Origin: Selenomonadaceae bacterium
GTDB taxonomy: Bacteria; Bacillota; Negativicutes; Selenomonadales; Selenomonadaceae
Assembly (NCBI GenBank): GCA_017535925.1
Contig: JAFXTD010000019.1
Span: forward strand, 1 to 63,547
Direction of reading: 5' to 3'
DNA length: 63,547 bases
A program made the translations under genes and the position numbers. Under the pieces are notes generated by a model. The model saw only the letters and a list, made by a program, of their open reading frames with translations. It was not told the origin of the DNA and ran no database searches. Below are positions 1-63,547 of this stretch, piece by piece (position 1 is the stretch's first letter; every line of letters starts with the position of its first letter).

Positions 1-1064
1 GTGACTTTGTCGCCGTAATTCATGCAGATTTTGTTGCAGGCAGCCGCGCTGAGATATTCAAGCAGATAATCGACGTTGAAGGCGATTTTTAAGTCGGCGT
101 CGCATTTCGCCTCAACGCATTTAGAAAAATTCCCGCAGTCGTTGCTGTCGGCGGTGACTTCAATTCGGTTGTCGGAGAGTTGCAAAATCACTTGGTTGTA
201 TTCGGCATTTTTGGCAACGAGTTTCGCCTGTTCGAGCGCGGCTTTAAGTTCTTTGGTGTAAAAAGTCGCGGTGTCGGTGCGGTTGTCGTCGTAAAGAATC
301 CTGTCGACGGGCGGGAATTCGCCTTCGATAATGCGCGTGCTGTAGCGAACGTTATCGAATTTGAAAGTCACTTTCTGATTTTCGGGAATGATTCGGATAA
401 AATTATCGGGATTGTTGCCGACAGCGGCGTTAATCATGCGCAGGAAGTCCGCCGGAATAACGACGTTGAAACCGTCAACGTTTCTGTCGTTCGCGGAAAT
501 TCCGCCGCCGAGATAACAGGCAATGCGGTGCGTGTTGGTCGCGTACGCTTGGAAAACGTATCCGCTACCGGCGCGTTTGGCTTGAAAGTTGACGCCTTTG
601 AAAACGGGTCGGGAGTTGTCCGTTTTTTCGACAGCGAAAATAGTTTTGCTGATCATGTCTTTCAAGGTTGCGGCGCGAACGTTAAGTTCCGGTTCCTCGG
701 CAAATTTCGGCGTCGGGAAATCTTTTGCGTCGAAGGTGAGCAAGTTGAACTTTGAGCCGCCGCTGTCGACGCGCAAGGAATTTCCTTCGAGCGTGAAAGT
801 AACAACGTCGTCAGTCAATTTGCCAACGACTTCGAGCAAGTAACGGGCATTGACGCAAACCGTGCCGCCGACTTCGATATTGGCGGGGATTACGGCTTGA
901 GCCGCAACTTTGAAATTTGTTGCCTCCAAAACAAGGCGTTTTCGTTCGTCGTCGGCAGTGATTTTCACCGCGCTCAAAATCGGCGTTTGCGTTTTCGGGT
1001 CGGCGCATTTGGCAACGTTTTTCAAGTCGTCGAGTAAATCTTTCGTGTAGCAAGCGAATTTCAT
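1..1064 (-). CDS. dnaN: DNA polymerase III beta subunit (sliding clamp), cut by the window edge
   Basis: This is the N-terminal 354 or so codons of the clamp gene whose complete copy is at 58451-59584; see that entry. The 3' end is lost only because the window starts inside the gene. The start codon at 1064 follows a GGAGG site at a normal distance, and that site overlaps the end of the upstream zinc-ribbon gene. Confidence 0.9.
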   Translation of the reverse strand, partial: MKFACYTKDLLDDLKNVAKCADPKTQTPILSAVKITADDERKRLVLEATNFKVAAQAVIPANIEVGGTVCVNARYLLEVVGKLTDDVVTFTLEGNSLRVDSGGSKFNLLTFDAKDFPTPKFAEEPELNVRAATLKDMISKTIFAVEKTDNSRPVFKGVNFQAKRAGSGYVFQAYATNTHRIACYLGGGISANDRNVDGFNVVIPADFLRMINAAVGNNPDNFIRIIPENQKVTFKFDNVRYSTRIIEGEFPPVDRILYDDNRTDTATFYTKELKAALEQAKLVAKNAEYNQVILQLSDNRIEVTADSNDCGNFSKCVEAKCDADLKIAFNVDYLLEYLSAAACNKICMNYGDKV

Positions 1065-1067
1065 TGT

Positions 1068-1406
1068 TCAGCCTCCAAATCGGTCAAAAAGTTCTTCATA
1101 GAATAAAGTTGCGTGCTCGTCACAGCAGAAACGTTGATTGTGTTTGCCGTCGAATTCGTGTCCGCACCACATGCACAAAATTTCGCCGTTGAGCCGCCTG
1201 ACGGGGATATTGTCTTTAAACGCGGGGTCAAGAATTGGTTTTGGTTTTTCAATTTTTACGGCGATTTTTTGGTCGCGTTGGCGTTCGCGTTGGCGTTCGC
1301 GTTGGCGTTCATCGTAGTTTTGTTTTTTACATTTGGGCGAGCAAAATTTTTGATAGCTTCGGTTTGTCTCGAATTCTTTGCCGCAATGTTCGCAAACTTT
1401 AATCAT
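1068..1406 (-). CDS. Small double zinc-ribbon protein
   Basis: A 112-aa protein of unknown role. It has two metal-binding clusters: CEHC plus CSPKC near the N-terminus, and CMWC plus a CC-x2-H pattern near the C-terminus, both resembling treble-clef or zinc-ribbon folds. Between them is a basic run of about 12 residues made of repeated RQRE units, encoded by three perfect 12-bp tandem repeats. I chose the ATG at 1406 rather than an upstream in-frame start because it sits 5 bp after the nrdD stop and leaves nrdD intact. Its end carries the ribosome site of dnaN, so the genes are translationally linked. A nucleic-acid-binding role is inference. Confidence 0.75.
   Translation of the reverse strand: MIKVCEHCGKEFETNRSYQKFCSPKCKKQNYDERQRERQRERQRDQKIAVKIEKPKPILDPAFKDNIPVRRLNGEILCMWCGHEFDGKHNQRFCCDEHATLFYEELFDRFGG
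1275..1310. repeat. Three tandem 12-bp repeats inside the zinc-ribbon gene
   Basis: Three identical copies of gcgttggcgttc lie head to tail. They encode the repeated RQRE segment of the small zinc-ribbon protein, and copy-number change would keep the frame. The same repeat is printed again at 59795-59830. Confidence 0.9.
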
Positions 1407-1411
1407 TGTCG

Positions 1412-3664
1412 TTACCCCGCGTGTTTGGTTCTGTCGCGAAGTTCGGCGCGTTTCGGGTCGTTCCAACGATAAGTCGGACTCAGATACCCGGTGATGCGGC
1501 GCACTTTGATAAAGCGTTGACGTGGCGTTTCCTTGCGGCCGCATTTCGGACAAACATTGTTGATAATGCCGGTGTAGCCGCAAACAGGATCGTAATCGAC
1601 GGGATGATTCACGCTGAAATATCCCATGTCGGCGTCGTGCATAGCGCGAATAATTTTCTCGAACGCGTGAATATTTTTTGACGGGTCGCCGTCCATTTCG
1701 ATATAGGCGATATGTCCCGCGTTGCAGAGCGCGTGATAAGGAGCCTCGATTTTGATTTTGTCGAACGCGCTGATTTTGTAATAAACGGGAACATGATTTG
1801 AATTCGTCATATATTCGCGGTCGGTGACGCCTTCAATGACGCCGAATTTTGCACGATTGGCGCGTTGAAAAGTTCCTGCGGTCGATTCGGCGGGCGTGGC
1901 GAACGTCGTCCAGTTCATGTGATCGGCGGCGGTGAATGCGTCGGTTTTTGCGCGAAGGTGTCCGACAATGTCCAAACCCAAACTTTGAGCCTGTTGACTT
2001 TCGCCGTGATGTTTGCCGGTCAAAGCAATTAAGCACTCGGCAAGCCCGCAAAATCCGATTGAATAACTTGCGTGCTTGAGAACTTCGCCAATTTCGTCGT
2101 CGGGATTGAGTTTGTCGGAATCAAGCCACACGCCTTGCCCCATGAGAAACGGGAAATTGTAAACTTTTTTGGCGGCAATATATTTCAGCCGGAAAAGTAA
2201 ATAATCGTGGCAGAGCTGAATATATTTGTCGTAAAGCGCGAAGAATTTATCGGTATCGCCGCCGGCTTCAAGCGCGAGTTTCGGCAGATTAATCGTCACG
2301 AACGCGAAATTTCCGCGACCGCCCGAAACTTCCGCGCCGTTGACGTTGCCCATAACTCTTGATCTGCACCCCATCGTTGCAACAAAACTGTTATAATCGC
2401 CCGCTTTGTAGTACTGTGCGTTATACGGCGCGTCCAAGTTCAAAAAGTTGGGGAACAATCTTTTTGCGCTGACTTCGCAGGCATATTTGAACAGATCATA
2501 ATTCGGGTCGCCTTCGTTGTAGTTGACGCCGCTTTTGAGCTGAAAAACGCTAATCGGGAAAATCGCAGTTTCGCCTTTGCCGAGCCCGTTTTTAATCGCG
2601 GTGAGCACTTCGCGAATAACCAAACGTCCTTCGGGCGAAGTGTCCATGCCGTAATTGATTGAACTGAACGGAACTTGTGCGCCGGCTCGTGAATGCAATG
2701 TGTTAAAATTGTGAATTAACGCTTCCATAGCTTGATGAGTTTCCTCGGCGACGGATTGGCAAGCGTTCACGTAAATTTTCTTCGCAAGTTCGCGGTCTTC
2801 CAAAACTTCCGCGAGCAAATCGATTGATCGAACGTCGTCAAATTTCAAACTGAAACGGCATTGGTCAACAACGTCGGCGTCAATAATTCGTGCGTTTGTG
2901 TACGAACAAGCGCGTTCAATTTCCAAATAAAGAGCCTTGCGAAAACTTTTTTTGACGCCTTCGGCCATTGCAAAATCGAACGCGTTGATTGATTGTCCGC
3001 CGAACATATCATTTTGATTCGCTTGAATTGCGATACAGGCAAGCGCGGCATAGGAGCGAATTGAATTCGGCTCGCGTAAAAATCCGTGTCCCGTGGAAAA
3101 TCCGCCGTGCAAAAGTTTCAGCAAATCAATTTGGCAACAGTTCAAAGTTATCAGCGAAAAATCCTGATCGTGTATGTGGATAAAATGTTCCTTGTGCGCG
3201 TCGGCAAATTCTTTCGGCAGGACGTAATTGTTGACAAAGTGTTTCGAGCTTTCCGCGCCGATATTGAGCATGATACCCATCGGGGCGTCGGTGTTGATAT
3301 TTGCGTTTGAACGTTTGGCGTCGACGTCGGCAGAGTCGGCGAAGAAAATTTCCTTGCACGTCGCCATAAGATTTTCGTTCGCGTCGCGGCTGATTTTGTG
3401 CAAGTAGCGATATTCGATATAAGCTTTCGCCATTGAATAGTAGCCGTTCATCATCAGCGCAGTTTCGACAAGATCTTGGATTGTCTCAACGGAAATATCT
3501 TGACTGCCCAAAACTTCAATCGCCGAAACAACGTCCCGCGTGAGCTGTTGAATAACTTTCGTGTTGATTTCGGGAGCAACGGCGTCGCGGCATTTATTGA
3601 GCGCGTTGAAAATTTTGTGTCCGTCGAAGTCAACTTTTGCGCCGTTGCGCTTGATTACTTGCAT
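1412..3664 (-). CDS. nrdD: Anaerobic (class III) ribonucleoside-triphosphate reductase
   Basis: A glycyl-radical enzyme that reduces NTPs to dNTPs without oxygen. The 750 residues start with an ATP-cone (VIKRNGAKVDFDGHKI), which allosterically senses ATP/dATP, followed by the reductase barrel with the MGCRS cysteine segment. A C-terminal RRITGYLSP motif places the radical glycine near residue 726. The metal site before it reads DPVC...CPKC, so the first Cys of the usual pair appears to be Asp. I chose the second of two close ATGs because AGGAG lies 8 nt before it but only 2 nt before the first. No nrdG activase gene is visible here, so activation probably relies on the host. It is co-directional with clamp and ThyX genes, a dNTP/replication operon. 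Confidence 0.93.
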   Translation of the reverse strand: MQVIKRNGAKVDFDGHKIFNALNKCRDAVAPEINTKVIQQLTRDVVSAIEVLGSQDISVETIQDLVETALMMNGYYSMAKAYIEYRYLHKISRDANENLMATCKEIFFADSADVDAKRSNANINTDAPMGIMLNIGAESSKHFVNNYVLPKEFADAHKEHFIHIHDQDFSLITLNCCQIDLLKLLHGGFSTGHGFLREPNSIRSYAALACIAIQANQNDMFGGQSINAFDFAMAEGVKKSFRKALYLEIERACSYTNARIIDADVVDQCRFSLKFDDVRSIDLLAEVLEDRELAKKIYVNACQSVAEETHQAMEALIHNFNTLHSRAGAQVPFSSINYGMDTSPEGRLVIREVLTAIKNGLGKGETAIFPISVFQLKSGVNYNEGDPNYDLFKYACEVSAKRLFPNFLNLDAPYNAQYYKAGDYNSFVATMGCRSRVMGNVNGAEVSGGRGNFAFVTINLPKLALEAGGDTDKFFALYDKYIQLCHDYLLFRLKYIAAKKVYNFPFLMGQGVWLDSDKLNPDDEIGEVLKHASYSIGFCGLAECLIALTGKHHGESQQAQSLGLDIVGHLRAKTDAFTAADHMNWTTFATPAESTAGTFQRANRAKFGVIEGVTDREYMTNSNHVPVYYKISAFDKIKIEAPYHALCNAGHIAYIEMDGDPSKNIHAFEKIIRAMHDADMGYFSVNHPVDYDPVCGYTGIINNVCPKCGRKETPRQRFIKVRRITGYLSPTYRWNDPKRAELRDRTKHAG

Positions 3665-3818
3665 TTGCATTACTCCTTTGGTCGTATTGAAGACAGAGCT
3701 TGTCGTAATTCCAAAAGTGGCGGTTGCCCGTTTCCACAATTCCGAACAAAATCTTTAACGCGTGCCCGCAAATCCAGCGGCGGCCGCGTCGGTCGGTAAA
3801 AATGCCGAACTGGTTCAC
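3630..3818 (-). CDS. Small protein upstream of nrdD, GTG start
   Basis: This is a 62-aa, Arg/Asn-rich protein that I do not recognise. Support is contextual: GGAGG lies 7 nt before the GTG, the gene fills the gap between a membrane-protein gene and nrdD, and it overlaps the nrdD start by 35 bp as in a translationally coupled operon. Residues 10-30 (RRGRRWICGHALKILFGIV) are basic then hydrophobic. It could also be a leader ORF for nrdD. Confidence 0.55.
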   Translation of the reverse strand: MNQFGIFTDRRGRRWICGHALKILFGIVETGNRHFWNYDKLCLQYDQRSNANASNQAQRRKS

Positions 3819-3833
3819 GACAAGCCCTCCTCG

Positions 3834-3986
3834 TTAATTTTTCCAGCAAGCGAATGTGATTATCGCGGCGGAACCTGCGAAGACGCCGCCGAGAAAGTCA
3901 GCAATGTTGGCGCAAGTGCTGAGCCCGAAACCGAGCATAAACAAGCTTGCGCCTGTGCAGAAAAGTTTTTCAGATTTTGTCATCAT
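3834..3986 (-). CDS. Small membrane protein with two hydrophobic segments
   Basis: A 50-aa protein with two probable transmembrane helices, LFCTGASLFMLGFGL and FLGGVFAGSAAIITFA, separated by a short polar turn. GGAGG is 9 nt before the ATG at 3986; longer in-frame starts would overlap the upstream gene extensively. It belongs to the early operon. Function is unknown, and a host-membrane-directed role is only a guess. Confidence 0.65.
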   Translation of the reverse strand: MMTKSEKLFCTGASLFMLGFGLSTCANIADFLGGVFAGSAAIITFACWKN

Positions 3987-4005
3987 GTTTAACAGCCTCC
4001 AGAAA

Positions 4006-4209
4006 TTATTTTTTAAGAGTTTGGCGGAGTTTCGATTGAAGCATTTTCGTTCGTTCGACGTATTTGACTGCCTCAAACTCCGTTTCAAATGTTGCAATGA
4101 TTTTTCCGGCGGTCTCGTCCGTGAAAAGTCCGTGATCGGCAGTTTTCACGACACGCCAGATTTTTTGCCCGTCGGGGCTTGACGTTTCGCGGATAAAATA
4201 ATTGTCCAC
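4006..4209 (-). CDS. Hypothetical 67-aa protein
   Basis: A small soluble protein beginning with a GTG codon behind a weak GGAG. The middle (KIIATFETEFEAVKYVER) looks like a beta-strand plus helix. I do not recognise it. It lies between RusA and a small membrane protein on the same strand, with short spacing on both sides. Confidence 0.6.
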   Translation of the reverse strand: MDNYFIRETSSPDGQKIWRVVKTADHGLFTDETAGKIIATFETEFEAVKYVERTKMLQSKLRQTLKK

Positions 4210-4233
4210 GTTAATCAGTCTCCGCGTCTGCGT

Positions 4234-4620
4234 TCATTGGGTGATTTCCTCCACTTCAACGGTGATGTGCGGTTCGCCGAAAATTTTTGTCGCCTGAACG
4301 AAAATGACTTGTCGGTCATCCTCGTAGCAAATGCCGTTCATGGCGTCGAGTACGGCTTTTAAAAAGTTGTCCACGTCGCCTTGAAAAGTAACTTGCGGCT
4401 TGCTCCCCTTACGTGGTTGTGGCTTGTGCTTGAAAAATTCGGCGACAACTTTTATCGCGCCCGTCAACGGAGCCCGCCCGTTCATAGCCCGCCGCGCCAC
4501 GAGTCCGACAAGATTTTTATAGTTGGTGTAGCGGGCGTAATTGTAGCGGCGTTTTTCCTGAAAACCTGTCCGCATAAACGGCACGGGCAACGTTGGGACG
4601 CTGAACTTAATCGTCGGCAT
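4234..4620 (-). CDS. rusA: RusA-family Holliday junction resolvase
   Basis: A 128-aa endonuclease of the RusA family, which as a dimer cuts four-way junctions during phage recombination and replication. The signature is near residues 82-105: GDVDNFLKAVLDAMNGICYEDDRQV, where the acidic residues of DVDN and EDD match the metal-binding aspartates. The N-terminal part has the expected beta-strand beginning (TIKFSVPTLPVP). I used the ATG at 4620, which overlaps the upstream YopX gene by 14 bp; a longer in-frame extension would run through that gene. It works with the Sak4-like ATPase and the DUF669 protein encoded downstream in map order. Confidence 0.88.
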   Translation of the reverse strand: MPTIKFSVPTLPVPFMRTGFQEKRRYNYARYTNYKNLVGLVARRAMNGRAPLTGAIKVVAEFFKHKPQPRKGSKPQVTFQGDVDNFLKAVLDAMNGICYEDDRQVIFVQATKIFGEPHITVEVEEITQ

Positions 4621-4909
4621 GCCCAACAACTTCAATGTCATACGAAAATTGCTCGTCCTGCGGCGTGTCGGTATCGTCACGCCAAAAAGTCTTGTATCCG
4701 TCAATCGGGGTATCGCCAACCCAAAAATGACCGTCAGCAAAAGTAACAACTTCCTCGTCGGGATAACAAGTCGTCACGAGGTCGTTCTCGAAGATTTCTT
4801 TGCCGTTTTTGTCGGTGATACCGGAGCCGAGTTCGGCGTTGATGGTTGAAATTTTCACGACTTGCCCGCGTATCGGGTCGATAATCCGTTCTCTGATTGA
4901 ATGTTTCAT
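4607..4909 (-). CDS. YopX-family protein
   Basis: This 100-aa protein has the family signature SGITDKNGKEIFENDLV near residues 29-45, followed by a strand-rich C-terminal half. YopX proteins are common in Firmicute phages and mostly uncharacterised. It overlaps RusA at its 3' end and the following hypothetical gene by 4 bp (ATGA), so it is translated in a coupled operon. Two further YopX-like genes occur at 5232 and 56921. Confidence 0.8.
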   Translation of the reverse strand: MKHSIRERIIDPIRGQVVKISTINAELGSGITDKNGKEIFENDLVTTCYPDEEVVTFADGHFWVGDTPIDGYKTFWRDDTDTPQDEQFSYDIEVVGHADD

Positions 4910-5235
4910 TTTGTAACCTCCGCTATTGGTGTCGGTTGATTGCTCAAAATTTGTTCGGCGCGACCGACAAGCCGTCCCATGTCGAGCGCGAACTTGATAA
5001 GTTCCGCCGTGTCCTTGCCGCGAAGAATTTTCTTCAAAATCGCTTGCGTATCGGGCTGAACGAATTCATCATACCACTTGTCGTAGTGCGAAAAATTTTC
5101 TTCGTCGAAGAATTTAACGAGCGTGGAATAATTTTCGTCCTCACACATGAAGATGTAAGCTTGGTCAAGTGATTCGTCGAATTCGGCGGCTTCGTTGATT
5201 AAGTCGTACCAATCCGACGCAAAAAGTCTTGTCAT
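4906..5235 (-). CDS. Hypothetical acidic 109-aa protein
   Basis: A soluble, acidic, mainly helical protein rich in Asp, Glu, Tyr and Phe, without a motif I recognise. It overlaps both neighbours by 4 bp (ATGA junctions), which strongly supports the frame and the start. Acidic small early phage proteins sometimes mimic DNA or inhibit host enzymes, but nothing here proves that. Confidence 0.75.
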   Translation of the reverse strand: MTRLFASDWYDLINEAAEFDESLDQAYIFMCEDENYSTLVKFFDEENFSHYDKWYDEFVQPDTQAILKKILRGKDTAELIKFALDMGRLVGRAEQILSNQPTPIAEVTK

Positions 5236-5534
5236 TTCGTTGGCTCCTGTAATATTGGGTGCGGCGGCAGGTTGTCCGTCAAGCGAGCAACATATTCGCC
5301 TTCGTAAACTTCGCTGGTAACTTTGTCGCCTTCATAAATCTCTTTGCCGTTCGCGTCGTAGCCGACAAGCTGAGCGATAGAATTTTCGTTGACGGGAATG
5401 GTCTCGCCCGCCGTGCAGTTACCGGTAGCGATAGCGTAACGGATTTCGCCACTCGAACGAATTTTTTTCTTTGTGAGCAAGCCATAAACAAAATCGCCGT
5501 TCATGGCTCGCCCGCGAAATTTAATCGTCCTCAT
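5232..5534 (-). CDS. YopX-family protein
   Basis: A 100-aa protein starting with the typical YopX beginning MRTIKFRGRAMNGDFVYGL and carrying LVGYDANGKEIYEGDKV near residues 57-73. Both segments match the family better than its neighbour at 4607 does. Role unknown. The start lies inside the end of the Gam gene with GGAGG 6 nt upstream. Confidence 0.85.
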   Translation of the reverse strand: MRTIKFRGRAMNGDFVYGLLTKKKIRSSGEIRYAIATGNCTAGETIPVNENSIAQLVGYDANGKEIYEGDKVTSEVYEGEYVARLTDNLPPHPILQEPTK

Positions 5535-6096
5535 CTTCTGCCTCCTCGGTGTTCAGTGATCGGAGCGTTTCCAAGTCCAAAGCTTTTTTGAGCGGCGACT
5601 CGGTTACTTTGACGCTGAACTTGTCGGGCAAAGTTTGAACTTTCATATCGGGAATAACTTCGCCGGTACTTTTCAAATAAGCCGCGCCGTCCTCGACGTA
5701 AATTTCATCTTTGAGTTTCGACCAATCAACGGTTTCTTTGTACCGGAGATAATGCGGGCAAAACTTTTTGGCGTAATCAATCAAGGCGGGATTGTCGGAA
5801 GCGGCGGGCTTGCCGTCGACGAAAAATTTAGTCGGTTGTTTGCTGTAGCCGAATTTGCCGCCCGCGAACTTGTGAGACTTGCCTTTGGTCGGCGGGTTTT
5901 CGTCGTAAAAAGCTTTCAGCTGAATGAAAAGATTTTCGAGTTTGATTCGGGCGTCGTAAGCATCGGTGCCGAAAACTTTTTCCGCCTCGGCAATGCGTCG
6001 CCGGTAAAATTCGATTGAATTGTCGCGCTTAATTTCTGCGTCGTGAATTTGATTTTCGAGTTCGCGAATTTCAAGCAGTGTCTGTTCGATTTCCAT
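5521..6096 (-). CDS. gam: Gam-like host-nuclease inhibitor
   Basis: A 191-aa protein of the Mu Gam family, which binds double-stranded DNA ends and protects them from host exonucleases. A helical coiled-coil N-terminal half (residues 1-70) is followed by the family core KFAGGKFGYSKQP and a stretch resembling ALIDYAKKF..YLRYKETVDWSKLK. The C-terminus is acidic. The ATG at 6096 has AGGAAA upstream; the in-frame extension above it lies inside the next gene and was not used. The context with RusA and Sak4-like genes fits a recombination and DNA-protection module. Confidence 0.8.
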   Translation of the reverse strand: MEIEQTLLEIRELENQIHDAEIKRDNSIEFYRRRIAEAEKVFGTDAYDARIKLENLFIQLKAFYDENPPTKGKSHKFAGGKFGYSKQPTKFFVDGKPAASDNPALIDYAKKFCPHYLRYKETVDWSKLKDEIYVEDGAAYLKSTGEVIPDMKVQTLPDKFSVKVTESPLKKALDLETLRSLNTEEAEDEDD

Positions 6097-6107
6097 AAAG
6101 TTTCCTT

Positions 6108-6332
6108 TCAAATGGGGCTTGCGTCGACTTCGCACATATACTCGCAAGCGTCATCAAGATTAGCGGGCTCAATGTTGCCGATAACAACGAAAGTGGCGTC
6201 GTAGTTGGTTTCAGTTGTCGGAGTCTCGGTGCGCATAACGCCGCATTGAGTTATCTCGTGCAAAGTTTCTTCGATCTTGTCAATGTCTTTGCCGGAGCGG
6301 TCGTAAACTTTCCAGTGTGCGCCGATTATCAT
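6108..6332 (-). CDS. Hypothetical 74-aa protein
   Basis: A small protein with no motif I recognise, though the strand pattern NYDATFVVIGNIEPANLDDACEYM suggests a small alpha/beta fold. The ATG at 6332 overlaps the stop of the C5 methyltransferase (ATGA) and has GGAGG 7 nt upstream, so the gene is well supported by position. Confidence 0.7.
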   Translation of the reverse strand: MIIGAHWKVYDRSGKDIDKIEETLHEITQCGVMRTETPTTETNYDATFVVIGNIEPANLDDACEYMCEVDASPI

Positions 6333-7492
6333 GCTGTTACCTCCTTAATGCGTCTCAATATGAATTCAGCTATCGGCAGAGCCATTCCGTTGCCGAGAGC
6401 TTTGTAACGTGCCGCGTCGGAACCGCCTGCCGTGAAATTGTCGGGGAGCCCCATTAATCTTTCGCACTCGACGGGAGTAAGCCGCCTAACTCGTGCTTGC
6501 GTGACGACGGCTGACGGCCCGCGTGCAGTCAAAGCCGGTTGAAGTTCGCGTTCAATCGTCGGCTTAAACTGCGCGTTTTGTCCTTGATTGAAGGCGTCGC
6601 GTCCGATCCCATAAGCGACAGCGTGTCGGTCAGTTGCGGTCAGCGTGAAACTTAATTCTTTGTTGACGCCCGCGCCGTTCGCGCCGTTTTGCAGTTGACG
6701 TTCGATTGTGTTGCCTTGAATGCAATAAGCGACTAATGGGACATTGTTACCGCCGGTGCCGTATTTTGCGCTGATTGTCGGGGCAACGTCGCCTAAGCGT
6801 TTGATTCGGCTGTCTTGTCCGTGATTTTCGTAGACTGCGCAATCAGAATTTGTTTGAGTTCGGGCGGCAACGGTTTGTTTTTCGCCCGTGCCCGTCTCAG
6901 AATTCCTTCGCAAGCTCGCGGGCTCAAAGAGTATTTGGGCGGCGCGTCGTCCTGCAAAATCTGCGACAAGGAAGATTCTTTTTCTTCGCTGGGCGCAACC
7001 CCAGTATTGAGCGTCGAGAATTCGCCACGCGATTTGACTTCGTCGACCGTCAACCAATCCCGCGTCGGAGAAACCGCGTTCAGGTAAAGGAATTTCGGTC
7101 TGCAAGAGTTCTTCGAGCACGTTTTTAAAATCAAGTCCCCGTCGAATGTGCAGGACGTTTGGGACGTTTTCCCAGACAAAGAATTGAGGGTTGACTCGTC
7201 GAACAAGTTCAGTTGCCCGAAAAAACAAGCCGCTGCGTTCACCGTGAATACCTCCCTGCTTGCCGGCTATCGAAATGTCTTGGCAAGGACTGCCCGCCGT
7301 GATTATGTCGACTTTGGGCGCGTCGGTTATCGAATTAATGTCGCCGAGCTGTATTGAATTCGGGAAGTGGCGAGCCGTGACTTTGCGCGGGAATTCTTCA
7401 ATTTCGCTTGACCACAGTGGTTGAATTCCGACGTTTATCGCCGCCAACTGCCACGTCCCGATTCCGTCAAATAAACTTCCGAGCGTCAACAT
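6329..7492 (-). CDS. C5-cytosine DNA methyltransferase
   Basis: This 387-aa enzyme transfers a methyl group from SAM to carbon 5 of cytosine. Motif I (LGSLFDGIGTW) is at residues 4-14, the catalytic GSPCQDIS has Cys70, ENV is motif VI, QRRKRIF is motif VIII, and the C-terminal ALGNGMALPI is motif X, all in the usual order. The region between motifs VIII and IX (about residues 190-330) is the variable target-recognition part. No restriction gene is adjacent, so it is probably an orphan phage enzyme protecting DNA from host restriction. The start overlaps the upstream stop (TAATG). Confidence 0.93.
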   Translation of the reverse strand: MLTLGSLFDGIGTWQLAAINVGIQPLWSSEIEEFPRKVTARHFPNSIQLGDINSITDAPKVDIITAGSPCQDISIAGKQGGIHGERSGLFFRATELVRRVNPQFFVWENVPNVLHIRRGLDFKNVLEELLQTEIPLPERGFSDAGLVDGRRSQIAWRILDAQYWGCAQRRKRIFLVADFAGRRAAQILFEPASLRRNSETGTGEKQTVAARTQTNSDCAVYENHGQDSRIKRLGDVAPTISAKYGTGGNNVPLVAYCIQGNTIERQLQNGANGAGVNKELSFTLTATDRHAVAYGIGRDAFNQGQNAQFKPTIERELQPALTARGPSAVVTQARVRRLTPVECERLMGLPDNFTAGGSDAARYKALGNGMALPIAEFILRRIKEVTA

Positions 7493-8094
7493 TAGAACGG
7501 CGAATCAAAATCGGGCGGCGGTGCGCTTCGACTCGGAATATCAATGTCAAGTTGCCCCGAATTTTTTCCGACTTTGGACGCGTCAAGTTTTTTTATTGCC
7601 GGAACCGTGAAGTCGCCGTCGCGAATATCGGAAACGGTTTTCGGGAAGCGAGCAACCGCCCGCGTTGCAATGTCGCCGTTTTGTTTCTGATATTCTTCGT
7701 CGGCGAAAACAAAGCCGATTTGTTTTCCGACAAGCGCGGAATTGTCGACGCCGTCATTTGCATACGCGGTAAAATTCGGGTTGCTGTCCTCGATAATCTC
7801 AAGCAAGCCTTTGAAAAAGCCCGAAACATTTTTCTTTGAATCAAGAATCAACTGACGATAAACGGCGTTGTTGCTCCAGTTCTTGAAACGATCCGCGAAG
7901 TTTTGAAAGTAGTTTGTGAAGTCGCCTTCGGCAATGTCGATTTTCAAACTCAGCATGTCATTACCGGCTTTGCTCGTGGTGAATTCCGAATCAACGATTT
8001 TGCAAACGTAGCCGCCCGCAGGTAAATTCGTAAACTCGCCGGGTTGCGCGGCTTTGTTGGCGTTCCATTGTTCGTCGGTGAATTTGTAAAGCAT
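7492..8094 (-). CDS. DUF669-family protein, probable single-stranded DNA-binding protein
   Basis: The 200-aa sequence matches the DUF669 pattern: LPAGGYVCKIVDSEF, SKAGNDMLSLKIDIAEGDF, and a central F-K-L-E region. It ends in a proline-rich, acidic tail PPPDFDSPF that resembles the DDDIPF tips by which SSB proteins recruit partners. It sits directly downstream of the Sak4-like ATPase, a pairing frequent in phages that recombine by annealing. The SSB role is inference from tail and context; the family name is the firmer call. Confidence 0.8.
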   Translation of the reverse strand: MLYKFTDEQWNANKAAQPGEFTNLPAGGYVCKIVDSEFTTSKAGNDMLSLKIDIAEGDFTNYFQNFADRFKNWSNNAVYRQLILDSKKNVSGFFKGLLEIIEDSNPNFTAYANDGVDNSALVGKQIGFVFADEEYQKQNGDIATRAVARFPKTVSDIRDGDFTVPAIKKLDASKVGKNSGQLDIDIPSRSAPPPDFDSPF

Positions 8095-8098
8095 GGGG

Positions 8099-8755
8099 TT
8101 AATCTCCTTGTTCGTAAGCGTTGATTGTGTCGATGATAAATTTCATGTCGTTGGGAATTTGTTCGTCGAAACAACCTTCGGGCGAACGTGCGCTTGAGCG
8201 ATTGGGTTGCGTCTCGAAAAAATATTTTCCGTCGACGGCTTTGGCGTAGAAAACATAGAGCAACAAACTTTCAATTCCCACGTCGCTAACCATTTTGCCG
8301 GGCGTCTTGATTCGGTCTATGGCGTTCGGGTTATTCGGGTCGGCAACTTCGACATGAGCGTTGATAATCACGTCGAGATTTTCGCGGGCGGCTTTTGCGT
8401 GGCGAACAATTTGCAAAATCGATTTGCCAAGGTCAGCCCAACCCTGATAGGAGCGGTCGGCATTGAAATATTTCCCGAAATTCATTGCGGTATTGAGCCC
8501 GTCGATAACGAGCGTGCGGATTTTGGATTGCTTGTCGGGGTTGCCGATTTTGTCAATCCAGTTGATGATTGTCGGGATGTCGTCGAGCGGGTAAAAATTT
8601 TTCTTATCGGAGCCGAAAGATTTTTTCCAGCCGCGCCACGGTAAAGCCCGTTTTGTGTCGGCGTCGATAATGCAAGTTGTTTCGGGATCAAGATTGCGGA
8701 GCGCGAAAGTTTTGCCGCTGGCGGGTTGCCCGTAAACGAGAATCACGCGTGCCAC
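8099..8755 (-). CDS. RecA-fold ATPase, Sak4-like (AAA_24 type)
   Basis: A 218-aa P-loop ATPase. Walker A GQPASGKT is at residues 9-16 and a Walker B LVIDG at about 82-86, with the short core expected of phage Sak4 proteins, which act with an SSB in single-strand annealing. I chose the GTG at 8755 because GGAGG lies 7 nt before it; the TTG two codons earlier is too close to the ribosome site. It is immediately followed by the DUF669 gene. An alternative is a generic phage nucleotide-binding protein of the same fold. Confidence 0.82.
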   Translation of the reverse strand: MARVILVYGQPASGKTFALRNLDPETTCIIDADTKRALPWRGWKKSFGSDKKNFYPLDDIPTIINWIDKIGNPDKQSKIRTLVIDGLNTAMNFGKYFNADRSYQGWADLGKSILQIVRHAKAARENLDVIINAHVEVADPNNPNAIDRIKTPGKMVSDVGIESLLLYVFYAKAVDGKYFFETQPNRSSARSPEGCFDEQIPNDMKFIIDTINAYEQGD

Positions 8756-8757
8756 GT

Positions 8758-9171
8758 TCAAACCTCCCGTATTTCTTCAAATTGAATTTCTATCGAGCCG
8801 TCATCTCGTCTGCGTGCGGAAAAAAAATTCACGCCATCATTGTTAATAAAGCGTTTGTAAAGTTCGCTGAGCCGCGAGTTTTCGCGTTGCTCGTCGAATT
8901 TGAGGCCGTTAGCTTTGAAAAATTTTTCTGCGTCGCCATTGAAATTTGCGTGTTCGAGCGTGTCTTCGACTGCTTGAATTGCTTTTTCGGCGGCGACTTC
9001 GCGTTGAAAATTTTGCACGGTCTGAGTTTTATCGGGTTTGCTGTCGGCGTCGTAGGCGTCGAGAAATTCTTCAAATCTTTTTCTGAAATCGTCGCGCATA
9101 TAAACGGGGACAAAACTATCGATTAAGTGTCCGTAAGCGGCGGCGGCTTTCAAACTGAGTTTGTGTTTCAT
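8758..9171 (-). CDS. Hypothetical 137-aa helical protein
   Basis: A mostly helical, charged protein of unknown family, with a coiled-coil-like stretch around residues 45-80 (AAEKAIQAVEDTLEHA). The ATG at 9171 has GGAGT 7 nt upstream and was preferred to a GTG three codons earlier. Its 3' end touches the start of the Sak4-like gene, so it may be an accessory of the recombination module. Confidence 0.7.
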   Translation of the reverse strand: MKHKLSLKAAAAYGHLIDSFVPVYMRDDFRKRFEEFLDAYDADSKPDKTQTVQNFQREVAAEKAIQAVEDTLEHANFNGDAEKFFKANGLKFDEQRENSRLSELYKRFINNDGVNFFSARRRDDGSIEIQFEEIREV

Positions 9172-9176
9172 ATAGA

Positions 9177-9368
9177 TCACTCCTTAAAATTTTGTGTGTC
9201 GTCGTCTTTGCGGAGCCAGTACAGGAAACTGACGCCGCACCAGCAAACGCCGGTAAGAATTCCGAACGCGTAGGCGATAAAGGCGGGCGGTTCGTGTTCG
9301 ACGACGGAGTAAACGAAAAGAACGGTGCCAAACGTGCAGAAAAGAATTTGCAACAGTAACGATTTCAC
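9177..9368 (-). CDS. Small membrane protein, GTG start
   Basis: A 63-aa protein with two predicted membrane helices (LLLQILFCTFGTVLFVYSV and FIAYAFGILTGVCWCGVSFLYWL) and a charged C-terminal tail. The GTG has GGAGG 7 nt upstream and forms a 4-bp GTGA overlap with the zinc-finger gene before it. Function unknown. Confidence 0.7.
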   Translation of the reverse strand: MKSLLLQILFCTFGTVLFVYSVVEHEPPAFIAYAFGILTGVCWCGVSFLYWLRKDDDTQNFKE

Positions 9369-9508
9369 TTTTTAGCCTCCATCTGTAATCGCCGGTGTTC
9401 GCGGTCGCGTTTTTTGCGAGCGGCGCGGCGACATTTCACACAGCAGTAGAATTTTTCGTGCCACTGAGTTTTGAATTCGCGGCGACACCACGCGCAATAC
9501 CTAATCAT
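9365..9508 (-). CDS. 47-aa zinc-finger protein
   Basis: A short gene: MIRYCAWC at the start and FYCCVKC about 15 residues later give a CxxC...CxxC metal site, and the C-terminal half is very basic (RRAARKKRDREHRR). This resembles the small zinc-ribbon protein at 1068. GAGG lies 7 nt before the ATG, and the stop overlaps the next start (GTGA), which makes it convincing despite its length. Probably nucleic-acid-binding. Confidence 0.7.
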   Translation of the reverse strand: MIRYCAWCRREFKTQWHEKFYCCVKCRRAARKKRDREHRRLQMEAKK

Positions 9509-9523
9509 AAGGACGCCTCATTT

Positions 9524-10246
9524 TCAGCACGCTCCGTTCAGCAAAAGCACCGGCTGACCGCAAAGCAGATTGTTCAGGTTGCTCAACTGCAGGATTATTT
9601 GTGCCTCGAAGTCTTCAAGGGTTTTCGCGTTGCCGAGCGCGATAATGTTCAGAATCAAATTCGCAACCATGTTTTGGCACTGATCGCATTTGTTCAGACT
9701 CGCGACGGGCGACGAATCACGTTGCCCCTTGATAATGCCGCACGCGTTTTGAACGATGTTGGTGATTTTGCCGAAGACGATACGTTTTTCGGGGAGTTTC
9801 GCGCCGCGTCCGTCCAAGTAGCCGTACATTAAATCAATGGCGGCGGTAAATGGCTTGTGTGAAATTTTGGTGTTCTGCCGAGTTTGCGCCCAACGCGGGT
9901 CGTCTTGTACCGAATAACTTCCGGTCTTGCGAATCGTCGGCAAAACGTCATGAGTAACCCAGCGTTTGAATTGTTTCGCGCTGTCGAGCTTGCTCCCGAA
10001 AATCAACGCGTACATTCCGCTTTCGTTGATGACGGTCATTGTCTGGGTGCCACGCGATGGGGTGGTGATTCGCCACCCCTTCTTGTCTTCCGCGTCAACA
10101 TGCGATTTCAATGCGTTTTTGTGGTCTGCGTAACCGAGCGCGGACGCAACGTCTTTGCCGACAAACCACGGCTCGCCGTCGATAAGCATTGCGCGGACGT
10201 TTCCGAATTCGGCATTGCTGAAATTAATCAGCGCGTTATCTTTCAT
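9524..10246 (-). CDS. BRO/Ant-type antirepressor
   Basis: A 240-aa protein with an N-terminal BRO-N domain (residues about 15-110: MLIDGEPWFVGKDVASALGYAD, MTVINESGMYALIFGSKL, FKRWVTHDVLPTIRKTGSY). BRO-N proteins bind DNA or repressors, and several phage examples relieve repression. The C-terminal 100 residues are unlike the usual ANT domain and contain CDQC. AAGGAGG precedes the ATG at 10246. It diverges from the small gene at 10301 and lies close to the immunity switch. A second BRO protein is encoded at 54331. Confidence 0.82.
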   Translation of the reverse strand: MKDNALINFSNAEFGNVRAMLIDGEPWFVGKDVASALGYADHKNALKSHVDAEDKKGWRITTPSRGTQTMTVINESGMYALIFGSKLDSAKQFKRWVTHDVLPTIRKTGSYSVQDDPRWAQTRQNTKISHKPFTAAIDLMYGYLDGRGAKLPEKRIVFGKITNIVQNACGIIKGQRDSSPVASLNKCDQCQNMVANLILNIIALGNAKTLEDFEAQIILQLSNLNNLLCGQPVLLLNGAC

Positions 10247-10274
10247 TGTGACAGCCTCCTTTTGTTGATATAAT
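10246..10274 (+). promoter_or_regulatory. Promoter candidate for the 74-aa plus-strand gene
   Basis: TTGTGA (10246-10251) and TATAAT (10269-10274) are separated by 17 bp, 27 bp ahead of the start at 10301. It lies in the 55-bp gap to the divergent antirepressor. Confidence 0.5.
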
Positions 10275-10300
10275 CGCCCTATAAAAAGGGGGTGAGGGTC

Positions 10301-10525
10301 ATGATTAGTGATGAAGAATTGTTTGATGTTATTCGTGTTGCCGCCGAAACTTCGCCATTGTGTGAAGGCGCAATTCCGTTCAATGCGATTTGTCGCGAGG
10401 TTAAAAATCGCTACGGACGTTTTAACGCCGAGGGAATTGAATTCCGAATCAGGCACTTTGACGAAGTCGGCGTATTAAAAGCGGCTTTTCTTGACGGTAT
10501 GTTGATTGGTGTTAAGCCTCTGTGA
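10301..10525 (+). CDS. Hypothetical 74-aa protein
   Basis: A small protein of unknown family, with helical N-terminal and strand-like C-terminal parts that could form a winged helix (IPFNAICREVKNRYGRF, IEFRIRHFDEVGVLK). It is one of few plus-strand genes inside the early region. The ATG at 10301 follows a GGGGGTGAGG stretch. Its 3' end overlaps the convergent gene at 10512 by 14 bp. A small regulator is a guess from its position between antirepressor and cro-like genes. Confidence 0.6.
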   Translation: MISDEELFDVIRVAAETSPLCEGAIPFNAICREVKNRYGRFNAEGIEFRIRHFDEVGVLKAAFLDGMLIGVKPL

Positions 10526-10700
10526 TGCGGTAATTGATAACGTTTGCATTGGTTGTTTTGACGGTGTCGGAGCCGTCTTTTTTTTCTGCAAAAACCAGTG
10601 TCGCATCTAAATCAAACGATTTTTCATCGGACGTTTGGAATGTCAGGACGGCGATTTCCGTTGGACGGTCTTCGCGCTTGTAAGCAATTTTTAATGTCAT
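10512..10700 (-). CDS. Hypothetical 62-aa protein
   Basis: A beta-rich small protein (TLKIAYKRE, EIAVLTF, DATLVFAEKKDG) with no family I recognise. AAGGAG precedes the ATG at 10700. It follows the Cro-like gene by 10 bp, so it is probably the second gene of the early transcript. Confidence 0.6.
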   Translation of the reverse strand: MTLKIAYKREDRPTEIAVLTFQTSDEKSFDLDATLVFAEKKDGSDTVKTTNANVINYRITEA

Positions 10701-10710
10701 GACTCGCTCC

Positions 10711-10920
10711 TTAAGCAGCGGTATCGGGTTCGTTGATGAATTTGCCCAACGGCAAGGACAAAGCGCGGCAAATGCCGACGTAAATTTCGAGCGAGCATTT
10801 CACGCGTCCCGAAAGAATTCCGCTTAATGTTTGTTCCGAAACGCCGAGCCTCTGAGCAAGGAATTTCTGCTTAAGCCCGTTTTCTTCGATGTAACTTTTG
10901 AACGCAACGTAGTCGAACAT
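10711..10920 (-). CDS. Cro-like XRE-family regulator
   Basis: A 69-aa helix-turn-helix protein: the segment QKFLAQRLGVSEQTLSGILSG is a canonical XRE HTH. GGAGG precedes the ATG at 10920. It is transcribed away from the repressor gene at 11071, with a shared operator region between them, so it occupies the position of lambda cro. It is the first gene of the long minus-strand early transcript. Confidence 0.85.
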   Translation of the reverse strand: MFDYVAFKSYIEENGLKQKFLAQRLGVSEQTLSGILSGRVKCSLEIYVGICRALSLPLGKFINEPDTAA

Positions 10921-10938
10921 TTCAAACCCTCCTTTCAA

Positions 10939-11036
10939 TCAAAGATTCTTTGAACTATCCAATTATAATCAAAGAACCGTTGAACGTCAACAGAAAAATC
11001 AACGTTTGATTGATTTTGGTATTGATTTTTCAAAGA
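10939..11036. promoter_or_regulatory. Operator array of the lysogeny switch
   Basis: Fifteen-bp sites start at 10939 (TCAAAGATTCTTTGA, a perfect odd palindrome), 10969 (TCAAAGAACCGTTGA) and 10999 (TCAACGTTTGATTGA), exactly 30 bp apart. A fourth half-site TCAAAGA is at 11030. They surround both divergent promoters, as expected for CI/Cro-type binding sites. Confidence 0.75.
10962..10990 (-). promoter_or_regulatory. Early promoter for the cro-like operon
   Basis: On the minus strand TTGACG (10985-10990) and a perfect TATAAT (10962-10967) are separated by 17 bp. The operator at 10969 fills the spacer and that at 10939 covers the likely start site, so binding there would shut off early transcription. 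Confidence 0.75.
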
Positions 11037-11049
11037 AAATTTGTATAAT
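11022..11049 (+). promoter_or_regulatory. Repressor-maintenance promoter
   Basis: TTGATT (11022-11027) and TATAAT (11044-11049) with a 16-bp spacer drive the CI-like gene at 11071. The half-site TCAAAGA at 11030 lies in the spacer, which would allow autoregulation. Confidence 0.65.
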
Positions 11050-11070
11050 CTTTTGGTGGAGGTGATAAGC

Positions 11071-11448
11071 GTGCATCCATTAATCCCTAAGTTGATGAGA
11101 GAGGCACGAGAGAAAAAAGGCTTGAAACAGTCAGAAGTTGCCGAAAAAATGAACATGAAAGGAGCGACGATTAGCAGTTGGGAACTCGGCAAGTCGGAAC
11201 CTGACATTGATGAATTCGTCCAGTACTGCGGCTTGTGCGGCGCGAGTTATGTCGATATTTTGAAACAAGCATACGGCGATCCAACAAAGCAGGAAGAAAC
11301 AACCGAATACTCGGAAACGGAACGCGAAATAATTTATATGTTTCGGGCACTCGACGGTGACGGTAAACGGCGAACATTGCGGCAACTTCGCGGCGAATAC
11401 GAGGACGCGATAGCCGATTTTGGGGAAGAATCGCGAAATGTGACTTAA
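11071..11448 (+). CDS. CI-like XRE-family repressor
   Basis: A 125-aa protein with an N-terminal helix-turn-helix (KKGLKQSEVAEKMNMKGATISSWELGK, residues 15-41) and a short C-terminal helical region. It has no LexA/CI-type peptidase domain, so self-cleavage on DNA damage is not expected; induction could instead rely on an antirepressor such as those at 9524 or 54331. The GTG at 11071 has GGAGG 8 nt upstream; the longer reading from 11041 would include the promoter -10 region. It is followed by a strong terminator. Confidence 0.82.
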   Translation: MHPLIPKLMREAREKKGLKQSEVAEKMNMKGATISSWELGKSEPDIDEFVQYCGLCGASYVDILKQAYGDPTKQEETTEYSETEREIIYMFRALDGDGKRRTLRQLRGEYEDAIADFGEESRNVT

Positions 11449-11526
11449 GCTGGTTGAAAAACGCAGTCTTCACAATGAAAATCAAAAATACATAAAGAAA
11501 AGTTTGCAAAACACAAAGAAAAAATA

Positions 11527-11561
11527 TAAAATCCCGTCAAGAATGTTTGGCGGGATTTTTT
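11527..11561 (+). terminator. Rho-independent terminator after the repressor gene
   Basis: A nine-bp perfect stem AAAATCCCG / CGGGATTTT closes a 14-nt loop and is followed by a T-run. It separates the repressor gene from the SWIM gene, although the SWIM ribosome site begins almost at once. Confidence 0.8.
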
Positions 11562-11578
11562 GATTGGAGATGATTAAT

Positions 11579-11884
11579 GTGGAGAAATTTCAACAAACTT
11601 TTGATGTCGTGAGCGAATCGACGGGCGAAATTTACAACGTCACGTTTACCGGCGACGGCAAAACCGTCAAAGCGCATTGCACATGTCCGGCGGGACAAAA
11701 GCTGACGTTGTGCAAGCACGTTTTGAACTGTATCGACGAGCACACTGACATAGCATGTGCGCTGGTTGAATGCGGTCTGATGAAAATTTATGAAGATCAT
11801 TATTTCTTGCTGAGGGAAGCCGAAAAAATCAAACGCGAAGCCAAAAACGTCAAGAAAAAATTTGAACGCTTGCTGATAAGGTGA
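11579..11884 (+). CDS. SWIM zinc-finger protein
   Basis: A 101-aa protein with the SWIM motif CTCPAGQKLTLCKHVL (C-x-C...C-x-H), a zinc-binding module that binds DNA or protein. A lysine-rich helical tail follows. GGAG lies 9 nt before the GTG at 11579; the ATG three codons earlier abuts the ribosome site. It lies in the lysogenic (plus-strand) block, so it may be expressed in the lysogen. The exact role is unknown. Confidence 0.75.
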   Translation: MEKFQQTFDVVSESTGEIYNVTFTGDGKTVKAHCTCPAGQKLTLCKHVLNCIDEHTDIACALVECGLMKIYEDHYFLLREAEKIKREAKNVKKKFERLLIR

Positions 11885-11889
11885 TTAAC

Positions 11890-12780
11890 ATGTCAAAAAT
11901 TTTTGCGGCATTGCTGGCGTCGGTGTTTCTTATTGCCGGTTGCGGCGGCGAAAAAACTGCCGAAAAGCCTGCGCCGAAAACTGAACAAGCCGCCACTGAG
12001 CAAAAATTTTTCAGCAACGGACAATTCAAAGTCGGTACGGATTTGCCCGCGGGCGAATATATTGCGATAGGCACGGGCTATGTTGAAGTTGCTACAGTCC
12101 CCGAAGGCAAAGCCACAATAGTTGTCAACGACAATATTGTCGACGCTCAACGTTACGTCACGGCGCAATCGGGCGAGTATGTAAAACTTACGGGCGACAT
12201 TAAACTTTATCCGTCGTCGGACGCGCCAAAAATCAAAGTCGATAAAAATTTGCCTGCGGGACAATTCAAATGCGGCACGGACATTGCGGCGGGAGAATAC
12301 AAAATTTCATTGGACGCGGGCGGATATTTCGCAGTGACGCGAACAACGGGCAATGATTACGTCCAAAATCAATTCACGAACGAAGGCGGCAATTTTTATG
12401 TCACGGTTGCCGATGGGCAATTTCTTCAGATAAAAAAAGGGACGGGCAAATTTGTTGGAGCCGGCACGCTTCCTCCGCCGCCGAAAGTCGAAACTCCTGC
12501 CGAAAAGCCAAAGCCGCAAGTCAAACGTCCCGAAAAATCCATGATGTTGGCGTCGAAAAACGCGATCGAACAAATTACAAAACATTACGTAACCGACTCG
12601 TGGATTCTGGAATATGGCGAGTATGTTAATCCCAACGGAACAATTTCAACACACGGAGCTTGTGAAATCGACAGCGACGGCAAAAAGCGGCTTTATTGGC
12701 TGACGTTCGACGCAACGGGGCAAAAAGTTCTGCGCTTGAAAATTGATTCGGATTTGATTTATTCGGTTGACGGGAAATAA
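11890..12780 (+). CDS. Secreted lipoprotein with duplicated domain
   Basis: A 296-aa protein with a signal peptide ending in the lipobox LIAGC, so it is lipid-anchored outside the cytoplasm. Two homologous beta-rich units follow, marked by FKVGTDLPAGEY and FKCGTDIAAGEY, then a proline-rich linker (about residues 195-215) and a C-terminal domain. The repeated GTDLPAGEY pattern is found in uncharacterised bacterial surface lipoproteins. The ATG at 11890 has AAGGTG upstream and overlaps no gene. Placement in the lysogeny block suggests lysogenic conversion, for example surface exclusion of other phages; that is inference. Confidence 0.75.
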   Translation: MSKIFAALLASVFLIAGCGGEKTAEKPAPKTEQAATEQKFFSNGQFKVGTDLPAGEYIAIGTGYVEVATVPEGKATIVVNDNIVDAQRYVTAQSGEYVKLTGDIKLYPSSDAPKIKVDKNLPAGQFKCGTDIAAGEYKISLDAGGYFAVTRTTGNDYVQNQFTNEGGNFYVTVADGQFLQIKKGTGKFVGAGTLPPPPKVETPAEKPKPQVKRPEKSMMLASKNAIEQITKHYVTDSWILEYGEYVNPNGTISTHGACEIDSDGKKRLYWLTFDATGQKVLRLKIDSDLIYSVDGK

Positions 12781-12862
12781 AGATGTGGTTTCGATACGAT
12801 TGTCTATTTTGACGCGGCGTTGGTGAAACGAGCGACAAGAAAAAATTGTTGGAGTGATAAAA

Positions 12863-13084
12863 ATGGCAACAGTAATGACGAATTTTAACGACACGTTGCT
12901 TGCTTTGTTGGAGAATTTGGCAAGCGAACGCGGAATGAGCGTGTCGGAATTTATTCGAGAAACAATGATTGAGCGAATCGAAGACGAACAAGATTTGCGC
13001 GACGCTAAGGAAGCTTTAAAAGAATTGGAAGAAGATCCGACGCTGTATGATTTTGAGGAGTTAAAAGCGGAATGGATGAAGTGA
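12863..13084 (+). CDS. Type II antitoxin, RelB/ribbon-helix-helix-like
   Basis: A 73-aa protein with an N-terminal ribbon-helix-helix pattern (FNDTLLALLENLASERGMSVSEFIRETM) and an acidic helical tail typical of RelB/DUF6290-type antitoxins. GGAG is 8 nt before the ATG at 12863. It overlaps the toxin gene by 13 bp, the usual coupled arrangement. It should bind and neutralise the downstream toxin and repress its own operon. Confidence 0.82.
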   Translation: MATVMTNFNDTLLALLENLASERGMSVSEFIRETMIERIEDEQDLRDAKEALKELEEDPTLYDFEELKAEWMK

Positions 13085-13350
13085 AACGATATTCGGTTAA
13101 AATTCCAAATAAAATCCTCAAGAAAATAAACAAGCTTGATGCGCCCGTTCGCCGCAGAATCACCGAGTGGATTGATACAAATTTGCAAGGTTGCGAAAAC
13201 CCGCGAGCAAAAGGACATGCGCTTGAAGGCGATTTGGGCGATTTGTGGCGGTATCGCGTCGGCGATTATCGGATTGTTGCGCAGATACGAGACACCGAAA
13301 TTGTTATCGTCATCGTGAAGGTTGCCAAGCGCGAGTCAGTGTATAAATGA
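13072..13350 (+). CDS. Type II toxin, RelE/ParE superfamily
   Basis: A 92-aa protein with the RelE/ParE signature: IPNKILKKINKLDAPVRRRITEWI followed by GDLGDLWRYRVGDYRIVAQI and a C-terminal strand IVIVKVAKRESVY. The Arg-rich central strand and the final KRxxVY resemble RelE mRNA interferases rather than ParE gyrase poisons, but sequence alone cannot decide. The neighbouring antitoxin gene overlaps its start. In a phage without an integrase such a pair could stabilise an extrachromosomal prophage or exclude competitors. Confidence 0.82.
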   Translation: MDEVKRYSVKIPNKILKKINKLDAPVRRRITEWIDTNLQGCENPRAKGHALEGDLGDLWRYRVGDYRIVAQIRDTEIVIVIVKVAKRESVYK

Positions 13351-13461
13351 AATTGTGGTGTCTTCAAAAGTGTAAATTTTTGAGACACAAAATCGCCGCT
13401 GATTTGCTCAATACTTTTTGGGATTTAAAAGCCATATTCAAAACAAGGACATTTTAGCGAC

Positions 13462-13490
13462 AAAAAAAAAGAGCCCCGAATTTCGGAGCT
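13462..13490 (-). terminator. Rho-independent terminator at the end of the late region
   Basis: On the minus strand a GC-rich stem (AGCTCCG / CGGGGCT, one T-G pair) is followed by nine T residues. It overlaps the stop of the metallo-beta-lactamase-like gene and would end late transcription before it meets the toxin gene. Confidence 0.8.
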
Positions 13491-14383
13491 TAACTTATGC
13501 GCGTAACGGTAACAATTTCTTTCGTGTAATCAACCACCCAGTCTGAAAATTTTTCGGGAATCACAAGGTAATTACTTCCGTCAGTCTCAACGGTAACTTG
13601 CCCGTTGAACGCGGTACAAAAAATATTTTCGTCGGTAACGTAATATTCGCGGAATGTTCGGAGCGCGGCTTTGTGCGGATGCCCGAATTTGTTATTCAGC
13701 CCCGCGCTGATGAAAACAAATTTCGGCTTGACGTGCCCGACAAAATTGTCGACGTTTGAAGTTTTGGAACCGTGGTGTGCCGCCTTTAAAATCGTCGACT
13801 CAAGATTTATATTCGAGTTCCGCCACAAAACTTTTTCGGCGTCCTTTTCAATGTCGCCGGTGAACAAAATCGAAAAATCCCCGAATGTGAGCTTGCCGAC
13901 AATCGATTGATTATTTACGCCTTGCAAAGTCGAATTCGCGGCGGGCGAAAAAACGTAGAATTTAACGCCGCCTCCAAAGTCTAATACGTCGCCCGAAACA
14001 GCCGCTTGTCGCGCAATTCCTGTGCTGACATAATTATTATATAAAGGCGAGTTTGAACTCTTGCCGTTGTCGATAACCAAGTCAACGGGGAATGCGTCAA
14101 TCACGGCTTTTGCGTTGCCGATATGATCTGCGTGCGGGTGCGTCAAAATAATTTTCTCGAAACGCGTAATGCCCGCCGTGTTCAGCTGAGTTAAAAGTTT
14201 CGAGCGTGCGGAAATGTCGCCCGTGTCAATCAAAATATTTTGTTCGGGCGTCTCAATCAAAAACGCGTCGCCTTGGTCAACGTCGAGCATGGTGACTTTA
14301 AGTTTTCCTGCGTCGGTGTATGCCGAACAAGTCGCGGCGATAAAAAAAAGCAGTCCGAAGACTGCGGCAAAAATTTTCTTCAT
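13490..14383 (-). CDS. Secreted metallo-beta-lactamase-fold hydrolase, ComEC C-domain-like
   Basis: A 297-aa protein with an N-terminal signal peptide (about residues 1-21) and a metallo-beta-lactamase fold: HPHADH at 82-87, later GDIEKDAE, and AAHHGS near residue 200, the pattern of the ComEC/Rec2 extracellular nuclease domain and related secreted phosphodiesterases. The first residues of the mature part (VTMLDVDQGDAFLIETP) fit that family. AAGGAGG precedes the ATG at 14383. It is the last gene of the late transcript and is not a standard virion gene. Degrading external DNA at or after lysis, or a surface role in lysogens, are inferences. Confidence 0.82.
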   Translation of the reverse strand: MKKIFAAVFGLLFFIAATCSAYTDAGKLKVTMLDVDQGDAFLIETPEQNILIDTGDISARSKLLTQLNTAGITRFEKIILTHPHADHIGNAKAVIDAFPVDLVIDNGKSSNSPLYNNYVSTGIARQAAVSGDVLDFGGGVKFYVFSPAANSTLQGVNNQSIVGKLTFGDFSILFTGDIEKDAEKVLWRNSNINLESTILKAAHHGSKTSNVDNFVGHVKPKFVFISAGLNNKFGHPHKAALRTFREYYVTDENIFCTAFNGQVTVETDGSNYLVIPEKFSDWVVDYTKEIVTVTRIS

Positions 14384-14580
14384 GCGGTATCCTCCTTCGC
14401 GAGCAATTTGATTAAATCGGCGACCGCGACGGATAAACACGGCGGAGTTTCTTTGACTGTGAAATTTCGGTATATGAGTTTATTTTTCGCGTCGCGGTTT
14501 GAAAGTGTAACGCGCTTATTTTTTATCGAAACGTAATTGCCGTTGCTGTCGGCGGCGAACAGCGAATCAACTTTCCACAT
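14380..14580 (-). CDS. Hypothetical 66-aa protein
   Basis: A small protein with a beta-rich first half (WKVDSLFAADSNGNYVSIKNKRVTL) and a helical end. Its ATG is 2 bp after the endolysin stop, with AGGG upstream, and its 3' end overlaps the next gene (ATGA-type), so it is a genuine operon member. Its position between endolysin and secreted hydrolase gives no clear function. Confidence 0.6.
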   Translation of the reverse strand: MWKVDSLFAADSNGNYVSIKNKRVTLSNRDAKNKLIYRNFTVKETPPCLSVAVADLIKLLAKEDTA

Positions 14581-14581
14581 G

Positions 14582-15526
14582 TCAGCCCTCCCACGTCACG
14601 CGATCGCCGATACCGCCACTGCGAATATCGACATGGAGAAACCACGCGGGATCTTTGCCGATTGGCGGATAAAATCCAATGCCGTCGAAGTCCAAACGTT
14701 CAGCGGCTTTTTTGGCGCGATTGAAACCGACGAGCGGGATTGTAATATCAGCCGCGTTCCCGAAAACGTGTTGGGAATTCGCGACGCCGCCGACTTCCTC
14801 GTTGTGATTCGGGCAACGATAGCCGCTGTTGATGTGTATCGGATTATCGCCAAGTTCCGTGCGAAGTTCTTCAAGCAGTTCAATCAAGCGCGGTTTAACG
14901 TGCCCCGTGCCGCAACACGGACAAACAAATTCTGATTCGTGAAAATGTGCGCTCATCTTTTCACAGTTTTTTTTTGACGTGTCGACAACGTCGGGCAACG
15001 GATTTTGTGCGCAAAGAAAATCCGTGACGCCGCGAGCTATCGCCCGTGCAAAATCGTCTTCGCGGTCAACCAAAAGTTTTGCTTCCGTCGGATTTGAGAT
15101 AAAAGCAGTCTCGACCAAAACGGCGGGCATTGCCGTACCAACTAAAACCGCAAAACCGCGATCTTCGACTCTACGGTTGAAAGTTCCGATTGAATTAACG
15201 ATTTGCGTTTGAATGCATTTCGCCAAAGTTTTTCCCGCGCTTGAGCCGTAACTGTAAAAAGTTTCGGTACCGTGCGCTTGCGGATTGTCAGCCGCGTTGC
15301 AGTGGATTGAGACAAATAAATCGGCGTTCCATGCGTTTGCGTCGGCGCAAATTTCCTGCAGGCCGTCATACTGAAAAAGCTTGACTTCACAGCCGACGGC
15401 ACGCAGATAATTTTCAACGCGCCGCCCGATATTTAAACAAATATCAGCTTCGCGAACGCCGTTATAACAAGCGCCGGGGTCTTCGCCGACGTTGACGGAA
15501 TGCCCCGGGTTAATGAAAATTTTCAT
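14582..15526 (-). CDS. Endolysin: N-acetylmuramoyl-L-alanine amidase with M15 peptidase domain
   Basis: A 314-aa bifunctional peptidoglycan hydrolase. Residues 1-175 are Amidase_3: zinc ligands His9 (NPGHS), Glu26, His75 (SIHCNA) and catalytic Glu139 (VETAF). Residues about 200-314 are a Peptidase_M15_3-like domain with SGYRCP, SQHVFGNAADI and WFLHVDIR, preceded by a CPCC pair. The combination cuts both the sugar-peptide bond and the stem peptide. No signal peptide is visible, so release depends on a holin. It lies with the holin-like genes in a lysis block. Confidence 0.92.
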   Translation of the reverse strand: MKIFINPGHSVNVGEDPGACYNGVREADICLNIGRRVENYLRAVGCEVKLFQYDGLQEICADANAWNADLFVSIHCNAADNPQAHGTETFYSYGSSAGKTLAKCIQTQIVNSIGTFNRRVEDRGFAVLVGTAMPAVLVETAFISNPTEAKLLVDREDDFARAIARGVTDFLCAQNPLPDVVDTSKKNCEKMSAHFHESEFVCPCCGTGHVKPRLIELLEELRTELGDNPIHINSGYRCPNHNEEVGGVANSQHVFGNAADITIPLVGFNRAKKAAERLDFDGIGFYPPIGKDPAWFLHVDIRSGGIGDRVTWEG

Positions 15527-15553
15527 GCTGATTGACTCCTTTCAGTGAAAAAC

Positions 15554-15583
15554 GCGGTTACTCGTGTAAGGGCTCGCCCGCCC
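15554..15583 (+). repeat. 30-bp inverted repeat, copy 1
   Basis: This sequence recurs inverted at 16929-16958 with two mismatches. Each copy contains a GGGC-TC-GCCC hairpin. The pair brackets four small genes. Confidence 0.75.
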
Positions 15584-15589
15584 TAAAAT

Positions 15590-15835
15590 TTAAGCGTTCG
15601 GGGTAATGTCGAGATAAACGGTCGTGCTTTCGACGACTTTGGCGTCACGCCAGCCGGTGGGTGTTGCGCCGGCTTTGTCGCCTTGAAGAGCCGCAATCAC
15701 TGCGGGTTTTAACGCGTTGATTTGTGCCGCCGTGATGTCGCCTTTGGGGTTTTCGAGAGAAATTGTGCGGTCGTCCCCGTCCGCAAAGCCCACGACAAGT
15801 TTTAACTGGTTGCTGTGTTTGGTTCTGTCAGCCAT
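15590..15835 (-). CDS. DUF2922-like protein
   Basis: An 81-aa protein matching the DUF2922 pattern: a first strand LKLVVGFADGDDRTISLENPK, helix AAQINALKPAVIAALQ and a final DAKVVESTTVYLDI strand. The family is widespread in Clostridia and Negativicutes and uncharacterised. A GGAGG site precedes the ATG at 15835. A paralogue is at 19083, and three related-looking small genes follow. Its place between lysis and tail-fibre genes leaves a structural or a lysis role open. Confidence 0.65.
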   Translation of the reverse strand: MADRTKHSNQLKLVVGFADGDDRTISLENPKGDITAAQINALKPAVIAALQGDKAGATPTGWRDAKVVESTTVYLDITPNA

Positions 15836-15849
15836 TGTTTGTCGCCTCC

Positions 15850-16413
15850 TCAAAGTTGTTCCCATATCGGTGTGTCTTCGTATCTGATTGTCAGTCGGTA
15901 AGTCGTGCGTGCGGTTTCCTCTGTCTCGTCGAAATAGAATTCAACTGTGACGGTGTCGCCTGATTTCCAGTCATGGATATAACCCGTGATTCCAATGCCC
16001 TCCAGAAGTTCGCCATTTTTTCTAACTGGTCCAAAGCTGAGGTCTGCCACTCTGGCGTTTGTGTCGCCTTCATTTTTAACGCAAACCGGCGAAGTGAATT
16101 TGTAAGTGTAATTCGGAACTGCCTGAGTAGACAATCGAACCATCATAAATTCATTGTTGAAACCCGTGAGTTTTAGAAATGACGGATTGTCAATTATCGC
16201 GACAGTCAATTTGGGTTTGTTGCCGTTGGTGATGTTGGTGCGTTCGACTTTCTCAATGTTCGTGAGAGTGTTGGTCGTTAACGCGTTAAGACCGGTGCAC
16301 AGTGCGCTGACTGCGCTGTTGTCGGCGTTGGGGTTGATGTCGGTGATCGCCTTCATGCCCTTGCGATTGTTCGCGTCAAGGTAAGTGATGGTTGCGGAAA
16401 CTTTATCTGGCAT
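15850..16413 (-). CDS. Hypothetical 187-aa protein, DUF1659-like N-terminus
   Basis: The first 65 residues (SATITYLDANNRKGMKAITDINPNAD..ALCTGLNALT..IEKVERTNI) resemble the small DUF1659 fold, and the rest forms a beta-rich domain (TYRLTIRYEDTPIWEQL at the end) that could be an immunoglobulin-like or carbohydrate-binding unit. GGAGG is 8 nt before the ATG at 16413. I do not recognise a specific function. It may decorate the tail tip or fibre. Confidence 0.6.
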   Translation of the reverse strand: MPDKVSATITYLDANNRKGMKAITDINPNADNSAVSALCTGLNALTTNTLTNIEKVERTNITNGNKPKLTVAIIDNPSFLKLTGFNNEFMMVRLSTQAVPNYTYKFTSPVCVKNEGDTNARVADLSFGPVRKNGELLEGIGITGYIHDWKSGDTVTVEFYFDETEETARTTYRLTIRYEDTPIWEQL

Positions 16414-16414
16414 G

Positions 16415-16699
16415 TTATTCGCCTCCATTCAAGTTAATGAGCGTCGTGGTGACGGAATCATATTGAGCCGCCGTGATAGACGCCAATTCGCCGATATTGT
16501 TCGCCGAGTCGTAATCGTCGGAGATAAAGAATGTGTTCAAGCCGCCAGCCGAACTTGCGCCGCCGGTGACGGATTGATTGAACGCGAGAACATTTGCTTT
16601 AACGGAGCTGAGCGCACCATTTGCAACGTCGTCGAATTTGTATTTACGAGTAAACTCGGTGCCTTTGTAGCCGAAAGTCAAGGTAACGGAATTAGCCAT
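16415..16699 (-). CDS. Hypothetical 94-aa protein
   Basis: A small protein with strand-helix-strand pattern (SVTLTFGYKGTEFTRKYKFDDV, then a Ser/Gly-rich loop, then helix). It resembles its neighbours in size and layout, suggesting a family of diverged copies. GGAGG lies 9 nt before the ATG at 16699, and it overlaps the next gene by 8 bp. Confidence 0.6.
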   Translation of the reverse strand: MANSVTLTFGYKGTEFTRKYKFDDVANGALSSVKANVLAFNQSVTGGASSAGGLNTFFISDDYDSANNIGELASITAAQYDSVTTTLINLNGGE

Positions 16700-16907
16700 T
16701 GTCAATCACCTCCGCAATACGAATGCGCGACATACCTTCGACGGCAACGGAGCCACCGCCGACAATCGCCAAAACCTTATCGATTTGCGCCTTGGCGTTG
16801 GCGGGCGTCGAAGTCGGATTGGTGCCGGCAATGTTGATGTTGTCCGAAGTGCCCGCGATTTTGGCTTTAATCGTGGCAATCGGCTTTTCGTTGAATGTGT
16901 AAGCCAT
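16692..16907 (-). CDS. Hypothetical 71-aa protein, DUF1659-like
   Basis: A 71-aa protein with AYTFNEKPIATIKAKIAG, a loop, then helix NAKAQIDKVLAIVGGG and a terminal strand GMSRIRIAEVIDNG. This strand-helix-strand order is that of DUF1659/DUF2922 proteins. AAAGGAG precedes the ATG at 16907. It is the first of the bracketed small genes in transcription order. Confidence 0.6.
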   Translation of the reverse strand: MAYTFNEKPIATIKAKIAGTSDNINIAGTNPTSTPANAKAQIDKVLAIVGGGSVAVEGMSRIRIAEVIDNG

Positions 16908-16928
16908 AATAGAAACTCCTTTCGTGAC

Positions 16929-16958
16929 GGGCGGGCGAGCCCTTGCACGAATAACCGC
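16929..16958 (-). repeat. 30-bp inverted repeat, copy 2
   Basis: Reverse-complement partner of 15554-15583 (28 of 30 positions). It lies just upstream of the ribosome site of the 71-aa gene. Confidence 0.75.
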
Positions 16959-16969
16959 ATTTTCAGTTG

Positions 16970-17197
16970 TCAAAGAACGTTGTTGGCGTCGTCGGGTTTG
17001 TGTTTGGAGCAAGCCAGCTTGTCAGCCAAACTGCGCCCCATGTACGCGACCAAACCCGTGACGATGGTATTTCCCAGCTCCATGGGCAACGGCGGCAAAC
17101 CGCACAAAACGATAACGACGTTGCCCGTGATAAATAAAATGAGCGCGGAGACAAGCCCCGTGCCCAAAATTTTATCTGTGTCAATTTTTGTTAGCAT
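16970..17197 (-). CDS. Holin-like membrane protein
   Basis: A 75-aa protein with two membrane segments (GLVSALILFITGNVVIVLCGL and a weaker ELGNTIVTGLVAYMG) and a short charged, Lys-containing tail. This size and topology, next to an endolysin that lacks a signal peptide, fits a class II-type holin that makes the lethal membrane lesion. AAGGAG precedes the ATG. It overlaps the next gene by 17 bp. Function is inferred from topology and context. Confidence 0.7.
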   Translation of the reverse strand: MLTKIDTDKILGTGLVSALILFITGNVVIVLCGLPPLPMELGNTIVTGLVAYMGRSLADKLACSKHKPDDANNVL

Positions 17198-17459
17198 GAT
17201 GAGCGTGCTCCTTCAAGAAAGCGTCAATCCTGTCGTGAGCTTTTTGAATCGCGTATTTCATTTCGCGCATTTCGCCTTCCATGCGGTGTTGCTGTTCGCG
17301 GCTGACGTGTAATTCTTCGCTCAGCTTGTTAATCGCGGCTTCCACGCGGTCAACGGATTTATTCAGCGGGCGAACGAAAACATAAGCGAACGCCGCGCCC
17401 ATAACGCTCAGAATTGCCGCCAAATACGAACCGATTTGCAAAAGTTCCACGCGAATCAC
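17181..17459 (-). CDS. XhlA-like or i-spanin-like membrane/coiled-coil protein
   Basis: This 92-aa protein has one N-terminal membrane segment (IGSYLAAILSVMGAAFAYVFV) followed by a long heptad-patterned coiled coil (VDRVEAAINKLSEELHVSREQQ). This is the layout of XhlA-type hemolysin/lysis proteins and of inner-membrane spanins. A GTG at 17459 overlaps the previous stop; a second GTG three codons later has the better ribosome-site spacing and may be the true start. It lies directly beside the holin candidate. Confidence 0.65.
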   Translation of the reverse strand: MIRVELLQIGSYLAAILSVMGAAFAYVFVRPLNKSVDRVEAAINKLSEELHVSREQQHRMEGEMREMKYAIQKAHDRIDAFLKEHAHHANKN

Positions 17460-17614
17460 TTCCCTTTTTTGGGTGCGGGAATTTTCGCTTCCAGTTCGTC
17501 AATTCGATTGATTAAATACATGAACAAATTGTCTTGCGCTTGACGGATTTGTTTTTCGCTGACGGTCGACATTTTTTCGCGTTGTTCTTGCGTCAAGGGA
17601 AATTGAATAATCAT
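17456..17614 (-). CDS. Hypothetical 52-aa helical protein
   Basis: A short, highly helical protein (FPLTQEQREKMSTVSEKQIRQAQDNLFMYLINRIDELEAKIPAPKKG). It may be a small tail or lysis accessory. AAAGGAGG precedes the ATG at 17614, and the stop overlaps the following start (GTGA), so expression is well supported. Confidence 0.6.
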   Translation of the reverse strand: MIIQFPLTQEQREKMSTVSEKQIRQAQDNLFMYLINRIDELEAKIPAPKKGK

Positions 17615-17628
17615 GTTCGCGACCTCCT

Positions 17629-19077
17629 TTAAAGCGCGGGCGACCAGGCCGCCGCCCAGCTGTAAATCGTGTGACCTTCGCCGAGCCAATCATAACTTGC
17701 CGTGAGTTCGGTGCCTTCGGGCGCGACGCAAGTCAAAATCTGCGAGCTTTCATCGTAACTGAACGACGCGTTGACGCTGAGAGTTTCGGATTTGGCGGCG
17801 TGTTTGAGGACGAAAAGTTGAGTGCCGCCCGTCGCGACGCCCAAGAATTCATTTTCGACGGAGCCGGAATTGCGATAAAGTTTCAAGCGAATATTCGTGA
17901 CGGATTGCCCGTCAAGTTCTTCGTCAGGCAACGAGTAAGTAAAACGCGTCAAAAAACTTCCGTCGTCGTAAGGTTGGTGGTCGACGTCAACGGACATTTC
18001 ACGCCAAATTTCTTTTTGCCGCCCGAAATTGTAAGTCGCGGTAATTTCTTGATTGGCGATCGTGTTAATCGTGGCTTCGCCGGTCTCGGTGTTGTAGCTG
18101 AAATTTGCGATGGGCAAGCCGTTTGCGAAAAGTTTAATGGTCGCGGGGTCAATGCCGACGTCGGGCACGCCGTCAACGCCGAGCGTCAAAGTTTGAGCGG
18201 AGCCGGTCGAAGTACCAATCGGCAAGAAAATTCTTTGTGAAGTCGGTTTAACAAAGTTCACGAAGGCGGCAATTCCCGAATCAATAAAACGTTTGTGGCG
18301 AACGATAACGGTGCAAGTTTGCAAGCCGTGATTGTAATCGTGCATGACGGAATAAATTTCGGCTGAGTCGCCCGAAACGACGGCCGCGCCTTGAGTGTGG
18401 CGGACGACAATTTTTTCGACTTTCGCGGAGTCGGCGCCGTTAATTGTGGTGACGGTGTAACGAATTCGGAACTGAATTGCGTCGGCTTCGGTCTCCTTGA
18501 GCGACTGATAAGCAATAAAATCGCCCCACTCGCCATTGACTTTCGTGCGCGCCGTGACGTTAATTGCGCCGTGTCCCGTGGTCTTGTTCGTGACTTCGAT
18601 ATTGATAATTCGCGGCGTCGCGTCACCCGTGCCCGCAAGTTCAAATTCGGCAGTCTCAACAGTTTTTTCGTAAACGTCGGTGGAAGAACGAACTTTCAAG
18701 CCGAGTTTGATAGTCGGCAATGCAAGCGCGTCACTCGGCGAATAAAGCGCGATGATCGGATAAATATTTTTGTCGACCCAAGAAGGGACGCCCGAAATTT
18801 CGGCAAGTTCGGCGGGCGTGTTGCCGTTGGCGATAACGTTGTCGAAATCAGCGGAGCCGCCGACCGTGACGGGGTTGCCGTCCGAAAATTTATAAAGTGC
18901 GCCGTCGACTTTGAACAAAATTTTTCGTTGACTGCCGGCAGGTTCCGCGCCCGAAATTTCAAAGCCGTCAACGTGATTTTGTCCCGCCGTGTTGAAGGGA
19001 GTTTTGGGCGTGAGCAAAGACGATTTTTTGAAAGAAAGTTCGTCGGTGCCGTAGCGCATTGTGTTGTATTGAAGCAT
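17629..19077 (-). CDS. Probable tail/fibre-associated structural protein
   Basis: A 482-aa, beta-rich, largely acidic protein with no catalytic motif. Segments around residues 25-60 (GFEISGAEPAGSQRKILFKVDG) and several NGxPIxNFSYNTETGEAT-type strands suggest repeated immunoglobulin-like or jelly-roll units, common in distal tail and fibre proteins. It lies between fibre genes and the lysis block. The ATG at 19077 is 5 bp after the DUF2922-like gene, consistent with one transcript. Exact role unknown. Confidence 0.6.
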   Translation of the reverse strand: MLQYNTMRYGTDELSFKKSSLLTPKTPFNTAGQNHVDGFEISGAEPAGSQRKILFKVDGALYKFSDGNPVTVGGSADFDNVIANGNTPAELAEISGVPSWVDKNIYPIIALYSPSDALALPTIKLGLKVRSSTDVYEKTVETAEFELAGTGDATPRIINIEVTNKTTGHGAINVTARTKVNGEWGDFIAYQSLKETEADAIQFRIRYTVTTINGADSAKVEKIVVRHTQGAAVVSGDSAEIYSVMHDYNHGLQTCTVIVRHKRFIDSGIAAFVNFVKPTSQRIFLPIGTSTGSAQTLTLGVDGVPDVGIDPATIKLFANGLPIANFSYNTETGEATINTIANQEITATYNFGRQKEIWREMSVDVDHQPYDDGSFLTRFTYSLPDEELDGQSVTNIRLKLYRNSGSVENEFLGVATGGTQLFVLKHAAKSETLSVNASFSYDESSQILTCVAPEGTELTASYDWLGEGHTIYSWAAAWSPAL

Positions 19078-19082
19078 AAAAT

Positions 19083-19337
19083 TTATTGCTCCTTTCGTAA
19101 GTCAAAGAATTTGAAAGTCTGTTCGATGATTTTGGCAGACTTCCAGCCGTTGAAAGCCGCGCCGAGTTTGTCGCCGACGAGAGCTTGAGCGGCGGCCTTG
19201 GTCAGTTCGGTATCGGCGGCGAAATTTTTCTTGGTGAGAGAACGTTTGGGATTTTTGGTCGTGATTGTTCGATAGTCGCCGTCCGTGAAACTCGCGACAA
19301 GTTTGAGCCGGCGCGTGCGTGTGGTTTTGTCAGGCAT
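19083..19337 (-). CDS. DUF2922-like protein, second copy
   Basis: An 84-aa paralogue of the protein at 15590: RRLKLVASFTDGDYRTITTKNPK, then a helix AAAQALVGDKLGAAFNGW, then SAKIIEQTFKFFDL. The shared GWxxAK(V/I)(V/I)E pattern shows common descent. It sits beside a large fibre-like gene here, whereas the other copy is near the lysis genes, so the paralogues seem to have been moved as a cassette. Confidence 0.65.
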   Translation of the reverse strand: MPDKTTRTRRLKLVASFTDGDYRTITTKNPKRSLTKKNFAADTELTKAAAQALVGDKLGAAFNGWKSAKIIEQTFKFFDLRKEQ

Positions 19338-19352
19338 TTTTCGTCACCGAAA

Positions 19353-21296
19353 TCAGTTGGCGCGAATGGTTCCGTCGGTGTCTTGATCGACGACGTTGTT
19401 GCAGTAAATGAACGCCCAACCTGAACTGCCGCCGCCGTATGTCGTGTTGCTGCTTGTGTAATGGCCGCCGCCGTTGTAGCCGCCTCCGTAGCCTTTGCCT
19501 GCCGCGCTCGTGTAAGGCAGGGTTGAAGTGCCTGCGTAACTGCCGCCCGTCCGCAACGCGTACACACTGAAACCCGAAATCGTGTTGGCGACAATCATCA
19601 TGTGCGTACCTTGATACCTGCCCGGTCCCGCCTTGCCGTTTGAGCCGTAGCCGCCTTTGTTGGTGCCCGCGTCGTAAGCTTTTGCGCCTGAGCCGCCGTT
19701 TTCACCGACGTAGCCGAAATTGGTAGTTGTCGACCGTGAGTATGCGCCCAAAACGGTTTTGTCGTTCATGATTAAGTTGTTCGCCAAAATGAAGACTGAG
19801 CCGTTGCCGTGACCGATTGGTAACTTGTCACTGTCTTGAGCGTTCCCGATGAAAGCAAGTCCTTCGCGTCCGTAAGCCGTTCCGCCGCCGCGTGTGCAGA
19901 CGTTGAGCTTGCCGCCCGACAAGTCGCAATTATTTTTCACGGCGATAGCGCAAATGCCGCCTTGAGCTCCGTCGAAAGTAGCGGTCGCCGAATTTTCTTT
20001 CGCGAGCGTGAAATTATTGAACTGCGGAATTGAAACGATTTGCGCGGCGTAATTGTCCGGCGAAATAGCGGGCGGCATGGCGTCGAGCGTCAAAGTTGTA
20101 CCGTTGTCCGCCAAAACGTTCGCCAAAATGAAACGTCCCGCGTCCGTGACATTGTTCGAGTCTTTGTGATTGAAATGAATCATCACCAGCGCGCCCGACG
20201 TGATTTGAGCAAGTCCCGTCGTGGTTTTGCTCTTGTAAGAAATTTTCATGCCGTCAACGGCGGTGATCGTGGCGTAATTGTTAAGTTGCGTGGTAATGTC
20301 GGTGCCGTCGCCGAAGCTCCCGTTGCCGAAATTTTTAATGTTCATCTTGGAAATTCGGGCGGGATTGGAAATGCAATCGTAAGCGTAAAGTCCCTCGTCG
20401 TTGCGCAATTTCGTTTCGGACGCGATATAGCAACGACAAATTCCCTGTCCCTTCGTGGAGCCGGAAGCGCGATATTTGGCAAGCATTTTGTGCCCGAAAT
20501 TTTCAATCGTTTCAGCGGCAATAAAAATCGTGGAGCCGCCGACGTTGGTGACGTTTTCGGGTTTTGTTTCGCCGTAAGTCACGGAATTCGACGCGCCCCG
20601 GAAAAATTGACAGCCGTAAGTTGCAACGTTGCCGATACGCGAATCCTCGTGACAAATCATTTTTTTCGCGACGATAAAAGCCGCGCCGTCGCCCGAATTC
20701 AGCATGAAATGAATTCGAGTGTCGGAATTTTCCCAGCCGGAATAAGTTTCGGTGTCGCTCGCCACGTCGTTATGAGTTTCGGGACGGAGAGATTTTGACG
20801 CGGGCGGAATACCTTTGTCGGCAAGCGAAATGTGCCCGCCGTCGAAAGTGAGCGTGTCGGAACACATTAGCGCGACAATCCCGCCGTAATAATTCATCGT
20901 GCTGTAAATCGGCGGAGTAATCGTGGTGCCTTCGCCGAGCGTCAAATTTTGATACTGAGCAACGGTAATCGCCTGCACGTAATATTTGGCAAGGTTGTCG
21001 GAAGTGATACAAGCGGTTGGATCTTCGTCGAGCGTCAAAATGTCGCCGTTGACTGCGGTAATGTTCGCCAGCAGATAATTTCCGAGAAAAACTTTGTCGC
21101 CGGAAACGGACGCGCTGACATGCAAAAGAATTTTTTCGCCGACCGAAAAACCAACGCCGCCGTCAAGCTTGTTCGCAGTGTCAATGGTGATTGAAGTCGA
21201 ATTAACCGCCGTAACTTTTGCATAAGAATTAATCGTTGACGTAACTTCGGTAACGTTGCCGAGTGAGCCGTTGCCGTAAGAAATTTTTAAAGCCAT
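19353..21296 (-). CDS. Large tail fibre/adhesin with internal duplication
   Basis: A 647-aa protein. Residues about 1-150 and 320-470 are homologous: each begins KISYGNGSLGNVTE or KNFGNGSFGDGTD, contains NYLLANITAVNGDILTLDEDP or RFILANVLADNGTTLTLDAMP, and ends in a Gly-rich beta segment. The C-terminal 100 residues are very rich in Gly, Tyr and Ser (GGGYNGGGHY), as in fibre tips. The GGAGG-spaced ATG at 21296 follows a terminator, so this gene may have separate expression. Host-receptor binding is inferred from composition, size and position; no known binding domain is recognised. Confidence 0.65.
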   Translation of the reverse strand: MALKISYGNGSLGNVTEVTSTINSYAKVTAVNSTSITIDTANKLDGGVGFSVGEKILLHVSASVSGDKVFLGNYLLANITAVNGDILTLDEDPTACITSDNLAKYYVQAITVAQYQNLTLGEGTTITPPIYSTMNYYGGIVALMCSDTLTFDGGHISLADKGIPPASKSLRPETHNDVASDTETYSGWENSDTRIHFMLNSGDGAAFIVAKKMICHEDSRIGNVATYGCQFFRGASNSVTYGETKPENVTNVGGSTIFIAAETIENFGHKMLAKYRASGSTKGQGICRCYIASETKLRNDEGLYAYDCISNPARISKMNIKNFGNGSFGDGTDITTQLNNYATITAVDGMKISYKSKTTTGLAQITSGALVMIHFNHKDSNNVTDAGRFILANVLADNGTTLTLDAMPPAISPDNYAAQIVSIPQFNNFTLAKENSATATFDGAQGGICAIAVKNNCDLSGGKLNVCTRGGGTAYGREGLAFIGNAQDSDKLPIGHGNGSVFILANNLIMNDKTVLGAYSRSTTTNFGYVGENGGSGAKAYDAGTNKGGYGSNGKAGPGRYQGTHMMIVANTISGFSVYALRTGGSYAGTSTLPYTSAAGKGYGGGYNGGGHYTSSNTTYGGGSSGWAFIYCNNVVDQDTDGTIRAN

Positions 21297-21311
21297 AATC
21301 AGCCCTCCAAT

Positions 21312-21332
21312 AAAAAAACGCCCGAAGGCGTT
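21312..21332 (-). terminator. Rho-independent terminator
   Basis: On the minus strand GAACGCC-TTCG-GGCGTT is followed by seven T residues. It ends the transcript of the 59-aa gene just upstream. Confidence 0.8.
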
Positions 21333-21342
21333 CATATTCAAT

Positions 21343-21522
21343 TCAATGTGTCTGCAAAAATTTTTCGTAAAGCATTAAAACGTTGTCCCACTCGTCTTCG
21401 TAAAACCACGGGTCATCGCGGGAAATGACGGTTTGTCCCGCAGAATTGCGTTTGGTATTTGCCTCCGCAAGCGCGTCGATTTTATCTTTGTTCGCTTGGA
21501 AGAACGCTTCAAAATCTTTCAT
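21343..21522 (-). CDS. Hypothetical 59-aa acidic protein
   Basis: A short acidic protein (MKDFEAFFQANKDKID then SRDDPWFYEDEWD). I do not recognise it. GGAGG is 8 nt before the ATG at 21522. It has its own promoter at 21617-21645 and its own terminator, so it is transcribed as a separate unit next to the type I toxin-antitoxin cassette and may be linked to it. Confidence 0.6.
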   Translation of the reverse strand: MKDFEAFFQANKDKIDALAEANTKRNSAGQTVISRDDPWFYEDEWDNVLMLYEKFLQTH

Positions 21523-21616
21523 GCTCGCCACCTCCCAAAAATTTTCCAAGTTGCTCGCTTAACCTTTAAATTTCAAAACGTTTTTTCAATACCGAGTGTC
21601 AAGTTGAATCATGACA

Positions 21617-21645
21617 ATTTTAGTCGTCCGTGATTGATTCGTCAA
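21617..21645 (-). promoter_or_regulatory. Minus-strand promoter upstream of the 59-aa gene
   Basis: TTGACG (21640-21645) and TAAAAT (21617-21622) are 17 bp apart. It lies in a repeat of about 46 bp that is duplicated at 21867-21913, where the same promoter is positioned to make the antisense RNA. Confidence 0.65.
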
Positions 21646-21668
21646 GTTGCGAGCGATTTTTTGTTGAT

Positions 21669-21697
21669 TTGCAAAAATAAAAGCCGTCTGTTACAAT
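21669..21697 (+). promoter_or_regulatory. Toxin mRNA promoter candidate
   Basis: TTGCAA (21669-21674) and TACAAT (21692-21697) with a 17-bp spacer would start an mRNA about 35-40 nt before the toxin start codon. Confidence 0.55.
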
Positions 21698-21713
21698 CAC
21701 AGCGGCGGGCTCA

Positions 21714-21734
21714 ACCTCCTTGTGCCGAGGAGGT
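21714..21734 (+). promoter_or_regulatory. Hairpin hiding the toxin ribosome site
   Basis: ACCTCCT (21714-21720) pairs perfectly with AGGAGGT (21728-21734), enclosing the Shine-Dalgarno sequence of the toxin in a 7-bp stem. Type I toxin mRNAs commonly carry such self-inhibition. Confidence 0.7.
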
Positions 21735-21740
21735 GATAGC

Positions 21741-21806
21741 ATGACAGTCACAGTCTCCTTACAATTCGCGCAACTGATTGTTTCGGTCATTACGTTGCTC
21801 AAATAA
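21741..21806 (+). CDS. 21-aa hydrophobic peptide, type I (Hol_Tox-like) toxin
   Basis: The short ORF encodes MTVTVSLQFAQLIVSVITLLK, a single hydrophobic helix with a lysine end. It resembles the small holin-like toxins of Firmicute type I systems (TxpA/BsrG kind), which also begin just after a perfect AGGAGG. The ribosome site (21728-21733) is 7 nt before ATG and is folded into a hairpin. An antisense transcript would cover the entire ORF. No protein antitoxin is nearby. The call rests on peptide character and this regulatory architecture. Confidence 0.6.
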   Translation: MTVTVSLQFAQLIVSVITLLK

Positions 21807-21872
21807 TTTCGTATATCAAGATACAAAACCATAAACAGAGGCTTGTCGAGCAAAACTGCTCGCCATAATTTT

Positions 21873-21913
21873 AATCGTCCGCGCTTAAAACGTCAAGTTG
21901 CGGGCGATTTTTT
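21873..21913 (+). terminator. Terminator of the toxin mRNA, containing the antisense promoter
   Basis: AATCGTCCGC (21873-21882) pairs with GCGGGCGATT (21900-21909; one T-G pair), followed by a T-run. The opposite strand of the same element carries the antisense RNA promoter, so the two transcripts overlap at their ends. Confidence 0.7.
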
Positions 21914-23249
21914 ATGCGCTGAGCGTGAAATATCCGTCGACGGTGAAAGTGCCGCCGCCCGTGACGGTGAAATTGTTCGCGTTGTTTTGCGTGGTGTTGA
22001 GCGGCAAAACTTGTTCGGCATTGCCGCCGGTGCCCGTGAAAGTTTCGGTAAAATTCAGCGTCGTAGCGCGAATATCGCCCGCGCCGCCTGCGCTTTGGTC
22101 GCCGATTGTTGAAGTCGTCCGCAGAAGTTGCGTGTTGTTAAGGTTGTAAGTGTAAATAACGTTTTGTTCGAGAATCGCGACAACTTTTGTATCGTTACGG
22201 GCAACGGATTTGATCTGAACGAGTTCGGAGTTTGTGCCGTCGGTCAACGTGTACCAACTTCCGACCAAAATATCTTTGTCGGTCTCAAGCTGAATGTCGT
22301 CGACGCCGGCAACCGCCACGATAACTTTGCAGGCGTACATATCGCAACAATCTTTGTCGGTAAACGGCTCAATCATGAGCAAGTTACCTTCAATGCCGAG
22401 TTCCTCTTTCGATTTGAGTTGCAGATAAATATTAGCCAAGTTAATTTCAGCCTGCGTCAAGCGCGAATTCATTTTCGGGATATTGGACGCGTCGCCGCCT
22501 AAAATTTGCTTGCCGAGAGCCGAAACGGGCATGGGGTGTAATTGATTGTCGCCGCCGTTTACCCAAACCGAATTCGCAACGTCAGTGATTTCTTCCGCCA
22601 AGTGCGGTAAATTCGGGTGAGGATTGTCGCTGGCAACGTGCTGTAAAAATTCGGTCTGCGTAATGTAAACAAGTCCGCCGTCGATAACTGCGGTGATATT
22701 CGTCGCCTTGTCGATAACGGTGATAACGGTGTAAACCAAATCCCACAAAACCGCGCCGTCGCCGCTCGGCATCCAATCCGAAGCGACGCCCGAATTTCGA
22801 TAGCAGTACATCAATTCTTCGCCGGTATCGGGATCGAGCGCGAACAACCCAATTTCGGCAAGTCGAAAACCTTCCGTGACTTCGGCGTTGCGAACTTGGC
22901 AACGAACCGCCATAGTGCCGCCGCCGGTGTGCTGAACTTGAGTGATCGCCGCTTCGAATTGCGGGTGAATCAGCGCGTTCATTTCGTATTGTTCTTCTTC
23001 GGTCGGAGTCAAGCCGTTGGCGTCGCCCACCATGATGCGAGTAAATCTGAGTTCCTTGCCCGCGATTGCCTTGCCGAGAAGTTCATAGCCGTTCGCGGTA
23101 AGTCTCGTGCCTTCTTTGGCGCGGGCAACGTCTTCGGCGAGTTGGCGCAATTCCGAATCACGCCACGCCGCCGCATTCGCCGCGAGTTGATTTAACTGCT
23201 CTTCGGTCAAATTCAAACCCGCTCCCAAAACATTTGCTAAGTCTGCCAT
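21912..23249 (-). CDS. Tail fibre protein, P2 gpH-like N-terminus
   Basis: The 445-aa sequence has an N-terminal region (residues 50-200) that matches phage tail-fibre proteins of the P2 H type: LTANGYELLGKAIAGKELRFTRIMVGDANG, then DLVYTVITVIDKATNITAVID. This part attaches the fibre to the baseplate via gpI. The C-terminal 150 residues are Thr/Gly-rich and beta-structured (ETFTGTGG, TVTGGGTFTVDG) and probably contact the host. AGGAG precedes the ATG. No separate chaperone gene of the gpG type is recognised. Confidence 0.85.
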   Translation of the reverse strand: MADLANVLGAGLNLTEEQLNQLAANAAAWRDSELRQLAEDVARAKEGTRLTANGYELLGKAIAGKELRFTRIMVGDANGLTPTEEEQYEMNALIHPQFEAAITQVQHTGGGTMAVRCQVRNAEVTEGFRLAEIGLFALDPDTGEELMYCYRNSGVASDWMPSGDGAVLWDLVYTVITVIDKATNITAVIDGGLVYITQTEFLQHVASDNPHPNLPHLAEEITDVANSVWVNGGDNQLHPMPVSALGKQILGGDASNIPKMNSRLTQAEINLANIYLQLKSKEELGIEGNLLMIEPFTDKDCCDMYACKVIVAVAGVDDIQLETDKDILVGSWYTLTDGTNSELVQIKSVARNDTKVVAILEQNVIYTYNLNNTQLLRTTSTIGDQSAGGAGDIRATTLNFTETFTGTGGNAEQVLPLNTTQNNANNFTVTGGGTFTVDGYFTLSA

Positions 23250-23262
23250 AAAATTTCATCTC

Positions 23263-24687
23263 CTAAAAGATTTTTCGTTCGCGTTTGATAATCAAAGCCG
23301 CCCGCGAAATGCCGGTCGTTTCTTGCCCGAGCCGATTAAGCAACAAGCCGTTGTTCGCCGCCAAGTCGCTGACTTCGCTGAAGTCGTCGCGCTCCAAATC
23401 TTCACGCGGATTGGCAAGCGTCACAGTCCTCGCGCCGTAATTCGGGAACGCGAACCACAAGCGGAGCCAGTCGCCTTCGTCGGGGAAATCCCAGTCGCCT
23501 TTTTCTTTGGAGCAACCGATTGTTATGTAACCCGTGCGAACGTTCGCCACGCCGACGCGCACGACGACTTTGCGATTAATTTTCGGCGGCCTGTCTTTTA
23601 TCGTGAATTCGCCCGTGCGCAAGTTCGCAGTTCCGGCGAAAGGTTTTGTCGTCCACGTGCGAGCGAAATAATTGCCCGCGTCAGATTTTGTTTCACTGCC
23701 GATTTTCACGGTGCCGACTTTGGTAAGAACCTGCGCGGCGTGAGTTATTCCGTCGAAATTGGTTTGCGGTCGTTGCAAACTCTCAACTTTGGAGCCGTAA
23801 ATAAAATTCGCCGTGCCCGTGAAAGTTTGCGTCGTTTGTTTGCGTGGAAAGCTGATATTCCAAATTTTTCGCCCGTGAAGTAAATTGCTCATGCCCGCGA
23901 AAATTTTTGCCTTCCACGTGCGAGCGAAATAATTGCCCGCGTCGGATTTTGTTTCACTGCCGATTTTCACGTAGCCCGATTTCGTCAAAGCTTGCCCGGC
24001 AAAAGTGCGCGTCGCAAATTTGAGCTTTGGAATTTGCAAACTTTCAACTTTATCGCCGCCGATCAAGTCGACGTTGCCCGCGAAAATTTTTGTCGGATAA
24101 ACGACAGGCGGCTTGTTCAACGAAAAATCTTTCGCGCCCGTTTGAAGTTCAACTGCGGCGGCGTAAGCTTGATTTTTGCCAATGTCGGTTTCGTCCCAGA
24201 AAACTTCGAGATTGTCGCACCACGAGCGAACATTTTTGGCGGCGTAAAGCATTCGCAGATAAGTCAACCAGCCGTCGGGCGTCTGTTTGTAGCCGTGCGA
24301 ACGAATTTTAAAATGGTAAGGCTCGCCGCCGTATTCAAACCACTCGAGAATTTGAGCGTCGCGAAAAGCCGCGTGCGCGATTTGCTCAACCGCCGCCGGT
24401 GTGCCTTTGATTCGGTGCCACGCAATCGAATCACGAATTAAATTTTTCTTCTCGGTCTCCGTCAGATAAAGCGGCTCATAAAAATCAATATGAAATTGTT
24501 CGGCAAGATAATCGACTATGTTGCCCGAAAGTTCGTCCAGTCGCGGCAAGTGTAAAACTTCGCGAGTTGCCGCCGTTACTGCCTGAAATTGCGCGTCAAG
24601 TGCCTCGGCGGAAGCCCGCAACTTCGGATCGAGTAAAACTGATTCGGGCAAAAGTTCAAGCAAACTCGCCGTATAAATTTTTTTCAC
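23263..24687 (-). CDS. I: Tail protein I (baseplate wedge, gpI), with long repeat-bearing C-terminus
   Basis: A 474-aa protein. Residues 1-165 are the gpI baseplate domain (DYLAEQFHIDFYEPLYLTE, IRDSIAWHRIKGTPAAVEQI). Classical P2 gpI is about 180 aa, so this protein carries an extra roughly 300 residues. They contain repeated units: VKIGSETKSDAGNYFARTW occurs twice exactly, and KVESLQ.P and IFAG/FAGT motifs recur. The extension may be a fibre-attachment platform. The GTG start has GGAGG 7 nt upstream. gpJ, the usual upstream partner, is 14 kb away. Confidence 0.85.
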   Translation of the reverse strand: MKKIYTASLLELLPESVLLDPKLRASAEALDAQFQAVTAATREVLHLPRLDELSGNIVDYLAEQFHIDFYEPLYLTETEKKNLIRDSIAWHRIKGTPAAVEQIAHAAFRDAQILEWFEYGGEPYHFKIRSHGYKQTPDGWLTYLRMLYAAKNVRSWCDNLEVFWDETDIGKNQAYAAAVELQTGAKDFSLNKPPVVYPTKIFAGNVDLIGGDKVESLQIPKLKFATRTFAGQALTKSGYVKIGSETKSDAGNYFARTWKAKIFAGMSNLLHGRKIWNISFPRKQTTQTFTGTANFIYGSKVESLQRPQTNFDGITHAAQVLTKVGTVKIGSETKSDAGNYFARTWTTKPFAGTANLRTGEFTIKDRPPKINRKVVVRVGVANVRTGYITIGCSKEKGDWDFPDEGDWLRLWFAFPNYGARTVTLANPREDLERDDFSEVSDLAANNGLLLNRLGQETTGISRAALIIKRERKIF

Positions 24688-24705
24688 GCTTCCGCCTCCT
24701 CTCGG

Positions 24706-25191
24706 TTAAAAAAATGTTTCAGGCTGGAACATTTGATAAGTCAATGTCGCGTATGTATAAAAAAACGGCAAGGGTTGCTCCTGCGCAACTTCCCAGCCGG
24801 CATCATCGGTTAAACGAAATTTTTTGCCGACGACGCGGCGCGTTAAAATTCTGTGCCGAATAATTTCCGTCAAGTGCAAGGCGTCTTTCCAGCCCCAATT
24901 TTCGGCGGCAAAAACTCCCATACTTAAGCCGATATTTGTCGTCGACTTCGCGGCCGCGCCGAATTCGTCGTTGGTGCCCAGCCACTCAACCAGCACAAGC
25001 GGATAGTATGAATCATCATTAAATGCCTCTTGCGGCAGAAATTGTTCGTAAACATTCACGGGCACAAGAAAATTTCGCGCCTCGTCATAATTTGAGCCGT
25101 CTCCGCCGTGGTGTTCGAGTGGTAATTTCAGATTTGAAACCGCGTCCCGAATTTCATTTGCCACGGCTTCAACCAATTCTGTAGCTGTCAT
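24706..25191 (-). CDS. Tail completion/terminator-like protein
   Basis: A 161-aa alpha/beta protein. The layout, an N-terminal helix (ATELVEAVANEIRDAVSNL), central strands LVPVNVYEQFL and YPLVLVEWLG, and a final YATLTYQMF strand, is that of tail terminator or neck proteins that cap the tube. Its place just after a GpZ-like protein supports this. Family assignment is moderate. It follows the Z-like gene by about 10 bp. Confidence 0.6.
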   Translation of the reverse strand: MTATELVEAVANEIRDAVSNLKLPLEHHGGDGSNYDEARNFLVPVNVYEQFLPQEAFNDDSYYPLVLVEWLGTNDEFGAAAKSTTNIGLSMGVFAAENWGWKDALHLTEIIRHRILTRRVVGKKFRLTDDAGWEVAQEQPLPFFYTYATLTYQMFQPETFF

Positions 25192-25200
25192 TTAATCACC

Positions 25201-25737
25201 TCAGAAAAATCCCAACGCCGCAACTTCATGTTCGATATTAATTCCGATGCGTTCTTCCATTTTTCGGACGATAAACGGGGCAACGTGCGGGTTACCCAGC
25301 ATCCCTGGAGCTGAAGGCCCCGTAAGTCTTTTAATCGGGAAACGACTTGCGCCCGTGCGTTCGTAAGGTTGCCCGTTTTTCTGAATAAATGCCCGCCGAA
25401 TTTGCCCGCCTTGACCGCGAACATTTTGCACATAAACACCGCCGGGCGGCATTTTTCGCGGACGTGATTTCGGCCGCAGAATGAATTCGGATAATTTATT
25501 TCGCGGTCCGCTTGAAGTCATTGAGCCGGATAATCCCGACGCTTTTAATTTAATCGTGCGGATAACTTTTGACGCCGCGATTGTGTAACGTTGCTTAACT
25601 TTCGTGCCGGCGTCTTTTTTTGCTCCGCGCAGGGTACGCATCACCGCCGAACGCAACGCACGCCGTAATTTTCCTTCGTCGAAGTTCGAGAGCTTTTGGA
25701 TCGCCGCGTCGAGCCCGTGAGCTGTTATCGTGAACAT
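25201..25737 (-). CDS. Prophage minor tail protein Z-like
   Basis: A 178-aa basic protein with features of the minor tail protein Z family (lambda gpZ group): an initial MFTITAHGLDAAIQKLSNFD, an Arg/Lys-rich middle (KKDAGTKVKQRYTIAASKVIR) and conserved GPSAPGML and FIVRKMEERI near the end. Such proteins join the tail to the head or mature the tail tube end. It directly follows a methyltransferase gene that interrupts the tail block. Confidence 0.75.
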   Translation of the reverse strand: MFTITAHGLDAAIQKLSNFDEGKLRRALRSAVMRTLRGAKKDAGTKVKQRYTIAASKVIRTIKLKASGLSGSMTSSGPRNKLSEFILRPKSRPRKMPPGGVYVQNVRGQGGQIRRAFIQKNGQPYERTGASRFPIKRLTGPSAPGMLGNPHVAPFIVRKMEERIGINIEHEVAALGFF

Positions 25738-25741
25738 TTAA

Positions 25742-26515
25742 TCAGCTCCGTTCAAAAATATTTTGTGCGCGAAGATTTTCCGCTGCCTGCAGACGTTTTT
25801 TCGCCGCCTCGAAAAAGTTTTTGTCGGTCTCGAAGCCGATAAATTTTCGGCGCGTATTTACACAAGCGACACCCGTCGAGCCGCTTCCCATCGTCGCGTC
25901 CAAAACAATTTCGTATTCGTTGGTGTAAGTTTTAACCAGAAACTCCATAAGCGCGATAGGTTTTTGCGTCGGGTGAATTCGTTTTTCGTCCTTGCTGTTC
26001 GGCGCAGGAGTCGAAAAAGTCACCACGTCACGCGGGTAATAATGATTGCCGTCGTTTTGAGTTATGGACGCGCCGCGACCTTGATAGACTCTTGATTTTG
26101 TTCGCGGTTCTTCGCGTTGGGCGCGAGTATAAGGCTTGCCCGTCGAGAATTGCGGATTGTAAGTTGGAAGCGCACGATAGAACACTAAAATATTTTCATG
26201 GGCACGAAGTGGTATTCGATTAGCGTTGAGAAACCCGCAAGCTTTAGGCTTATGCCAACACCATTCGTAGCGGAACATTTTGCGATTGGCGTTGATTAAA
26301 TCCACCGCGAAAGGCAGTTGCGAAAACAGTACGATCGCGGCGTCATGTTTCGTCACGCGATTAAATTGCGCCCACATTTCCTCAATCGAAACGCGCTTAT
26401 CCCAGCCGCAATAGGTTGAAGCGAACGGCGGATCACAAATAATGGCGTCAACCGAGCCGTCCGCGAGTTTACTCATGCCGTTAAGACAATCCTCATTAAA
26501 AATTTCGTAATCCAT
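25742..26515 (-). CDS. DNA methyltransferase, beta-type order (N6-adenine or N4-cytosine)
   Basis: This 257-aa SAM-dependent enzyme has its catalytic motif IV, DPPF (residues 29-32), before the SAM-binding motif I (DATMGSGSTGVA, about 205-216), which is the beta-class order. The residues between hold the target-recognition region. DPPF is closest to the DPPY of adenine-N6 enzymes. No restriction partner is present. It is one of three enzymes of this family in the genome and sits between tail genes and an XRE regulator, so it looks like a recently gained cassette. Confidence 0.9.
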   Translation of the reverse strand: MDYEIFNEDCLNGMSKLADGSVDAIICDPPFASTYCGWDKRVSIEEMWAQFNRVTKHDAAIVLFSQLPFAVDLINANRKMFRYEWCWHKPKACGFLNANRIPLRAHENILVFYRALPTYNPQFSTGKPYTRAQREEPRTKSRVYQGRGASITQNDGNHYYPRDVVTFSTPAPNSKDEKRIHPTQKPIALMEFLVKTYTNEYEIVLDATMGSGSTGVACVNTRRKFIGFETDKNFFEAAKKRLQAAENLRAQNIFERS

Positions 26516-26527
26516 AATGCCTCCAAC

Positions 26528-26556
26528 AAAAAAGCCGCCAACTATTGACGGCTATA
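26528..26556 (-). terminator. Rho-independent terminator after the XRE gene
   Basis: On the minus strand AGCCGTCAA-TAG-TTGGCGGCT (one T-G pair) precedes six T residues. It isolates the regulator transcript from the downstream methyltransferase and tail genes. Confidence 0.8.
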
Positions 26557-26562
26557 TTTTTT

Positions 26563-26871
26563 TTACGCACCATCAGCGAACTGTCGTAACTCTTCGCTGA
26601 ACTGCAGTGCCTTCGCCCGAAACTCACGGGCTTTTTTTACTTCGGTTTCTTCGACGCCGACGGGACGCGGAACGTCACTCAAGCCGAGCAGATAATCCGC
26701 CGACACGTCGTATTTTTTCGCCAACGTGATAATCACGTCCGCTTGCGGCAAAAATCGCCCGCTTTCGTATCTGTAATACGTCTGCTGAACCATGCCAAGC
26801 TTATTCGCCACTTCTCCTTGATTCAAGTTGAATTCCCGTCGAAAACGCCGCAATGCTTCTGCAACCGTCAT
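26563..26871 (-). CDS. XRE-family regulator of the cargo locus
   Basis: A 102-aa protein with a canonical XRE helix-turn-helix, NLNQGEVANKLGMVQQTYYRYESGR (residues 15-40), followed by YDVSADYLLGLSD, the usual pattern of small Firmicute repressors, and a charged helical C-terminus. GGAGG is 8 nt before the ATG at 26871. It diverges from the 748-aa gene, with a perfect 14-bp palindrome between them, so it probably controls that gene and itself. Confidence 0.85.
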   Translation of the reverse strand: MTVAEALRRFRREFNLNQGEVANKLGMVQQTYYRYESGRFLPQADVIITLAKKYDVSADYLLGLSDVPRPVGVEETEVKKAREFRAKALQFSEELRQFADGA

Positions 26872-26909
26872 CTCACTCACCTCCGCGCATAATTTATCAT
26901 AAAACATTT

Positions 26910-26923
26910 TTGCTTGCAAGCAA
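26910..26923. promoter_or_regulatory. Perfect 14-bp palindrome, probable operator
   Basis: TTGCTTGCAAGCAA is its own reverse complement. It lies 39 bp before the XRE start and 20 bp before the -35 box of the divergent promoter, and is the best candidate for the regulator's binding site. Confidence 0.65.
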
Positions 26924-26942
26924 CTTTTTTAATCAAAAACGC

Positions 26943-26970
26943 TTGACATGTACGCAGAAATGATTATAAT
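26943..26970 (+). promoter_or_regulatory. Consensus promoter of the 748-aa gene
   Basis: TTGACA (26943-26948) and TATAAT (26965-26970), both perfect sigma-70 consensus hexamers, are 16 bp apart. This is among the strongest promoters in the window and indicates transcription independent of the phage late program. Confidence 0.8.
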
Positions 26971-27029
26971 GGACGCAGTTAATCAAGATTGTTCAAACTG
27001 AACCGCCGAAAGGCAAGGAGGAAACAAAA

Positions 27030-29276
27030 ATGAAAACCTATACCACGAAAATCGCGAAAAACGGCGCAACCCTTTACTACAGCGTCGAAACCGGCAAAAG
27101 AATCGCGAAAGAAATCGCCCTCGAAATCGAGCGCAAAGAAATTATCGCCAACGGCACCGTCAAAGAACGCTACGAACTGGCGAAAGAAACCACCGAAACC
27201 AAATCCGAGGAGGATACCGAAATGAAAAACCAAAACACCAACGCGGTGAGCACGCCCGCAATCCCCTACGAAGTCTTCATGACGCTGGTCACGGGCAAAA
27301 ACGCCGAACAACGCGCCGCCAAACTCGCCGAAGAGCAACGCCAGCGCGACATCGACGAATACAAGTACAATATCAGAATAACCGAATACAAAATCGCTTC
27401 TGTGGCGAGCAACCTGCACTATATCAATGACGAATGCGAAAAATACCCCACCGACGAAAGCTTAAAAGCATACGCCGCCGAGCTCACGGAAGAAGTTGCA
27501 AGCCTTCAAACCGAACTCACCGACACGAAAATCAAACTCGCCAAGCTGACGCACGAAGCCGACATCGAAGATTACGCGGTCAGCACCGAAGCGCAGGACG
27601 CCGCTATCGAAGCCGAAATCGAACCGGCAACCGCAACCAGCGAAGAAATTGCCGAAACTGAGGAGGATACCGAAATGAAAAACCAAAACACCAACGCGGT
27701 GAGCACGCCCGCAATCGAAACCAGGATCGCAAGCAACGGCGCAGTCAGCGTCTACGTCAACGGAAAACGCACCAGCCGCGAAGAAGCCGTTGAAATCGCC
27801 GAACAAAACGACCTGCCGACCTACACGGCAACCTGCTACCCCTACAGCGAAAGAAATTACTGCATCAACAAAGATTTTGCCACCGCACTCAGCGCGTACA
27901 AATGGATGGAGCGCGAAGCCGACAAAAACCTCAACGTCGCCGATGGCAGTTTCAAGATTAAACGCTACACCCCCAGATTTGAAAACGGAAAGAAGATTTA
28001 CGAAGAAACGAAGATTTACGAGTACGACGACTTGGGTGAAGAAATCGACGCCGACGACGAGCACGAACCCGAATTCGCAAAATTCATTTACGCGAAAAAC
28101 GGCGAATCACTCATCAGCCAAGGATACGAACGCATGATGCGCTTCCACGACCAACTTATCGGCGAAGGCTTGACCGAAGAGCAAATCAATCAAGTTCTCG
28201 TCACTCAGTACAACGACGCAAACGGTCGCGAACACTGCAACCTGATTAAAGAATTCAAAGCGCAAAACGCCGCCAAAGCCGAAGCTAACGTCGAAGATTA
28301 CGCGGTCAGCACCGAAGCGCAGGACGCCGCTATCGAAGCCGAAACAATCAGCACGGACGAACGCATTGCCGAAATCGAAAACGAAATCGCGCCGCTCGTC
28401 GAAGAAATGAAAGTTGTCGCAACCGGCTTGCAAATGTTCAAGGAATATCCCGACGAATACACGCAAGAGTTTATCGACGAACGCGAAAACCTCTACGACA
28501 GCTTGAGCCGCAAATATCGCAAGCTTGTCGGCGAACTTGAATCACTCCAAAAAACGCCGCCCGAAAATCCCAAACCCGAAACTCCGAACGAAACGCACGC
28601 CGAACCCGAAGAAATTACCTTTATCGCGCAAAACGGCGCAAGCCTCACGATCGAAGGCGGTATGCCGACAATCGCGGCGAACGGTAATAGACTCGAAGTC
28701 AATGGAATTTGGCTCGGCGATTACTACACAAACGAAGACGCGCAAGAAGCCGCCGAAGCCTTGAAAATTGACGTTGAAGAATTCGGCGACGACCACCCTG
28801 TTTTGAACAAAGAATATTTCGCCGAAATCGAGTTTGAAGAATCACCAACCGGCGGTGACAGAACTGCCGAACACCTTAACGCGAACGCGCCCGAAGGTTG
28901 GACGGTCACCCGCGCCGATAAAAAAATCAACGTCGATTATCACGGCAAGCGCGTTGCCGAAGTCGACCGAATCACAGAACGCGACCTGCTAGTCCCGCAC
29001 GCCTTCTTCCGGCAATTCACGCCACTCGTCGATAAATCCAAAACGCCCGAACAAATCTTTCTCGACGACCGATACCGCGAACTTGCCGAGCTTGAGGAAA
29101 GGCGCGAAGAACTTCAGCACACGTCGCCGATATCCAAGGAGCGATTAAAAACCCTCGACGACATGATTAATCAAGTCAAGCGCGACATTTACGAAACCGA
29201 AATGGATAATCCCGACACAGTCGCAAGTTTCTGCAAGGCGGGCGCGATTGACGAAGACGGGAACGTCTGGTTCTAA
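27030..29276 (+). CDS. 748-aa repeat protein of unknown function with internal starts
   Basis: A large, acidic, helix-rich protein on the strand opposite to all neighbouring tail genes. It has no recognised domain. Four motifs of about 10 residues built on NGA/NGE (KIAKNGATLYYS, RIASNGAVSVYV, FIYAKNGESLIS, FIAQNGASLTIE) mark repeated small modules. Two longer units are exact repeats: a 19-codon block (residues about 60-78 and 211-229) and an 18-codon block (about 179-196 and 421-438). In each copy of the first block AGGAGG lies 8 nt before an in-frame ATG (27222 and 27675), so three nested products are possible. Coiled-coil stretches occur between. A host-takeover, anti-defence or structural role cannot be told from sequence. 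Confidence 0.8.
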   Translation: MKTYTTKIAKNGATLYYSVETGKRIAKEIALEIERKEIIANGTVKERYELAKETTETKSEEDTEMKNQNTNAVSTPAIPYEVFMTLVTGKNAEQRAAKLAEEQRQRDIDEYKYNIRITEYKIASVASNLHYINDECEKYPTDESLKAYAAELTEEVASLQTELTDTKIKLAKLTHEADIEDYAVSTEAQDAAIEAEIEPATATSEEIAETEEDTEMKNQNTNAVSTPAIETRIASNGAVSVYVNGKRTSREEAVEIAEQNDLPTYTATCYPYSERNYCINKDFATALSAYKWMEREADKNLNVADGSFKIKRYTPRFENGKKIYEETKIYEYDDLGEEIDADDEHEPEFAKFIYAKNGESLISQGYERMMRFHDQLIGEGLTEEQINQVLVTQYNDANGREHCNLIKEFKAQNAAKAEANVEDYAVSTEAQDAAIEAETISTDERIAEIENEIAPLVEEMKVVATGLQMFKEYPDEYTQEFIDERENLYDSLSRKYRKLVGELESLQKTPPENPKPETPNETHAEPEEITFIAQNGASLTIEGGMPTIAANGNRLEVNGIWLGDYYTNEDAQEAAEALKIDVEEFGDDHPVLNKEYFAEIEFEESPTGGDRTAEHLNANAPEGWTVTRADKKINVDYHGKRVAEVDRITERDLLVPHAFFRQFTPLVDKSKTPEQIFLDDRYRELAELEERREELQHTSPISKERLKTLDDMINQVKRDIYETEMDNPDTVASFCKAGAIDEDGNVWF
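27207..27263 (+). repeat. 57-bp direct repeat with ribosome site and start codon, copy 1
   Basis: This block is identical to 27660-27716. It contains AGGAGG (27208-27213) and an in-frame ATG at 27222 with 8-nt spacing. Confidence 0.9.
27565..27618 (+). repeat. 54-bp direct repeat inside the 748-aa gene, copy 1
   Basis: Identical to 28291-28344. It encodes EDYAVSTEAQDAAIEAE and probably links modules. Confidence 0.9.
27660..27716 (+). repeat. 57-bp direct repeat with ribosome site and start codon, copy 2
   Basis: Second copy of 27207-27263, with AGGAGG at 27661-27666 and ATG at 27675 in frame with the large protein. Confidence 0.9.
28291..28344 (+). repeat. 54-bp direct repeat inside the 748-aa gene, copy 2
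   Basis: Second copy of 27565-27618, in the same frame. Confidence 0.9.
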
Positions 29277-29355
29277 AAAAATACGCCGACGGATGCCGAC
29301 GCCAGATAAATAAATGCGAAAATAAAAATTAGCACGGTAAACGTCCGGCGTCAAG

Positions 29356-29382
29356 CCCCTGCGAAAATTCGCGGGGGTTTTT
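29356..29382 (+). terminator. Rho-independent terminator of the 748-aa gene
   Basis: CCCCTGCGAA pairs with TTCGCGGGG(G), followed by five T residues. It touches the stop of the convergent gpD gene, so both transcripts meet here. Between 29277 and 29355 I see no gene. Confidence 0.85.
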
Positions 29383-30397
29383 AGTATCCCTCAAGACATT
29401 TGCGCAATTCCAAATCAACCGTGTAGCCGTCGCCGACTCGGTGCGTGGATTTTTCGATAAGATAACGTCCCGAAAATTTTCCGTGATTTATCAGCTCGAT
29501 AACGTTGCCCGCGACCAAATCAAACCGCCCGATTGTCGTCAGGCGAATTTGATTTTCCTTCTTGTTCTTGTCGCGAAGTTTCTTTTTGGCGAGCTTTTCC
29601 GCCTCGGCTTGCGTTTCCACGCGCTGATTAATTTTCAGCGTTTTGCCGTCGTCCTTGCTGCTGTCCTCGAATGAACCGACAATTTTTTCGTCCTTCTGCC
29701 CGTGCTTATAAACCACTTCGCATTTCTTGTAAATCTCTTGCAGAGTCGCCGTCGCCTGAAATCGCTTGATTACCGACAGATCATAATTGAGCCGCGCAAC
29801 CGGTTCTTGCTGTTCCAATTTCGTTTCGTCGAAAATTATCAACGTCCCGTCCGAAACTTTCAGCGCAAGCCCGTTGTCGGAACAAAGCTTTTCGAGGAAC
29901 GCCAACGCCGAAACTTCCGACTGTTCGGCGCGTTTAATCGTCGGGTCTTCGAGAGCCTCATAGAAAAGTTTTACTTTCGCCTTCGCCGCAACGTCCGCCG
30001 CAATTTGACTTAGCCGAACATTTTCCCATGATTTTGATTCGTCTTTTTGTCGCAAGCCCGAATTCTGCGCGATCGAATTCAGTTTTAATCGTGCCGTCGA
30101 CGGTGGATAAGATACCGTTATTTCGTCCAACTCGAAAGTGCCAAGATTAAAAGTTTCGATTTGTCCGTCGCCTTGCCAGTTTTCTCGATACAAAATTATC
30201 CGCACGGTCAAGCCGCGTTTCGGCAACCAGTCGCCGATAAATTTCTTTTCGTCGTCGCGCAATTCAATTTCGGCGGTATCAGCTTCGCCGCCGCTGTTGT
30301 CGGTATAAGTTATGCTTTTGAGATACGGCGATAAGTTTGCCGAAACGTCCTCGCCGTCCGCGAAAATTTGTGCGCCAACGTGTCTGACTAAAGTCAT
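29381..30397 (-). CDS. D: Baseplate hub protein D (gpD)
   Basis: A 338-aa protein of the P2 gpD family, which forms the baseplate hub (T4 gp27-like) on which the spike sits. Features: an early AQIFADGEDVSANLSPYLKSITYTD strand pair, ELRDDEKKFIGDWLPKRG, FELDEITVSYPPSTARLKL in the middle, and the C-terminal GRFDLVAGNVIELINHGKFSGRYLIEKS. The order TMP-X-D is as in P2-like phages. The ATG overlaps the gpX stop (TAATG). Confidence 0.88.
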   Translation of the reverse strand: MTLVRHVGAQIFADGEDVSANLSPYLKSITYTDNSGGEADTAEIELRDDEKKFIGDWLPKRGLTVRIILYRENWQGDGQIETFNLGTFELDEITVSYPPSTARLKLNSIAQNSGLRQKDESKSWENVRLSQIAADVAAKAKVKLFYEALEDPTIKRAEQSEVSALAFLEKLCSDNGLALKVSDGTLIIFDETKLEQQEPVARLNYDLSVIKRFQATATLQEIYKKCEVVYKHGQKDEKIVGSFEDSSKDDGKTLKINQRVETQAEAEKLAKKKLRDKNKKENQIRLTTIGRFDLVAGNVIELINHGKFSGRYLIEKSTHRVGDGYTVDLELRKCLEGY

Positions 30398-30597
30398 TAT
30401 TCAGTTCTCCAAGGCGGTAATTTACTTTTGCGTTCGTTGCTCACGTCCGGTAATTCAAGTTCGACGCCCGCCGTAAAAATTACCGTGTCGACGTATTGCC
30501 GATTTAAGTTGATTAATTTTTCTGTCCAGCGACAACTTCCCAATTCGCGGAACGCCACAATATCCCACGTGTCGCCTAATTGAGTTTTGCAAGTCAT
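30397..30597 (-). CDS. X: Tail protein X (gpX)
   Basis: A 66-aa protein with the P2 gpX (LysM-like) pattern GDTWDIVAFRELGSCRWTEKLINLNRQYVDTVIFTAGVELELPDV. The small LysM fold fits inside the baseplate hub. GAGG precedes the ATG at 30597, which overlaps the tape-measure stop by 4 bp. The gene order TMP-X-D supports the call. Confidence 0.85.
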   Translation of the reverse strand: MTCKTQLGDTWDIVAFRELGSCRWTEKLINLNRQYVDTVIFTAGVELELPDVSNERKSKLPPWRTE

Positions 30598-33500
30598 GCA
30601 AAAGACCTCCTCGCCGCGTCGTGCTGATGTTCTTGCCACTGCCGACGCCAATCGTCAAGCGCAGGAAGTGCCGCCTCAACGCCGCGTTGCACAGTGTTTT
30701 CGTCAGCGTTGCCGTTGACCGTAACGTTAATCGTCACGTTAAAACTTGACGGCTCCGAACTTTGACCGGCATTTGAATTAAAAATCGTGCCCGTCAAATC
30801 GCCCAAACTTCCAAGTTCCGACAAGCCCGCGCCAAAAAGTCCGGAGCCGCTTTTGTTGCCCGTCAAGCCGTCAATCAGCCCGCCGATACTTCCCAAACTG
30901 CTGAAACCGCCGAACACGCTGCCGAGTCCCGTGCCGGATTTGCCGAAAATTTTTCCAAAACCGCCAAGCCCGTCAAAAATGTTTCCCAACGCAGTAAATC
31001 CGCTTGAAGTCGGCGTGTCGTTGAAAGTCCCGCGATTTGTCGGCGCAACCGGCGGCGTCGTTATCATCGGGATATTGACGCGTGCATTTCGATTTTCTTG
31101 CGGCAAAATCGGCTTTTGTTTGGAAGTCGGCAAATGTTTCAGAGCGTCGCCGATCGTTGCGCCCGAAGGCATTTGAACTTCATTAATCGCCGCGTCAAGG
31201 GATTTTTGCCCCAACAAAACTTGTTCGCGAAGTTGCCGATTATGTTCAGCTTGAGACAAGCGACGTTGACTTGACGCCGTCGGGACGCGCCGCCCGCCGA
31301 GCTGTTGCATGACGTGTTGTTGTCGTGCCGCCCGCGTGATTTCAATCGCCTGTCGTTGAATTTCGGTTTGTCCGGTTGCCGAATCATAATTTCCCGCGTC
31401 GCCCGGTAAAATTCCCAACATTTGACCGGTTTTAGTCCAAAGTTCGCGAGCACGATTAGAATTTTCAATCGGGATTGCCGCTTCGGGTGATTTTTCTGCG
31501 AACGTCGTCAGGAACGCGCCTTTTTTGTAAATGCCGCCTTTGTAGTTGGCTTTTGGTGCCGCACTTGCCACAGCCGCCGCCGCGCTTGCTCCCGCAGACG
31601 CAAGCTGTGAACATGCCGCTTGAACTGCCGCGCCGAGTCCACTCACGGAACCTGCCGCAGAACTTGCCGCCGATCCCAAATTGGAAACTCCGCCAACTGC
31701 ATTCGCCGCCGACGCGCTCAAAGCCTCGATACCGCCCGTTGCGTTTTGTGCCGACATGCCCAAAGCGTCCGAACCCGCCGCCGCTTGTTGTGCCGACGTG
31801 CTGAAAGTTTGGGCTGTCGTTGCCGCTTGCTGAGCGTTCGTCGAAAATTGTTGCACGCCCGTTCCGGCTTGTTGCGCGGTTTGTGAAAATGCTTGAACGT
31901 CCGTACCGGCTTGCGAAATTTGTTGCGTGGCTTGATTGACGCCGTCCATGTTGGTCGCCGCGTTCGACGCCGAATTACCAACTTGGTCAAGTGCCGCTTG
32001 TGTCGCCGACGTGTCGAGTGGTTGAGCTTCGGGCGCAACCATATTCGCCGCCTGCGTGATTCCCGACGTAACGCCCGTTGCAACTTTTGACGCGCCCATT
32101 TCCACTTGCGACGCGCTTAATGCGTCAAGCACAGATTTTACGTTTTCCGCGCCATTGACAACCCCGTCCATGACGTGGCTGCCCATCTGCTTTATGTCGC
32201 CAAAAGTTTTGAACGCTGTAGATTTCAGCGAATCAAACGCGCCCGAAAAATCGCCTTCGGAGATTTTAGAAAATGCGTCGAATAATCCCGTACCAAAGTC
32301 GACGCTTAGCGTTATCAAATCGGCGAACAGTTGAATTACCGTCGCGACAACCTGAGCCGCAACCGTCAACAAGGCTGCGAACGCTTTAACCAATGTGCCG
32401 CCGACAACCGACGCCAACTGACTTGCCGCCGCCGACAACGCAGAAAATCCGCCACTCGAAGATAACGCACTTAACGCCGTCTGCACTTGAGTTATTGCGG
32501 AGCCGAGTGCTCCCGAAATTATTCCGGCAATGTTGCTCAATACGGGAGCGACTTTATCCCAATTTTGATAACACCACAAACCCGCGAGAGCTATCGCCAA
32601 CAACACTGCGCCGACGGGGGAAAATGCCAACGCCATTGCCGCACGTCCCGCATTTGCCAAAGCCGCGCCGACCGCAGAAATTGACGTTGCCACACTGCTT
32701 AAAACTGAAGTGCCCGCCAAACCTGCCAAAGCTGTGCGAACCAAATTTATCGAACTCGTGACAAATGCCCAGCCCGCGAACGCCAATTTCACAGCCGCCG
32801 CGCCAACCACGATTGTTGTTAATGCCGCCGCGATTGCCGCCGCCGCCTGAACAACGCCCGGATGTTCTTGAATGAATATCGCGATTGCCGACGCTATCGG
32901 TGTAAAAGCCTCCGCCGCCGCACGAACCGCAGGCAACAACGCCGTGCCGATTGAATTCTGTACAGCGTCCATTGCCGACTCAAGTGCGATCATTGCGCCG
33001 CGTGTGTCGTCGTTCATTGTCTTCGCGAACTGTTCCGAATAACCGTCGCAGTTCTGCAAAGCCTCCAAATATTTGTTGAAGACTTCCGGGCCTTGTTCGA
33101 GAATGTTAATCCAGCCCGAAGCCGCGTTCGCACCGAAAATCGCGCTCACGGAGGCAAGTTTTTCTTCGGCGGTCATTGTCGCCATCTTGCCCGAAAGTTG
33201 CGTGATAATCGACTGCATTTTGTTCATCGGCGGCGCACTTTTGTCGTACTGCACGCCCAACCGCGCAAGTTCGGCTTCGGCTTCCATTGCCATTGCCGTC
33301 GCGTCCGAAACGGAAATGCCCATCTGGTCGAGAGCTTTGGACGCTTTTTTTGGCGGACCGGAAAGACGCAACAAACCCATGCGAAGTGCGGTACCTGCCA
33401 TTGAACCTTTAATGCCGGCGTTGCCCATCATCATCGTCATTGCGGCTGTGTCTTCGAGTGTCGCTCCGAAAGCCGCCGCGACTGGTGCCGCGTACTTCAT

Positions 33501-34847
33501 CGTTTCGCCGAGACTTTCAAGGTTGACGTTCGAGTTCGTCAAAGCGTAGGCGTAAACGTCCATGAAGTGTCCCGCTTTTTCGACGGGGACGCCCATTGCC
33601 GTCATGTTGTCCGAAACAATGTCCGCCGTCCGTGCAAGGTCGGTGCCCGCGCCCGCCGCAAGGTTGAGCATGCCCGGCATCGTGCCGTAAATCTGTTCGG
33701 TTTTCCAGCCAGCCATGCCGAGATAACCCATTGCGTCCGCGGCTTGCGTCATTGTGAATTGTGTCGTCGCGCCGAGATGTCGGGCTTGTCCTTCGAGTTT
33801 CGCCATTTCAGCATCAACCTGCGACAAATTTCCCGCCATGATGTTGCCCGTTTGCGTCAATGCTTTAACGCGTGACATTGAGTGTTCAAAAGTCATTGCG
33901 TTATCGATTGCCGATTGAAACGGTGCCGCTATTTGTTGCGCAGTGGCGATTGCTCCCATGAAGTTTGCGCCCGCCATCGTCAGGTTTTGCGACGCCGCGT
34001 TCGAGTTCGCTTGTGCCGCAGATAACGCTTGCTGTTGACGAAGTGCCGCGTTGACACGGTCAATGTCCGCCGCAAGCCGTTGTTCCGACGCCGCAAAATT
34101 CGACGTGTTGAAACCCGCCGCCGACAATGACGCTTTGAGCGCATTTAATGCCGCCTGTTGACTTTTGTAACTTGCCGCGAGCCGTTGAGCGTCCGCCTGT
34201 GCCGTCGAAAGTCCGCGTCCCGACGCCGTTTGTGCCGCTTGTGCCGCAGACAAATCCGTCTTCGTTTGTTTGACTTGGGCGGACAATTCCTTGTACGCCT
34301 GCGCCATTTGCCGAATTTGTTCGCGTTGCGAAGTGATTGCTCCCTGCGTCGATTTTATCTGCGTGCCCAGTTGCGACATTTTCATCTGGTCGCCTGCGCG
34401 TTTGGCCTCCGCGTACGCATGCTTGAGTCCTTGCAGATCTTGCCGCAGTTGTTTCAGTGACGCGTTGCCCGCAGATTTTTTCGTGCCGAGTTCGGCTTGT
34501 GCGGTTTTGAGTTCTTGAAGTTTGGCTTTGAGTTTTTCGACTGCCGCCGTGTCCGCCGCGTATTTTTCCCGTGCCGAGCGAAGATTTTGTGTCGCCTTCG
34601 ACATGTCGGCGGTCGATTGTTTTAACGCGTCCTGAACTTGCTTGTATCGTTGCGCCGCCTGTTGAAGTTGATTCAAGCCCGCCGCCATGCCCGCAAGTCC
34701 CGAACGGGAAGCCGCCGCCGAAGCTGACGCTGCACGTGCCGCATTGCCGAGCCCGCGCATTGCGTTGGCCGCCGCATTAAGTGCCGCTTGTAGCGAACCA
34801 TCCATCGCGCCGTTAATATTGAAACTTACATTAAATGATTTCGCCAC
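30594..34847 (-). CDS. Tail tape measure protein
   Basis: A 1,417-aa protein that sets tail length. Residues 1-290 are an Ala/Gln-rich coiled coil; about 290-640 is the TP901-type tape-measure core (TQFTMTQAADAMGYLGMAGW, GNAGIKGSMAGTALRMGLLRLSGPPKKA); hydrophobic stretches near residues 640-760 (AAAAIAAALTTIVVGAAAVKLAF) are the membrane-interacting part; then Ala/Ser/Gln repeats. At about 1.5 angstrom per residue it predicts a tail near 210 nm. AGGAGG lies 7 nt before the GTG. It follows the frameshifted chaperone, as usual. Confidence 0.92.
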   Translation of the reverse strand: MAKSFNVSFNINGAMDGSLQAALNAAANAMRGLGNAARAASASAAASRSGLAGMAAGLNQLQQAAQRYKQVQDALKQSTADMSKATQNLRSAREKYAADTAAVEKLKAKLQELKTAQAELGTKKSAGNASLKQLRQDLQGLKHAYAEAKRAGDQMKMSQLGTQIKSTQGAITSQREQIRQMAQAYKELSAQVKQTKTDLSAAQAAQTASGRGLSTAQADAQRLAASYKSQQAALNALKASLSAAGFNTSNFAASEQRLAADIDRVNAALRQQQALSAAQANSNAASQNLTMAGANFMGAIATAQQIAAPFQSAIDNAMTFEHSMSRVKALTQTGNIMAGNLSQVDAEMAKLEGQARHLGATTQFTMTQAADAMGYLGMAGWKTEQIYGTMPGMLNLAAGAGTDLARTADIVSDNMTAMGVPVEKAGHFMDVYAYALTNSNVNLESLGETMKYAAPVAAAFGATLEDTAAMTMMMGNAGIKGSMAGTALRMGLLRLSGPPKKASKALDQMGISVSDATAMAMEAEAELARLGVQYDKSAPPMNKMQSIITQLSGKMATMTAEEKLASVSAIFGANAASGWINILEQGPEVFNKYLEALQNCDGYSEQFAKTMNDDTRGAMIALESAMDAVQNSIGTALLPAVRAAAEAFTPIASAIAIFIQEHPGVVQAAAAIAAALTTIVVGAAAVKLAFAGWAFVTSSINLVRTALAGLAGTSVLSSVATSISAVGAALANAGRAAMALAFSPVGAVLLAIALAGLWCYQNWDKVAPVLSNIAGIISGALGSAITQVQTALSALSSSGGFSALSAAASQLASVVGGTLVKAFAALLTVAAQVVATVIQLFADLITLSVDFGTGLFDAFSKISEGDFSGAFDSLKSTAFKTFGDIKQMGSHVMDGVVNGAENVKSVLDALSASQVEMGASKVATGVTSGITQAANMVAPEAQPLDTSATQAALDQVGNSASNAATNMDGVNQATQQISQAGTDVQAFSQTAQQAGTGVQQFSTNAQQAATTAQTFSTSAQQAAAGSDALGMSAQNATGGIEALSASAANAVGGVSNLGSAASSAAGSVSGLGAAVQAACSQLASAGASAAAAVASAAPKANYKGGIYKKGAFLTTFAEKSPEAAIPIENSNRARELWTKTGQMLGILPGDAGNYDSATGQTEIQRQAIEITRAARQQHVMQQLGGRRVPTASSQRRLSQAEHNRQLREQVLLGQKSLDAAINEVQMPSGATIGDALKHLPTSKQKPILPQENRNARVNIPMITTPPVAPTNRGTFNDTPTSSGFTALGNIFDGLGGFGKIFGKSGTGLGSVFGGFSSLGSIGGLIDGLTGNKSGSGLFGAGLSELGSLGDLTGTIFNSNAGQSSEPSSFNVTINVTVNGNADENTVQRGVEAALPALDDWRRQWQEHQHDAARRSFA

Positions 34848-34851
34848 AAGC

Positions 34852-35264
34852 TCACCTCCTGCGTTTCATTTCGCGATTAATTTTCTTGACTTTGGAATTG
34901 ATTAATTTAATCCACTTGGGCAGTGTGCAAATCGGCCGCGACATCCAAAATTCCAAACTGCCCCAATTTGCATGACTTAGTTCGAGAGCGGCACTTCGGA
35001 TTTCTGTAATTGCGTCGCGTTTTCCGAAGGACCGTATAAAAAATTGAAAACTTTTGAGCAAACTGTCTGATAATCCCTGAGTGGCAATTCTTTAATGTCG
35101 GCAACGGGAACATTCAACGCCAACGCCGCCAAACGCGCTTGAAATCCCTTTGTGAAAGTCACGTCGGGGAAATTGTTTCCTGCCGCTCGTTCCTGCGCCT
35201 CCGCAAGTTCAAAATCCAAGCCGCGAAGTTCGCCGAGTTTTTCGTTAAGTTTGCTGATGTCCAT
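34852..35264 (-). CDS. Tail assembly chaperone, -1 frameshift product (E+E'-like)
   Basis: A fusion of about 137 aa made when ribosomes slip one base back on T-TTT-TTA (plus-strand positions 35037-35043) near the end of the shorter gene at 34977. After the slip translation continues as IRSFGKRDAITEIRSA... to a Lys/Arg-rich end at 34852. The downstream frame has no convincing start of its own, overlaps the upstream gene by 85 bp and ends 5 bp before the tape-measure gene. This is the standard E/E+E' (lambda G/GT) arrangement. Confidence 0.8.
34977..35264 (-). CDS. Tail assembly chaperone, unshifted product (gpE-like)
   Basis: A 95-aa protein, helical at the N-terminus (MDISKLNEKLGELRGLDFELAEAQERA), then TFTKGFQARLAALALNVPVADIKELPLRDYQTVCSKVFNFL. 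The last part matches phage tail assembly chaperones (Phage_TAC/gp41 type) that coat the tape measure before tube polymerisation. It lies between tube and tape-measure genes. The slippery heptamer is at codons 74-76. Confidence 0.82.
   Translation of the reverse strand: MDISKLNEKLGELRGLDFELAEAQERAAGNNFPDVTFTKGFQARLAALALNVPVADIKELPLRDYQTVCSKVFNFLYGPSENATQLQKSEVPLSN
35037..35043 (-). promoter_or_regulatory. Programmed -1 frameshift slippery site
   Basis: The heptamer T-TTT-TTA is in the correct phase of the gpE-like frame for tandem slippage by one base. Moving back opens a 61-codon extension ending just before the tape-measure gene. Confidence 0.75.
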
Positions 35265-35277
35265 TTTCTAGCCTCCG

Positions 35278-35802
35278 TTAAATTCCCAATGCCAAACGCA
35301 CGCTTGCCAAATAATCTTGTCCGTTGACGCGATTAACAAAGTTCAATTTGTCGTGCATGAAGTATTCGATATTGTTGACTTTGACGCTGATAACGTCGCA
35401 CTCGAAAGTAATTTCCGTGTCCATAAGTTCCGACGGCTCAAATTTGCCCATCGCGCCGCCTTTGATTCTGCCGCGTGCGTCAATTCTCACGGGCAACGGT
35501 TTCAAAGTCCCGTTCGCCGAATCATATTGCTGAACTGCCCCGCGCAGGCTCAAAATCACGGCTTTTTGTTCCATTAACGCAATCGGGCTTTCATACAATG
35601 CGCGGAACGTCAATTTAAGTTCAAGACTATCCAAGTGGCCTAAAGTTGGTGCGCTATAATTTCCCGCAATTCCAGCACCTTTGATGTCTTGAGTTAAATA
35701 AGTCAGCTCCGGCAACTCCACTGATCCAGTTCCTAAACAACGCCCGCCGTCGACAAAGACTTCATAATTTATGACTTGTTCCAAAGTGTCTTGCATCCCC
35801 AT
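35278..35802 (-). CDS. FII: Tail tube protein FII
   Basis: A 174-aa homologue of P2 FII, the inner tube. Diagnostic parts are an N-terminal INYEVFVDGGRCLGTGSVELPELT, GAGIAGNYSAPTLGHLDSLELKLTFR and a C-terminal SVKVNNIEYFMHDKLNFVNRVNGQDYLASVRLALGI. Start at 35802 follows GGAG in a leader that also precedes the sheath gene. P2 FII is 172 aa, so length is normal. The sheath gene upstream is separated by a plus-strand HNH gene. Confidence 0.92.
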   Translation of the reverse strand: MGMQDTLEQVINYEVFVDGGRCLGTGSVELPELTYLTQDIKGAGIAGNYSAPTLGHLDSLELKLTFRALYESPIALMEQKAVILSLRGAVQQYDSANGTLKPLPVRIDARGRIKGGAMGKFEPSELMDTEITFECDVISVKVNNIEYFMHDKLNFVNRVNGQDYLASVRLALGI

Positions 35803-35820
35803 AAAAATTCATCTCCAATC

Positions 35821-35842
35821 AAAAAAGCCCGCCTGAGCGAGC
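35821..35842 (-). terminator. Terminator in the tube-gene leader
   Basis: GCTCGC-TCAG-GCGGGC and six T residues lie just before the ribosome site. The same leader, with a similar hairpin, precedes the sheath gene (38365-38414). Confidence 0.65.
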
Positions 35843-35865
35843 AAAATATTTCGTTGCAAACAAAA

Positions 35866-35930
35866 AGCCGCCGTGTTAAACTTGTCTCGACGAAGAAACA
35901 ATCAACATGGGGCTTTTTGCGTTTTCAATT
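35866..35930. terminator. Long bidirectional hairpin before the HNH gene
   Basis: AAAAAGCC and GGCTTTTT pair, continued by CCGTGTT / AACATGG (one G-T pair), around a 26-nt loop. T-runs on both strands suggest termination either way. The 35843-35968 stretch has no gene; the HNH ribosome site (GGAG) is at its end. Confidence 0.55.
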
Positions 35931-35968
35931 CTATCAGCCCCGTTGCAAAATTGCAAGGAGTGATAATC

Positions 35969-36730
35969 ATGAAAAATCCTGAACGCGTCGCCGAGTTGCT
36001 CGCCGCGTTGAAAAACGAATGCGAATATCGCTTTGAATTCGACGCCGTTGACGCGCTTGCTCAATCAGTCAAAGAATTGCCGCGTGTCGCCGTCATTGAC
36101 GATAAGCATCAAGAGTTTCTCGGCAAAGTTTACAACAAACGCGAACCAAGCGGGCATTTTTATCGCAGTTACAACAAAGCAAACGCAGGGTTACATCGTG
36201 TTGTTTGGTCGTATTATTTTGGTGAAATCCCCGACGGTTGCGAAATTCACCACATTGATAAAAATCCCGCCAACAATAACATTGAAAATCTTCAATGCCT
36301 GTCAAAAACCGAACACAGACGATTACACAAAGCAAATCAAACCTCAGTCGTCTGCGAAGTTTGCGGAAAAAGCTTCTTCACTCGCAAAAACTTTCAAGGA
36401 AAATGTTGCTCGCAAAAATGTTACGACAAAAAACGTCGCACGCAACCAATAAGCTGTGTCTGCGCTATTTGCGGCAAAATTTTTGCCACGAACGCAAGAA
36501 ATTCGGCAAAAACTTGTAGCAGTGAATGTGCACACGCATTAGCTCAAAAAACGCGCAAAGAAGGAACTGCAAAACGTCATCGCGGTTTTCGCGAAGAGCG
36601 CACTTGTATCATCTGTGGTCAAAAATTCACCGTTCGTAAAGACGCCAAAACAAAAACTTGTTCGCTTGAGTGTTCACATATTCTGCGACAGCAAACGCTT
36701 CAAAATCATTCAAACAGCGACGAAAAATAA
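35969..36730 (+). CDS. HNH endonuclease (homing-type), inserted
   Basis: A 253-aa plus-strand protein between two minus-strand tail genes. Residues 65-125 hold an HNH_3-type nuclease fold: LHRVVWSYYFGEIPDGCEIHHIDKNPANNNIENLQCLSKTEHRRLHK (His-His, Asn, His). Three CxxC...CxxxC zinc-finger pairs follow (CEVCGKSF, CAICGKIF, CIICGQKF), probably giving DNA specificity. GGAG lies 8 nt before the ATG. Its 3' end overlaps the sheath gene end by 25 bp. Free-standing HNH genes of this kind are mobile and cut the allele lacking them. Confidence 0.88.
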   Translation: MKNPERVAELLAALKNECEYRFEFDAVDALAQSVKELPRVAVIDDKHQEFLGKVYNKREPSGHFYRSYNKANAGLHRVVWSYYFGEIPDGCEIHHIDKNPANNNIENLQCLSKTEHRRLHKANQTSVVCEVCGKSFFTRKNFQGKCCSQKCYDKKRRTQPISCVCAICGKIFATNARNSAKTCSSECAHALAQKTRKEGTAKRHRGFREERTCIICGQKFTVRKDAKTKTCSLECSHILRQQTLQNHSNSDEK

Positions 36731-38364
36731 TCGGGGTTAAATTGCACGGTGAATTGAATTTTCTGCGCAGGCACCGCGAAGCCGACCGACATGCGGAAAA
36801 GCATGTTGCCTTGCTCAAGTTCGGTCGTCGGGTTGTCTTCCTCAAGGAATGCAATTTCGCCGCCCAAAATCGCGCCGCGTTTGGTCAAGCCGTTAAGCCA
36901 CGTTTGCACCGAATCAAGCACGCTGTCGACCAAAACGCGATTCATCGGATTATCAATTCGACTGAAGAAATTCAAAATCAGCGTGTTGCAAATCCAATTC
37001 AACATGCGGCGAACGCTGATAAAATTAATCGGATCAGTATCGTTCGGGAACGCGCTCATATGGTTGCCCCAACTGCGCCAGCCGCCGAAATTCAACGCGG
37101 TAACGACGCCTTGACCGTTGACATAGTTGGCTAAATCTTTGCCGAGATAAACCGCCTTGCCGTCCGCCAAAACTGCCGAATCAACTTGGAGTGTTTCGTT
37201 TGATGGAGATTTGAACGGGATATTGTCACGCGCCGCGTCAACCACGCACATTAACGCCGCAAGTTGCGAACTCAAATGATATTGTTCGCCGCCGAGTGAA
37301 ACTTTCGGCCACGTCGCCACGAGGAACGAGTTTGAATAGTTGTTGGTCGTCTTGACTGACGGAACATCGGTGTAGCGCGTCGCCGTGCCGGTCGGCAAAT
37401 CGGCAATCGCAATCGCCTTAAAGCAACCGTTAATCCCGTTGCATTTCGCCGACATAACCGCCGCGACTTCCGAATTCGCAGAAAATTTCGGAGCGATAAT
37501 CGTACCGGGCACGACGCCGAGTTTCGGATAAATATCGTCGATACATTCAAGCCCCATGTTGTCGCCCGTCATCACGTCGACGCCGCCGACAATGTTGCTT
37601 GAAGTCACGGCTTCGGGAGACAGCTCGCGGAACGTGACGACGACCGAATCATTAACAACTTTCGCAATGCCCGCCGTCGTGAACGTGATAACCGCGTCGC
37701 CCGCGTCATTGTGCGAAGTCGTAAAATCAGTGCCCGCAGTCAACGTTGCTTCCGTCGAATTGTTCAGCGTGAAGGTCAACGAGCCGTCAACTTTTTCTTT
37801 GCCTGAAGCCGTCAACGTGATTTTATTTTCGGCAACCGTGTAATCAGTCGTTAAAATCAACGGCGTTTCGCCCGCCGTCAACGTAAATTCGCCCGTCACG
37901 TCACTCGGAATATCAATCGGCTCATCTTCATTCACGATACCGATAATTGTTTTTGTCGTGGCAGGGTTGCCCGTCGTGATTTTTATCGAGCCAAGAATTA
38001 TCGGCTTATTCAAAACCGCAGGAGACGCGACGCCCGTAACAGCAACCGTCGTAGTCTGCGCTTGTTTGAGCGGATCAAGTACGTTAATGAAAATCACGGG
38101 CGCGACGTTGTAAAGCGTGAAATGTGCTTTAGCGACTTCGCAGAGAGTGTAGGAGGAAAAATTATCGCTCCAGCCGAATTGATTCACGAATTCAGCCAGC
38201 GTCGAACACAAAATTGGAGTATTCGCCGCCGCAGGATCAGCCGCCAAATGAACGGGTGCAGTGCCGACAGCAACCGTGGGCGTCGTTATCTGAGTGAGCG
38301 GAACTATCGGAGTCGGCAATTCGTTTACGTAAATTCCGTGTTTGAAACCGACATTTATCGCCAT
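36706..38364 (-). CDS. FI: Contractile tail sheath protein FI
   Basis: A 552-aa homologue of P2 FI sheath. Ends match the family: N-terminal GIYVNELPTPIVPLTQITTPTVAVGTAPV, C-terminal GGWRSWGNHMSAFPNDTDPINFISVRRMLNWI and QKIQFTVQFNPDYF. P2 FI is 396 aa; the extra about 155 residues fall near 105-265 and contain Thr-rich, beta-type sequence (TGEFTLTAGETPLILTTDYTVAENKITLT), probably an added immunoglobulin-like domain exposed on the sheath surface. A GGAG site precedes the ATG in the leader shared with the tube gene. Confidence 0.92.
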   Translation of the reverse strand: MAINVGFKHGIYVNELPTPIVPLTQITTPTVAVGTAPVHLAADPAAANTPILCSTLAEFVNQFGWSDNFSSYTLCEVAKAHFTLYNVAPVIFINVLDPLKQAQTTTVAVTGVASPAVLNKPIILGSIKITTGNPATTKTIIGIVNEDEPIDIPSDVTGEFTLTAGETPLILTTDYTVAENKITLTASGKEKVDGSLTFTLNNSTEATLTAGTDFTTSHNDAGDAVITFTTAGIAKVVNDSVVVTFRELSPEAVTSSNIVGGVDVMTGDNMGLECIDDIYPKLGVVPGTIIAPKFSANSEVAAVMSAKCNGINGCFKAIAIADLPTGTATRYTDVPSVKTTNNYSNSFLVATWPKVSLGGEQYHLSSQLAALMCVVDAARDNIPFKSPSNETLQVDSAVLADGKAVYLGKDLANYVNGQGVVTALNFGGWRSWGNHMSAFPNDTDPINFISVRRMLNWICNTLILNFFSRIDNPMNRVLVDSVLDSVQTWLNGLTKRGAILGGEIAFLEEDNPTTELEQGNMLFRMSVGFAVPAQKIQFTVQFNPDYFSSLFE

Positions 38365-38382
38365 AAAAATTCATCTCCAATC

Positions 38383-38403
38383 AAAAAAACCCGCCGAAGC
38401 GAG
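38383..38403 (-). terminator. Terminator in the sheath-gene leader
   Basis: CTCGC-TTCG-GCGGG with a TTCG tetraloop and a T-run lies between gpJ and the ribosome site of the sheath gene. Nearly the same 50-bp leader precedes the tube gene. Confidence 0.65.
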
Positions 38404-38417
38404 CTGAAATATTTAGT

Positions 38418-39536
38418 TTAAAAATCTTCCAGTCCGCCAAATTGGACATTAACCGTTGACGGAATTGCGACCGTGAATTTATCGACCGATTGAAACTGTG
38501 GCGAAATTATTTCGACACGCTTAACGCCCGCCGACAACATTAAGTGCACGAGTTTTGAGGGATTTAAATCGCGTCCAAGGCGACTGCGTTGCCACTCGAT
38601 AAATTCTTCGACCGCATCACGCGCCGCCTGTTCAATTTCTGCCGCCGCAGTCACATCTTCGCGACTTATCCAGTATTTAGCGTTAAGTTCGTAGCTAATC
38701 ACATTCGGAGCTTTCACTGTCACTAAATCCGTCAGTGGGCGAACAGTTCTTTCGTTCAAATGTTCGGCAACTGCGTTCAAAATTTCTTCGTCGGGCAATT
38801 TGCCGCCTTTGAGTAACGGATAAACTTGCACGGTGCCGGGCGTCTCCGAATCAACTGCCACGTCCGAAATCAACGCCGAAACGCTCATCGCACGCGAACG
38901 GTACGCGCCTTCGGAACCTGCACAAGAAAACGACTCCGGGCTTTCGTGGATGCGCTCTCTAAACTCGTCATCATTTTCAGCGTCACTGCCGCCCGCCGAA
39001 GTCGTTATGTTCGTCATTGATTGTAAAAACGGTTGCGGGTCAACGACGTTCGTAAGTTCGCCCGCCGCAAATCCGTTGCCGGCTTCGCCCGTGACCGTGC
39101 ACGTCGCCTTAGCTTGCTTAACCGTTTCGCCCGCAAAAAAAATTAACGGCTCGTCCAACGCAAAATAAATTTTGTTGTCCGCCGTTACTCGCGTGCCTTC
39201 TTGAATTATCGTGGAAACTTCCCGCGCCGTCGAAAGTCGAACTTCAAGCGTCGTCCATGCCGCGCTTGCGGGAAGTCTTTCGCAACCTACCAAATCGCCG
39301 ATCCTGTCCAAGTTTTCGCCCGTCGCGAACGCAAGCAGATTTTGTTTTGCAACAGAATCAATCAGCAAACGTTGTTGCATGAGCAATAACTCAACGCCGC
39401 GCAGAAAAATTCGGAGCGGGTCAGCGCGTTCAAGCGGCCGTCCCAAAAGTTTTTCAACCGTCGAAACAACCTCAATCGAAATTTCTTCGGCGTCGGCAGT
39501 TGCAAAATTTATTGGTGATACGTCTTTAAGTTTCAT
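38418..39536 (-). CDS. J: Baseplate protein J (gpJ)
   Basis: A 372-aa protein of the Baseplate_J family that links tube end and tail fibres. Recognisable are LLAFATGENLDRIGDLVGCERLPAS, NKIYFALDEPLIFFAGE, AGNGFAAGELTNVV, NDDEFRERIHESPE and VQVYPLLKGGKLPDEEILNAVAEHLNERTVRPLTDLVTVKAP. In P2-like phages it is followed by gpI and gpH; here the next gene is the sheath and gpI is about 14 kb further on. The ATG overlaps the upstream gene by 11 bp. Confidence 0.9.
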   Translation of the reverse strand: MKLKDVSPINFATADAEEISIEVVSTVEKLLGRPLERADPLRIFLRGVELLLMQQRLLIDSVAKQNLLAFATGENLDRIGDLVGCERLPASAAWTTLEVRLSTAREVSTIIQEGTRVTADNKIYFALDEPLIFFAGETVKQAKATCTVTGEAGNGFAAGELTNVVDPQPFLQSMTNITTSAGGSDAENDDEFRERIHESPESFSCAGSEGAYRSRAMSVSALISDVAVDSETPGTVQVYPLLKGGKLPDEEILNAVAEHLNERTVRPLTDLVTVKAPNVISYELNAKYWISREDVTAAAEIEQAARDAVEEFIEWQRSRLGRDLNPSKLVHLMLSAGVKRVEIISPQFQSVDKFTVAIPSTVNVQFGGLEDF

Positions 39537-39903
39537 ATGGACTCGCTCCCCTAAACGGATGTGGGCGCAAAGTATTTTGCCGATAAGCCGTCAAAACCAA
39601 TTTCGCAATGCCCAACTGGTCTTCGCAACTTTCCACATCGTAACGAACATTATCAACCCAAACTTGTTCGCCATGACGCGGTAAACGATTTTTCTTGCCG
39701 CAATAATCAGCCGTTTTGAAATGAAGGGTTACAAAATCCCCGTGCAATCCTTCAAAATTCAAGTTTATATTGCCGGATTTTTGCGCCGTGTGCGCGTTGA
39801 CTTGCGCCCGAAGATAAATTCCGTCGACCGTGACAAATTCGGCAAATTCTTCAGACTCAACGAAAATGTCTAAGTCGGCTTTTAAATCGTCGCGGAAACT
39901 CAT
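39526..39903 (-). CDS. Head-tail joining protein, lambda FII/attachment-like
   Basis: A 125-aa protein with the layout of lambda gpFII (Phage_attach): helical start, IYLRAQVNAHTAQKSG, GDFVTLHFKTADYCGKKNRLPRHGEQVWVDNVRYDVESC. It probably completes the neck. It follows two small genes after the major capsid gene, as FI/FII do in lambda. Similarity is structural rather than close, so the call is moderate. Confidence 0.6.
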   Translation of the reverse strand: MSFRDDLKADLDIFVESEEFAEFVTVDGIYLRAQVNAHTAQKSGNINLNFEGLHGDFVTLHFKTADYCGKKNRLPRHGEQVWVDNVRYDVESCEDQLGIAKLVLTAYRQNTLRPHPFRGASPYET

Positions 39904-40106
39904 TTTTTCTTTTTGCCGTCAACCGTCAGCGGCGGCAATGCGTTCGGAACGTTCGCTTTAAAGTCAGGGCGCGAACCTTGCAAAAGTCGAATTACCAACT
40001 TAAGCATTTCAAAATTTGTAACGTCCGTGTCTTTCATCGTAAAAACTTCGCCGACTTTGTAAAATGCGCCGTCATAAATCAAATTTTTCAGTGCTTTAAC
40101 TTTCAT
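39900..40106 (-). CDS. Hypothetical 68-aa head-module protein
   Basis: A small protein with a beta-hairpin start (MKVKALKNLIYDGAFYKVGEVFTM) and a lysine-rich end. The pattern resembles small phage proteins between capsid and neck genes. It overlaps the downstream gene by 4 bp. No function assigned. Confidence 0.65.
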   Translation of the reverse strand: MKVKALKNLIYDGAFYKVGEVFTMKDTDVTNFEMLKLVIRLLQGSRPDFKANVPNALPPLTVDGKKKK

Positions 40107-40116
40107 GTGTCAAACC

Positions 40117-40329
40117 TCAATTTCTGCCTTTGAGCTGTCCATATGCAACCTCAATTCGTGCACCATTTATGCAAATGTACAAACTCCAATACAAATCATC
40201 ATCGACGGGAAACCACATTGCGCCGTCAGTCGTCGAAGATTTTCTGCCGACAACGACACCGCCGAATTCATCTTTCAATTTATCATGGTACATGTCCAAT
40301 CCGTTCAAAACTTCTTCCTTATTAACCAC
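40117..40329 (-). CDS. Hypothetical 70-aa protein, GTG start, hairpin-guarded
   Basis: A 70-aa protein with strands (GAMWFPVDDDLYWSLYICINGARIEVAYG), family unknown. Its ribosome site (GGGGGTG) and GTG start are both inside a stem-loop (40327-40362), so translation may be low or regulated. It follows the abundantly made major capsid gene. Confidence 0.6.
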   Translation of the reverse strand: MVNKEEVLNGLDMYHDKLKDEFGGVVVGRKSSTTDGAMWFPVDDDLYWSLYICINGARIEVAYGQLKGRN

Positions 40330-40362
40330 GCTTAGACACCCCCTTTTTTCGGGGGCGGCGTG
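40327..40362 (-). promoter_or_regulatory. Hairpin masking the ribosome site of the 70-aa gene
   Basis: On the minus strand CCCCC pairs with GGGGG around a seven-base A-rich loop, and outer CACGC pairs with GCGTG. The outer 3' arm includes the GTG start and the inner one the Shine-Dalgarno sequence. On the plus strand the same element ends in TTTTT and could act as a terminator. Confidence 0.55.
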
Positions 40363-40413
40363 TTTTTCGTCACACCCGAAAAAATTTCAGTGGTGACCGT
40401 CAGTCTTGCTTAT

Positions 40414-41523
40414 TCATTCGCCATCAAACAAACTATCAATATCGTCATCGTCATCTGCCGAATTGCCAGTTGTGTCAATGCAAATCCAATCCGCCATAGT
40501 CTCCGGACACATTAAAAATCTGCTGAAAATCGTCAACGAGCTTTGTTGCGCGTCCGTGTTGAAACGGTACACGGGAACATTATTTGCCGAAATCGTCTGC
40601 CATGCGCCGTTGGTGTCCATAAACGTGATCGCGCCGTAAAGTTGTTTGCCGAGACCGGGCACGCAGATAATTGCGTAATCGGGATGTAAAAACGGCTTAA
40701 CTTGTCCGTCGTCGTCCGTGAAAGTTTCGGCGTAGGAAATAATTTCGATATTCAACGCGCTCAAATATCCGATAAAACGGGCTTGCGGCGTCGTGTAATG
40801 CGGCGCGAAACTTGCCATTGTAAGATTTTCACGATTGGGAATTTGCAACCATTTGAAAATGCCCGTGTTGTTCAAAAGTTTTTTCTCGACATTTTTGCCG
40901 CAGAGCATGAGTGTCGGAATAAAGCCGCTGTCCTCCTGAATTCGTTCGGAAACTGCTTTAATGTCGCCGTAAATGTCCGCGCTTGAATTTGCCCAGTCAC
41001 TCGACGCAGTAACTTTGCCGTCCCAATCGAACGAAATTAAATCTTCCTCAACCGTGACACCATCGTCAGCAAAACCGCGAATTTTCGTCTTGCCCAGCTG
41101 AAGAATTTCTGCCGCCATTTTATTTTTGCGGTTTTGAATCATGCGCAACAGCTCAGTCAAGTCATTGGCTTGCATACGTGCCGCACGTTCAGCTGGTGTG
41201 ACTGTGCTGAATACGGGAGTTTCACCAAATTGGCGCAGGGAAATATCTTCAAGCCCGATAACTCTGCGGGGACCAACAAGCGGAGCTTTATACAGATTAA
41301 TTCTGCTCGTGCCGCGATTAATGTTGACGCCGCGACTTCCTTTAACAATGTACGGGGCAAGCAGTCTGCCTTCCTTGCGGTATTCGACAGCGACATAATC
41401 ACTGTTTGAAGTCGGCATTACGTTAGAAAAAAATGTATCGACAAGATAACTTGCGGGTTGTTTAATTCGCTCAACCACAGGGAGCAAATCAAGCGTATCT
41501 GTGATCAACCACGGATTTTGCAC
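40414..41523 (-). CDS. E: Major capsid protein, lambda gpE-like
   Basis: A 369-aa protein of the lambda gpE capsid family (HK97 fold). Typical parts: LLPVVERIKQPASYLVDTFFSN, RLLAPYIVKGSRGVNINRG, NLYKAPLVGPRRVIGLEDI, PAERAARMQANDLTELLRMIQNRKNKMAAE and the late SANNVPVYRFNTDAQQSSLTIFSRFLMCPE. The acidic C-terminal tail (DDDDDIDSLFDGE) is unusual. GAGAGG precedes the GTG start. It follows the decoration protein, as E follows D in lambda. Confidence 0.92.
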   Translation of the reverse strand: MQNPWLITDTLDLLPVVERIKQPASYLVDTFFSNVMPTSNSDYVAVEYRKEGRLLAPYIVKGSRGVNINRGTSRINLYKAPLVGPRRVIGLEDISLRQFGETPVFSTVTPAERAARMQANDLTELLRMIQNRKNKMAAEILQLGKTKIRGFADDGVTVEEDLISFDWDGKVTASSDWANSSADIYGDIKAVSERIQEDSGFIPTLMLCGKNVEKKLLNNTGIFKWLQIPNRENLTMASFAPHYTTPQARFIGYLSALNIEIISYAETFTDDDGQVKPFLHPDYAIICVPGLGKQLYGAITFMDTNGAWQTISANNVPVYRFNTDAQQSSLTIFSRFLMCPETMADWICIDTTGNSADDDDDIDSLFDGE

Positions 41524-41536
41524 TTTGTTTCACCTC

Positions 41537-41914
41537 TCAAAATTTATCCTGAATACTCGTGACGCGAATATTCGATTTTCTCAATGCGTCTTCAAACGGC
41601 TCAAGCGTCAACGCGCTACTGCCGCCGACAATGATTCTTTCACGATTAAATTTGCCCGACGCATAAGCTTGAGTAACTTTGTGGTCAGCGTCCGCAACAA
41701 AATTATCGCGGGCGATAACCAAAACTTTTGACGCGTCCGCCGCCGACGATACCAAATCAAATACAGCTGTTGGAGCACTCGCGCCCAAAAGCATTCCGCG
41801 TTTAATCGCCGCACTTGCGCCGACGTTGATATTCCAAATTTCCTGTGGTTCTTCGAGACCGCCCGAAAGTTCGTCGCGCTTTATCCCGTCGAACGTTCCG
41901 AAATATTCAGCCAT
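41537..41914 (-). CDS. Head decoration protein, lambda gpD-like
   Basis: A 125-aa protein between protease and major capsid genes, the position of lambda gpD, whose trimers stabilise the expanded capsid. Sequence features fit: AASAAIKRGMLLGASAPTAVF followed by VLVIARDNFVADADHKVTQAYASGKFNRERIIV. GGAGG is 8 nt before the ATG at 41914. Confidence 0.8.
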   Translation of the reverse strand: MAEYFGTFDGIKRDELSGGLEEPQEIWNINVGASAAIKRGMLLGASAPTAVFDLVSSAADASKVLVIARDNFVADADHKVTQAYASGKFNRERIIVGGSSALTLEPFEDALRKSNIRVTSIQDKF

Positions 41915-41915
41915 G

Positions 41916-42926
41916 TTATTTACCTCCATTCGCGAATTTGACAATCGCGTCTTGCATTGCCGCAACCGCCGAAACTTTTTTTTGCCCGCCGATAACGCCT
42001 TCCGCGCCGCTCGTCATTTGGTCGATAATCACGTTTTCGATTTTCTGAGCGGGATTTTCGGTTTTCTGCGCAAGATTTTTTACCGCGTCAATATACGGCT
42101 GAACATCGTCGAGAGAATGCCCGCGTTCAATCGCATTGTCAATTATCGCGTTCACTGCAGGATTTTCGCCACGCATTTTAATCAAGTTCGCAACTCTGTC
42201 GCGTTCCTGTTGAAGAATTTCTTTCACGTCAACGACTTGTGCCGCAGTTTCTGTTTTGACTTCCATAATTTTTTCTGCCTCCATTGCTCGACGGATTTTT
42301 TCTTCGTCGAATTTTTTCATGTCGACGTGCATTTTATTGACGACCAAAACTTTTTTCGCGTTGTCAATTTGCATGTCGACTGCCTCCGCAATTTCGTCTG
42401 CGAAGCCCCATTTAAGCGCGTCATGCGCGTTTAACCATGTTTCCGACTCCAACATCGTGCGCACGTCAACTTGTGCGTTTAGCGGGCTGTCAGAGCGGTT
42501 TATACGGCTTTGGTACGTGTCAACTATCGCGTCTTCAATCGCCGTCAACATGTCTCGAGTTTTCGTCAATTCCGCCGCGTTGTAGTAACCCTGCAAGATC
42601 GCCGCCGGCATATGCAACATCATCAGCGCATTTGACGCCATAACCACTTTATCCGCGCCACAAACGATTAAACTTGCCGCGCTTGCCGCCAAACCGTCCA
42701 CTTTCGCAACGACATTGCCGTCGTAACCTTTAAGCGCGTTGTGTATGGCTAAGGCGGAGAAAACGTCGCCGCCGGGCGAATTAACATGAACGGTAATATC
42801 TTTGCCGCCGAAATTTTTCAGCTCGTCGACAAAACTTTTCGCGCTGGTCTCGGCGTCCGTCCATTTGTCCAGCGTAATGTCGCCATAAATATAGATCTCC
42901 GCCGAAGCGGATTTCATTTCAATCAT
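41916..42926 (-). CDS. Head maturation protease with scaffold domain, ClpP-like (S14/S49 fold)
   Basis: The 336-aa protein starts with a protease of about 200 aa: HVNSPGGDVFSALAIHNAL (residues 47-65), the nucleophile Ser82 in GLAASAAS, His105 in MLHMP, and a later Asp. The C-terminal 130 residues (KKFDEEKIRRAMEAEKIM..., a coiled coil) probably act as the scaffold, as in lambda C/Nu3. The ATG at 42926 follows GGTGGTGAG and comes right after a terminator at the end of the methyltransferase gene. Confidence 0.88.
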   Translation of the reverse strand: MIEMKSASAEIYIYGDITLDKWTDAETSAKSFVDELKNFGGKDITVHVNSPGGDVFSALAIHNALKGYDGNVVAKVDGLAASAASLIVCGADKVVMASNALMMLHMPAAILQGYYNAAELTKTRDMLTAIEDAIVDTYQSRINRSDSPLNAQVDVRTMLESETWLNAHDALKWGFADEIAEAVDMQIDNAKKVLVVNKMHVDMKKFDEEKIRRAMEAEKIMEVKTETAAQVVDVKEILQQERDRVANLIKMRGENPAVNAIIDNAIERGHSLDDVQPYIDAVKNLAQKTENPAQKIENVIIDQMTSGAEGVIGGQKKVSAVAAMQDAIVKFANGGK

Positions 42927-42940
42927 TAACTCACCACCAA

Positions 42941-43693
42941 TCAAAAAAGCGATTGAGCTTTCGCCGCAATCGCGTCGTCTATTCGTTTTCGGGCTATGTC
43001 AAAAAATTTCTGCTCGAGTTCAAAGCCGATAAAGTTTCTGCCGGTATTGATAGCCGCCACGCCCGTTGAGCCGCTCCCCATTGTTGCGTCAAGTACTGTC
43101 TCGCCTTCGTTGCTATAAGTCTTGATTAGATATTCGAGCAAATCTGTTGGCTTTTGTGTCGAGTGATAACGTGTTTCGTGCCCTTGCACAACGTTAAATT
43201 TTAAAACGTCACGCGGATAACATTTAGTCCCGTCGTTTACTGTTGGAAGCATTGTTGTCTTATCTCGATAACATTTAGCCTCAATGTTAGGCGGTACATA
43301 TGTTCGCGCCTTGCCTTTCCAAAATTGCGGATTATATGTTGGGAGTTGCCGATAAAAAATCAGAATATCTTCGTGAGCTTGCAAAAACATGCGGTTTGCA
43401 TTCAAATGCCCAGTTGCTAACGGTTTCTCCCAAACAATTTTATAGCGATAATCGTTCAAGTTCGACGTGGCAAGTTCAATTAAAAATTTTCCTTTGGCGA
43501 ATAACGCAATCGACGCGTTCTTTTTCGTCACTCGATAAAATTCTTTCCAGAGCGCAGAAAAATTCAAACTTGATTTATCCCAATCGCAATCAGTCATGTT
43601 ATAAGGTAAATCTGTGCAGATAAAATCAACAGAGCCGTCGGGAATGCGTTTCATGCCTTCCAAACAATCTTCATTGTAAATTTCATAGCTCAT
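42941..43693 (-). CDS. DNA methyltransferase, beta-type order, DLPY variant
   Basis: A 250-aa enzyme with motif IV TDLPY (residues 27-31) before motif I DATMGSGSTGVAAINTG. DLPY in place of DPPY is seen in some phage and type III-like adenine methyltransferases. Its last 70 codons include a 68-bp stretch identical to the methyltransferase at 55054, suggesting recent exchange. It interrupts the head block, between baseplate W and the protease. The ATG overlaps the gpW stop (ATGA). Confidence 0.9.
   Translation of the reverse strand: MSYEIYNEDCLEGMKRIPDGSVDFICTDLPYNMTDCDWDKSSLNFSALWKEFYRVTKKNASIALFAKGKFLIELATSNLNDYRYKIVWEKPLATGHLNANRMFLQAHEDILIFYRQLPTYNPQFWKGKARTYVPPNIEAKCYRDKTTMLPTVNDGTKCYPRDVLKFNVVQGHETRYHSTQKPTDLLEYLIKTYSNEGETVLDATMGSGSTGVAAINTGRNFIGFELEQKFFDIARKRIDDAIAAKAQSLF
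42943..42973 (-). terminator. Terminator within the methyltransferase 3' end
   Basis: GCGATTG (42967-42973 complement) pairs with CAATCGC around an 11-nt loop, followed by six T residues. Baseplate and methyltransferase transcription may be reduced here before the head genes. Confidence 0.65.
43014..43081. repeat. 68-bp block identical to 55127-55194
   Basis: Identical DNA in two methyltransferase genes, spanning the SAM-binding motif region. Flanking sequence remains about 80-90% alike for a further 60 bp. It marks gene conversion or recent duplication. Confidence 0.9.
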
Positions 43694-44025
43694 AATGTCA
43701 TCTTTCCACGTAATTTCGCGTCAACGATTTCAATGCGCACGGAAATTCCAAAGCCGCCCGCTAAGTCCCCGTCGAAGAAAACTTTTTTAACTCGTGCGCG
43801 TGGCTCCTGCGAATTTATTGCTGACGTAATTTCAGCCGCCGCCCGTGCCTGTACGACGCCCGTAGGTTCGTCCAAAAATCGCCCGTCAATTCCGAAGCCG
43901 CGATCGAGCGGAACTGTGCCCTTCATTGTCGCTAATATCATCTGAACATTTTGGATAATTTCTTCATATTCGGTTGACGGCATTAAATTTACGTCGGTCA
44001 AGCCGACTGCCACATCTGTTACCAT
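43690..44025 (-). CDS. W: Baseplate assembly protein W (gpW, gp25-like)
   Basis: A 111-aa protein of the GPW/gp25 family: EEIIQNVQMILATMKGTVPLDRGFGIDGRFLDEPTGVVQARAAAEITSAINSQEPRARVKKVFFDGD. It is the baseplate wedge piece that contacts the sheath. Its start overlaps the GpU-like gene stop (TAATG). Confidence 0.92.
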   Translation of the reverse strand: MVTDVAVGLTDVNLMPSTEYEEIIQNVQMILATMKGTVPLDRGFGIDGRFLDEPTGVVQARAAAEITSAINSQEPRARVKKVFFDGDLAGGFGISVRIEIVDAKLRGKMTL

Positions 44026-44435
44026 TAGCCTTCCTCAACTGAATCATTGTACGTTTCAAAAGTTACATCCATTTGCGCGACAATCGGATTGCCGAATTTG
44101 TCCGTCGAAATGGATTTACAGCTTGCCTCCGTGATAACCCACAATCGCCCGCCGACAACCGAATTCGCCACAATCAACCAATCAGCTTCGCCGTCAAGAC
44201 AAAGTCGGTGAACTTTTTCCATTTCTTCAGCCGGATTAACGCCGAGCGTCGCGGTCAACGTGATTGTCATCGTAACTTTTTGCGTGTCGGCACCGAGCCA
44301 CTCAAGCACGGGCTCTTGGTTAATCAATTCGTGACGGGCGTAGCGCGATTTAACGTCGTGTTTGAAGCCGTCGAAAGTCAAAACACGTTCGCTATCGACT
44401 TCAAAAACCAAATCTGCAAAACAACCAATCGCCAT
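44025..44435 (-). CDS. U: Tail protein U (P2 GpU-like)
   Basis: A 136-aa protein with the P2 GpU signature: CFADLVFEVDSERVLTFDGFKHD, RYARHELINQEPVLEWLGADTQKVTMTITLTATLGVNPAEEMEKVH and a final WVITEASCKSISTDKFGNP. GpU takes part in tail completion. It lies between PAAR and gpW here instead of with gpX and gpD. Confidence 0.85.
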   Translation of the reverse strand: MAIGCFADLVFEVDSERVLTFDGFKHDVKSRYARHELINQEPVLEWLGADTQKVTMTITLTATLGVNPAEEMEKVHRLCLDGEADWLIVANSVVGGRLWVITEASCKSISTDKFGNPIVAQMDVTFETYNDSVEEG

Positions 44436-44438
44436 GAT

Positions 44439-44759
44439 TTAACCTCCGACAAAAACATTTGGGCTACCGCTGACGTGACTGCCGCCTTGCCCACAGGAAA
44501 CGCAAACAGTGGCGTCATTGATTCGAGTTAGCGGTCGTCCGTTGACGAAAACCGTTGAACTTCCCGACACAGATTGAAAAGTCCCGCCGTGAGGACAATT
44601 ACAAGGTCCGTGATCGCCGAGCCTGTGCGCCGCCAAACCGTTAATGAAAACGTCGGGGGAGCCTTCGGAATTCGTGCCGGCGCGTCCATGCGGGCAACAG
44701 GGAAGTCCAACATAACAAATTCCCGACGTGCCGTCGCCGATTCTTGTCGCTGGTTGCAT
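44439..44759 (-). CDS. PAAR-domain spike-tip protein
   Basis: A 106-aa protein with PAAR repeats: PATRIGDGTSG, SPDVFINGLAAHRLGDHGPCNCPHG, SSTVFVNGRPLTRINDATVCVSCGQGG, GSPNVFVGG. PAAR proteins bind a metal and sharpen the tip of the central spike that pierces the membrane. It follows the gpV-like spike gene directly, as expected. Confidence 0.9.
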   Translation of the reverse strand: MQPATRIGDGTSGICYVGLPCCPHGRAGTNSEGSPDVFINGLAAHRLGDHGPCNCPHGGTFQSVSGSSTVFVNGRPLTRINDATVCVSCGQGGSHVSGSPNVFVGG

Positions 44760-44768
44760 GTTTCCACC

Positions 44769-45290
44769 TCAGTTGATCAAAACATTTTCGCCGCGAATAA
44801 CAACGTCGTTCGTTGCCGTCAACGCGTAACCTTTTGCGCCCGTGAAAATAATTTCGCCGCTTGCGTCGAAGACAATATCGTCGCCCGACTTGAGAGTTAT
44901 TTTGTCTTTCGCCTCGATAATCACTTTGCCGGCACAACCGATTTTCATTTCGTGACTTTTGCGGTTGTATTCGACAAAAGTATCGTCGTTGAAGTCCATG
45001 CGCATCACGTCTTGCGAATTCGCATTCGGCTTTGATTTATCGTTAAAACGGCTCCCGATAACCCAGCCCGTGCCCGTTTGGTCAGCATTGCCGGCGAACA
45101 AGCAAACAACCATGTCGCCGACGTCAGGCATTGCGAAAAATTTATTCCCCGCCGCGCACGTCGTAAGTATCGGCATTTCCGCACCTGTCATATCGTCTTT
45201 GTCTTCAAAAACTACGCGAACCGTATGACGTTCGGGAAATGTCGCGGTAACTTTGCCTTCACGAACGATTTGTCTTGCGTCGCCTTGCAA
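44769..45290 (-). CDS. V: Baseplate spike protein V (gpV)
   Basis: A 173-aa spike. Residues 10-85 form the OB-fold (VREGKVTATFPERHTVRVVFEDKDDMTGAEMPILTTCAAG, DVGDMVVCLFAGNADQTGTGWVIG), and the C-terminal part is a beta-helix stem of short KIGCAGKVIIEAKDKITLKSGDD repeats. I chose TTG at 45290 because AGGAGG lies 9 nt before it. It overlaps the 3' end of the portal gene by 32 bp. Confidence 0.88.
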   Translation of the reverse strand: MQGDARQIVREGKVTATFPERHTVRVVFEDKDDMTGAEMPILTTCAAGNKFFAMPDVGDMVVCLFAGNADQTGTGWVIGSRFNDKSKPNANSQDVMRMDFNDDTFVEYNRKSHEMKIGCAGKVIIEAKDKITLKSGDDIVFDASGEIIFTGAKGYALTATNDVVIRGENVLIN

Positions 45291-46833
45291 TTTCTTCGTC
45301 CTCCTCGGATTGTTCATCTTCCGTTGATTCGGATTCTTCGGGCTGAACTTGCGGCGTCTGTGAAGGCAAAATTTTCGATAACATTTCGCGTTCCTGCGCC
45401 AACGTCGCAACAACTTCGTCAAAGTCTTGTCCTTCGCTTTCCGCGATTTCCCGCGAATAAGTTGTTAAGCCCGCGTCAAGCCGCAAAATTGCCGCCTGTG
45501 TTTCTTTGACGGGATCGAGTATGCCGCTTCGTTCGTTGTACCACGCCGCCGAAGTCCAAAGCGAACGCGTCAACGGGTCGTCGAAAAATCCAGGTGCCTT
45601 GATTCGTCCGAGAGCCACAGCTTCTGCAAGCCACTGTTCGTAAATCGGTTGACAGAAGTCATTCACAAAGGCCGCCTTGCGTTGTCTGAATTCGTCGCTT
45701 GCTTGAAGTAATGCCGCACGACTTGCCGAATACGACGATTGGAATTTTTTAACGAGTAACTCATATGGAATGTTCAATGCTGCGCCGATTTGCGTTAAAA
45801 ATGCGTTGGTGAACACGTCGAACGTCGATTGAGCGTTTGAACTGTCGATTGATTTCACGTCCACGCCGCGAGGAAGTGCCGCCATTGTCGCCGAACCCAA
45901 ACGGTATTCGCTGACATCAACACACGGAGCCGACGAGTCTTGTTCGCCTTGTCCCGCAATTTGATTGAAGTCGAGATTGCTGGCGGGTTGCGTGAAGAAA
46001 ATCGAGAAAAAACTTTTGATAACCGCGCTTGTCAATTCGGCGTCGGCATAACGTGACATTTGCTTGATAACTTCAATCACGGGCGCAAGAAACGGAACAC
46101 CGCGGAATTGATCGGGGCGCGTGTCCTTGCAAATGTGCAAAACATTTCGGCATCCTGTAGCTTGCCCGAACACTTTAACACGCTGCCACTTCAATTCCGG
46201 AATGACGGATTGTGGCTCATTCCAGATTTTATTGCATACCCAAATTGCCTCAAGTCGCCCGTCGCGATTAACTTCAATGCCGTTGACGATGCGATTTTGG
46301 GAATTTGGAATTTGCACTTCGACTTGAGAAATTGCACCGAAACCGTCGCCAATCGGATTCGATACACGTTGCGCGTCAATCAAATGCAGTCGCAAGCTGT
46401 ATGGAGTTTCGCCACTCGGCGGGCGGTGTTTGAACAGGCAAAAGTTATCGCCCTCCATAAGTGAGCTGTTAAACGAAATATTTTGCAGTTCGTAAAAATT
46501 ATTTCGCCGCATGAAGTCACAATGCAAATCGTTCGCCCAAAGTTCAAATTCGCGTTTGGTATGACGTGCCCAAATTCGCGCCTCATCCGCCGACATACCT
46601 AATTCTTCGTAGTGAATTCGCGGGAAAAGTTTCAATCCTGCGCCGACGACATTCGTCGACATTGTATTTATCGCCGCGTGCCCGATAGCTGAATTCATCG
46701 CCAAATCAGCCGCACGGTCGCGCAACGTCTTTAAGTTGCGGTCAATGTCCTCTTTCGCCGACCAATGACGCGGTTGCCACGTCTTCATAGTCTTTTTCGT
46801 GAGACTTGCGCCGCCGCCATCAAAGCCGCTCAA
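45259..46833 (-). CDS. Portal protein, lambda gpB-like
   Basis: A 524-aa portal of the phage lambda family. Features: WSAKEDIDRNLKTLRDRAADLAMNS, AINTMSTNVVGAGLKLFPRI, FRGVPFLAPVIEVIKQMSRYADAELTSAVIKSFFSIFFT, SYSASRAALLQASDEFRQRK and FCQPIYEQWLAEAVALGRI. The C-terminus is very acidic with an RRRK end. GAGG is 9 nt before the TTG at 46833; the TTG two codons earlier is too close to the ribosome site. The next gene is a baseplate spike, not the protease, which is unusual. Confidence 0.9.
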   Translation of the reverse strand: MSGFDGGGASLTKKTMKTWQPRHWSAKEDIDRNLKTLRDRAADLAMNSAIGHAAINTMSTNVVGAGLKLFPRIHYEELGMSADEARIWARHTKREFELWANDLHCDFMRRNNFYELQNISFNSSLMEGDNFCLFKHRPPSGETPYSLRLHLIDAQRVSNPIGDGFGAISQVEVQIPNSQNRIVNGIEVNRDGRLEAIWVCNKIWNEPQSVIPELKWQRVKVFGQATGCRNVLHICKDTRPDQFRGVPFLAPVIEVIKQMSRYADAELTSAVIKSFFSIFFTQPASNLDFNQIAGQGEQDSSAPCVDVSEYRLGSATMAALPRGVDVKSIDSSNAQSTFDVFTNAFLTQIGAALNIPYELLVKKFQSSYSASRAALLQASDEFRQRKAAFVNDFCQPIYEQWLAEAVALGRIKAPGFFDDPLTRSLWTSAAWYNERSGILDPVKETQAAILRLDAGLTTYSREIAESEGQDFDEVVATLAQEREMLSKILPSQTPQVQPEESESTEDEQSEEDEEIARRRKTNRS

Positions 46834-46844
46834 AATCAATCACC

Positions 46845-47057
46845 TCAATCAATAAAGACAGCGCGTCGAATTCCCCGCTTTGAGTCTTCGAGCAATGCAA
46901 TTTCGTCTTCCAAATCTTGTATCGCCGCACGCACCGCCGACAAATCGGGACGCCTCAATCTTCTGTCGCCAATTTGATACTCCACGCCCGACAAAATTTT
47001 TCGCTCAGCTTCGCGATACATTTGCAGTCGCTCTTTCAATTCTTCAAGTCTGGTCAT
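46845..47057 (-). CDS. gpW/DUF6148-like head-tail joining protein
   Basis: A 70-aa protein, TRLEELKERLQMYREAERKILSGVEYQIGDRRLRRPDLSAVRAAIQDLEDEI, with the pattern of gpW/DUF6148 proteins found between large terminase and portal. GGAG lies 8 nt before the ATG at 47057. It probably helps connect the portal vertex to packaged DNA. Confidence 0.82.
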   Translation of the reverse strand: MTRLEELKERLQMYREAERKILSGVEYQIGDRRLRRPDLSAVRAAIQDLEDEIALLEDSKRGIRRAVFID

Positions 47058-47061
47058 AAGT

Positions 47062-48948
47062 TCAGCTCCAAATATCCGTTTCAAGAAATTTTTTCCTGTT
47101 CGTCGTCGAACGGGATTTTTTCTTGCGTTTGGGATTTTCCGCGCCGCCGCGCAAAACTTCATGCTGATTTTGCCAAAAAGTTTCGGGATTATTGCCTACG
47201 CAACTTTTCATGCACGCAAAATTGTATACAGCGAGATCAAGGCTTTCATTGCGGGCGTGTTCCGTAATACATTCCCATGCCTGATAAACAATACCGCCGA
47301 CACGCCGAAAAACTTTGTGCTCCGAAATCAGTTGCTTAAAATAATCCGCATCATAACCGCGCCGCTTGAAAAATTCATCGTCTCGTGGGAAATGCATAAC
47401 GCCGTTGCCTTCCGTGACACCGAGCCGCGACATAATTTCCTGCTTGCCGTCGTCGACGCCTAAAATCGTCAAAAGTACATTAGTTTGCTTAGGGTGTCCA
47501 TATTTGTACAAAATGGGCAATCCCATGCCGGCTTTACCTTTAATCGGGAAACGTCCTTTGCTCATGTTTCGGGCGCAATATTCGTAAACCGTCGCCGTTG
47601 CGAAGCCCGAATCAACGAACGTTCGCGCAACTTTAATCGGCGTCCCGTTCCCGAAAAAATAAACTCTGTCGAGCACGTCATCAAGTGCCCGCCACGTCGA
47701 AGGAAAATTTGGCTCCCCACGAATCACGCCACGCAAAATCCCGTGTCGAGTTTCACCCGCCGACCAGCCCGCGATTTCGTATTCAAGGCGATTAGCCTGC
47801 ACGTCAACCGCCGCCGTCAAAAGCAACACAGGTGACGGAATTTCGCCGTCATAATCTTCGCGTCGATCAAGAAAAATATTTTCATCGGGATAATCCCCCG
47901 TGATTCGGTAACTCAGACCAAATCTTGTATTGCAAACAACCGCCTCACGATTCGGGTCGCCACGTGCCTCAAGCCACTCGCGCATAATTTCATGCCACGA
48001 CAGCCACGGCGACGAAAAACCATTCAGCCAAAAACTACGCGTCCCGTTTTGTATCGCGTCGGGATTTTGTGCCTCGTAATGTTGCGGGGCATTTTTCATT
48101 TCCAGTTCCGAAAACTCGAAACCGCAATCGGGACAACGCCACTTGACCGAATTAACCACGACAGACTTGTTGCCTGCCTCGTCGCGTGTTTGCTTGAAGT
48201 CAACCTGCATTTGCCGATAATCGAGCGCGTGATATTCGCCGCAGTTCGGGCATTGATGTCGCCATTCTTCCTGCGTGCCAAGTTGATATTCCAAATCAAT
48301 TCGGCTTGCGCCTTCCGTCGTCGGAGTTGAAAACAAGCCGATTTTGTAATTCCAAAAAGTTGTCGTGCGTTTCGCCGCCAAATCAACGGGGTCGCCTTCT
48401 TTTGACGCCGATTGTGGAAATCTGTCGACTTCATCGCACAAAAGAATTCTTATCGGACGTGACGCCAAATTAGCAGGAGAATTCGCACCGGTGAGCACGA
48501 CGCGCCCGCCCGTGAAAAATTTGTTCAGTATCGTTTGATTCGCGTCACGAGTTTTGAGTTTATCGTAGAAAAGCGGCGTCAAAACTTTTGTATCTTCAAT
48601 CATGCGCGACAATCGAGCTTTGGAAAAATCCTGTGCAAGTTCCAAAGTCGGTTGAATTATCATCAGCGAACACGGATCGAGATGAGCAAATCTGCCGACG
48701 ATATTCAGCAGGCATTCTGACTTCGAGACTTGAGCCGCCGCCTTGATTGCCACGCGGTGAATTCTTTCGTCCGTGAACGCGTCCATAACCGCTTGCATGT
48801 ACGGAACGCGTGACGTGTGCCATTGCCCCGGTTCCGCGCTGTCACTCGGCAGTTGTCGAAACGTGTCCGCCCACTTCGACACGGATAATTTTTTAATCGG
48901 TTTGGTCAGTCTCGAAAGGAACTTCTTCAACGCCGCTTTCGTCTTCAA
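47062..48948 (-). CDS. terL: Terminase large subunit, GpA family
   Basis: A 628-aa DNA-packaging motor of the lambda GpA family. ATPase part: AIKAAAQVSKSECLLNIVGRF (variant Walker A) and ILLCDEVDRFP (Walker B). A zinc-ribbon pair CPNCGEYH...CPDCGFEF lies near residues 240-285. The nuclease half holds LLTAAVDVQANRLEYEI and a VDSGFATATVYEY segment. I chose TTG 48948, with GGAGG 9 nt upstream, inside the small terminase gene. GpA-type terminases of known phages cut at cos sites. Confidence 0.92.
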   Translation of the reverse strand: MKTKAALKKFLSRLTKPIKKLSVSKWADTFRQLPSDSAEPGQWHTSRVPYMQAVMDAFTDERIHRVAIKAAAQVSKSECLLNIVGRFAHLDPCSLMIIQPTLELAQDFSKARLSRMIEDTKVLTPLFYDKLKTRDANQTILNKFFTGGRVVLTGANSPANLASRPIRILLCDEVDRFPQSASKEGDPVDLAAKRTTTFWNYKIGLFSTPTTEGASRIDLEYQLGTQEEWRHQCPNCGEYHALDYRQMQVDFKQTRDEAGNKSVVVNSVKWRCPDCGFEFSELEMKNAPQHYEAQNPDAIQNGTRSFWLNGFSSPWLSWHEIMREWLEARGDPNREAVVCNTRFGLSYRITGDYPDENIFLDRREDYDGEIPSPVLLLTAAVDVQANRLEYEIAGWSAGETRHGILRGVIRGEPNFPSTWRALDDVLDRVYFFGNGTPIKVARTFVDSGFATATVYEYCARNMSKGRFPIKGKAGMGLPILYKYGHPKQTNVLLTILGVDDGKQEIMSRLGVTEGNGVMHFPRDDEFFKRRGYDADYFKQLISEHKVFRRVGGIVYQAWECITEHARNESLDLAVYNFACMKSCVGNNPETFWQNQHEVLRGGAENPKRKKKSRSTTNRKKFLETDIWS

Positions 48949-49429
48949 AAGTTGCGCCCTCCAATCCTGCCGCAAGTTCAGTCAGATTTTCTTCAATCGC
49001 CGATGTGAGTATCGAATAAATTTCGCCGCGAGATTTGCCGTCGAGTTGTGCCGCGTATTTGGCGGGCAAGCCCAAAAGTTTACTCCGAAAGTTTGTGATA
49101 ATTTCTCCCAACACACTTTCAACCGTTGCCGCCTCGTAAAGTTCGCCTTTGGTTTTGGCAAGCTTGACTTCGGCAAGTTCGCGCTTAGCTTTTTCGTGAA
49201 GTCCTTTTTCTTTCCAAAAGTTGACGCCGTCGCCCGAAGTGTTTTTCGACAGAAAATAATTCTGCAGACTGTCGAGCAACATGACTTCGCCGTTTTTCGA
49301 CCGATCATCGCGCACGACAATTCCCTCGTCGATTAGCTGATTGATTCGGGGCTGTGTCAAACTCAATGCCCGTGCAAGTTGCGACTGCGAGCAAAACAAA
49401 TCGCTTATAGCTCCGATAACTTTTCCCAT
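48893..49429 (-). CDS. terS: Terminase small subunit, Nu1-like
   Basis: A 178-aa protein. Residues 14-36 (SQSQLARALSLTQPRINQLIDEGIVV) form the winged helix-turn-helix that binds the packaging site; the middle is a helical, charged assembly domain (EKAKRELAEVKLAKTKGELYEAA), and the C-terminus is acidic. Its gene overlaps the large subunit. It is the first clear gene of the packaging block. Confidence 0.88.
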   Translation of the reverse strand: MGKVIGAISDLFCSQSQLARALSLTQPRINQLIDEGIVVRDDRSKNGEVMLLDSLQNYFLSKNTSGDGVNFWKEKGLHEKAKRELAEVKLAKTKGELYEAATVESVLGEIITNFRSKLLGLPAKYAAQLDGKSRGEIYSILTSAIEENLTELAAGLEGATFEDESGVEEVPFETDQTD

Positions 49430-49690
49430 GTGCGCCTCAATTCTTTATCTGTTTAGTCCCGACAATTGCCACGACTTATAAGAATAAGTAAAAAAAATTT
49501 TTTTTACCTAGACACTTGCCGGACGTCGCCGCCGCCGCGCAGCCTTGCCCTAAGCTGGAAGGACCCGTGGTAAAAAAATAAGCCCGTATAGGGGGCAAAA
49601 TTTTCTTTAGAGGCTGTCACGCTAATTTTAATCGATAGCAAAAATGTTATCAATGTAAACAAGTGTAAACTGCAGGCAACTAATCGGAAA
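49430..49690. other. Non-coding 260-bp stretch before the terminase genes, cos/pac candidate
   Basis: I see no gene on either strand. It contains a perfect 20-bp palindrome of eight A and eight T flanked by GT/AC (49488-49507), then a GC-rich run (49522-49545) and several short AT-rich repeats. In phages with Nu1/GpA-type terminases the packaging site commonly lies next to terS, so this is the most likely place; no known cos sequence is recognised. Confidence 0.4.
49488..49507. repeat. Perfect 20-bp A/T palindrome
   Basis: GTAAAAAAAATTTTTTTTAC is self-complementary. As RNA it would form a hairpin with a U tract in either direction, so it may be a terminator; as DNA it is strongly bent and could belong to the packaging site. 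Confidence 0.85.
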
Positions 49691-50146
49691 CTAGCGGCAA
49701 CATTGAGCAATTCTTAAACCTGTTCGAAAACGAATCATTTCTTTGCTGTCAAGATTCAACGCGTTTAAACCTTTATCGTGCAATCGCAAAATGTATTGTC
49801 GCGTGTAATGCAGGAGCTTCGCAATAGCATTGAACGATTGACAACCGACATAACGATAGCTGATAACTCGTTGCGGTAATTCGTCCATGTGTGTTTGATT
49901 GAGCAACGACAACAGTCGGAACTTCTGCGCTTCGATCTGTTCAGCGATTGTTGTTAGTGATCGTTCGGCGTCGACGATTAACGTTGCGAGTTTCTCGACC
50001 TTTGACGATTGAGCCGGTGCGTGTGGCATTCCGTCAAGTGGCGGGGCTGAAGGATGAGCGAAGAAACGCAAATCTTCAAGTCGGCGTGTCTCGCGCTCAT
50101 ATTTCAGTTTCAATTCCCAAACCGAATTCAGCATTTGATAATCCAA
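49691..50146 (-). CDS. RinA/ArpU-like late transcription regulator
   Basis: A 151-aa protein whose C-terminal region is a sigma-4-like helix-turn-helix, QRVISYRYVGCQSFNAIAKLLHYTRQYILRLHDKGLNAL (about residues 90-130), as in ArpU/RinA activators of late genes and DUF1492 proteins. The N-terminal part is a helical coil. I chose TTG at 50146 because GGAGG lies 8 nt before it. It is the first gene before packaging genes and is transcribed from the origin-like region, fitting a late activator. Confidence 0.8.
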   Translation of the reverse strand: MDYQMLNSVWELKLKYERETRRLEDLRFFAHPSAPPLDGMPHAPAQSSKVEKLATLIVDAERSLTTIAEQIEAQKFRLLSLLNQTHMDELPQRVISYRYVGCQSFNAIAKLLHYTRQYILRLHDKGLNALNLDSKEMIRFRTGLRIAQCCR

Positions 50147-50198
50147 GGCGGCGTCCTCCAAAAGTCCGTGAACAACTGATTATTGGCTTGATTATAGC

Positions 50199-50227
50199 AC
50201 AAATGGCGTTGTAACGCCATTTTTTTA
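50199..50227 (+). terminator. Perfect 10-bp hairpin with seven T residues
   Basis: AAATGGCGTT and AACGCCATTT pair around a 2-nt loop, followed by T residues in the plus direction. No plus-strand gene precedes it. The minus strand carries TATAAT (50189-50194 complement) just downstream, so it may instead serve in late-promoter control or origin structure. Confidence 0.6.
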
Positions 50228-50264
50228 TATTTTGGCTGTGCGCGACAAAAATCAGCCGGTGACG

Positions 50265-50299
50265 ATGGTGTTGAAGGGTGTTGATTTGGTGACGAAACG
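50265..50299 (+). repeat. 35-bp perfect inverted repeat, left arm
   Basis: Begins ATGGTGTTGAAGGGTG and includes GGTGACGAA. Its partner is 50714-50748. Perfect identity at the outside, with diverged inner arms, suggests selection for the ends. Confidence 0.95.
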
Positions 50300-50512
50300 T
50301 TTTTTTGACAAATGGCGTCCTGACGCGGTTTGTGACAAATGCGGTGACGAAAGGTGATGAAAAGGTGATGAAAAAAATTGGACAAAACAAGCCCACACTA
50401 GGCGAGTTTCAATTTTGGTGACGAAATCCCCTATTGTAGCGTTCTCCGCAAAAAATTTTTCAAAAAAACTGGTTGGATTTTTTGCCATATTTCTAATTTG
50501 TTATAATCCTAT

Positions 50513-50540
50513 AATAGTCAAAAAGTCCAACCTGTTTTTT
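50513..50540. repeat. 28-bp sequence shared with the primase gene repeats
   Basis: The block AATAGTCAAAAAGTCCAACC plus eight further bases is present, reverse-complemented, in the third 60-bp tandem repeat of the primase gene (52552-52579), and with one change in the other two. Confidence 0.9.
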
Positions 50541-50713
50541 TTTTTTTTTCGCTGTAGAGCGCTATAATGGGAAAATCGTCACCAGTAAGGCGGAAAAATG
50601 CAAAAGTCGCCTAGTGTACGCTTGTTTTTTTGGCACTTTTAACGGTCAAAAATTCGTCACCACTTCGTCACCCGATTTTTAAAGTTGGCGTTCTGACGCC
50701 ATTTGTTGAAGGT

Positions 50714-50748
50714 CGTTTCGTCACCAAATCAACACCCTTCAACACCAT
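50714..50748 (-). repeat. 35-bp perfect inverted repeat, right arm
   Basis: Exact reverse complement of 50265-50299. Three TTCGTCACC iterons lie at 50651, 50663 and 50717, and a fourth at 50759 just outside. Confidence 0.95.
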
Positions 50749-50773
50749 TTGCCCGAAATTCGTCACCTCGGCA

Positions 50774-50809
50774 CAAAAAAACACCCCGAATTGAGCTTCG
50801 GGGCGTTGA
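50774..50809 (-). terminator. Rho-independent terminator after the primase-helicase gene
   Basis: AACGCCCCGAA and TTCGGGGTGTT pair around a 6-nt loop and are followed by a T-run on the minus strand. It ends the early transcript before the origin-like region. Confidence 0.85.
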
Positions 50810-50824
50810 AATTTTCGTATCGGT

Positions 50825-53800
50825 TCAGCTTTCAAACGGAATATCATCGGTGTGCGAGTTGTCGACAAGCCCAAAACCGAAATATTCGATACCGCGCTTT
50901 GTTCTTTCGCGTCGGCAGTTGGGGAGTTGTTCGACGAGCTTGCCGAGTTCGCGATCGTTGTAGCGTGAGCATTCGAAGCCGAAATTGTTCCTGAGTTTGT
51001 CCAGAAAATCTTTGCGCGTGCAATGTTTATCGTCGCCGGTTACGCAGAATTCCTCGATAAACTGCGTGATAAAGTCGTTGTCGGCAATGTAAGTTCTGCG
51101 GGATTTGTTCATTTCGGCAGACTCAATCAACTTGTCTTCGCGGTAATAATTGTATGCGCCGTCGACGATAACGCTGAGCAGTGCCGATAAATTTTCCTCT
51201 TCAAGCAGACGTTTCGGCAAGGAAAGATCGGCGTCCTTACCTTCAAAAGTTTGGCTGAATTCGAGCGTTTGAAGTCGGCGGAGCAAGCCTTTATCGCGAA
51301 CGTTGGCGAGTTGCGGGAAAAAGTTTCCGCAGATAATGAATTTGGCGAACGGTCGGAAGTTTTCAAAGTTGCAATGGAGCAAGCGCACGGACATTTCTTC
51401 GCCGCCCGTCACGTCTTTAACGAGTTGGGAATTTAGCGTGCAAGTTTGCGGCAGTTCGGAACTGATTGCGACGCGTGCGCCGATAAGCATAGCAAGCGCG
51501 GGCGTTGCGTTGTTTGCGTCGGCGGGGGTTTTCGGCTCAAGCAGGAGTGACGCGGGAATATTGACTGCGTGCCCGCCCATCATGTATTTGTATGTCACAA
51601 GAATTGTCGATTTACCGTTTGCGCCGCGTCCCTTCCAGAAGTGAAGTTTTTGCTGATTGATTTCGCCGGTCGTGCAATAGCCGAGATAGCGAATCATGGC
51701 GGCAAGCGATTCTTCGTTCGGCTGAATATCACGCAAGAATTTCCGCACGGTCGACTGGTCGGCGTTGGGGTTCCAAACGGCATTGCAACACTTTGTAAGG
51801 AGCAAATTTTTATCGACTTCGGGATAAAATTGTTTGGTCTGCAGGTCGATAACGCCGTTTTTGACGAGCAACAAATTCGGGTGCGCGTCAAGGTCGGCGG
51901 CCTTGATAACAACTTGGTCGTCGACGCGTGCAAGGCGAATTGCGTTGCTCATGCACTTGCCATTACGCCAACTTTGAATCATTTTGTCGGTATCCTTGTC
52001 GGCGTTGGCGGGCATGTTCGCGGTTAAAATCGAGCTCATTTTTCGGGCGAAGCGCAAGACTTCAATATCTTGTTTCGGGTTGCTGAGCGTCCAAACTCCG
52101 CAACCTTTATAATCGGGGTTTTTCTGGAAAACAAGCCATTGATCGCGGGCGGTGATATGGCGGAGACAGCTTCCGAACGTGTAAATAAGTTGCGTGGCGC
52201 GGCCTTCGTCGTCGTCGGGCTGAGCGAAAAGATATTCCACGTCGAAATTATCGGCTTTGATTTTGAACTTGTTGTCAATGGCGGCCTTGTCGCGGGCGCG
52301 TTCGTGTTCGCGAAGCTGTTGCGCGTTGTATGCGGTCTGCTTTTTCTTAATTTCGCGGGCAAGCTCGTTGACTTCGTGTTGAAAATTTTTCACGTCGAAA
52401 TCCGCCAACGCATTTGCGGAGGAAAAACTTGAAAAAACGGGTTGGACTTTTTGACTATTGTTTTCGTCATCATTTGCGGAGGAAAAACTTGAAAAAACGG
52501 GTTGGACTTTTTGACTATTGTTTTCGTCATCATTTGCGGAGGAAAAACTTGAAAAAACAGGTTGGACTTTTTGACTATTGTCGTTTCCCTTCCAAGTTGA
52601 TGTCGCGCTAAAGAATTCCTCTTTCTCCAACTCGCGGCAAATCTTTTTTGCTTCCTTGCAAATCTTCTTGAGCGTGGCGATAAATTCGTCGTGCAAGCGG
52701 GACATGTAAACTTTGAGCGCGGCGATTTGGTGCCGACGTTTGATAGTGCTGAGTTCTTTAACGTCGAAATTTTCTTCGCCGATGGTTTTGGCGAAAGAAA
52801 TTCCTTCGGCAAGCGCGGCTTTGATGTCGGGATTAATTTTCCCGTGCACTGACTCGTAATCGCTGAAATCGGGTTTTTGTTCGTCGACTGAATTATCGGG
52901 CGCGGGCGTTTCCGTTTCTTCTGCGGACTCCTGCGCGTTAATTTCGGTATGTTCGTCGTTCGCGGGTGCCGAAAAAATTTCGTCGTCGGTCAACGTGCCG
53001 TTTTTTGCGGCATCGTAAATTTCTTTGATTCGGGCGGCGAAATTTTCGGGTTCCGCCTGTAAAAATTCGTTCGCGTCGTTGAACTTGTCGGAAAGTTGCA
53101 CACCGACCGCGTCATGTCCGAGAGCTTTTAAAGTTTTGACGACAGCGGGCGTTTCCTTAATTCCGGCTTCGTCGTTATCGAGCACGACGACGAAAAATTT
53201 CTTGCCGATATCTTCGGCGCGAAGTCTGCGTTTGTGCTTGCCGGTAATTGCGGTGCCCATAATCGCAACTGCGTTGACGTGCGGCGTTTTGCTGAGCGAA
53301 ATAATTCCGTTCGCGTTGATAAATTCGTCGCGCACGGAGCCGAAAAAAGTACTGATCGCGTCGAATTCGCCTTCGTGGACAAAAATAATCGGGTCGTCAC
53401 TTTCGACAGCGCGTTTGAAATTGAAAACGGGCTTCGGTGCGGGCGAGTGCCATTTTTTACGCAGGACGGATTTTTGTTCGTCGGAAAGTTCATCCTCGTT
53501 GCCGGTGAAGCGCGCAAGGAAACTGTGCTTTGACGCGGGCACGATAAACGCGGGAGTTTTCGCCTTGCCGAATTCGCCGACGTGACCGCACCAGAAATAT
53601 TCGTAAATTGCTTTGGGAATACCGCGATAAACATTGTCGTGCCGAGCCATAAAAAATTTCAGTCCCGAAGCCGCGAACGAATAAAAATTCGAGTAATCTT
53701 TAAGTTTGCTTTCGTCGACTTCGTTGGTGTCGTCGAAAATCACGGGGCTTGCGGCGTGCGGGCTGTGAACTTCGCCGTTTTCGTCAATGACGACGCCGAG

Positions 53801-54133
53801 CAATTTGGCAACTGCTTCGAGAGCTTTTGGAAAGTCGTTGGCGTCAGGGAATTTGCCTTTGTCGTCGACGTGATAATTGAGCTTGAATTTTGCGGCAAGC
53901 GCGATATTATCCCATGAGCAATGGCATTTGTAGCAATGCCACTCGACGTGGTCGCCGTTTTGCGAAAGATATTTCGGGACAATGCCGGTTCCGTCGTGAC
54001 CACTGCCGTTATTGCATTCGGGGCAAGTCCAGCCGAGTTTTGCCTTGACGAGTCCGATCTTGATTGCAACGGTATCGGGGTCGACCATGCGCACTGCGGT
54101 GCGGATTTTTTCGCGTTCCTCTTTGCTAAGCAT
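50825..54133 (-). CDS. Primase-helicase (zinc finger, Toprim, D5/P4-type SF3 helicase)
   Basis: A 1,102-aa replication protein. A primase zinc site CPEC...CYKC is at residues 37-70; a Toprim fold follows near 245-330 (PIIFVHEGEFDAIS and FFVVVLDNDEAGIK); the helicase has D5_N-like sequence and Walker A GRGANGKST near residue 835. A linker at residues about 517-574 consists of three 20-residue tandem repeats (KVQPVFSSFSSAN cores). GGGGG precedes the ATG at 54133. It should unwind and prime at the neighbouring origin-like region. P4 alpha is about 777 aa, so this protein is enlarged by the linker. Confidence 0.9.
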   Translation of the reverse strand: MLSKEEREKIRTAVRMVDPDTVAIKIGLVKAKLGWTCPECNNGSGHDGTGIVPKYLSQNGDHVEWHCYKCHCSWDNIALAAKFKLNYHVDDKGKFPDANDFPKALEAVAKLLGVVIDENGEVHSPHAASPVIFDDTNEVDESKLKDYSNFYSFAASGLKFFMARHDNVYRGIPKAIYEYFWCGHVGEFGKAKTPAFIVPASKHSFLARFTGNEDELSDEQKSVLRKKWHSPAPKPVFNFKRAVESDDPIIFVHEGEFDAISTFFGSVRDEFINANGIISLSKTPHVNAVAIMGTAITGKHKRRLRAEDIGKKFFVVVLDNDEAGIKETPAVVKTLKALGHDAVGVQLSDKFNDANEFLQAEPENFAARIKEIYDAAKNGTLTDDEIFSAPANDEHTEINAQESAEETETPAPDNSVDEQKPDFSDYESVHGKINPDIKAALAEGISFAKTIGEENFDVKELSTIKRRHQIAALKVYMSRLHDEFIATLKKICKEAKKICRELEKEEFFSATSTWKGNDNSQKVQPVFSSFSSANDDENNSQKVQPVFSSFSSANDDENNSQKVQPVFSSFSSANALADFDVKNFQHEVNELAREIKKKQTAYNAQQLREHERARDKAAIDNKFKIKADNFDVEYLFAQPDDDEGRATQLIYTFGSCLRHITARDQWLVFQKNPDYKGCGVWTLSNPKQDIEVLRFARKMSSILTANMPANADKDTDKMIQSWRNGKCMSNAIRLARVDDQVVIKAADLDAHPNLLLVKNGVIDLQTKQFYPEVDKNLLLTKCCNAVWNPNADQSTVRKFLRDIQPNEESLAAMIRYLGYCTTGEINQQKLHFWKGRGANGKSTILVTYKYMMGGHAVNIPASLLLEPKTPADANNATPALAMLIGARVAISSELPQTCTLNSQLVKDVTGGEEMSVRLLHCNFENFRPFAKFIICGNFFPQLANVRDKGLLRRLQTLEFSQTFEGKDADLSLPKRLLEEENLSALLSVIVDGAYNYYREDKLIESAEMNKSRRTYIADNDFITQFIEEFCVTGDDKHCTRKDFLDKLRNNFGFECSRYNDRELGKLVEQLPNCRRERTKRGIEYFGFGLVDNSHTDDIPFES
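52411..52580. repeat. 60-bp tandem repeats (2.8 copies) inside the primase gene
   Basis: Units start at 52411, 52471 and 52531; the first two are identical and the third differs by one base in its 50 bases. Each encodes 20 residues in frame. A 28-bp part of the unit also occurs in the origin-like region. Confidence 0.95.
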
Positions 54134-54153
54134 ATAAAAACCCCCTTCAAATG

Positions 54154-54183
54154 TTGACACACAACACCAAAAGGGGCTATAAT
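54154..54183 (+). promoter_or_regulatory. Plus-strand promoter candidate
   Basis: TTGACA (54154-54159) and TATAAT (54178-54183) are perfect hexamers 18 bp apart, facing away from the primase gene. The region 54184-54330 that it would transcribe has no gene but strong hairpins. Confidence 0.55.
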
Positions 54184-54330
54184 CATCTTGCTTAATTTGA
54201 ATAAACGGTTTTCGCAAGATGCCCGCTTCCGGTGTTATGATGTTTTAGGTAAACTTATCTTAACACGTAAGGCGGGCATTTTGCAACGCTTTTTTTTGCC
54301 CGCCTTTGGTGTTCGTGCCGTTAAAATAGA
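54184..54330 (+). ncRNA. Structured non-coding stretch, possible small RNA
   Basis: Stems seen: CATCTTGC / GCAAGATG (54184-54221), GCCCGC with GCGGGC enclosing GTGTTA / TAACAC and GAT / ATC, and AAGGCGGGC / GCCCGCCTT near the end, with a T7 run. Together with the consensus promoter this suggests a structured plus-strand RNA; alternatively the same hairpins act in the primase 5' leader on the minus strand. Confidence 0.3.
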
Positions 54331-54882
54331 TTACCGACCGCGAGTTTTCGGTTTGTAAATTATTTCCGGTTCATAAAAAGGTGACTCGGCGAGAATTTCT
54401 TTGCCCGCAATTAAGTTTGCGGCTTCGACCAACAAAGCTTGCTTAACGTTGGGATCTTTTACAGTTTTTGCGGTCTTGCGCAATTCAATTCCGCGTTGCA
54501 AGTTGAGCCGTTCCCAGCGAATGTTGGTTTTCGCAGTTTGATCGCCGTCGACGGAATAACCGCCCGTTTTGCGGATTGCCGGCAAGACTTCCGACGTAAC
54601 CCAGTGTTTGAAAGTTTTTGCGCCGTCGAGTTCGCTTGAGAAAACCAGCGAATAAAAACCGCTTTCGTTAATGACGGTCATGTTGCGTCGCTGACCTGAC
54701 CCGTTGATTTGACGGGTCAGCTTGTCTTCGTCGTCAACGTGATTTCGCAAAGCTTGGTCGGTGTCTTTGTAACCGAGAGCGGTCGCAACGTCTTTGCCGA
54801 CAAGCCACGGCACGCCGTCAATCATGACGACGCGAACGAGTCCGAATTCCTCGTTCTCGAAGAGTTGAACAATGTTTTCCAT
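54331..54882 (-). CDS. BRO-N antirepressor-like protein
   Basis: A 183-aa protein with a BRO-N domain (VVMIDGVPWLVGKDVATALGYKDTD, MTVINESGFYSLVFSSELDGAKTFKHWVTSEVLPAIRKTGGYSVDGD) at residues about 10-120, then a helical tail rich in Leu, Lys and Arg. It is related to the protein at 9524 over the N-terminal half, while the C-termini differ. AGGAGG lies 7 nt before the ATG at 54882. A role in relieving repression is inferred. Confidence 0.82.
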   Translation of the reverse strand: MENIVQLFENEEFGLVRVVMIDGVPWLVGKDVATALGYKDTDQALRNHVDDEDKLTRQINGSGQRRNMTVINESGFYSLVFSSELDGAKTFKHWVTSEVLPAIRKTGGYSVDGDQTAKTNIRWERLNLQRGIELRKTAKTVKDPNVKQALLVEAANLIAGKEILAESPFYEPEIIYKPKTRGR

Positions 54883-54901
54883 AATCAATCCTCCTAAAAG
54901 T

Positions 54902-54930
54902 TTGACAGTATGAAACTCGAATGGTAAAAT
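54902..54930 (+). promoter_or_regulatory. Plus-strand promoter of a possible small RNA
   Basis: TTGACA (54902-54907) and TAAAAT (54925-54930), 17-bp spacer. It overlaps, face to face, a weaker minus-strand promoter (TTGATT, 17 bp, TACTGT) for the BRO gene. Confidence 0.6.
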
Positions 54931-54936
54931 CAAAAT

Positions 54937-55025
54937 GCCTCAGGGGTTACAGGAATGTAGACTTGTGGCGCAAAAGCCCGTTGTGTGATTGTGTTAGGTA
55001 ACCTAATTGTACAACAGGCTTTTTT
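54937..55025 (+). ncRNA. Candidate small RNA ending at a palindromic terminator
   Basis: A transcript from the promoter above would be about 90 nt and end in a hairpin: AAAAGCC / GGCTTTTTT, GTTGT / ACAAC, and a perfect TTAGGTAACCTAA inner palindrome. I see no credible ORF with a ribosome site; the only ATG gives 17 codons. Target unknown. Confidence 0.4.
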
Positions 55026-55030
55026 AATTG

Positions 55031-55063
55031 TCAAAATTCAAAGTGCCGCCTCCTTAGAAAAGT
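55031..55063. repeat. 33-bp direct repeat, left of the methyltransferase gene
   Basis: Matches 55892-55924 at 32 of 33 positions. It carries the end of one gene (stop TAA), an AGGAGG site and the start TTG AAT TTT GA, but here the frame stops after five codons, as if a following gene had been lost. Confidence 0.85.
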
Positions 55064-55902
55064 CGTTGAAGTTTATCGTTTTGAGCGTCGGTGAGCCGCT
55101 TTTGTGCTATGTCGAAAAATTTTTGTTCGAGTTCAAAGCCGATAAAGTTTCTGCCGGTATTGATAGCCGCCACGCCCGTTGAGCCGCTCCCCATCGTTGC
55201 ATCAAGCACGGTCTCGCCTTCGTCGGTGTAAGTCCGAATCAGATATTCGAGCAGATCTGTCGGCTTTTGTGACGGATGAAGTTTTTTTACGTCGTGCGGA
55301 GCTTTGAAGTTCAAAACATCGGTAGGGTAACCCGTCTGTTCCTGAATGTAATAATCAATGTGCGAAGATCGTTTGCCGAGAGTGTTTCCAAAAGCTTTTT
55401 TGCGATTATGACGTTCCCATTTTGAACCGCGCCCGCCTTCGCGAAGTTGTGACGGTTGATTGGAGTAATCTTTATCTTTAACGATTACGCACGGCACGAC
55501 ACCTTGAGGATTGTATTTCATGCGCCGCGTTGTACAGCTCGCGTGATTGATACTGCCGTCGCTGAACACGCAAATTTCCTCGTATTTTCGCATAGGCGCG
55601 TTTTTCGCTTGCACGAACATTGTCGGCGCGTTCTTTACCCAAATCCATTTGTATTTGAACTGCTCAAAATTCGACGCAACAAGCTTGAAAGTAAATTTTC
55701 CACTGGCGAACATTACGGCTGAACATTGCGGCTTAAGAATTCTGCGAAATTGTTCCCACATTGCGGGCAAGTCAATCGGCGTTAAATCCCATTTGCACGC
55801 CGTCAAGTTGTAAGGGAGGTCTGTGATGATACAGTCAACGGAGTTATCCGCAAGGCGTTTCATGCCGACAATACAGTCTTCGTTGTAAATTTCAAAATTC
55901 AA
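55054..55902 (-). CDS. DNA methyltransferase, beta-type order, DLPY variant
   Basis: This 282-aa enzyme has TDLPY (residues 27-31) as motif IV and DATMGSGSTGVAAINTGRNFIGFE as motif I. The middle part (residues 95-190, with GGRGSKWERHNRKKAFGNT) is unlike its paralogues and should set specificity. AGGAGG lies 8 nt before the TTG start. The gene is flanked by 33-bp direct repeats, and 68 bp near its 3' end are identical to the methyltransferase at 42941. It is probably an orphan modification enzyme. Confidence 0.9.
   Translation of the reverse strand: MNFEIYNEDCIVGMKRLADNSVDCIITDLPYNLTACKWDLTPIDLPAMWEQFRRILKPQCSAVMFASGKFTFKLVASNFEQFKYKWIWVKNAPTMFVQAKNAPMRKYEEICVFSDGSINHASCTTRRMKYNPQGVVPCVIVKDKDYSNQPSQLREGGRGSKWERHNRKKAFGNTLGKRSSHIDYYIQEQTGYPTDVLNFKAPHDVKKLHPSQKPTDLLEYLIRTYTDEGETVLDATMGSGSTGVAAINTGRNFIGFELEQKFFDIAQKRLTDAQNDKLQRLF
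55127..55194. repeat. 68-bp block identical to 43014-43081
   Basis: Second copy of the identical segment shared by two methyltransferase genes, over the SAM-binding motif. Confidence 0.9.
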
Positions 55903-55924
55903 AGTGTCGCCTCCTTAGAAAAGT
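55892..55924. repeat. 33-bp direct repeat, right of the methyltransferase gene
   Basis: Partner of 55031-55063. It contains the end of the truncated methylase gene, the ribosome site and the TTG start of the methyltransferase. Confidence 0.85.
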
Positions 55925-56370
55925 TTTTGTTGGCGGTCAGTCCACTCGTTCATAATTTTGAGTGAGTCGCCACAGATAAAATTTTCGTCCAGAATTGCTC
56001 TTGCCTCGTCGGTGCGCGTGAATTCGTTGCCCGTGAAAAATTTGAACGCGTCGCAAGCGGTTTGGATCAAATGATTTTTGGTTTTCTCGACGCTGGCGGG
56101 CTGAATGTCAATCCCGTACAAACTTTTGAGCGCACGCAGTACAAAATCTTCGCTGAGCTTGTCGAGCCCGAAAAACATTTTCCACACGAGTTCAGCGCAG
56201 GGAAATTGTCCGTGTCCGCAAGCGGGATCGAAGATTGTTTTGTCCACGTCGGCAATGCACGAGCGGATACCGTCTTGCAGAATCATTTCAAACACGACAC
56301 CGGGCGGCGTGAAAACTTCGGCGAATTTGGCGACGTTTTCTTTAGAAATTTTGTCACTGACGGGCATCAT
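55915..56370 (-). CDS. N6 DNA methylase-like SAM-binding protein lacking the catalytic motif
   Basis: A 151-aa protein with an adenine-methylase SAM site (AEVFTPPGVVFEMIL, then FDPACGHGQFPCAEL, then YGIDIQPASVEKTKNHLI). It stops soon after ICGDSLKIMNEW, just where the NPPY catalytic motif should follow. It is either a 3'-truncated relic or a regulatory or inhibitor SAM-binding protein. GGAGG lies 9 nt before the ATG. It immediately precedes a complete methyltransferase of another subfamily, so it could also be a partner protein. Confidence 0.75.
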   Translation of the reverse strand: MMPVSDKISKENVAKFAEVFTPPGVVFEMILQDGIRSCIADVDKTIFDPACGHGQFPCAELVWKMFFGLDKLSEDFVLRALKSLYGIDIQPASVEKTKNHLIQTACDAFKFFTGNEFTRTDEARAILDENFICGDSLKIMNEWTDRQQKLF

Positions 56371-56866
56371 GATAATGTTCCTCCGTGAATTGAATCATTT
56401 CGGGCGTAAAGTCAAAGCGGCGATAAAATTGCGCGTCCAAGTCTTCGACGCTTGCCAACCAGTCGAAATGAATTTTTTGCCACTCGTACCTATCCTTATT
56501 TTTGGGTGGAAATTTTTTGTTTATGGACATGTTGTCAAATTCGCGTCGCATTATGCAGAGGTTGAAACTTTTAATCGGGTCGAATTGCGCGAGCCGCATT
56601 AAGTCAAGCATCAATCGGAAAAATTTTGTGCGCGTGTACTTTTCGGCGGCGGTGATTGCCTCGGGGCAAGGAACTGCGGCGTAATTGTTATCAGTCGGAA
56701 TTGTTCGCGCTTGAGCAATGAGCATATATTTTTCGTTCGTGTCAAATTTTGAAGTCAAACCTTCGCCGTTTACGTTGAAATATCTGCGAACTTCGGCGTC
56801 GACAATTTTGGTGCCGCCCTCGGTGTAAATGACGGCTTTGCCTGTAATTTCGCGTTTTCGTGCCAT
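56354..56866 (-). CDS. Hypothetical 170-aa protein
   Basis: A protein of unknown family. It has a short strand-rich start (GKAVIYTEGGTKIVDAEVRRYFNV), then helices with many aromatic and basic residues (KYTRTKFFRLMLDLMRLAQFDPIKSFNL). AAGGAGG precedes the ATG at 56866. It overlaps the methylase-like gene by 17 bp. Confidence 0.7.
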   Translation of the reverse strand: MARKREITGKAVIYTEGGTKIVDAEVRRYFNVNGEGLTSKFDTNEKYMLIAQARTIPTDNNYAAVPCPEAITAAEKYTRTKFFRLMLDLMRLAQFDPIKSFNLCIMRREFDNMSINKKFPPKNKDRYEWQKIHFDWLASVEDLDAQFYRRFDFTPEMIQFTEEHYHDARQ

Positions 56867-56920
56867 GCTGAGCCTCCTTGAAGAGAAAGCCCGCCGCCAC
56901 GTTGACGACGGGCGTGATTT

Positions 56921-57193
56921 TTATTCCGTGGCGATGTGTCCGACGACTTCGGGGGGAAAGTGAAAGTCGCCGAGAAGATTGTCGCGGACATAGAAGCAAC
57001 CGTCCTCGAAAGTGACGGTAAAGATTTCGCCGTCTCCAAATTTCACAATGTCGCCTTCAAAAATTTCAACGCCGTTGCAGTCGGTAACTCCTGAGCCTAA
57101 CCAGCCGCGTTCTTCGGTGACGTGGAAGTCGGCGGGTTTGTCGTCGCCGCTGTACTTGACGAATTTTTTCAAGCGGTGTGTAGGATTAATCAT
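56921..57193 (-). CDS. YopX-like protein
   Basis: A 90-aa protein with GSGVTDCNGVEIFEGDIVKFGDG near residues 38-60, the YopX signature, and a following FTVTFEDGCFYVRDN strand pair. The N-terminal 35 residues are unlike those of the other copies. GAGGAG is 7 nt before the ATG at 57193. Confidence 0.75.
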   Translation of the reverse strand: MINPTHRLKKFVKYSGDDKPADFHVTEERGWLGSGVTDCNGVEIFEGDIVKFGDGEIFTVTFEDGCFYVRDNLLGDFHFPPEVVGHIATE

Positions 57194-57482
57194 TGTCAGT
57201 CTCCTCGTCTTCGCGGTGAATAGCACAGAGCGCGGCACCGTAAGCAATTCCCATGCAAAAAGCTTGACAAGCGATATCGTGTTTGGTGAGCGAACGCAAA
57301 AGTTTTTGAACTTCCTTGTTGGGCGTGCCGTCATATTCGCGTTTGAGAAGTTCCCGCGCTTGAAGAATTTTTTTGCCGTCGGCGTCGAAGATATAAAATT
57401 TGTATTGGCGAGCGAGCCGAGCGGCGTAATTGTTACAAGCGTCGGCGACTTTGAACACGTCGGAAATTTCTTCAAAGTTCAT
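57186..57482 (-). CDS. Hypothetical 98-aa protein
   Basis: A helical protein of unknown family (EEISDVFKVADACNNYAARLARQYKFYIFDADGKKI). The ATG overlaps the thyX stop (ATGA), supporting expression with thyX. It contains four cysteines (residues 16, 71, 75 and 86), one in an ACQAFC pair; a metal site is possible but unproven. Confidence 0.7.
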   Translation of the reverse strand: MNFEEISDVFKVADACNNYAARLARQYKFYIFDADGKKILQARELLKREYDGTPNKEVQKLLRSLTKHDIACQAFCMGIAYGAALCAIHREDEETDND

Positions 57483-58069
57483 GATTTGATGTCCTCAACA
57501 ATCACGGGCAATTTTTCTTTGAACACGGCAAGAATTTGATTCATGATCTGCCGCATTTGCGGATGAGCGGCTTTGTCCGTGCGGAGTTTCAAGATGTGGC
57601 GGAGTTCCCTCAAGTTCGCCGTCATGTACAATTCGGTCGCCAAACAAAGCGGCAAGACAGCGCGGGCTTGTTCGGGCGTGGCTCCCGATTGAATCCAATC
57701 GCGATAAGTTTTTTCGGCGTCGTACGCAGCTTGCCTGAAGAAAGTATCGCCGACTGTGTCGTTTTTGAACGGGCTGATAACGGTCAAGCTGTCTTTGTAA
57801 TTGACGTAGCGTGTGGATTCGACGGTGAACGACGCCAAACGGTGACGCGTCAATTCCGCCATAATCGCACGGTCGCAGATGATTTTGAAAGTCAAGCTGA
57901 CGTGTTCCAAAACGCTTTCATGCCCGCGCTTGATGATTGAGCGAACAAATTGTTCAGCGTCGCCGAGCGTCGACTTGCGCGAAACTTTTCCGCACATTTC
58001 GATTTTCTTCAGAATTTGTTCGGGATTGATTTCGTCGACGAGTTCAGCCGACGGTTCGATAATTTTCAT
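57479..58069 (-). CDS. thyX: Flavin-dependent thymidylate synthase
   Basis: A 196-aa ThyX, which makes dTMP from dUMP with FAD and methylene-tetrahydrofolate. The ThyX motif RHRLASFTVESTRY is at residues 75-88, and HESVLEHVSLTF (50-61) and NLRELRHILKLRTDKAAHPQMR are also conserved. Length is slightly below the usual 210-230. GGAG lies 8 nt before the ATG. Together with NrdD it supplies dNTPs under anaerobic conditions. Confidence 0.93.
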   Translation of the reverse strand: MKIIEPSAELVDEINPEQILKKIEMCGKVSRKSTLGDAEQFVRSIIKRGHESVLEHVSLTFKIICDRAIMAELTRHRLASFTVESTRYVNYKDSLTVISPFKNDTVGDTFFRQAAYDAEKTYRDWIQSGATPEQARAVLPLCLATELYMTANLRELRHILKLRTDKAAHPQMRQIMNQILAVFKEKLPVIVEDIKS

Positions 58070-58284
58070 TGTTCAAGCTCCTTCAGTGCCGCCAAAATTT
58101 CTTGCGCCGCCTCGACTTTGCCTTCTGCCGTAAATTTCAATATGTGCAGGTAGTTCAGTTCGACTTTGTGTTTCGAGTTATTTGGGGCAATTATTGTTGA
58201 CGTTAAGCCGAGTTTTCGGTTTGCTATATCCAGCTCGGCTTTGTATAAAGCAAGATTTTGTTTGACGAGTTCGATAATTTTCAT
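58066..58284 (-). CDS. Hypothetical 72-aa helical protein
   Basis: A small helical protein (MKIIELVKQNLALYKAELDIANRKLGLTSTIIAPNN...). The ATG at 58284 follows AAAGG; a longer frame from upstream would overlap the membrane-protein gene. It overlaps thyX by 4 bp. Role unknown. Confidence 0.65.
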   Translation of the reverse strand: MKIIELVKQNLALYKAELDIANRKLGLTSTIIAPNNSKHKVELNYLHILKFTAEGKVEAAQEILAALKELEQ

Positions 58285-58298
58285 TTCAGACACATCCT

Positions 58299-58448
58299 TT
58301 AATACAAAGAGTCGATAGCCGCGTAACCATTTGCACCGGCAAGCAACGCGCTTGCCAAGCCCGCAAACCAGTCGCCGTATTGCCAAAAAAACACCACAGC
58401 ATTACTGAACAACACGATTGTTGTGAACGTGCGGAGCAAGAAATTCAT
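58299..58448 (-). CDS. 49-aa membrane protein between dnaN and the 72-aa gene
   Basis: A short gene translating as MNFLLRTFTTIVLFSNAVVF then FWQYGDWFAGLASALLAGANGYAAIDSLY. One clear membrane helix and a second, weaker, Ala/Leu-rich one are present. GAGG lies 8 nt before the ATG, inside the end of dnaN, and the start is 2 bp after the dnaN stop. This resembles the other tiny membrane proteins of the early operon (3834, 9177). Confidence 0.65.
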   Translation of the reverse strand: MNFLLRTFTTIVLFSNAVVFFWQYGDWFAGLASALLAGANGYAAIDSLY

Positions 58449-58450
58449 GG

Positions 58451-59584
58451 TTAAATCCTCACGGGCGTCGCAATGTAAATGTATTCGCCGAAACCGTCGG
58501 CGTCAGCCAATTCAACGGGCGTGACTTTGTCGCCGTAATTCATGCAGATTTTGTTGCAGGCAGCCGCGCTGAGATATTCAAGCAGATAATCGACGTTGAA
58601 GGCGATTTTTAAGTCGGCGTCGCATTTCGCCTCAACGCATTTAGAAAAATTCCCGCAGTCGTTGCTGTCGGCGGTGACTTCAATTCGGTTGTCGGAGAGT
58701 TGCAAAATCACTTGGTTGTATTCGGCATTTTTGGCAACGAGTTTCGCCTGTTCGAGCGCGGCTTTAAGTTCTTTGGTGTAAAAAGTCGCGGTGTCGGTGC
58801 GGTTGTCGTCGTAAAGAATCCTGTCGACGGGCGGGAATTCGCCTTCGATAATGCGCGTGCTGTAGCGAACGTTATCGAATTTGAAAGTCACTTTCTGATT
58901 TTCGGGAATGATTCGGATAAAATTATCGGGATTGTTGCCGACAGCGGCGTTAATCATGCGCAGGAAGTCCGCCGGAATAACGACGTTGAAACCGTCAACG
59001 TTTCTGTCGTTCGCGGAAATTCCGCCGCCGAGATAACAGGCAATGCGGTGCGTGTTGGTCGCGTACGCTTGGAAAACGTATCCGCTACCGGCGCGTTTGG
59101 CTTGAAAGTTGACGCCTTTGAAAACGGGTCGGGAGTTGTCCGTTTTTTCGACAGCGAAAATAGTTTTGCTGATCATGTCTTTCAAGGTTGCGGCGCGAAC
59201 GTTAAGTTCCGGTTCCTCGGCAAATTTCGGCGTCGGGAAATCTTTTGCGTCGAAGGTGAGCAAGTTGAACTTTGAGCCGCCGCTGTCGACGCGCAAGGAA
59301 TTTCCTTCGAGCGTGAAAGTAACAACGTCGTCAGTCAATTTGCCAACGACTTCGAGCAAGTAACGGGCATTGACGCAAACCGTGCCGCCGACTTCGATAT
59401 TGGCGGGGATTACGGCTTGAGCCGCAACTTTGAAATTTGTTGCCTCCAAAACAAGGCGTTTTCGTTCGTCGTCGGCAGTGATTTTCACCGCGCTCAAAAT
59501 CGGCGTTTGCGTTTTCGGGTCGGCGCATTTGGCAACGTTTTTCAAGTCGTCGAGTAAATCTTTCGTGTAGCAAGCGAATTTCAT
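58451..59584 (-). CDS. dnaN: DNA polymerase III beta subunit (sliding clamp)
   Basis: A 377-aa clamp with the three-domain DnaN pattern: ILSAVKITADDERKRLVLEATNFKVAAQAVIPANIEVGG (domain 1), RPVFKGVNFQ and TNTHRIACY (domain 2), and TKELKAALEQAKLVAKNAEYNQVILQLSDNRIEVTADSN with VDYLLEYLSAA (domain 3). A normal C-terminal (Y/V)IATPVRI end is present, where bacterial clamps have PMRL. A ring of two subunits tethers DNA polymerase. Phage-coded clamps of bacterial type are uncommon and imply recruitment of the host polymerase III. GGAGG precedes the ATG. Confidence 0.95.
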   Translation of the reverse strand: MKFACYTKDLLDDLKNVAKCADPKTQTPILSAVKITADDERKRLVLEATNFKVAAQAVIPANIEVGGTVCVNARYLLEVVGKLTDDVVTFTLEGNSLRVDSGGSKFNLLTFDAKDFPTPKFAEEPELNVRAATLKDMISKTIFAVEKTDNSRPVFKGVNFQAKRAGSGYVFQAYATNTHRIACYLGGGISANDRNVDGFNVVIPADFLRMINAAVGNNPDNFIRIIPENQKVTFKFDNVRYSTRIIEGEFPPVDRILYDDNRTDTATFYTKELKAALEQAKLVAKNAEYNQVILQLSDNRIEVTADSNDCGNFSKCVEAKCDADLKIAFNVDYLLEYLSAAACNKICMNYGDKVTPVELADADGFGEYIYIATPVRI

Positions 59585-59587
59585 TGT

Positions 59588-59926
59588 TCAGCCTCCAAAT
59601 CGGTCAAAAAGTTCTTCATAGAATAAAGTTGCGTGCTCGTCACAGCAGAAACGTTGATTGTGTTTGCCGTCGAATTCGTGTCCGCACCACATGCACAAAA
59701 TTTCGCCGTTGAGCCGCCTGACGGGGATATTGTCTTTAAACGCGGGGTCAAGAATTGGTTTTGGTTTTTCAATTTTTACGGCGATTTTTTGGTCGCGTTG
59801 GCGTTCGCGTTGGCGTTCGCGTTGGCGTTCATCGTAGTTTTGTTTTTTACATTTGGGCGAGCAAAATTTTTGATAGCTTCGGTTTGTCTCGAATTCTTTG
59901 CCGCAATGTTCGCAAACTTTAATCAT
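59588..59926 (-). CDS. Small double zinc-ribbon protein (second printing)
   Basis: Identical to 1068-1406; see that entry for the annotation. It lies directly upstream of the complete dnaN. Confidence 0.75.
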   Translation of the reverse strand: MIKVCEHCGKEFETNRSYQKFCSPKCKKQNYDERQRERQRERQRDQKIAVKIEKPKPILDPAFKDNIPVRRLNGEILCMWCGHEFDGKHNQRFCCDEHATLFYEELFDRFGG

Positions 59927-59931
59927 TGTCG

Positions 59932-62184
59932 TTACCCCGCGTGTTTGGTTCTGTCGCGAAGTTCGGCGCGTTTCGGGTCGTTCCAACGATAAGTCGGACT
60001 CAGATACCCGGTGATGCGGCGCACTTTGATAAAGCGTTGACGTGGCGTTTCCTTGCGGCCGCATTTCGGACAAACATTGTTGATAATGCCGGTGTAGCCG
60101 CAAACAGGATCGTAATCGACGGGATGATTCACGCTGAAATATCCCATGTCGGCGTCGTGCATAGCGCGAATAATTTTCTCGAACGCGTGAATATTTTTTG
60201 ACGGGTCGCCGTCCATTTCGATATAGGCGATATGTCCCGCGTTGCAGAGCGCGTGATAAGGAGCCTCGATTTTGATTTTGTCGAACGCGCTGATTTTGTA
60301 ATAAACGGGAACATGATTTGAATTCGTCATATATTCGCGGTCGGTGACGCCTTCAATGACGCCGAATTTTGCACGATTGGCGCGTTGAAAAGTTCCTGCG
60401 GTCGATTCGGCGGGCGTGGCGAACGTCGTCCAGTTCATGTGATCGGCGGCGGTGAATGCGTCGGTTTTTGCGCGAAGGTGTCCGACAATGTCCAAACCCA
60501 AACTTTGAGCCTGTTGACTTTCGCCGTGATGTTTGCCGGTCAAAGCAATTAAGCACTCGGCAAGCCCGCAAAATCCGATTGAATAACTTGCGTGCTTGAG
60601 AACTTCGCCAATTTCGTCGTCGGGATTGAGTTTGTCGGAATCAAGCCACACGCCTTGCCCCATGAGAAACGGGAAATTGTAAACTTTTTTGGCGGCAATA
60701 TATTTCAGCCGGAAAAGTAAATAATCGTGGCAGAGCTGAATATATTTGTCGTAAAGCGCGAAGAATTTATCGGTATCGCCGCCGGCTTCAAGCGCGAGTT
60801 TCGGCAGATTAATCGTCACGAACGCGAAATTTCCGCGACCGCCCGAAACTTCCGCGCCGTTGACGTTGCCCATAACTCTTGATCTGCACCCCATCGTTGC
60901 AACAAAACTGTTATAATCGCCCGCTTTGTAGTACTGTGCGTTATACGGCGCGTCCAAGTTCAAAAAGTTGGGGAACAATCTTTTTGCGCTGACTTCGCAG
61001 GCATATTTGAACAGATCATAATTCGGGTCGCCTTCGTTGTAGTTGACGCCGCTTTTGAGCTGAAAAACGCTAATCGGGAAAATCGCAGTTTCGCCTTTGC
61101 CGAGCCCGTTTTTAATCGCGGTGAGCACTTCGCGAATAACCAAACGTCCTTCGGGCGAAGTGTCCATGCCGTAATTGATTGAACTGAACGGAACTTGTGC
61201 GCCGGCTCGTGAATGCAATGTGTTAAAATTGTGAATTAACGCTTCCATAGCTTGATGAGTTTCCTCGGCGACGGATTGGCAAGCGTTCACGTAAATTTTC
61301 TTCGCAAGTTCGCGGTCTTCCAAAACTTCCGCGAGCAAATCGATTGATCGAACGTCGTCAAATTTCAAACTGAAACGGCATTGGTCAACAACGTCGGCGT
61401 CAATAATTCGTGCGTTTGTGTACGAACAAGCGCGTTCAATTTCCAAATAAAGAGCCTTGCGAAAACTTTTTTTGACGCCTTCGGCCATTGCAAAATCGAA
61501 CGCGTTGATTGATTGTCCGCCGAACATATCATTTTGATTCGCTTGAATTGCGATACAGGCAAGCGCGGCATAGGAGCGAATTGAATTCGGCTCGCGTAAA
61601 AATCCGTGTCCCGTGGAAAATCCGCCGTGCAAAAGTTTCAGCAAATCAATTTGGCAACAGTTCAAAGTTATCAGCGAAAAATCCTGATCGTGTATGTGGA
61701 TAAAATGTTCCTTGTGCGCGTCGGCAAATTCTTTCGGCAGGACGTAATTGTTGACAAAGTGTTTCGAGCTTTCCGCGCCGATATTGAGCATGATACCCAT
61801 CGGGGCGTCGGTGTTGATATTTGCGTTTGAACGTTTGGCGTCGACGTCGGCAGAGTCGGCGAAGAAAATTTCCTTGCACGTCGCCATAAGATTTTCGTTC
61901 GCGTCGCGGCTGATTTTGTGCAAGTAGCGATATTCGATATAAGCTTTCGCCATTGAATAGTAGCCGTTCATCATCAGCGCAGTTTCGACAAGATCTTGGA
62001 TTGTCTCAACGGAAATATCTTGACTGCCCAAAACTTCAATCGCCGAAACAACGTCCCGCGTGAGCTGTTGAATAACTTTCGTGTTGATTTCGGGAGCAAC
62101 GGCGTCGCGGCATTTATTGAGCGCGTTGAAAATTTTGTGTCCGTCGAAGTCAACTTTTGCGCCGTTGCGCTTGATTACTTGCAT
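59932..62184 (-). CDS. nrdD: Anaerobic ribonucleotide reductase (second printing)
   Basis: Identical to 1412-3664. Here it is seen with its complete downstream neighbours dnaN and thyX, which confirms the nucleotide-supply/replication operon order nrdD, zinc-ribbon, dnaN, small membrane protein, 72-aa protein, thyX. Confidence 0.93.
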   Translation of the reverse strand: MQVIKRNGAKVDFDGHKIFNALNKCRDAVAPEINTKVIQQLTRDVVSAIEVLGSQDISVETIQDLVETALMMNGYYSMAKAYIEYRYLHKISRDANENLMATCKEIFFADSADVDAKRSNANINTDAPMGIMLNIGAESSKHFVNNYVLPKEFADAHKEHFIHIHDQDFSLITLNCCQIDLLKLLHGGFSTGHGFLREPNSIRSYAALACIAIQANQNDMFGGQSINAFDFAMAEGVKKSFRKALYLEIERACSYTNARIIDADVVDQCRFSLKFDDVRSIDLLAEVLEDRELAKKIYVNACQSVAEETHQAMEALIHNFNTLHSRAGAQVPFSSINYGMDTSPEGRLVIREVLTAIKNGLGKGETAIFPISVFQLKSGVNYNEGDPNYDLFKYACEVSAKRLFPNFLNLDAPYNAQYYKAGDYNSFVATMGCRSRVMGNVNGAEVSGGRGNFAFVTINLPKLALEAGGDTDKFFALYDKYIQLCHDYLLFRLKYIAAKKVYNFPFLMGQGVWLDSDKLNPDDEIGEVLKHASYSIGFCGLAECLIALTGKHHGESQQAQSLGLDIVGHLRAKTDAFTAADHMNWTTFATPAESTAGTFQRANRAKFGVIEGVTDREYMTNSNHVPVYYKISAFDKIKIEAPYHALCNAGHIAYIEMDGDPSKNIHAFEKIIRAMHDADMGYFSVNHPVDYDPVCGYTGIINNVCPKCGRKETPRQRFIKVRRITGYLSPTYRWNDPKRAELRDRTKHAG

Positions 62185-62338
62185 TTGCATTACTCCTTTG
62201 GTCGTATTGAAGACAGAGCTTGTCGTAATTCCAAAAGTGGCGGTTGCCCGTTTCCACAATTCCGAACAAAATCTTTAACGCGTGCCCGCAAATCCAGCGG
62301 CGGCCGCGTCGGTCGGTAAAAATGCCGAACTGGTTCAC
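62150..62338 (-). CDS. Small protein upstream of nrdD (second printing)
   Basis: Identical to 3630-3818. Confidence 0.55.
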   Translation of the reverse strand: MNQFGIFTDRRGRRWICGHALKILFGIVETGNRHFWNYDKLCLQYDQRSNANASNQAQRRKS

Positions 62339-62353
62339 GACAAGCCCTCCTCG

Positions 62354-62506
62354 TTAATTTTTCCAGCAAGCGAATGTGATTATCGCGGCGGAACCTGCGA
62401 AGACGCCGCCGAGAAAGTCAGCAATGTTGGCGCAAGTGCTGAGCCCGAAACCGAGCATAAACAAGCTTGCGCCTGTGCAGAAAAGTTTTTCAGATTTTGT
62501 CATCAT
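62354..62506 (-). CDS. Small membrane protein (second printing)
   Basis: Identical to 3834-3986. Confidence 0.65.
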   Translation of the reverse strand: MMTKSEKLFCTGASLFMLGFGLSTCANIADFLGGVFAGSAAIITFACWKN

Positions 62507-62525
62507 GTTTAACAGCCTCCAGAAA

Positions 62526-62729
62526 TTATTTTTTAAGAGTTTGGCGGAGTTTCGATTGAAGCATTTTCGTTCGTTCGACGTATTTGACTGCCTCAAACTC
62601 CGTTTCAAATGTTGCAATGATTTTTCCGGCGGTCTCGTCCGTGAAAAGTCCGTGATCGGCAGTTTTCACGACACGCCAGATTTTTTGCCCGTCGGGGCTT
62701 GACGTTTCGCGGATAAAATAATTGTCCAC
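62526..62729 (-). CDS. Hypothetical 67-aa protein (second printing)
   Basis: Identical to 4006-4209. Confidence 0.6.
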   Translation of the reverse strand: MDNYFIRETSSPDGQKIWRVVKTADHGLFTDETAGKIIATFETEFEAVKYVERTKMLQSKLRQTLKK

Positions 62730-62753
62730 GTTAATCAGTCTCCGCGTCTGCGT

Positions 62754-63140
62754 TCATTGGGTGATTTCCTCCACTTCAACGGTGATGTGCGGTTCGCCGA
62801 AAATTTTTGTCGCCTGAACGAAAATGACTTGTCGGTCATCCTCGTAGCAAATGCCGTTCATGGCGTCGAGTACGGCTTTTAAAAAGTTGTCCACGTCGCC
62901 TTGAAAAGTAACTTGCGGCTTGCTCCCCTTACGTGGTTGTGGCTTGTGCTTGAAAAATTCGGCGACAACTTTTATCGCGCCCGTCAACGGAGCCCGCCCG
63001 TTCATAGCCCGCCGCGCCACGAGTCCGACAAGATTTTTATAGTTGGTGTAGCGGGCGTAATTGTAGCGGCGTTTTTCCTGAAAACCTGTCCGCATAAACG
63101 GCACGGGCAACGTTGGGACGCTGAACTTAATCGTCGGCAT
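62754..63140 (-). CDS. rusA: RusA-family resolvase (second printing)
   Basis: Identical to 4234-4620. Confidence 0.88.
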   Translation of the reverse strand: MPTIKFSVPTLPVPFMRTGFQEKRRYNYARYTNYKNLVGLVARRAMNGRAPLTGAIKVVAEFFKHKPQPRKGSKPQVTFQGDVDNFLKAVLDAMNGICYEDDRQVIFVQATKIFGEPHITVEVEEITQ

Positions 63141-63429
63141 GCCCAACAACTTCAATGTCATACGAAAATTGCTCGTCCTGCGGCGTGTCGGTATCGTCAC
63201 GCCAAAAAGTCTTGTATCCGTCAATCGGGGTATCGCCAACCCAAAAATGACCGTCAGCAAAAGTAACAACTTCCTCGTCGGGATAACAAGTCGTCACGAG
63301 GTCGTTCTCGAAGATTTCTTTGCCGTTTTTGTCGGTGATACCGGAGCCGAGTTCGGCGTTGATGGTTGAAATTTTCACGACTTGCCCGCGTATCGGGTCG
63401 ATAATCCGTTCTCTGATTGAATGTTTCAT
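63127..63429 (-). CDS. YopX-family protein (second printing)
   Basis: Identical to 4607-4909. Confidence 0.8.
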   Translation of the reverse strand: MKHSIRERIIDPIRGQVVKISTINAELGSGITDKNGKEIFENDLVTTCYPDEEVVTFADGHFWVGDTPIDGYKTFWRDDTDTPQDEQFSYDIEVVGHADD

Positions 63430-63547
63430 TTTGTAACCTCCGCTATTGGTGTCGGTTGATTGCTCAAAATTTGTTCGGCGCGACCGACAAGCCGTCCCAT
63501 GTCGAGCGCGAACTTGATAAGTTCCGCCGTGTCCTTGCCGCGAAGAA
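63426..63547 (-). CDS. Hypothetical acidic protein (second printing, cut by window edge)
   Basis: This is the C-terminal part of the 109-aa protein whose complete copy is at 4906-5235. The N-terminus is missing only because the window ends. Confidence 0.7.
   Translation of the reverse strand, partial: LRGKDTAELIKFALDMGRLVGRAEQILSNQPTPIAEVTK

Follow-up and report, generated by a model that had tools for sequence, protein, structure and literature searches.

An inverted duplication with inward-facing iterons beside a primase-helicase gene is a probable bidirectional replication origin of a 58.5-kb phage

The window, that is, the whole 63,547-nucleotide stretch analysed here (contig JAFXTD010000019.1), has an exact end overlap of 5,027 bp, from which a circle of 58,520 bp with a GC content of 49.0% was obtained. 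The source bin of the contig is a Selenomonadaceae-type genome of 2.59 Mb in 76 contigs, and we take a bacterium of this type to be the host. Pfam and PHROGs scans found terminase, portal, tape-measure, baseplate, tail-fibre and endolysin genes on the circle, and its replication and nucleotide genes include a DNA polymerase III beta clamp, ThyX, an anaerobic ribonucleotide reductase and a Gam-like protein. No integrase was named among the 27 ORFs scanned with Pfam, PHROGs or both, approximately half of the 60 called genes. The beta clamp (58451-59584) has all three DNA polymerase III beta clamp domains. The anaerobic ribonucleoside-triphosphate reductase gene appears twice, at 59932-62259 and as the same gene at 1412-3739, being doubled by the contig end overlap. 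On the plus strand, opposite to most genes, a 748-aa ORF at 27030-29276 had no PHROG match, and AT skew there reaches up to +0.52.

The primase-helicase gene (50825..54217, minus strand) encodes 1,130 aa with matches to Toprim_2, D5_N (E 5.9e-17) and DUF5906, and its 3′ end faces a 484-bp element at 50265..50748. The other flank of the element is occupied by a gene for a phage transcriptional regulator (phrog_36; 49691..50161, minus strand), and the small terminase gene (48893-49429) lies approximately 0.8 kb away. The primase-helicase ORF starts at TTG; an earlier note on this DNA had given the protein 1,102 aa, the length obtained with a start at methionine 29. Zinc-finger-like cysteines are present near the N-terminus, as judged by eye only. 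The C-terminal region of the window protein had no Pfam match, including to Pox_D5. In an alignment of 36 members (the window, 19 genome contigs and 16 of 80 IMG/VR loci, hand-chosen), 13 showed Pox_D5 matches at E up to 0.5, with a best value of 4.4e-7. The C-terminal profile of the window group was matched to that of other phage SF3 helicases by hhalign at 97.8% (E 9e-13). On the basis of these matches and of the nature of Pox_D5, we read this C-terminal domain as winged-helix-like. Distant matches to the whole protein were found in 870 phage and 388 plasmid records, while a single-protein scan of viral contigs found nothing and the element DNA had no match in a phage collection. At locus L042 (G070:C62) the primase-helicase gene lies in two overlapping frames and looks broken or misassembled.

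The element is an inverted duplication whose outer 35 nt (50265-50299 and 50714-50748) are 100% complementary. Nested inverted pairs at 50308-50326/50688-50706 (84%), 50384-50409/50603-50628 (88%) and 50462-50484/50519-50541 (91%) all have centres within 50501-50507, the centre of the element being 50,506, which bears out the earlier description of a 484-bp inverted duplication with a shared centre and perfect 35-bp ends. When 50240-50506 was aligned with the reverse complement of 50507-50772, 194 of 241 aligned columns were identical and 51 columns were gaps. The arm-versus-arm local score was 152, whereas 1,964 random adjacent segments drawn from this genome scored 31 at most, and the element was the top inverted blastn self-match of the circle among spans below 1.5 kb (E 3.75e-43).

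Both arms carry short iterons. Between 50100 and 50800, 11 GGTGACGAA-type sites with at most one mismatch were found, six on the plus strand to the left and five on the minus strand to the right, a perfect strand split with a chance of 0.011. When the GGTGTTGA form is also counted, 15 of the 18 GGTG[AT][CT]GA[AT] sites in the circle fall at 50240-50780 (8 plus on the left, 7 minus on the right), the other three being scattered at 3290, 19340 and 20179; site density elsewhere in the circle gives 0.03 expected per 540 bp. The inward-facing layout is thus as first described, and the earlier count of about ten was slightly low. On the left, the outer plus-strand iterons (50258..50296) begin at 50258 (GGTGACGAT, straddling the edge of the element), 50267 (GGTGTTGAA), 50277 (GGTGTTGAT) and 50288 (GGTGACGAA), followed by middle iterons (50343..50372) at 50343, 50353 and 50364 with a spacing of 10-11 bp, and by an inner GGTGACGAA at 50417..50425. 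The minus-strand iterons on the right comprise an inner GGTGACGAT (50575..50583), middle sites (50653..50672) at 50653 and 50664, and outer sites (50717..50767) at 50717, 50728, 50738 and, just beyond the right edge, 50759. Between the two iteron sets, as had been noted before, lies an AT-rich core of 104 bp (50442..50545, 75% AT) with inverted GGTTGGA(C/T)TTTTTG blocks at 50462-50484 and 50519-50541, which is the probable melting region.

Other repeats occur in and around the element. Palindrome-like sequences are present in the left arm (AAATGGCGTCCTGACGCGGTTT, 50310..50331) and the right arm (AGTTGGCGTTCTGACGCCATTT, 50683..50704), and a 10-nt perfect inverted repeat with a 2-nt spacer (AAATGGCGTTGTAACGCCATTT, also terminator-like) lies outside the element at 50201..50222. 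The AATGGCGTNNNNACGC palindrome, located in the window at these three positions, is frequent at these phage origins. It is, however, dispersed across the genus, with a match in 44 of 66 genomes and a reversed-pattern control of approximately zero, and is therefore not counted as origin evidence; the GGCGTNNNNACGC palindrome was dropped as an origin-specific mark. A terminator-like stem (50780..50807, minus strand) follows the primase-helicase gene. In the core region (50471-50532), GGTTGGACTTTTTGACTATT is exact on the right side and inverted and imperfect on the left (3 mismatches to a degenerate pattern), and three further exact copies belong to a 60-bp tandem repeat that is part of the primase-helicase gene (52440-52579); with up to 3 mismatches allowed, these four exact copies, all within the phage, were the only ones in its own genome. 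Another contig of the same bin, L091 (G000:C10), carries at 360-660 a second inward-facing array, seen by eye, with TGTGGAAA on the left, TTTCCACA on the right, an AT-rich middle and, at 638, the same palindrome as at the window element.

Repeat arrays were looked for beside related genes by counting the commonest 8-mer on both strands in at most 700 bp downstream of the gene, with a cut of five or more copies. Among 35 loci of the order, 5 were too short and were left out, and 23 of the remaining 30, window included, had arrays of at least five identical 8-mers; shuffles of the same sequences gave at most five copies of any 8-mer. Eight of 13 named records also had at least five copies 3′ of the gene. 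In a wider survey of 104 loci, 102 of them usable, arrays of at least five repeats followed the primase-helicase in 37 and were lacking in 65, in comparison with 0 of 100 in-gene controls. The positive loci were 17 of the best 80 IMG/VR contigs listed and 20 of 22 usable genome contigs, many of the survey's genome contigs being repeats of loci among the 35 of the order. Two loci with a VapE-like helicase (L060 and L061) had four copies each, below the cut. The mean mirror fraction was 0.74, compared to 0.56 with shuffled labels, and 10 of the 37 arrays were perfect mirrors. Pooled over the 52 of 122 loci in question, 316 of 586 sites formed mirror pairs by position (null 269 +/- 8, maximum 294). 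Taken singly, 4 of the 52 loci reached p <0.05, and the window was not among them, its own site-by-site reflection under strand-label shuffling being 6 of 11 sites (null 4.7, p 0.34).

One long relative of the element, with 72% DNA identity, was found in genome G070 at the orthologous place beside the primase-helicase. In alignments, same-side arms of the window phage and G070 agree at 186 of 232 positions and at 189 of 223. The corresponding counts are 181 of 228 and 163 of 206 for the two arms inside one phage, and 163 of 217 and 170 of 213 for opposite arms across the two phages. These counts hint, weakly, that the duplication is older than the split of the two phages.

Strand composition was used as a separate indicator of the origin. 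The cumulative GC skew of the circle is lowest at 49,550 and highest at 22,731, the element being at 50,506 and its antipode at 21,246. Block shuffling was repeated 2,000 times for each of three block sizes, and the skew amplitude was never reached. Third-codon GC skew was then regressed on gene strand and replichore on a 250-bp grid. The best antipodal origin of the window phage was 50,500, with a bootstrap interval of -1.5 to +3.0 kb from the element and 0 of 5,000 permutations. A related circle of 61,780 bp (G063:C66) gave a best origin of 6,000, its array centre being 6,588, with an interval of -3.6 to +2.4 kb and again 0 of 5,000 permutations; its raw skew has a minimum at 8,265 and a maximum at 37,604, with the antipode at 37,478. 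The raw minima thus lie 1.0 kb (window) and 1.7 kb (G063) from the element. With whole genes as units, the best fit moves to +1.5 kb in the window and -2.0 kb in G063, and the resolution of the skew fit is therefore a few kb. When origin and terminus were both left floating, the fit returned 50,500/24,500 for the window and 9,000/36,000 for G063. Among three named phages tested, THSA-485A had its best fit 0.8 kb off its array (permutation 30 of 3,000), and JNU_P5 and phi105 gave no skew signal at their arrays (2,214 and 1,002 of 3,000). All three are annotated with an integrase or recombinase, and it is only a guess that JNU_P5 and phi105 may be copied mostly within the chromosome. The replichore fit at the element in this phage and a relative, together with the arrays that likewise lie beside related primase-helicases, upholds the proposal of the earlier note that the element is a probable replication origin.

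Three other explanations of the element were weighed. It is improbable that the element serves in packaging (pac/cos) or in late-gene control as a target of the terminase small subunit or of the neighbouring phrog_36 regulator. The phrog_36 gene adjoins the element and the small terminase gene is close by, but such a role predicts no GC-skew reversal at the element and its antipode, and in JNU_P5 the array follows the primase at approximately 52.0-52.2 kb, whereas the terminase annotated in the 58,246-bp record occupies 604-2394. We give marginally less weight still to the possibility that the skew break comes from transcription or coding bias and coincides with the element by chance, the element itself being an incompatibility, partition or copy-control locus. 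Gene strand does affect skew strongly (coefficient -0.21), and iterons also serve in copy control, which favours such a reading. However, 24 minus-strand genes on each side of the element differ in third-position skew (+0.313 clockwise of it, -0.036 on the other side), and the strand-corrected fit still puts the break at the element in two phages, so that gene direction does not explain the skew break. A miniature inverted-repeat transposable element, which would have inverted repeats with perfect ends as seen here and which the earlier note had kept as its alternative, can be set aside almost entirely as far as searched, since copies at unrelated loci were looked for and no second copy was found in the 2.59-Mb assembly, the long relative stands beside an orthologous gene, and relatives have arrays of different repeats in the same position. 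In that assembly, where 40 of 93 first-look candidates were scored, the search gave nothing besides the element but three matches of 28 bp in the primase gene, and a 23-bp piece of the perfect ends, with up to 3 mismatches, occurred only at the two ends; apart from G070, matches in 189 genomes of the order were at most 60 bp (three candidates scored per genome).

With the anatomy of the element, the skew break at it and the arrays beside relatives of the gene established, we consider it very likely that the element is a phage origin of bidirectional theta replication. We infer that the winged-helix-like C-terminal domain of the adjacent Toprim-SF3 primase-helicase is the most likely binder of the iterons, and that the two inward-facing arrays would position a helicase assembly at either flank of the AT-rich core. 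Melting of the core would follow, the helicases would be loaded as two hexamers, and two forks would depart in opposite directions to meet near 21-24 kb.

Related loci offer a view of how protein and iteron may be matched. The G063 protein has the N-terminal primase half in common with the window protein (71%), and has a DUF927 helicase half and other iterons. Five relatives (L052, L055, L056, L069 and L070) have helicase cores that are 88 to 98% identical (243 to 269 of 275 columns), and their iterons are GCCGAAAA in L052 and L056, GGTTAAAA in L055 and L069, and TCCTAAAA in L070. Of 350 shared columns, 63 are variable and 9 split L052/L056 from L055/L069, 8 of these 9 falling in the last 19 residues. 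This clustering at the tail has a Fisher p of approximately 1e-6, or 2.6e-5 at a 32-residue cut, both cuts having been picked post hoc. The tail of L070, which is outside the separating-column criterion, has some residues as in each iteron group and some of its own; this mixed tail is in keeping with its third iteron, yet adds no further test. Nor does the agreement of tail and iteron in L056 and L070 count as a blind prediction. Across 210 pairs of 21 loci, the correlation of wing and iteron showed no peak at the wing (rho 0.29, the highest being 0.44 at residues 903-922); most of these pairs are too distant to inform, and the wing-iteron claim therefore rests on the five close relatives. A search for further close relatives of the five, covering 66 genus and 189 family genomes, yielded no more than one 65% relative; its iteron GCATAAAA keeps the AAAA half, and its gene runs into an early stop ahead of the wing.

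Upstream, L055 and L069 agree at 820 of 987 positions, and L056 and L069 at 889 of 984, whereas in the last 20 codons and the origin L055 and L069 are more alike than L056 and L069. A single crossover, exchanging the gene end and the origin as one block, could explain the wing-iteron link, and since the DNA pattern fits such a single exchanged block, co-inheritance is not separable from recognition. These comparisons suggest that the origin and the part of the protein reading it may change together in relatives. We tentatively raise the possibility, to which we would give somewhat less than an even chance, that the last approximately 20 helicase codons and the mirror origin form one exchangeable specificity cassette, in which a C-terminal winged-helix 'wing' would read the 5′ half of the iteron and a conserved helix the 3′ half. 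Phages would then switch replicon identity by cassette replacement, all iterons of both arms changing at once, possibly escaping origin-targeting parasites or incompatibility. A comparable case is described for PLE, whose RepA binding domain covaries with its origin, such changes escaping the Odn nuclease (PMC8263062). The PLE RepA-ori system attacked by ICP1 Odn differs from the present one in its RepA_N initiator with an N-terminal binding domain and in its three semi-palindromic iterons of approximately 30 bp.

The closest known plan is that of SaPI/PICI elements. In PICIs an ori follows pri-rep, in the E. coli PICIs mapped it has two iteron sets around an AT-rich region, and the segment drives plasmid replication (PMC6092414). 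The earlier note knew of no described phage origin with exactly this form, a point that needs correction: the PICI/SaPI origins reported in PMC6092414 and PMC7581432 have, 3′ of rep, an AT-rich region between two sets of iterons. The PICI authors state that no other known replicon has this origin plan. Likewise, the element at 50265-50748 lies directly 3′ of the initiator-helicase gene end at 50825 (minus strand) and has two iteron sets flanking an AT-rich region, a likeness that concerns placement and the two-set layout. The helicase is of D5_N type in the window and of DUF927 type in G063, both of which occur among SaPIs and PICIs (PMC6092414, PMC7581432). Unlike a SaPI/PICI origin, the element here belongs to a phage of 58.5 kb that carries terminase, portal, tail and lysis genes itself. 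The duplication takes in whole arms (194 of 241 aligned columns identical) and not iterons alone, and the primase is Toprim, compared to AEP in SaPIbov1 and SaPI5 (PMC7581432). That the C-terminal domain would bind iterons as in SaPI/PICI Rep is suggested only by the covariation in relatives (8 of 9 separating columns in the last 19 residues). A PICI is a satellite dependent on the virion genes of a helper phage, whereas the 58,520-bp circle has genes of its own for terminase, portal, tape measure, baseplate, tail fibre and endolysin; the element would work like a PICI origin, and the phage is not a PICI.

In phage P4, with its alpha protein and crr/ori, short type-1 repeats likewise lie directly 3′ of a primase-helicase gene, and the repeat GGTGAACA resembles GGTGACGA. 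However, the crr of P4 consists of two direct 120-bp repeats and its ori is separate and distant, whereas here 15 of 18 sites are in one inward-facing inverted array, so that the P4-type plan of two cis regions with iterons and direct crr repeats was not found. SCCmec Cch2, a 3′-to-5′ helicase of D5 type, uses its C-terminal domain to bind repeats located 3′ of its own gene, much as is proposed here for the window protein, and differs in that the system, with a putative ori, has three iterons only (PMC7581432). The layout is not unique, given the 3′ repeat arrays beside the primase-helicase in the survey loci and the SaPI/PICI plan, and in the literature searched, mostly open-access papers and thus a weak basis, no full-size phage origin in this form was found described. 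New here are a full-size phage with a SaPI/PICI-like plan built as a whole-arm inverted duplication, and the apparent concentration of 8 of the 9 columns separating the two-iteron helicase groups in the last 19 residues.

This suggests that satellites and phages share one origin plan, with strand-composition evidence of bidirectional firing in two circles, and the plan may allow phage origins to be predicted from sequence. Near-identical helicases with differing wings and iterons are a natural set for studying how a self-loading helicase changes its origin. In the Vibrio PLE system, joint change of the origin and its reader is described as escaping an origin-directed nuclease (PMC8263062), and turnover of this kind may be a wider signature of conflict.
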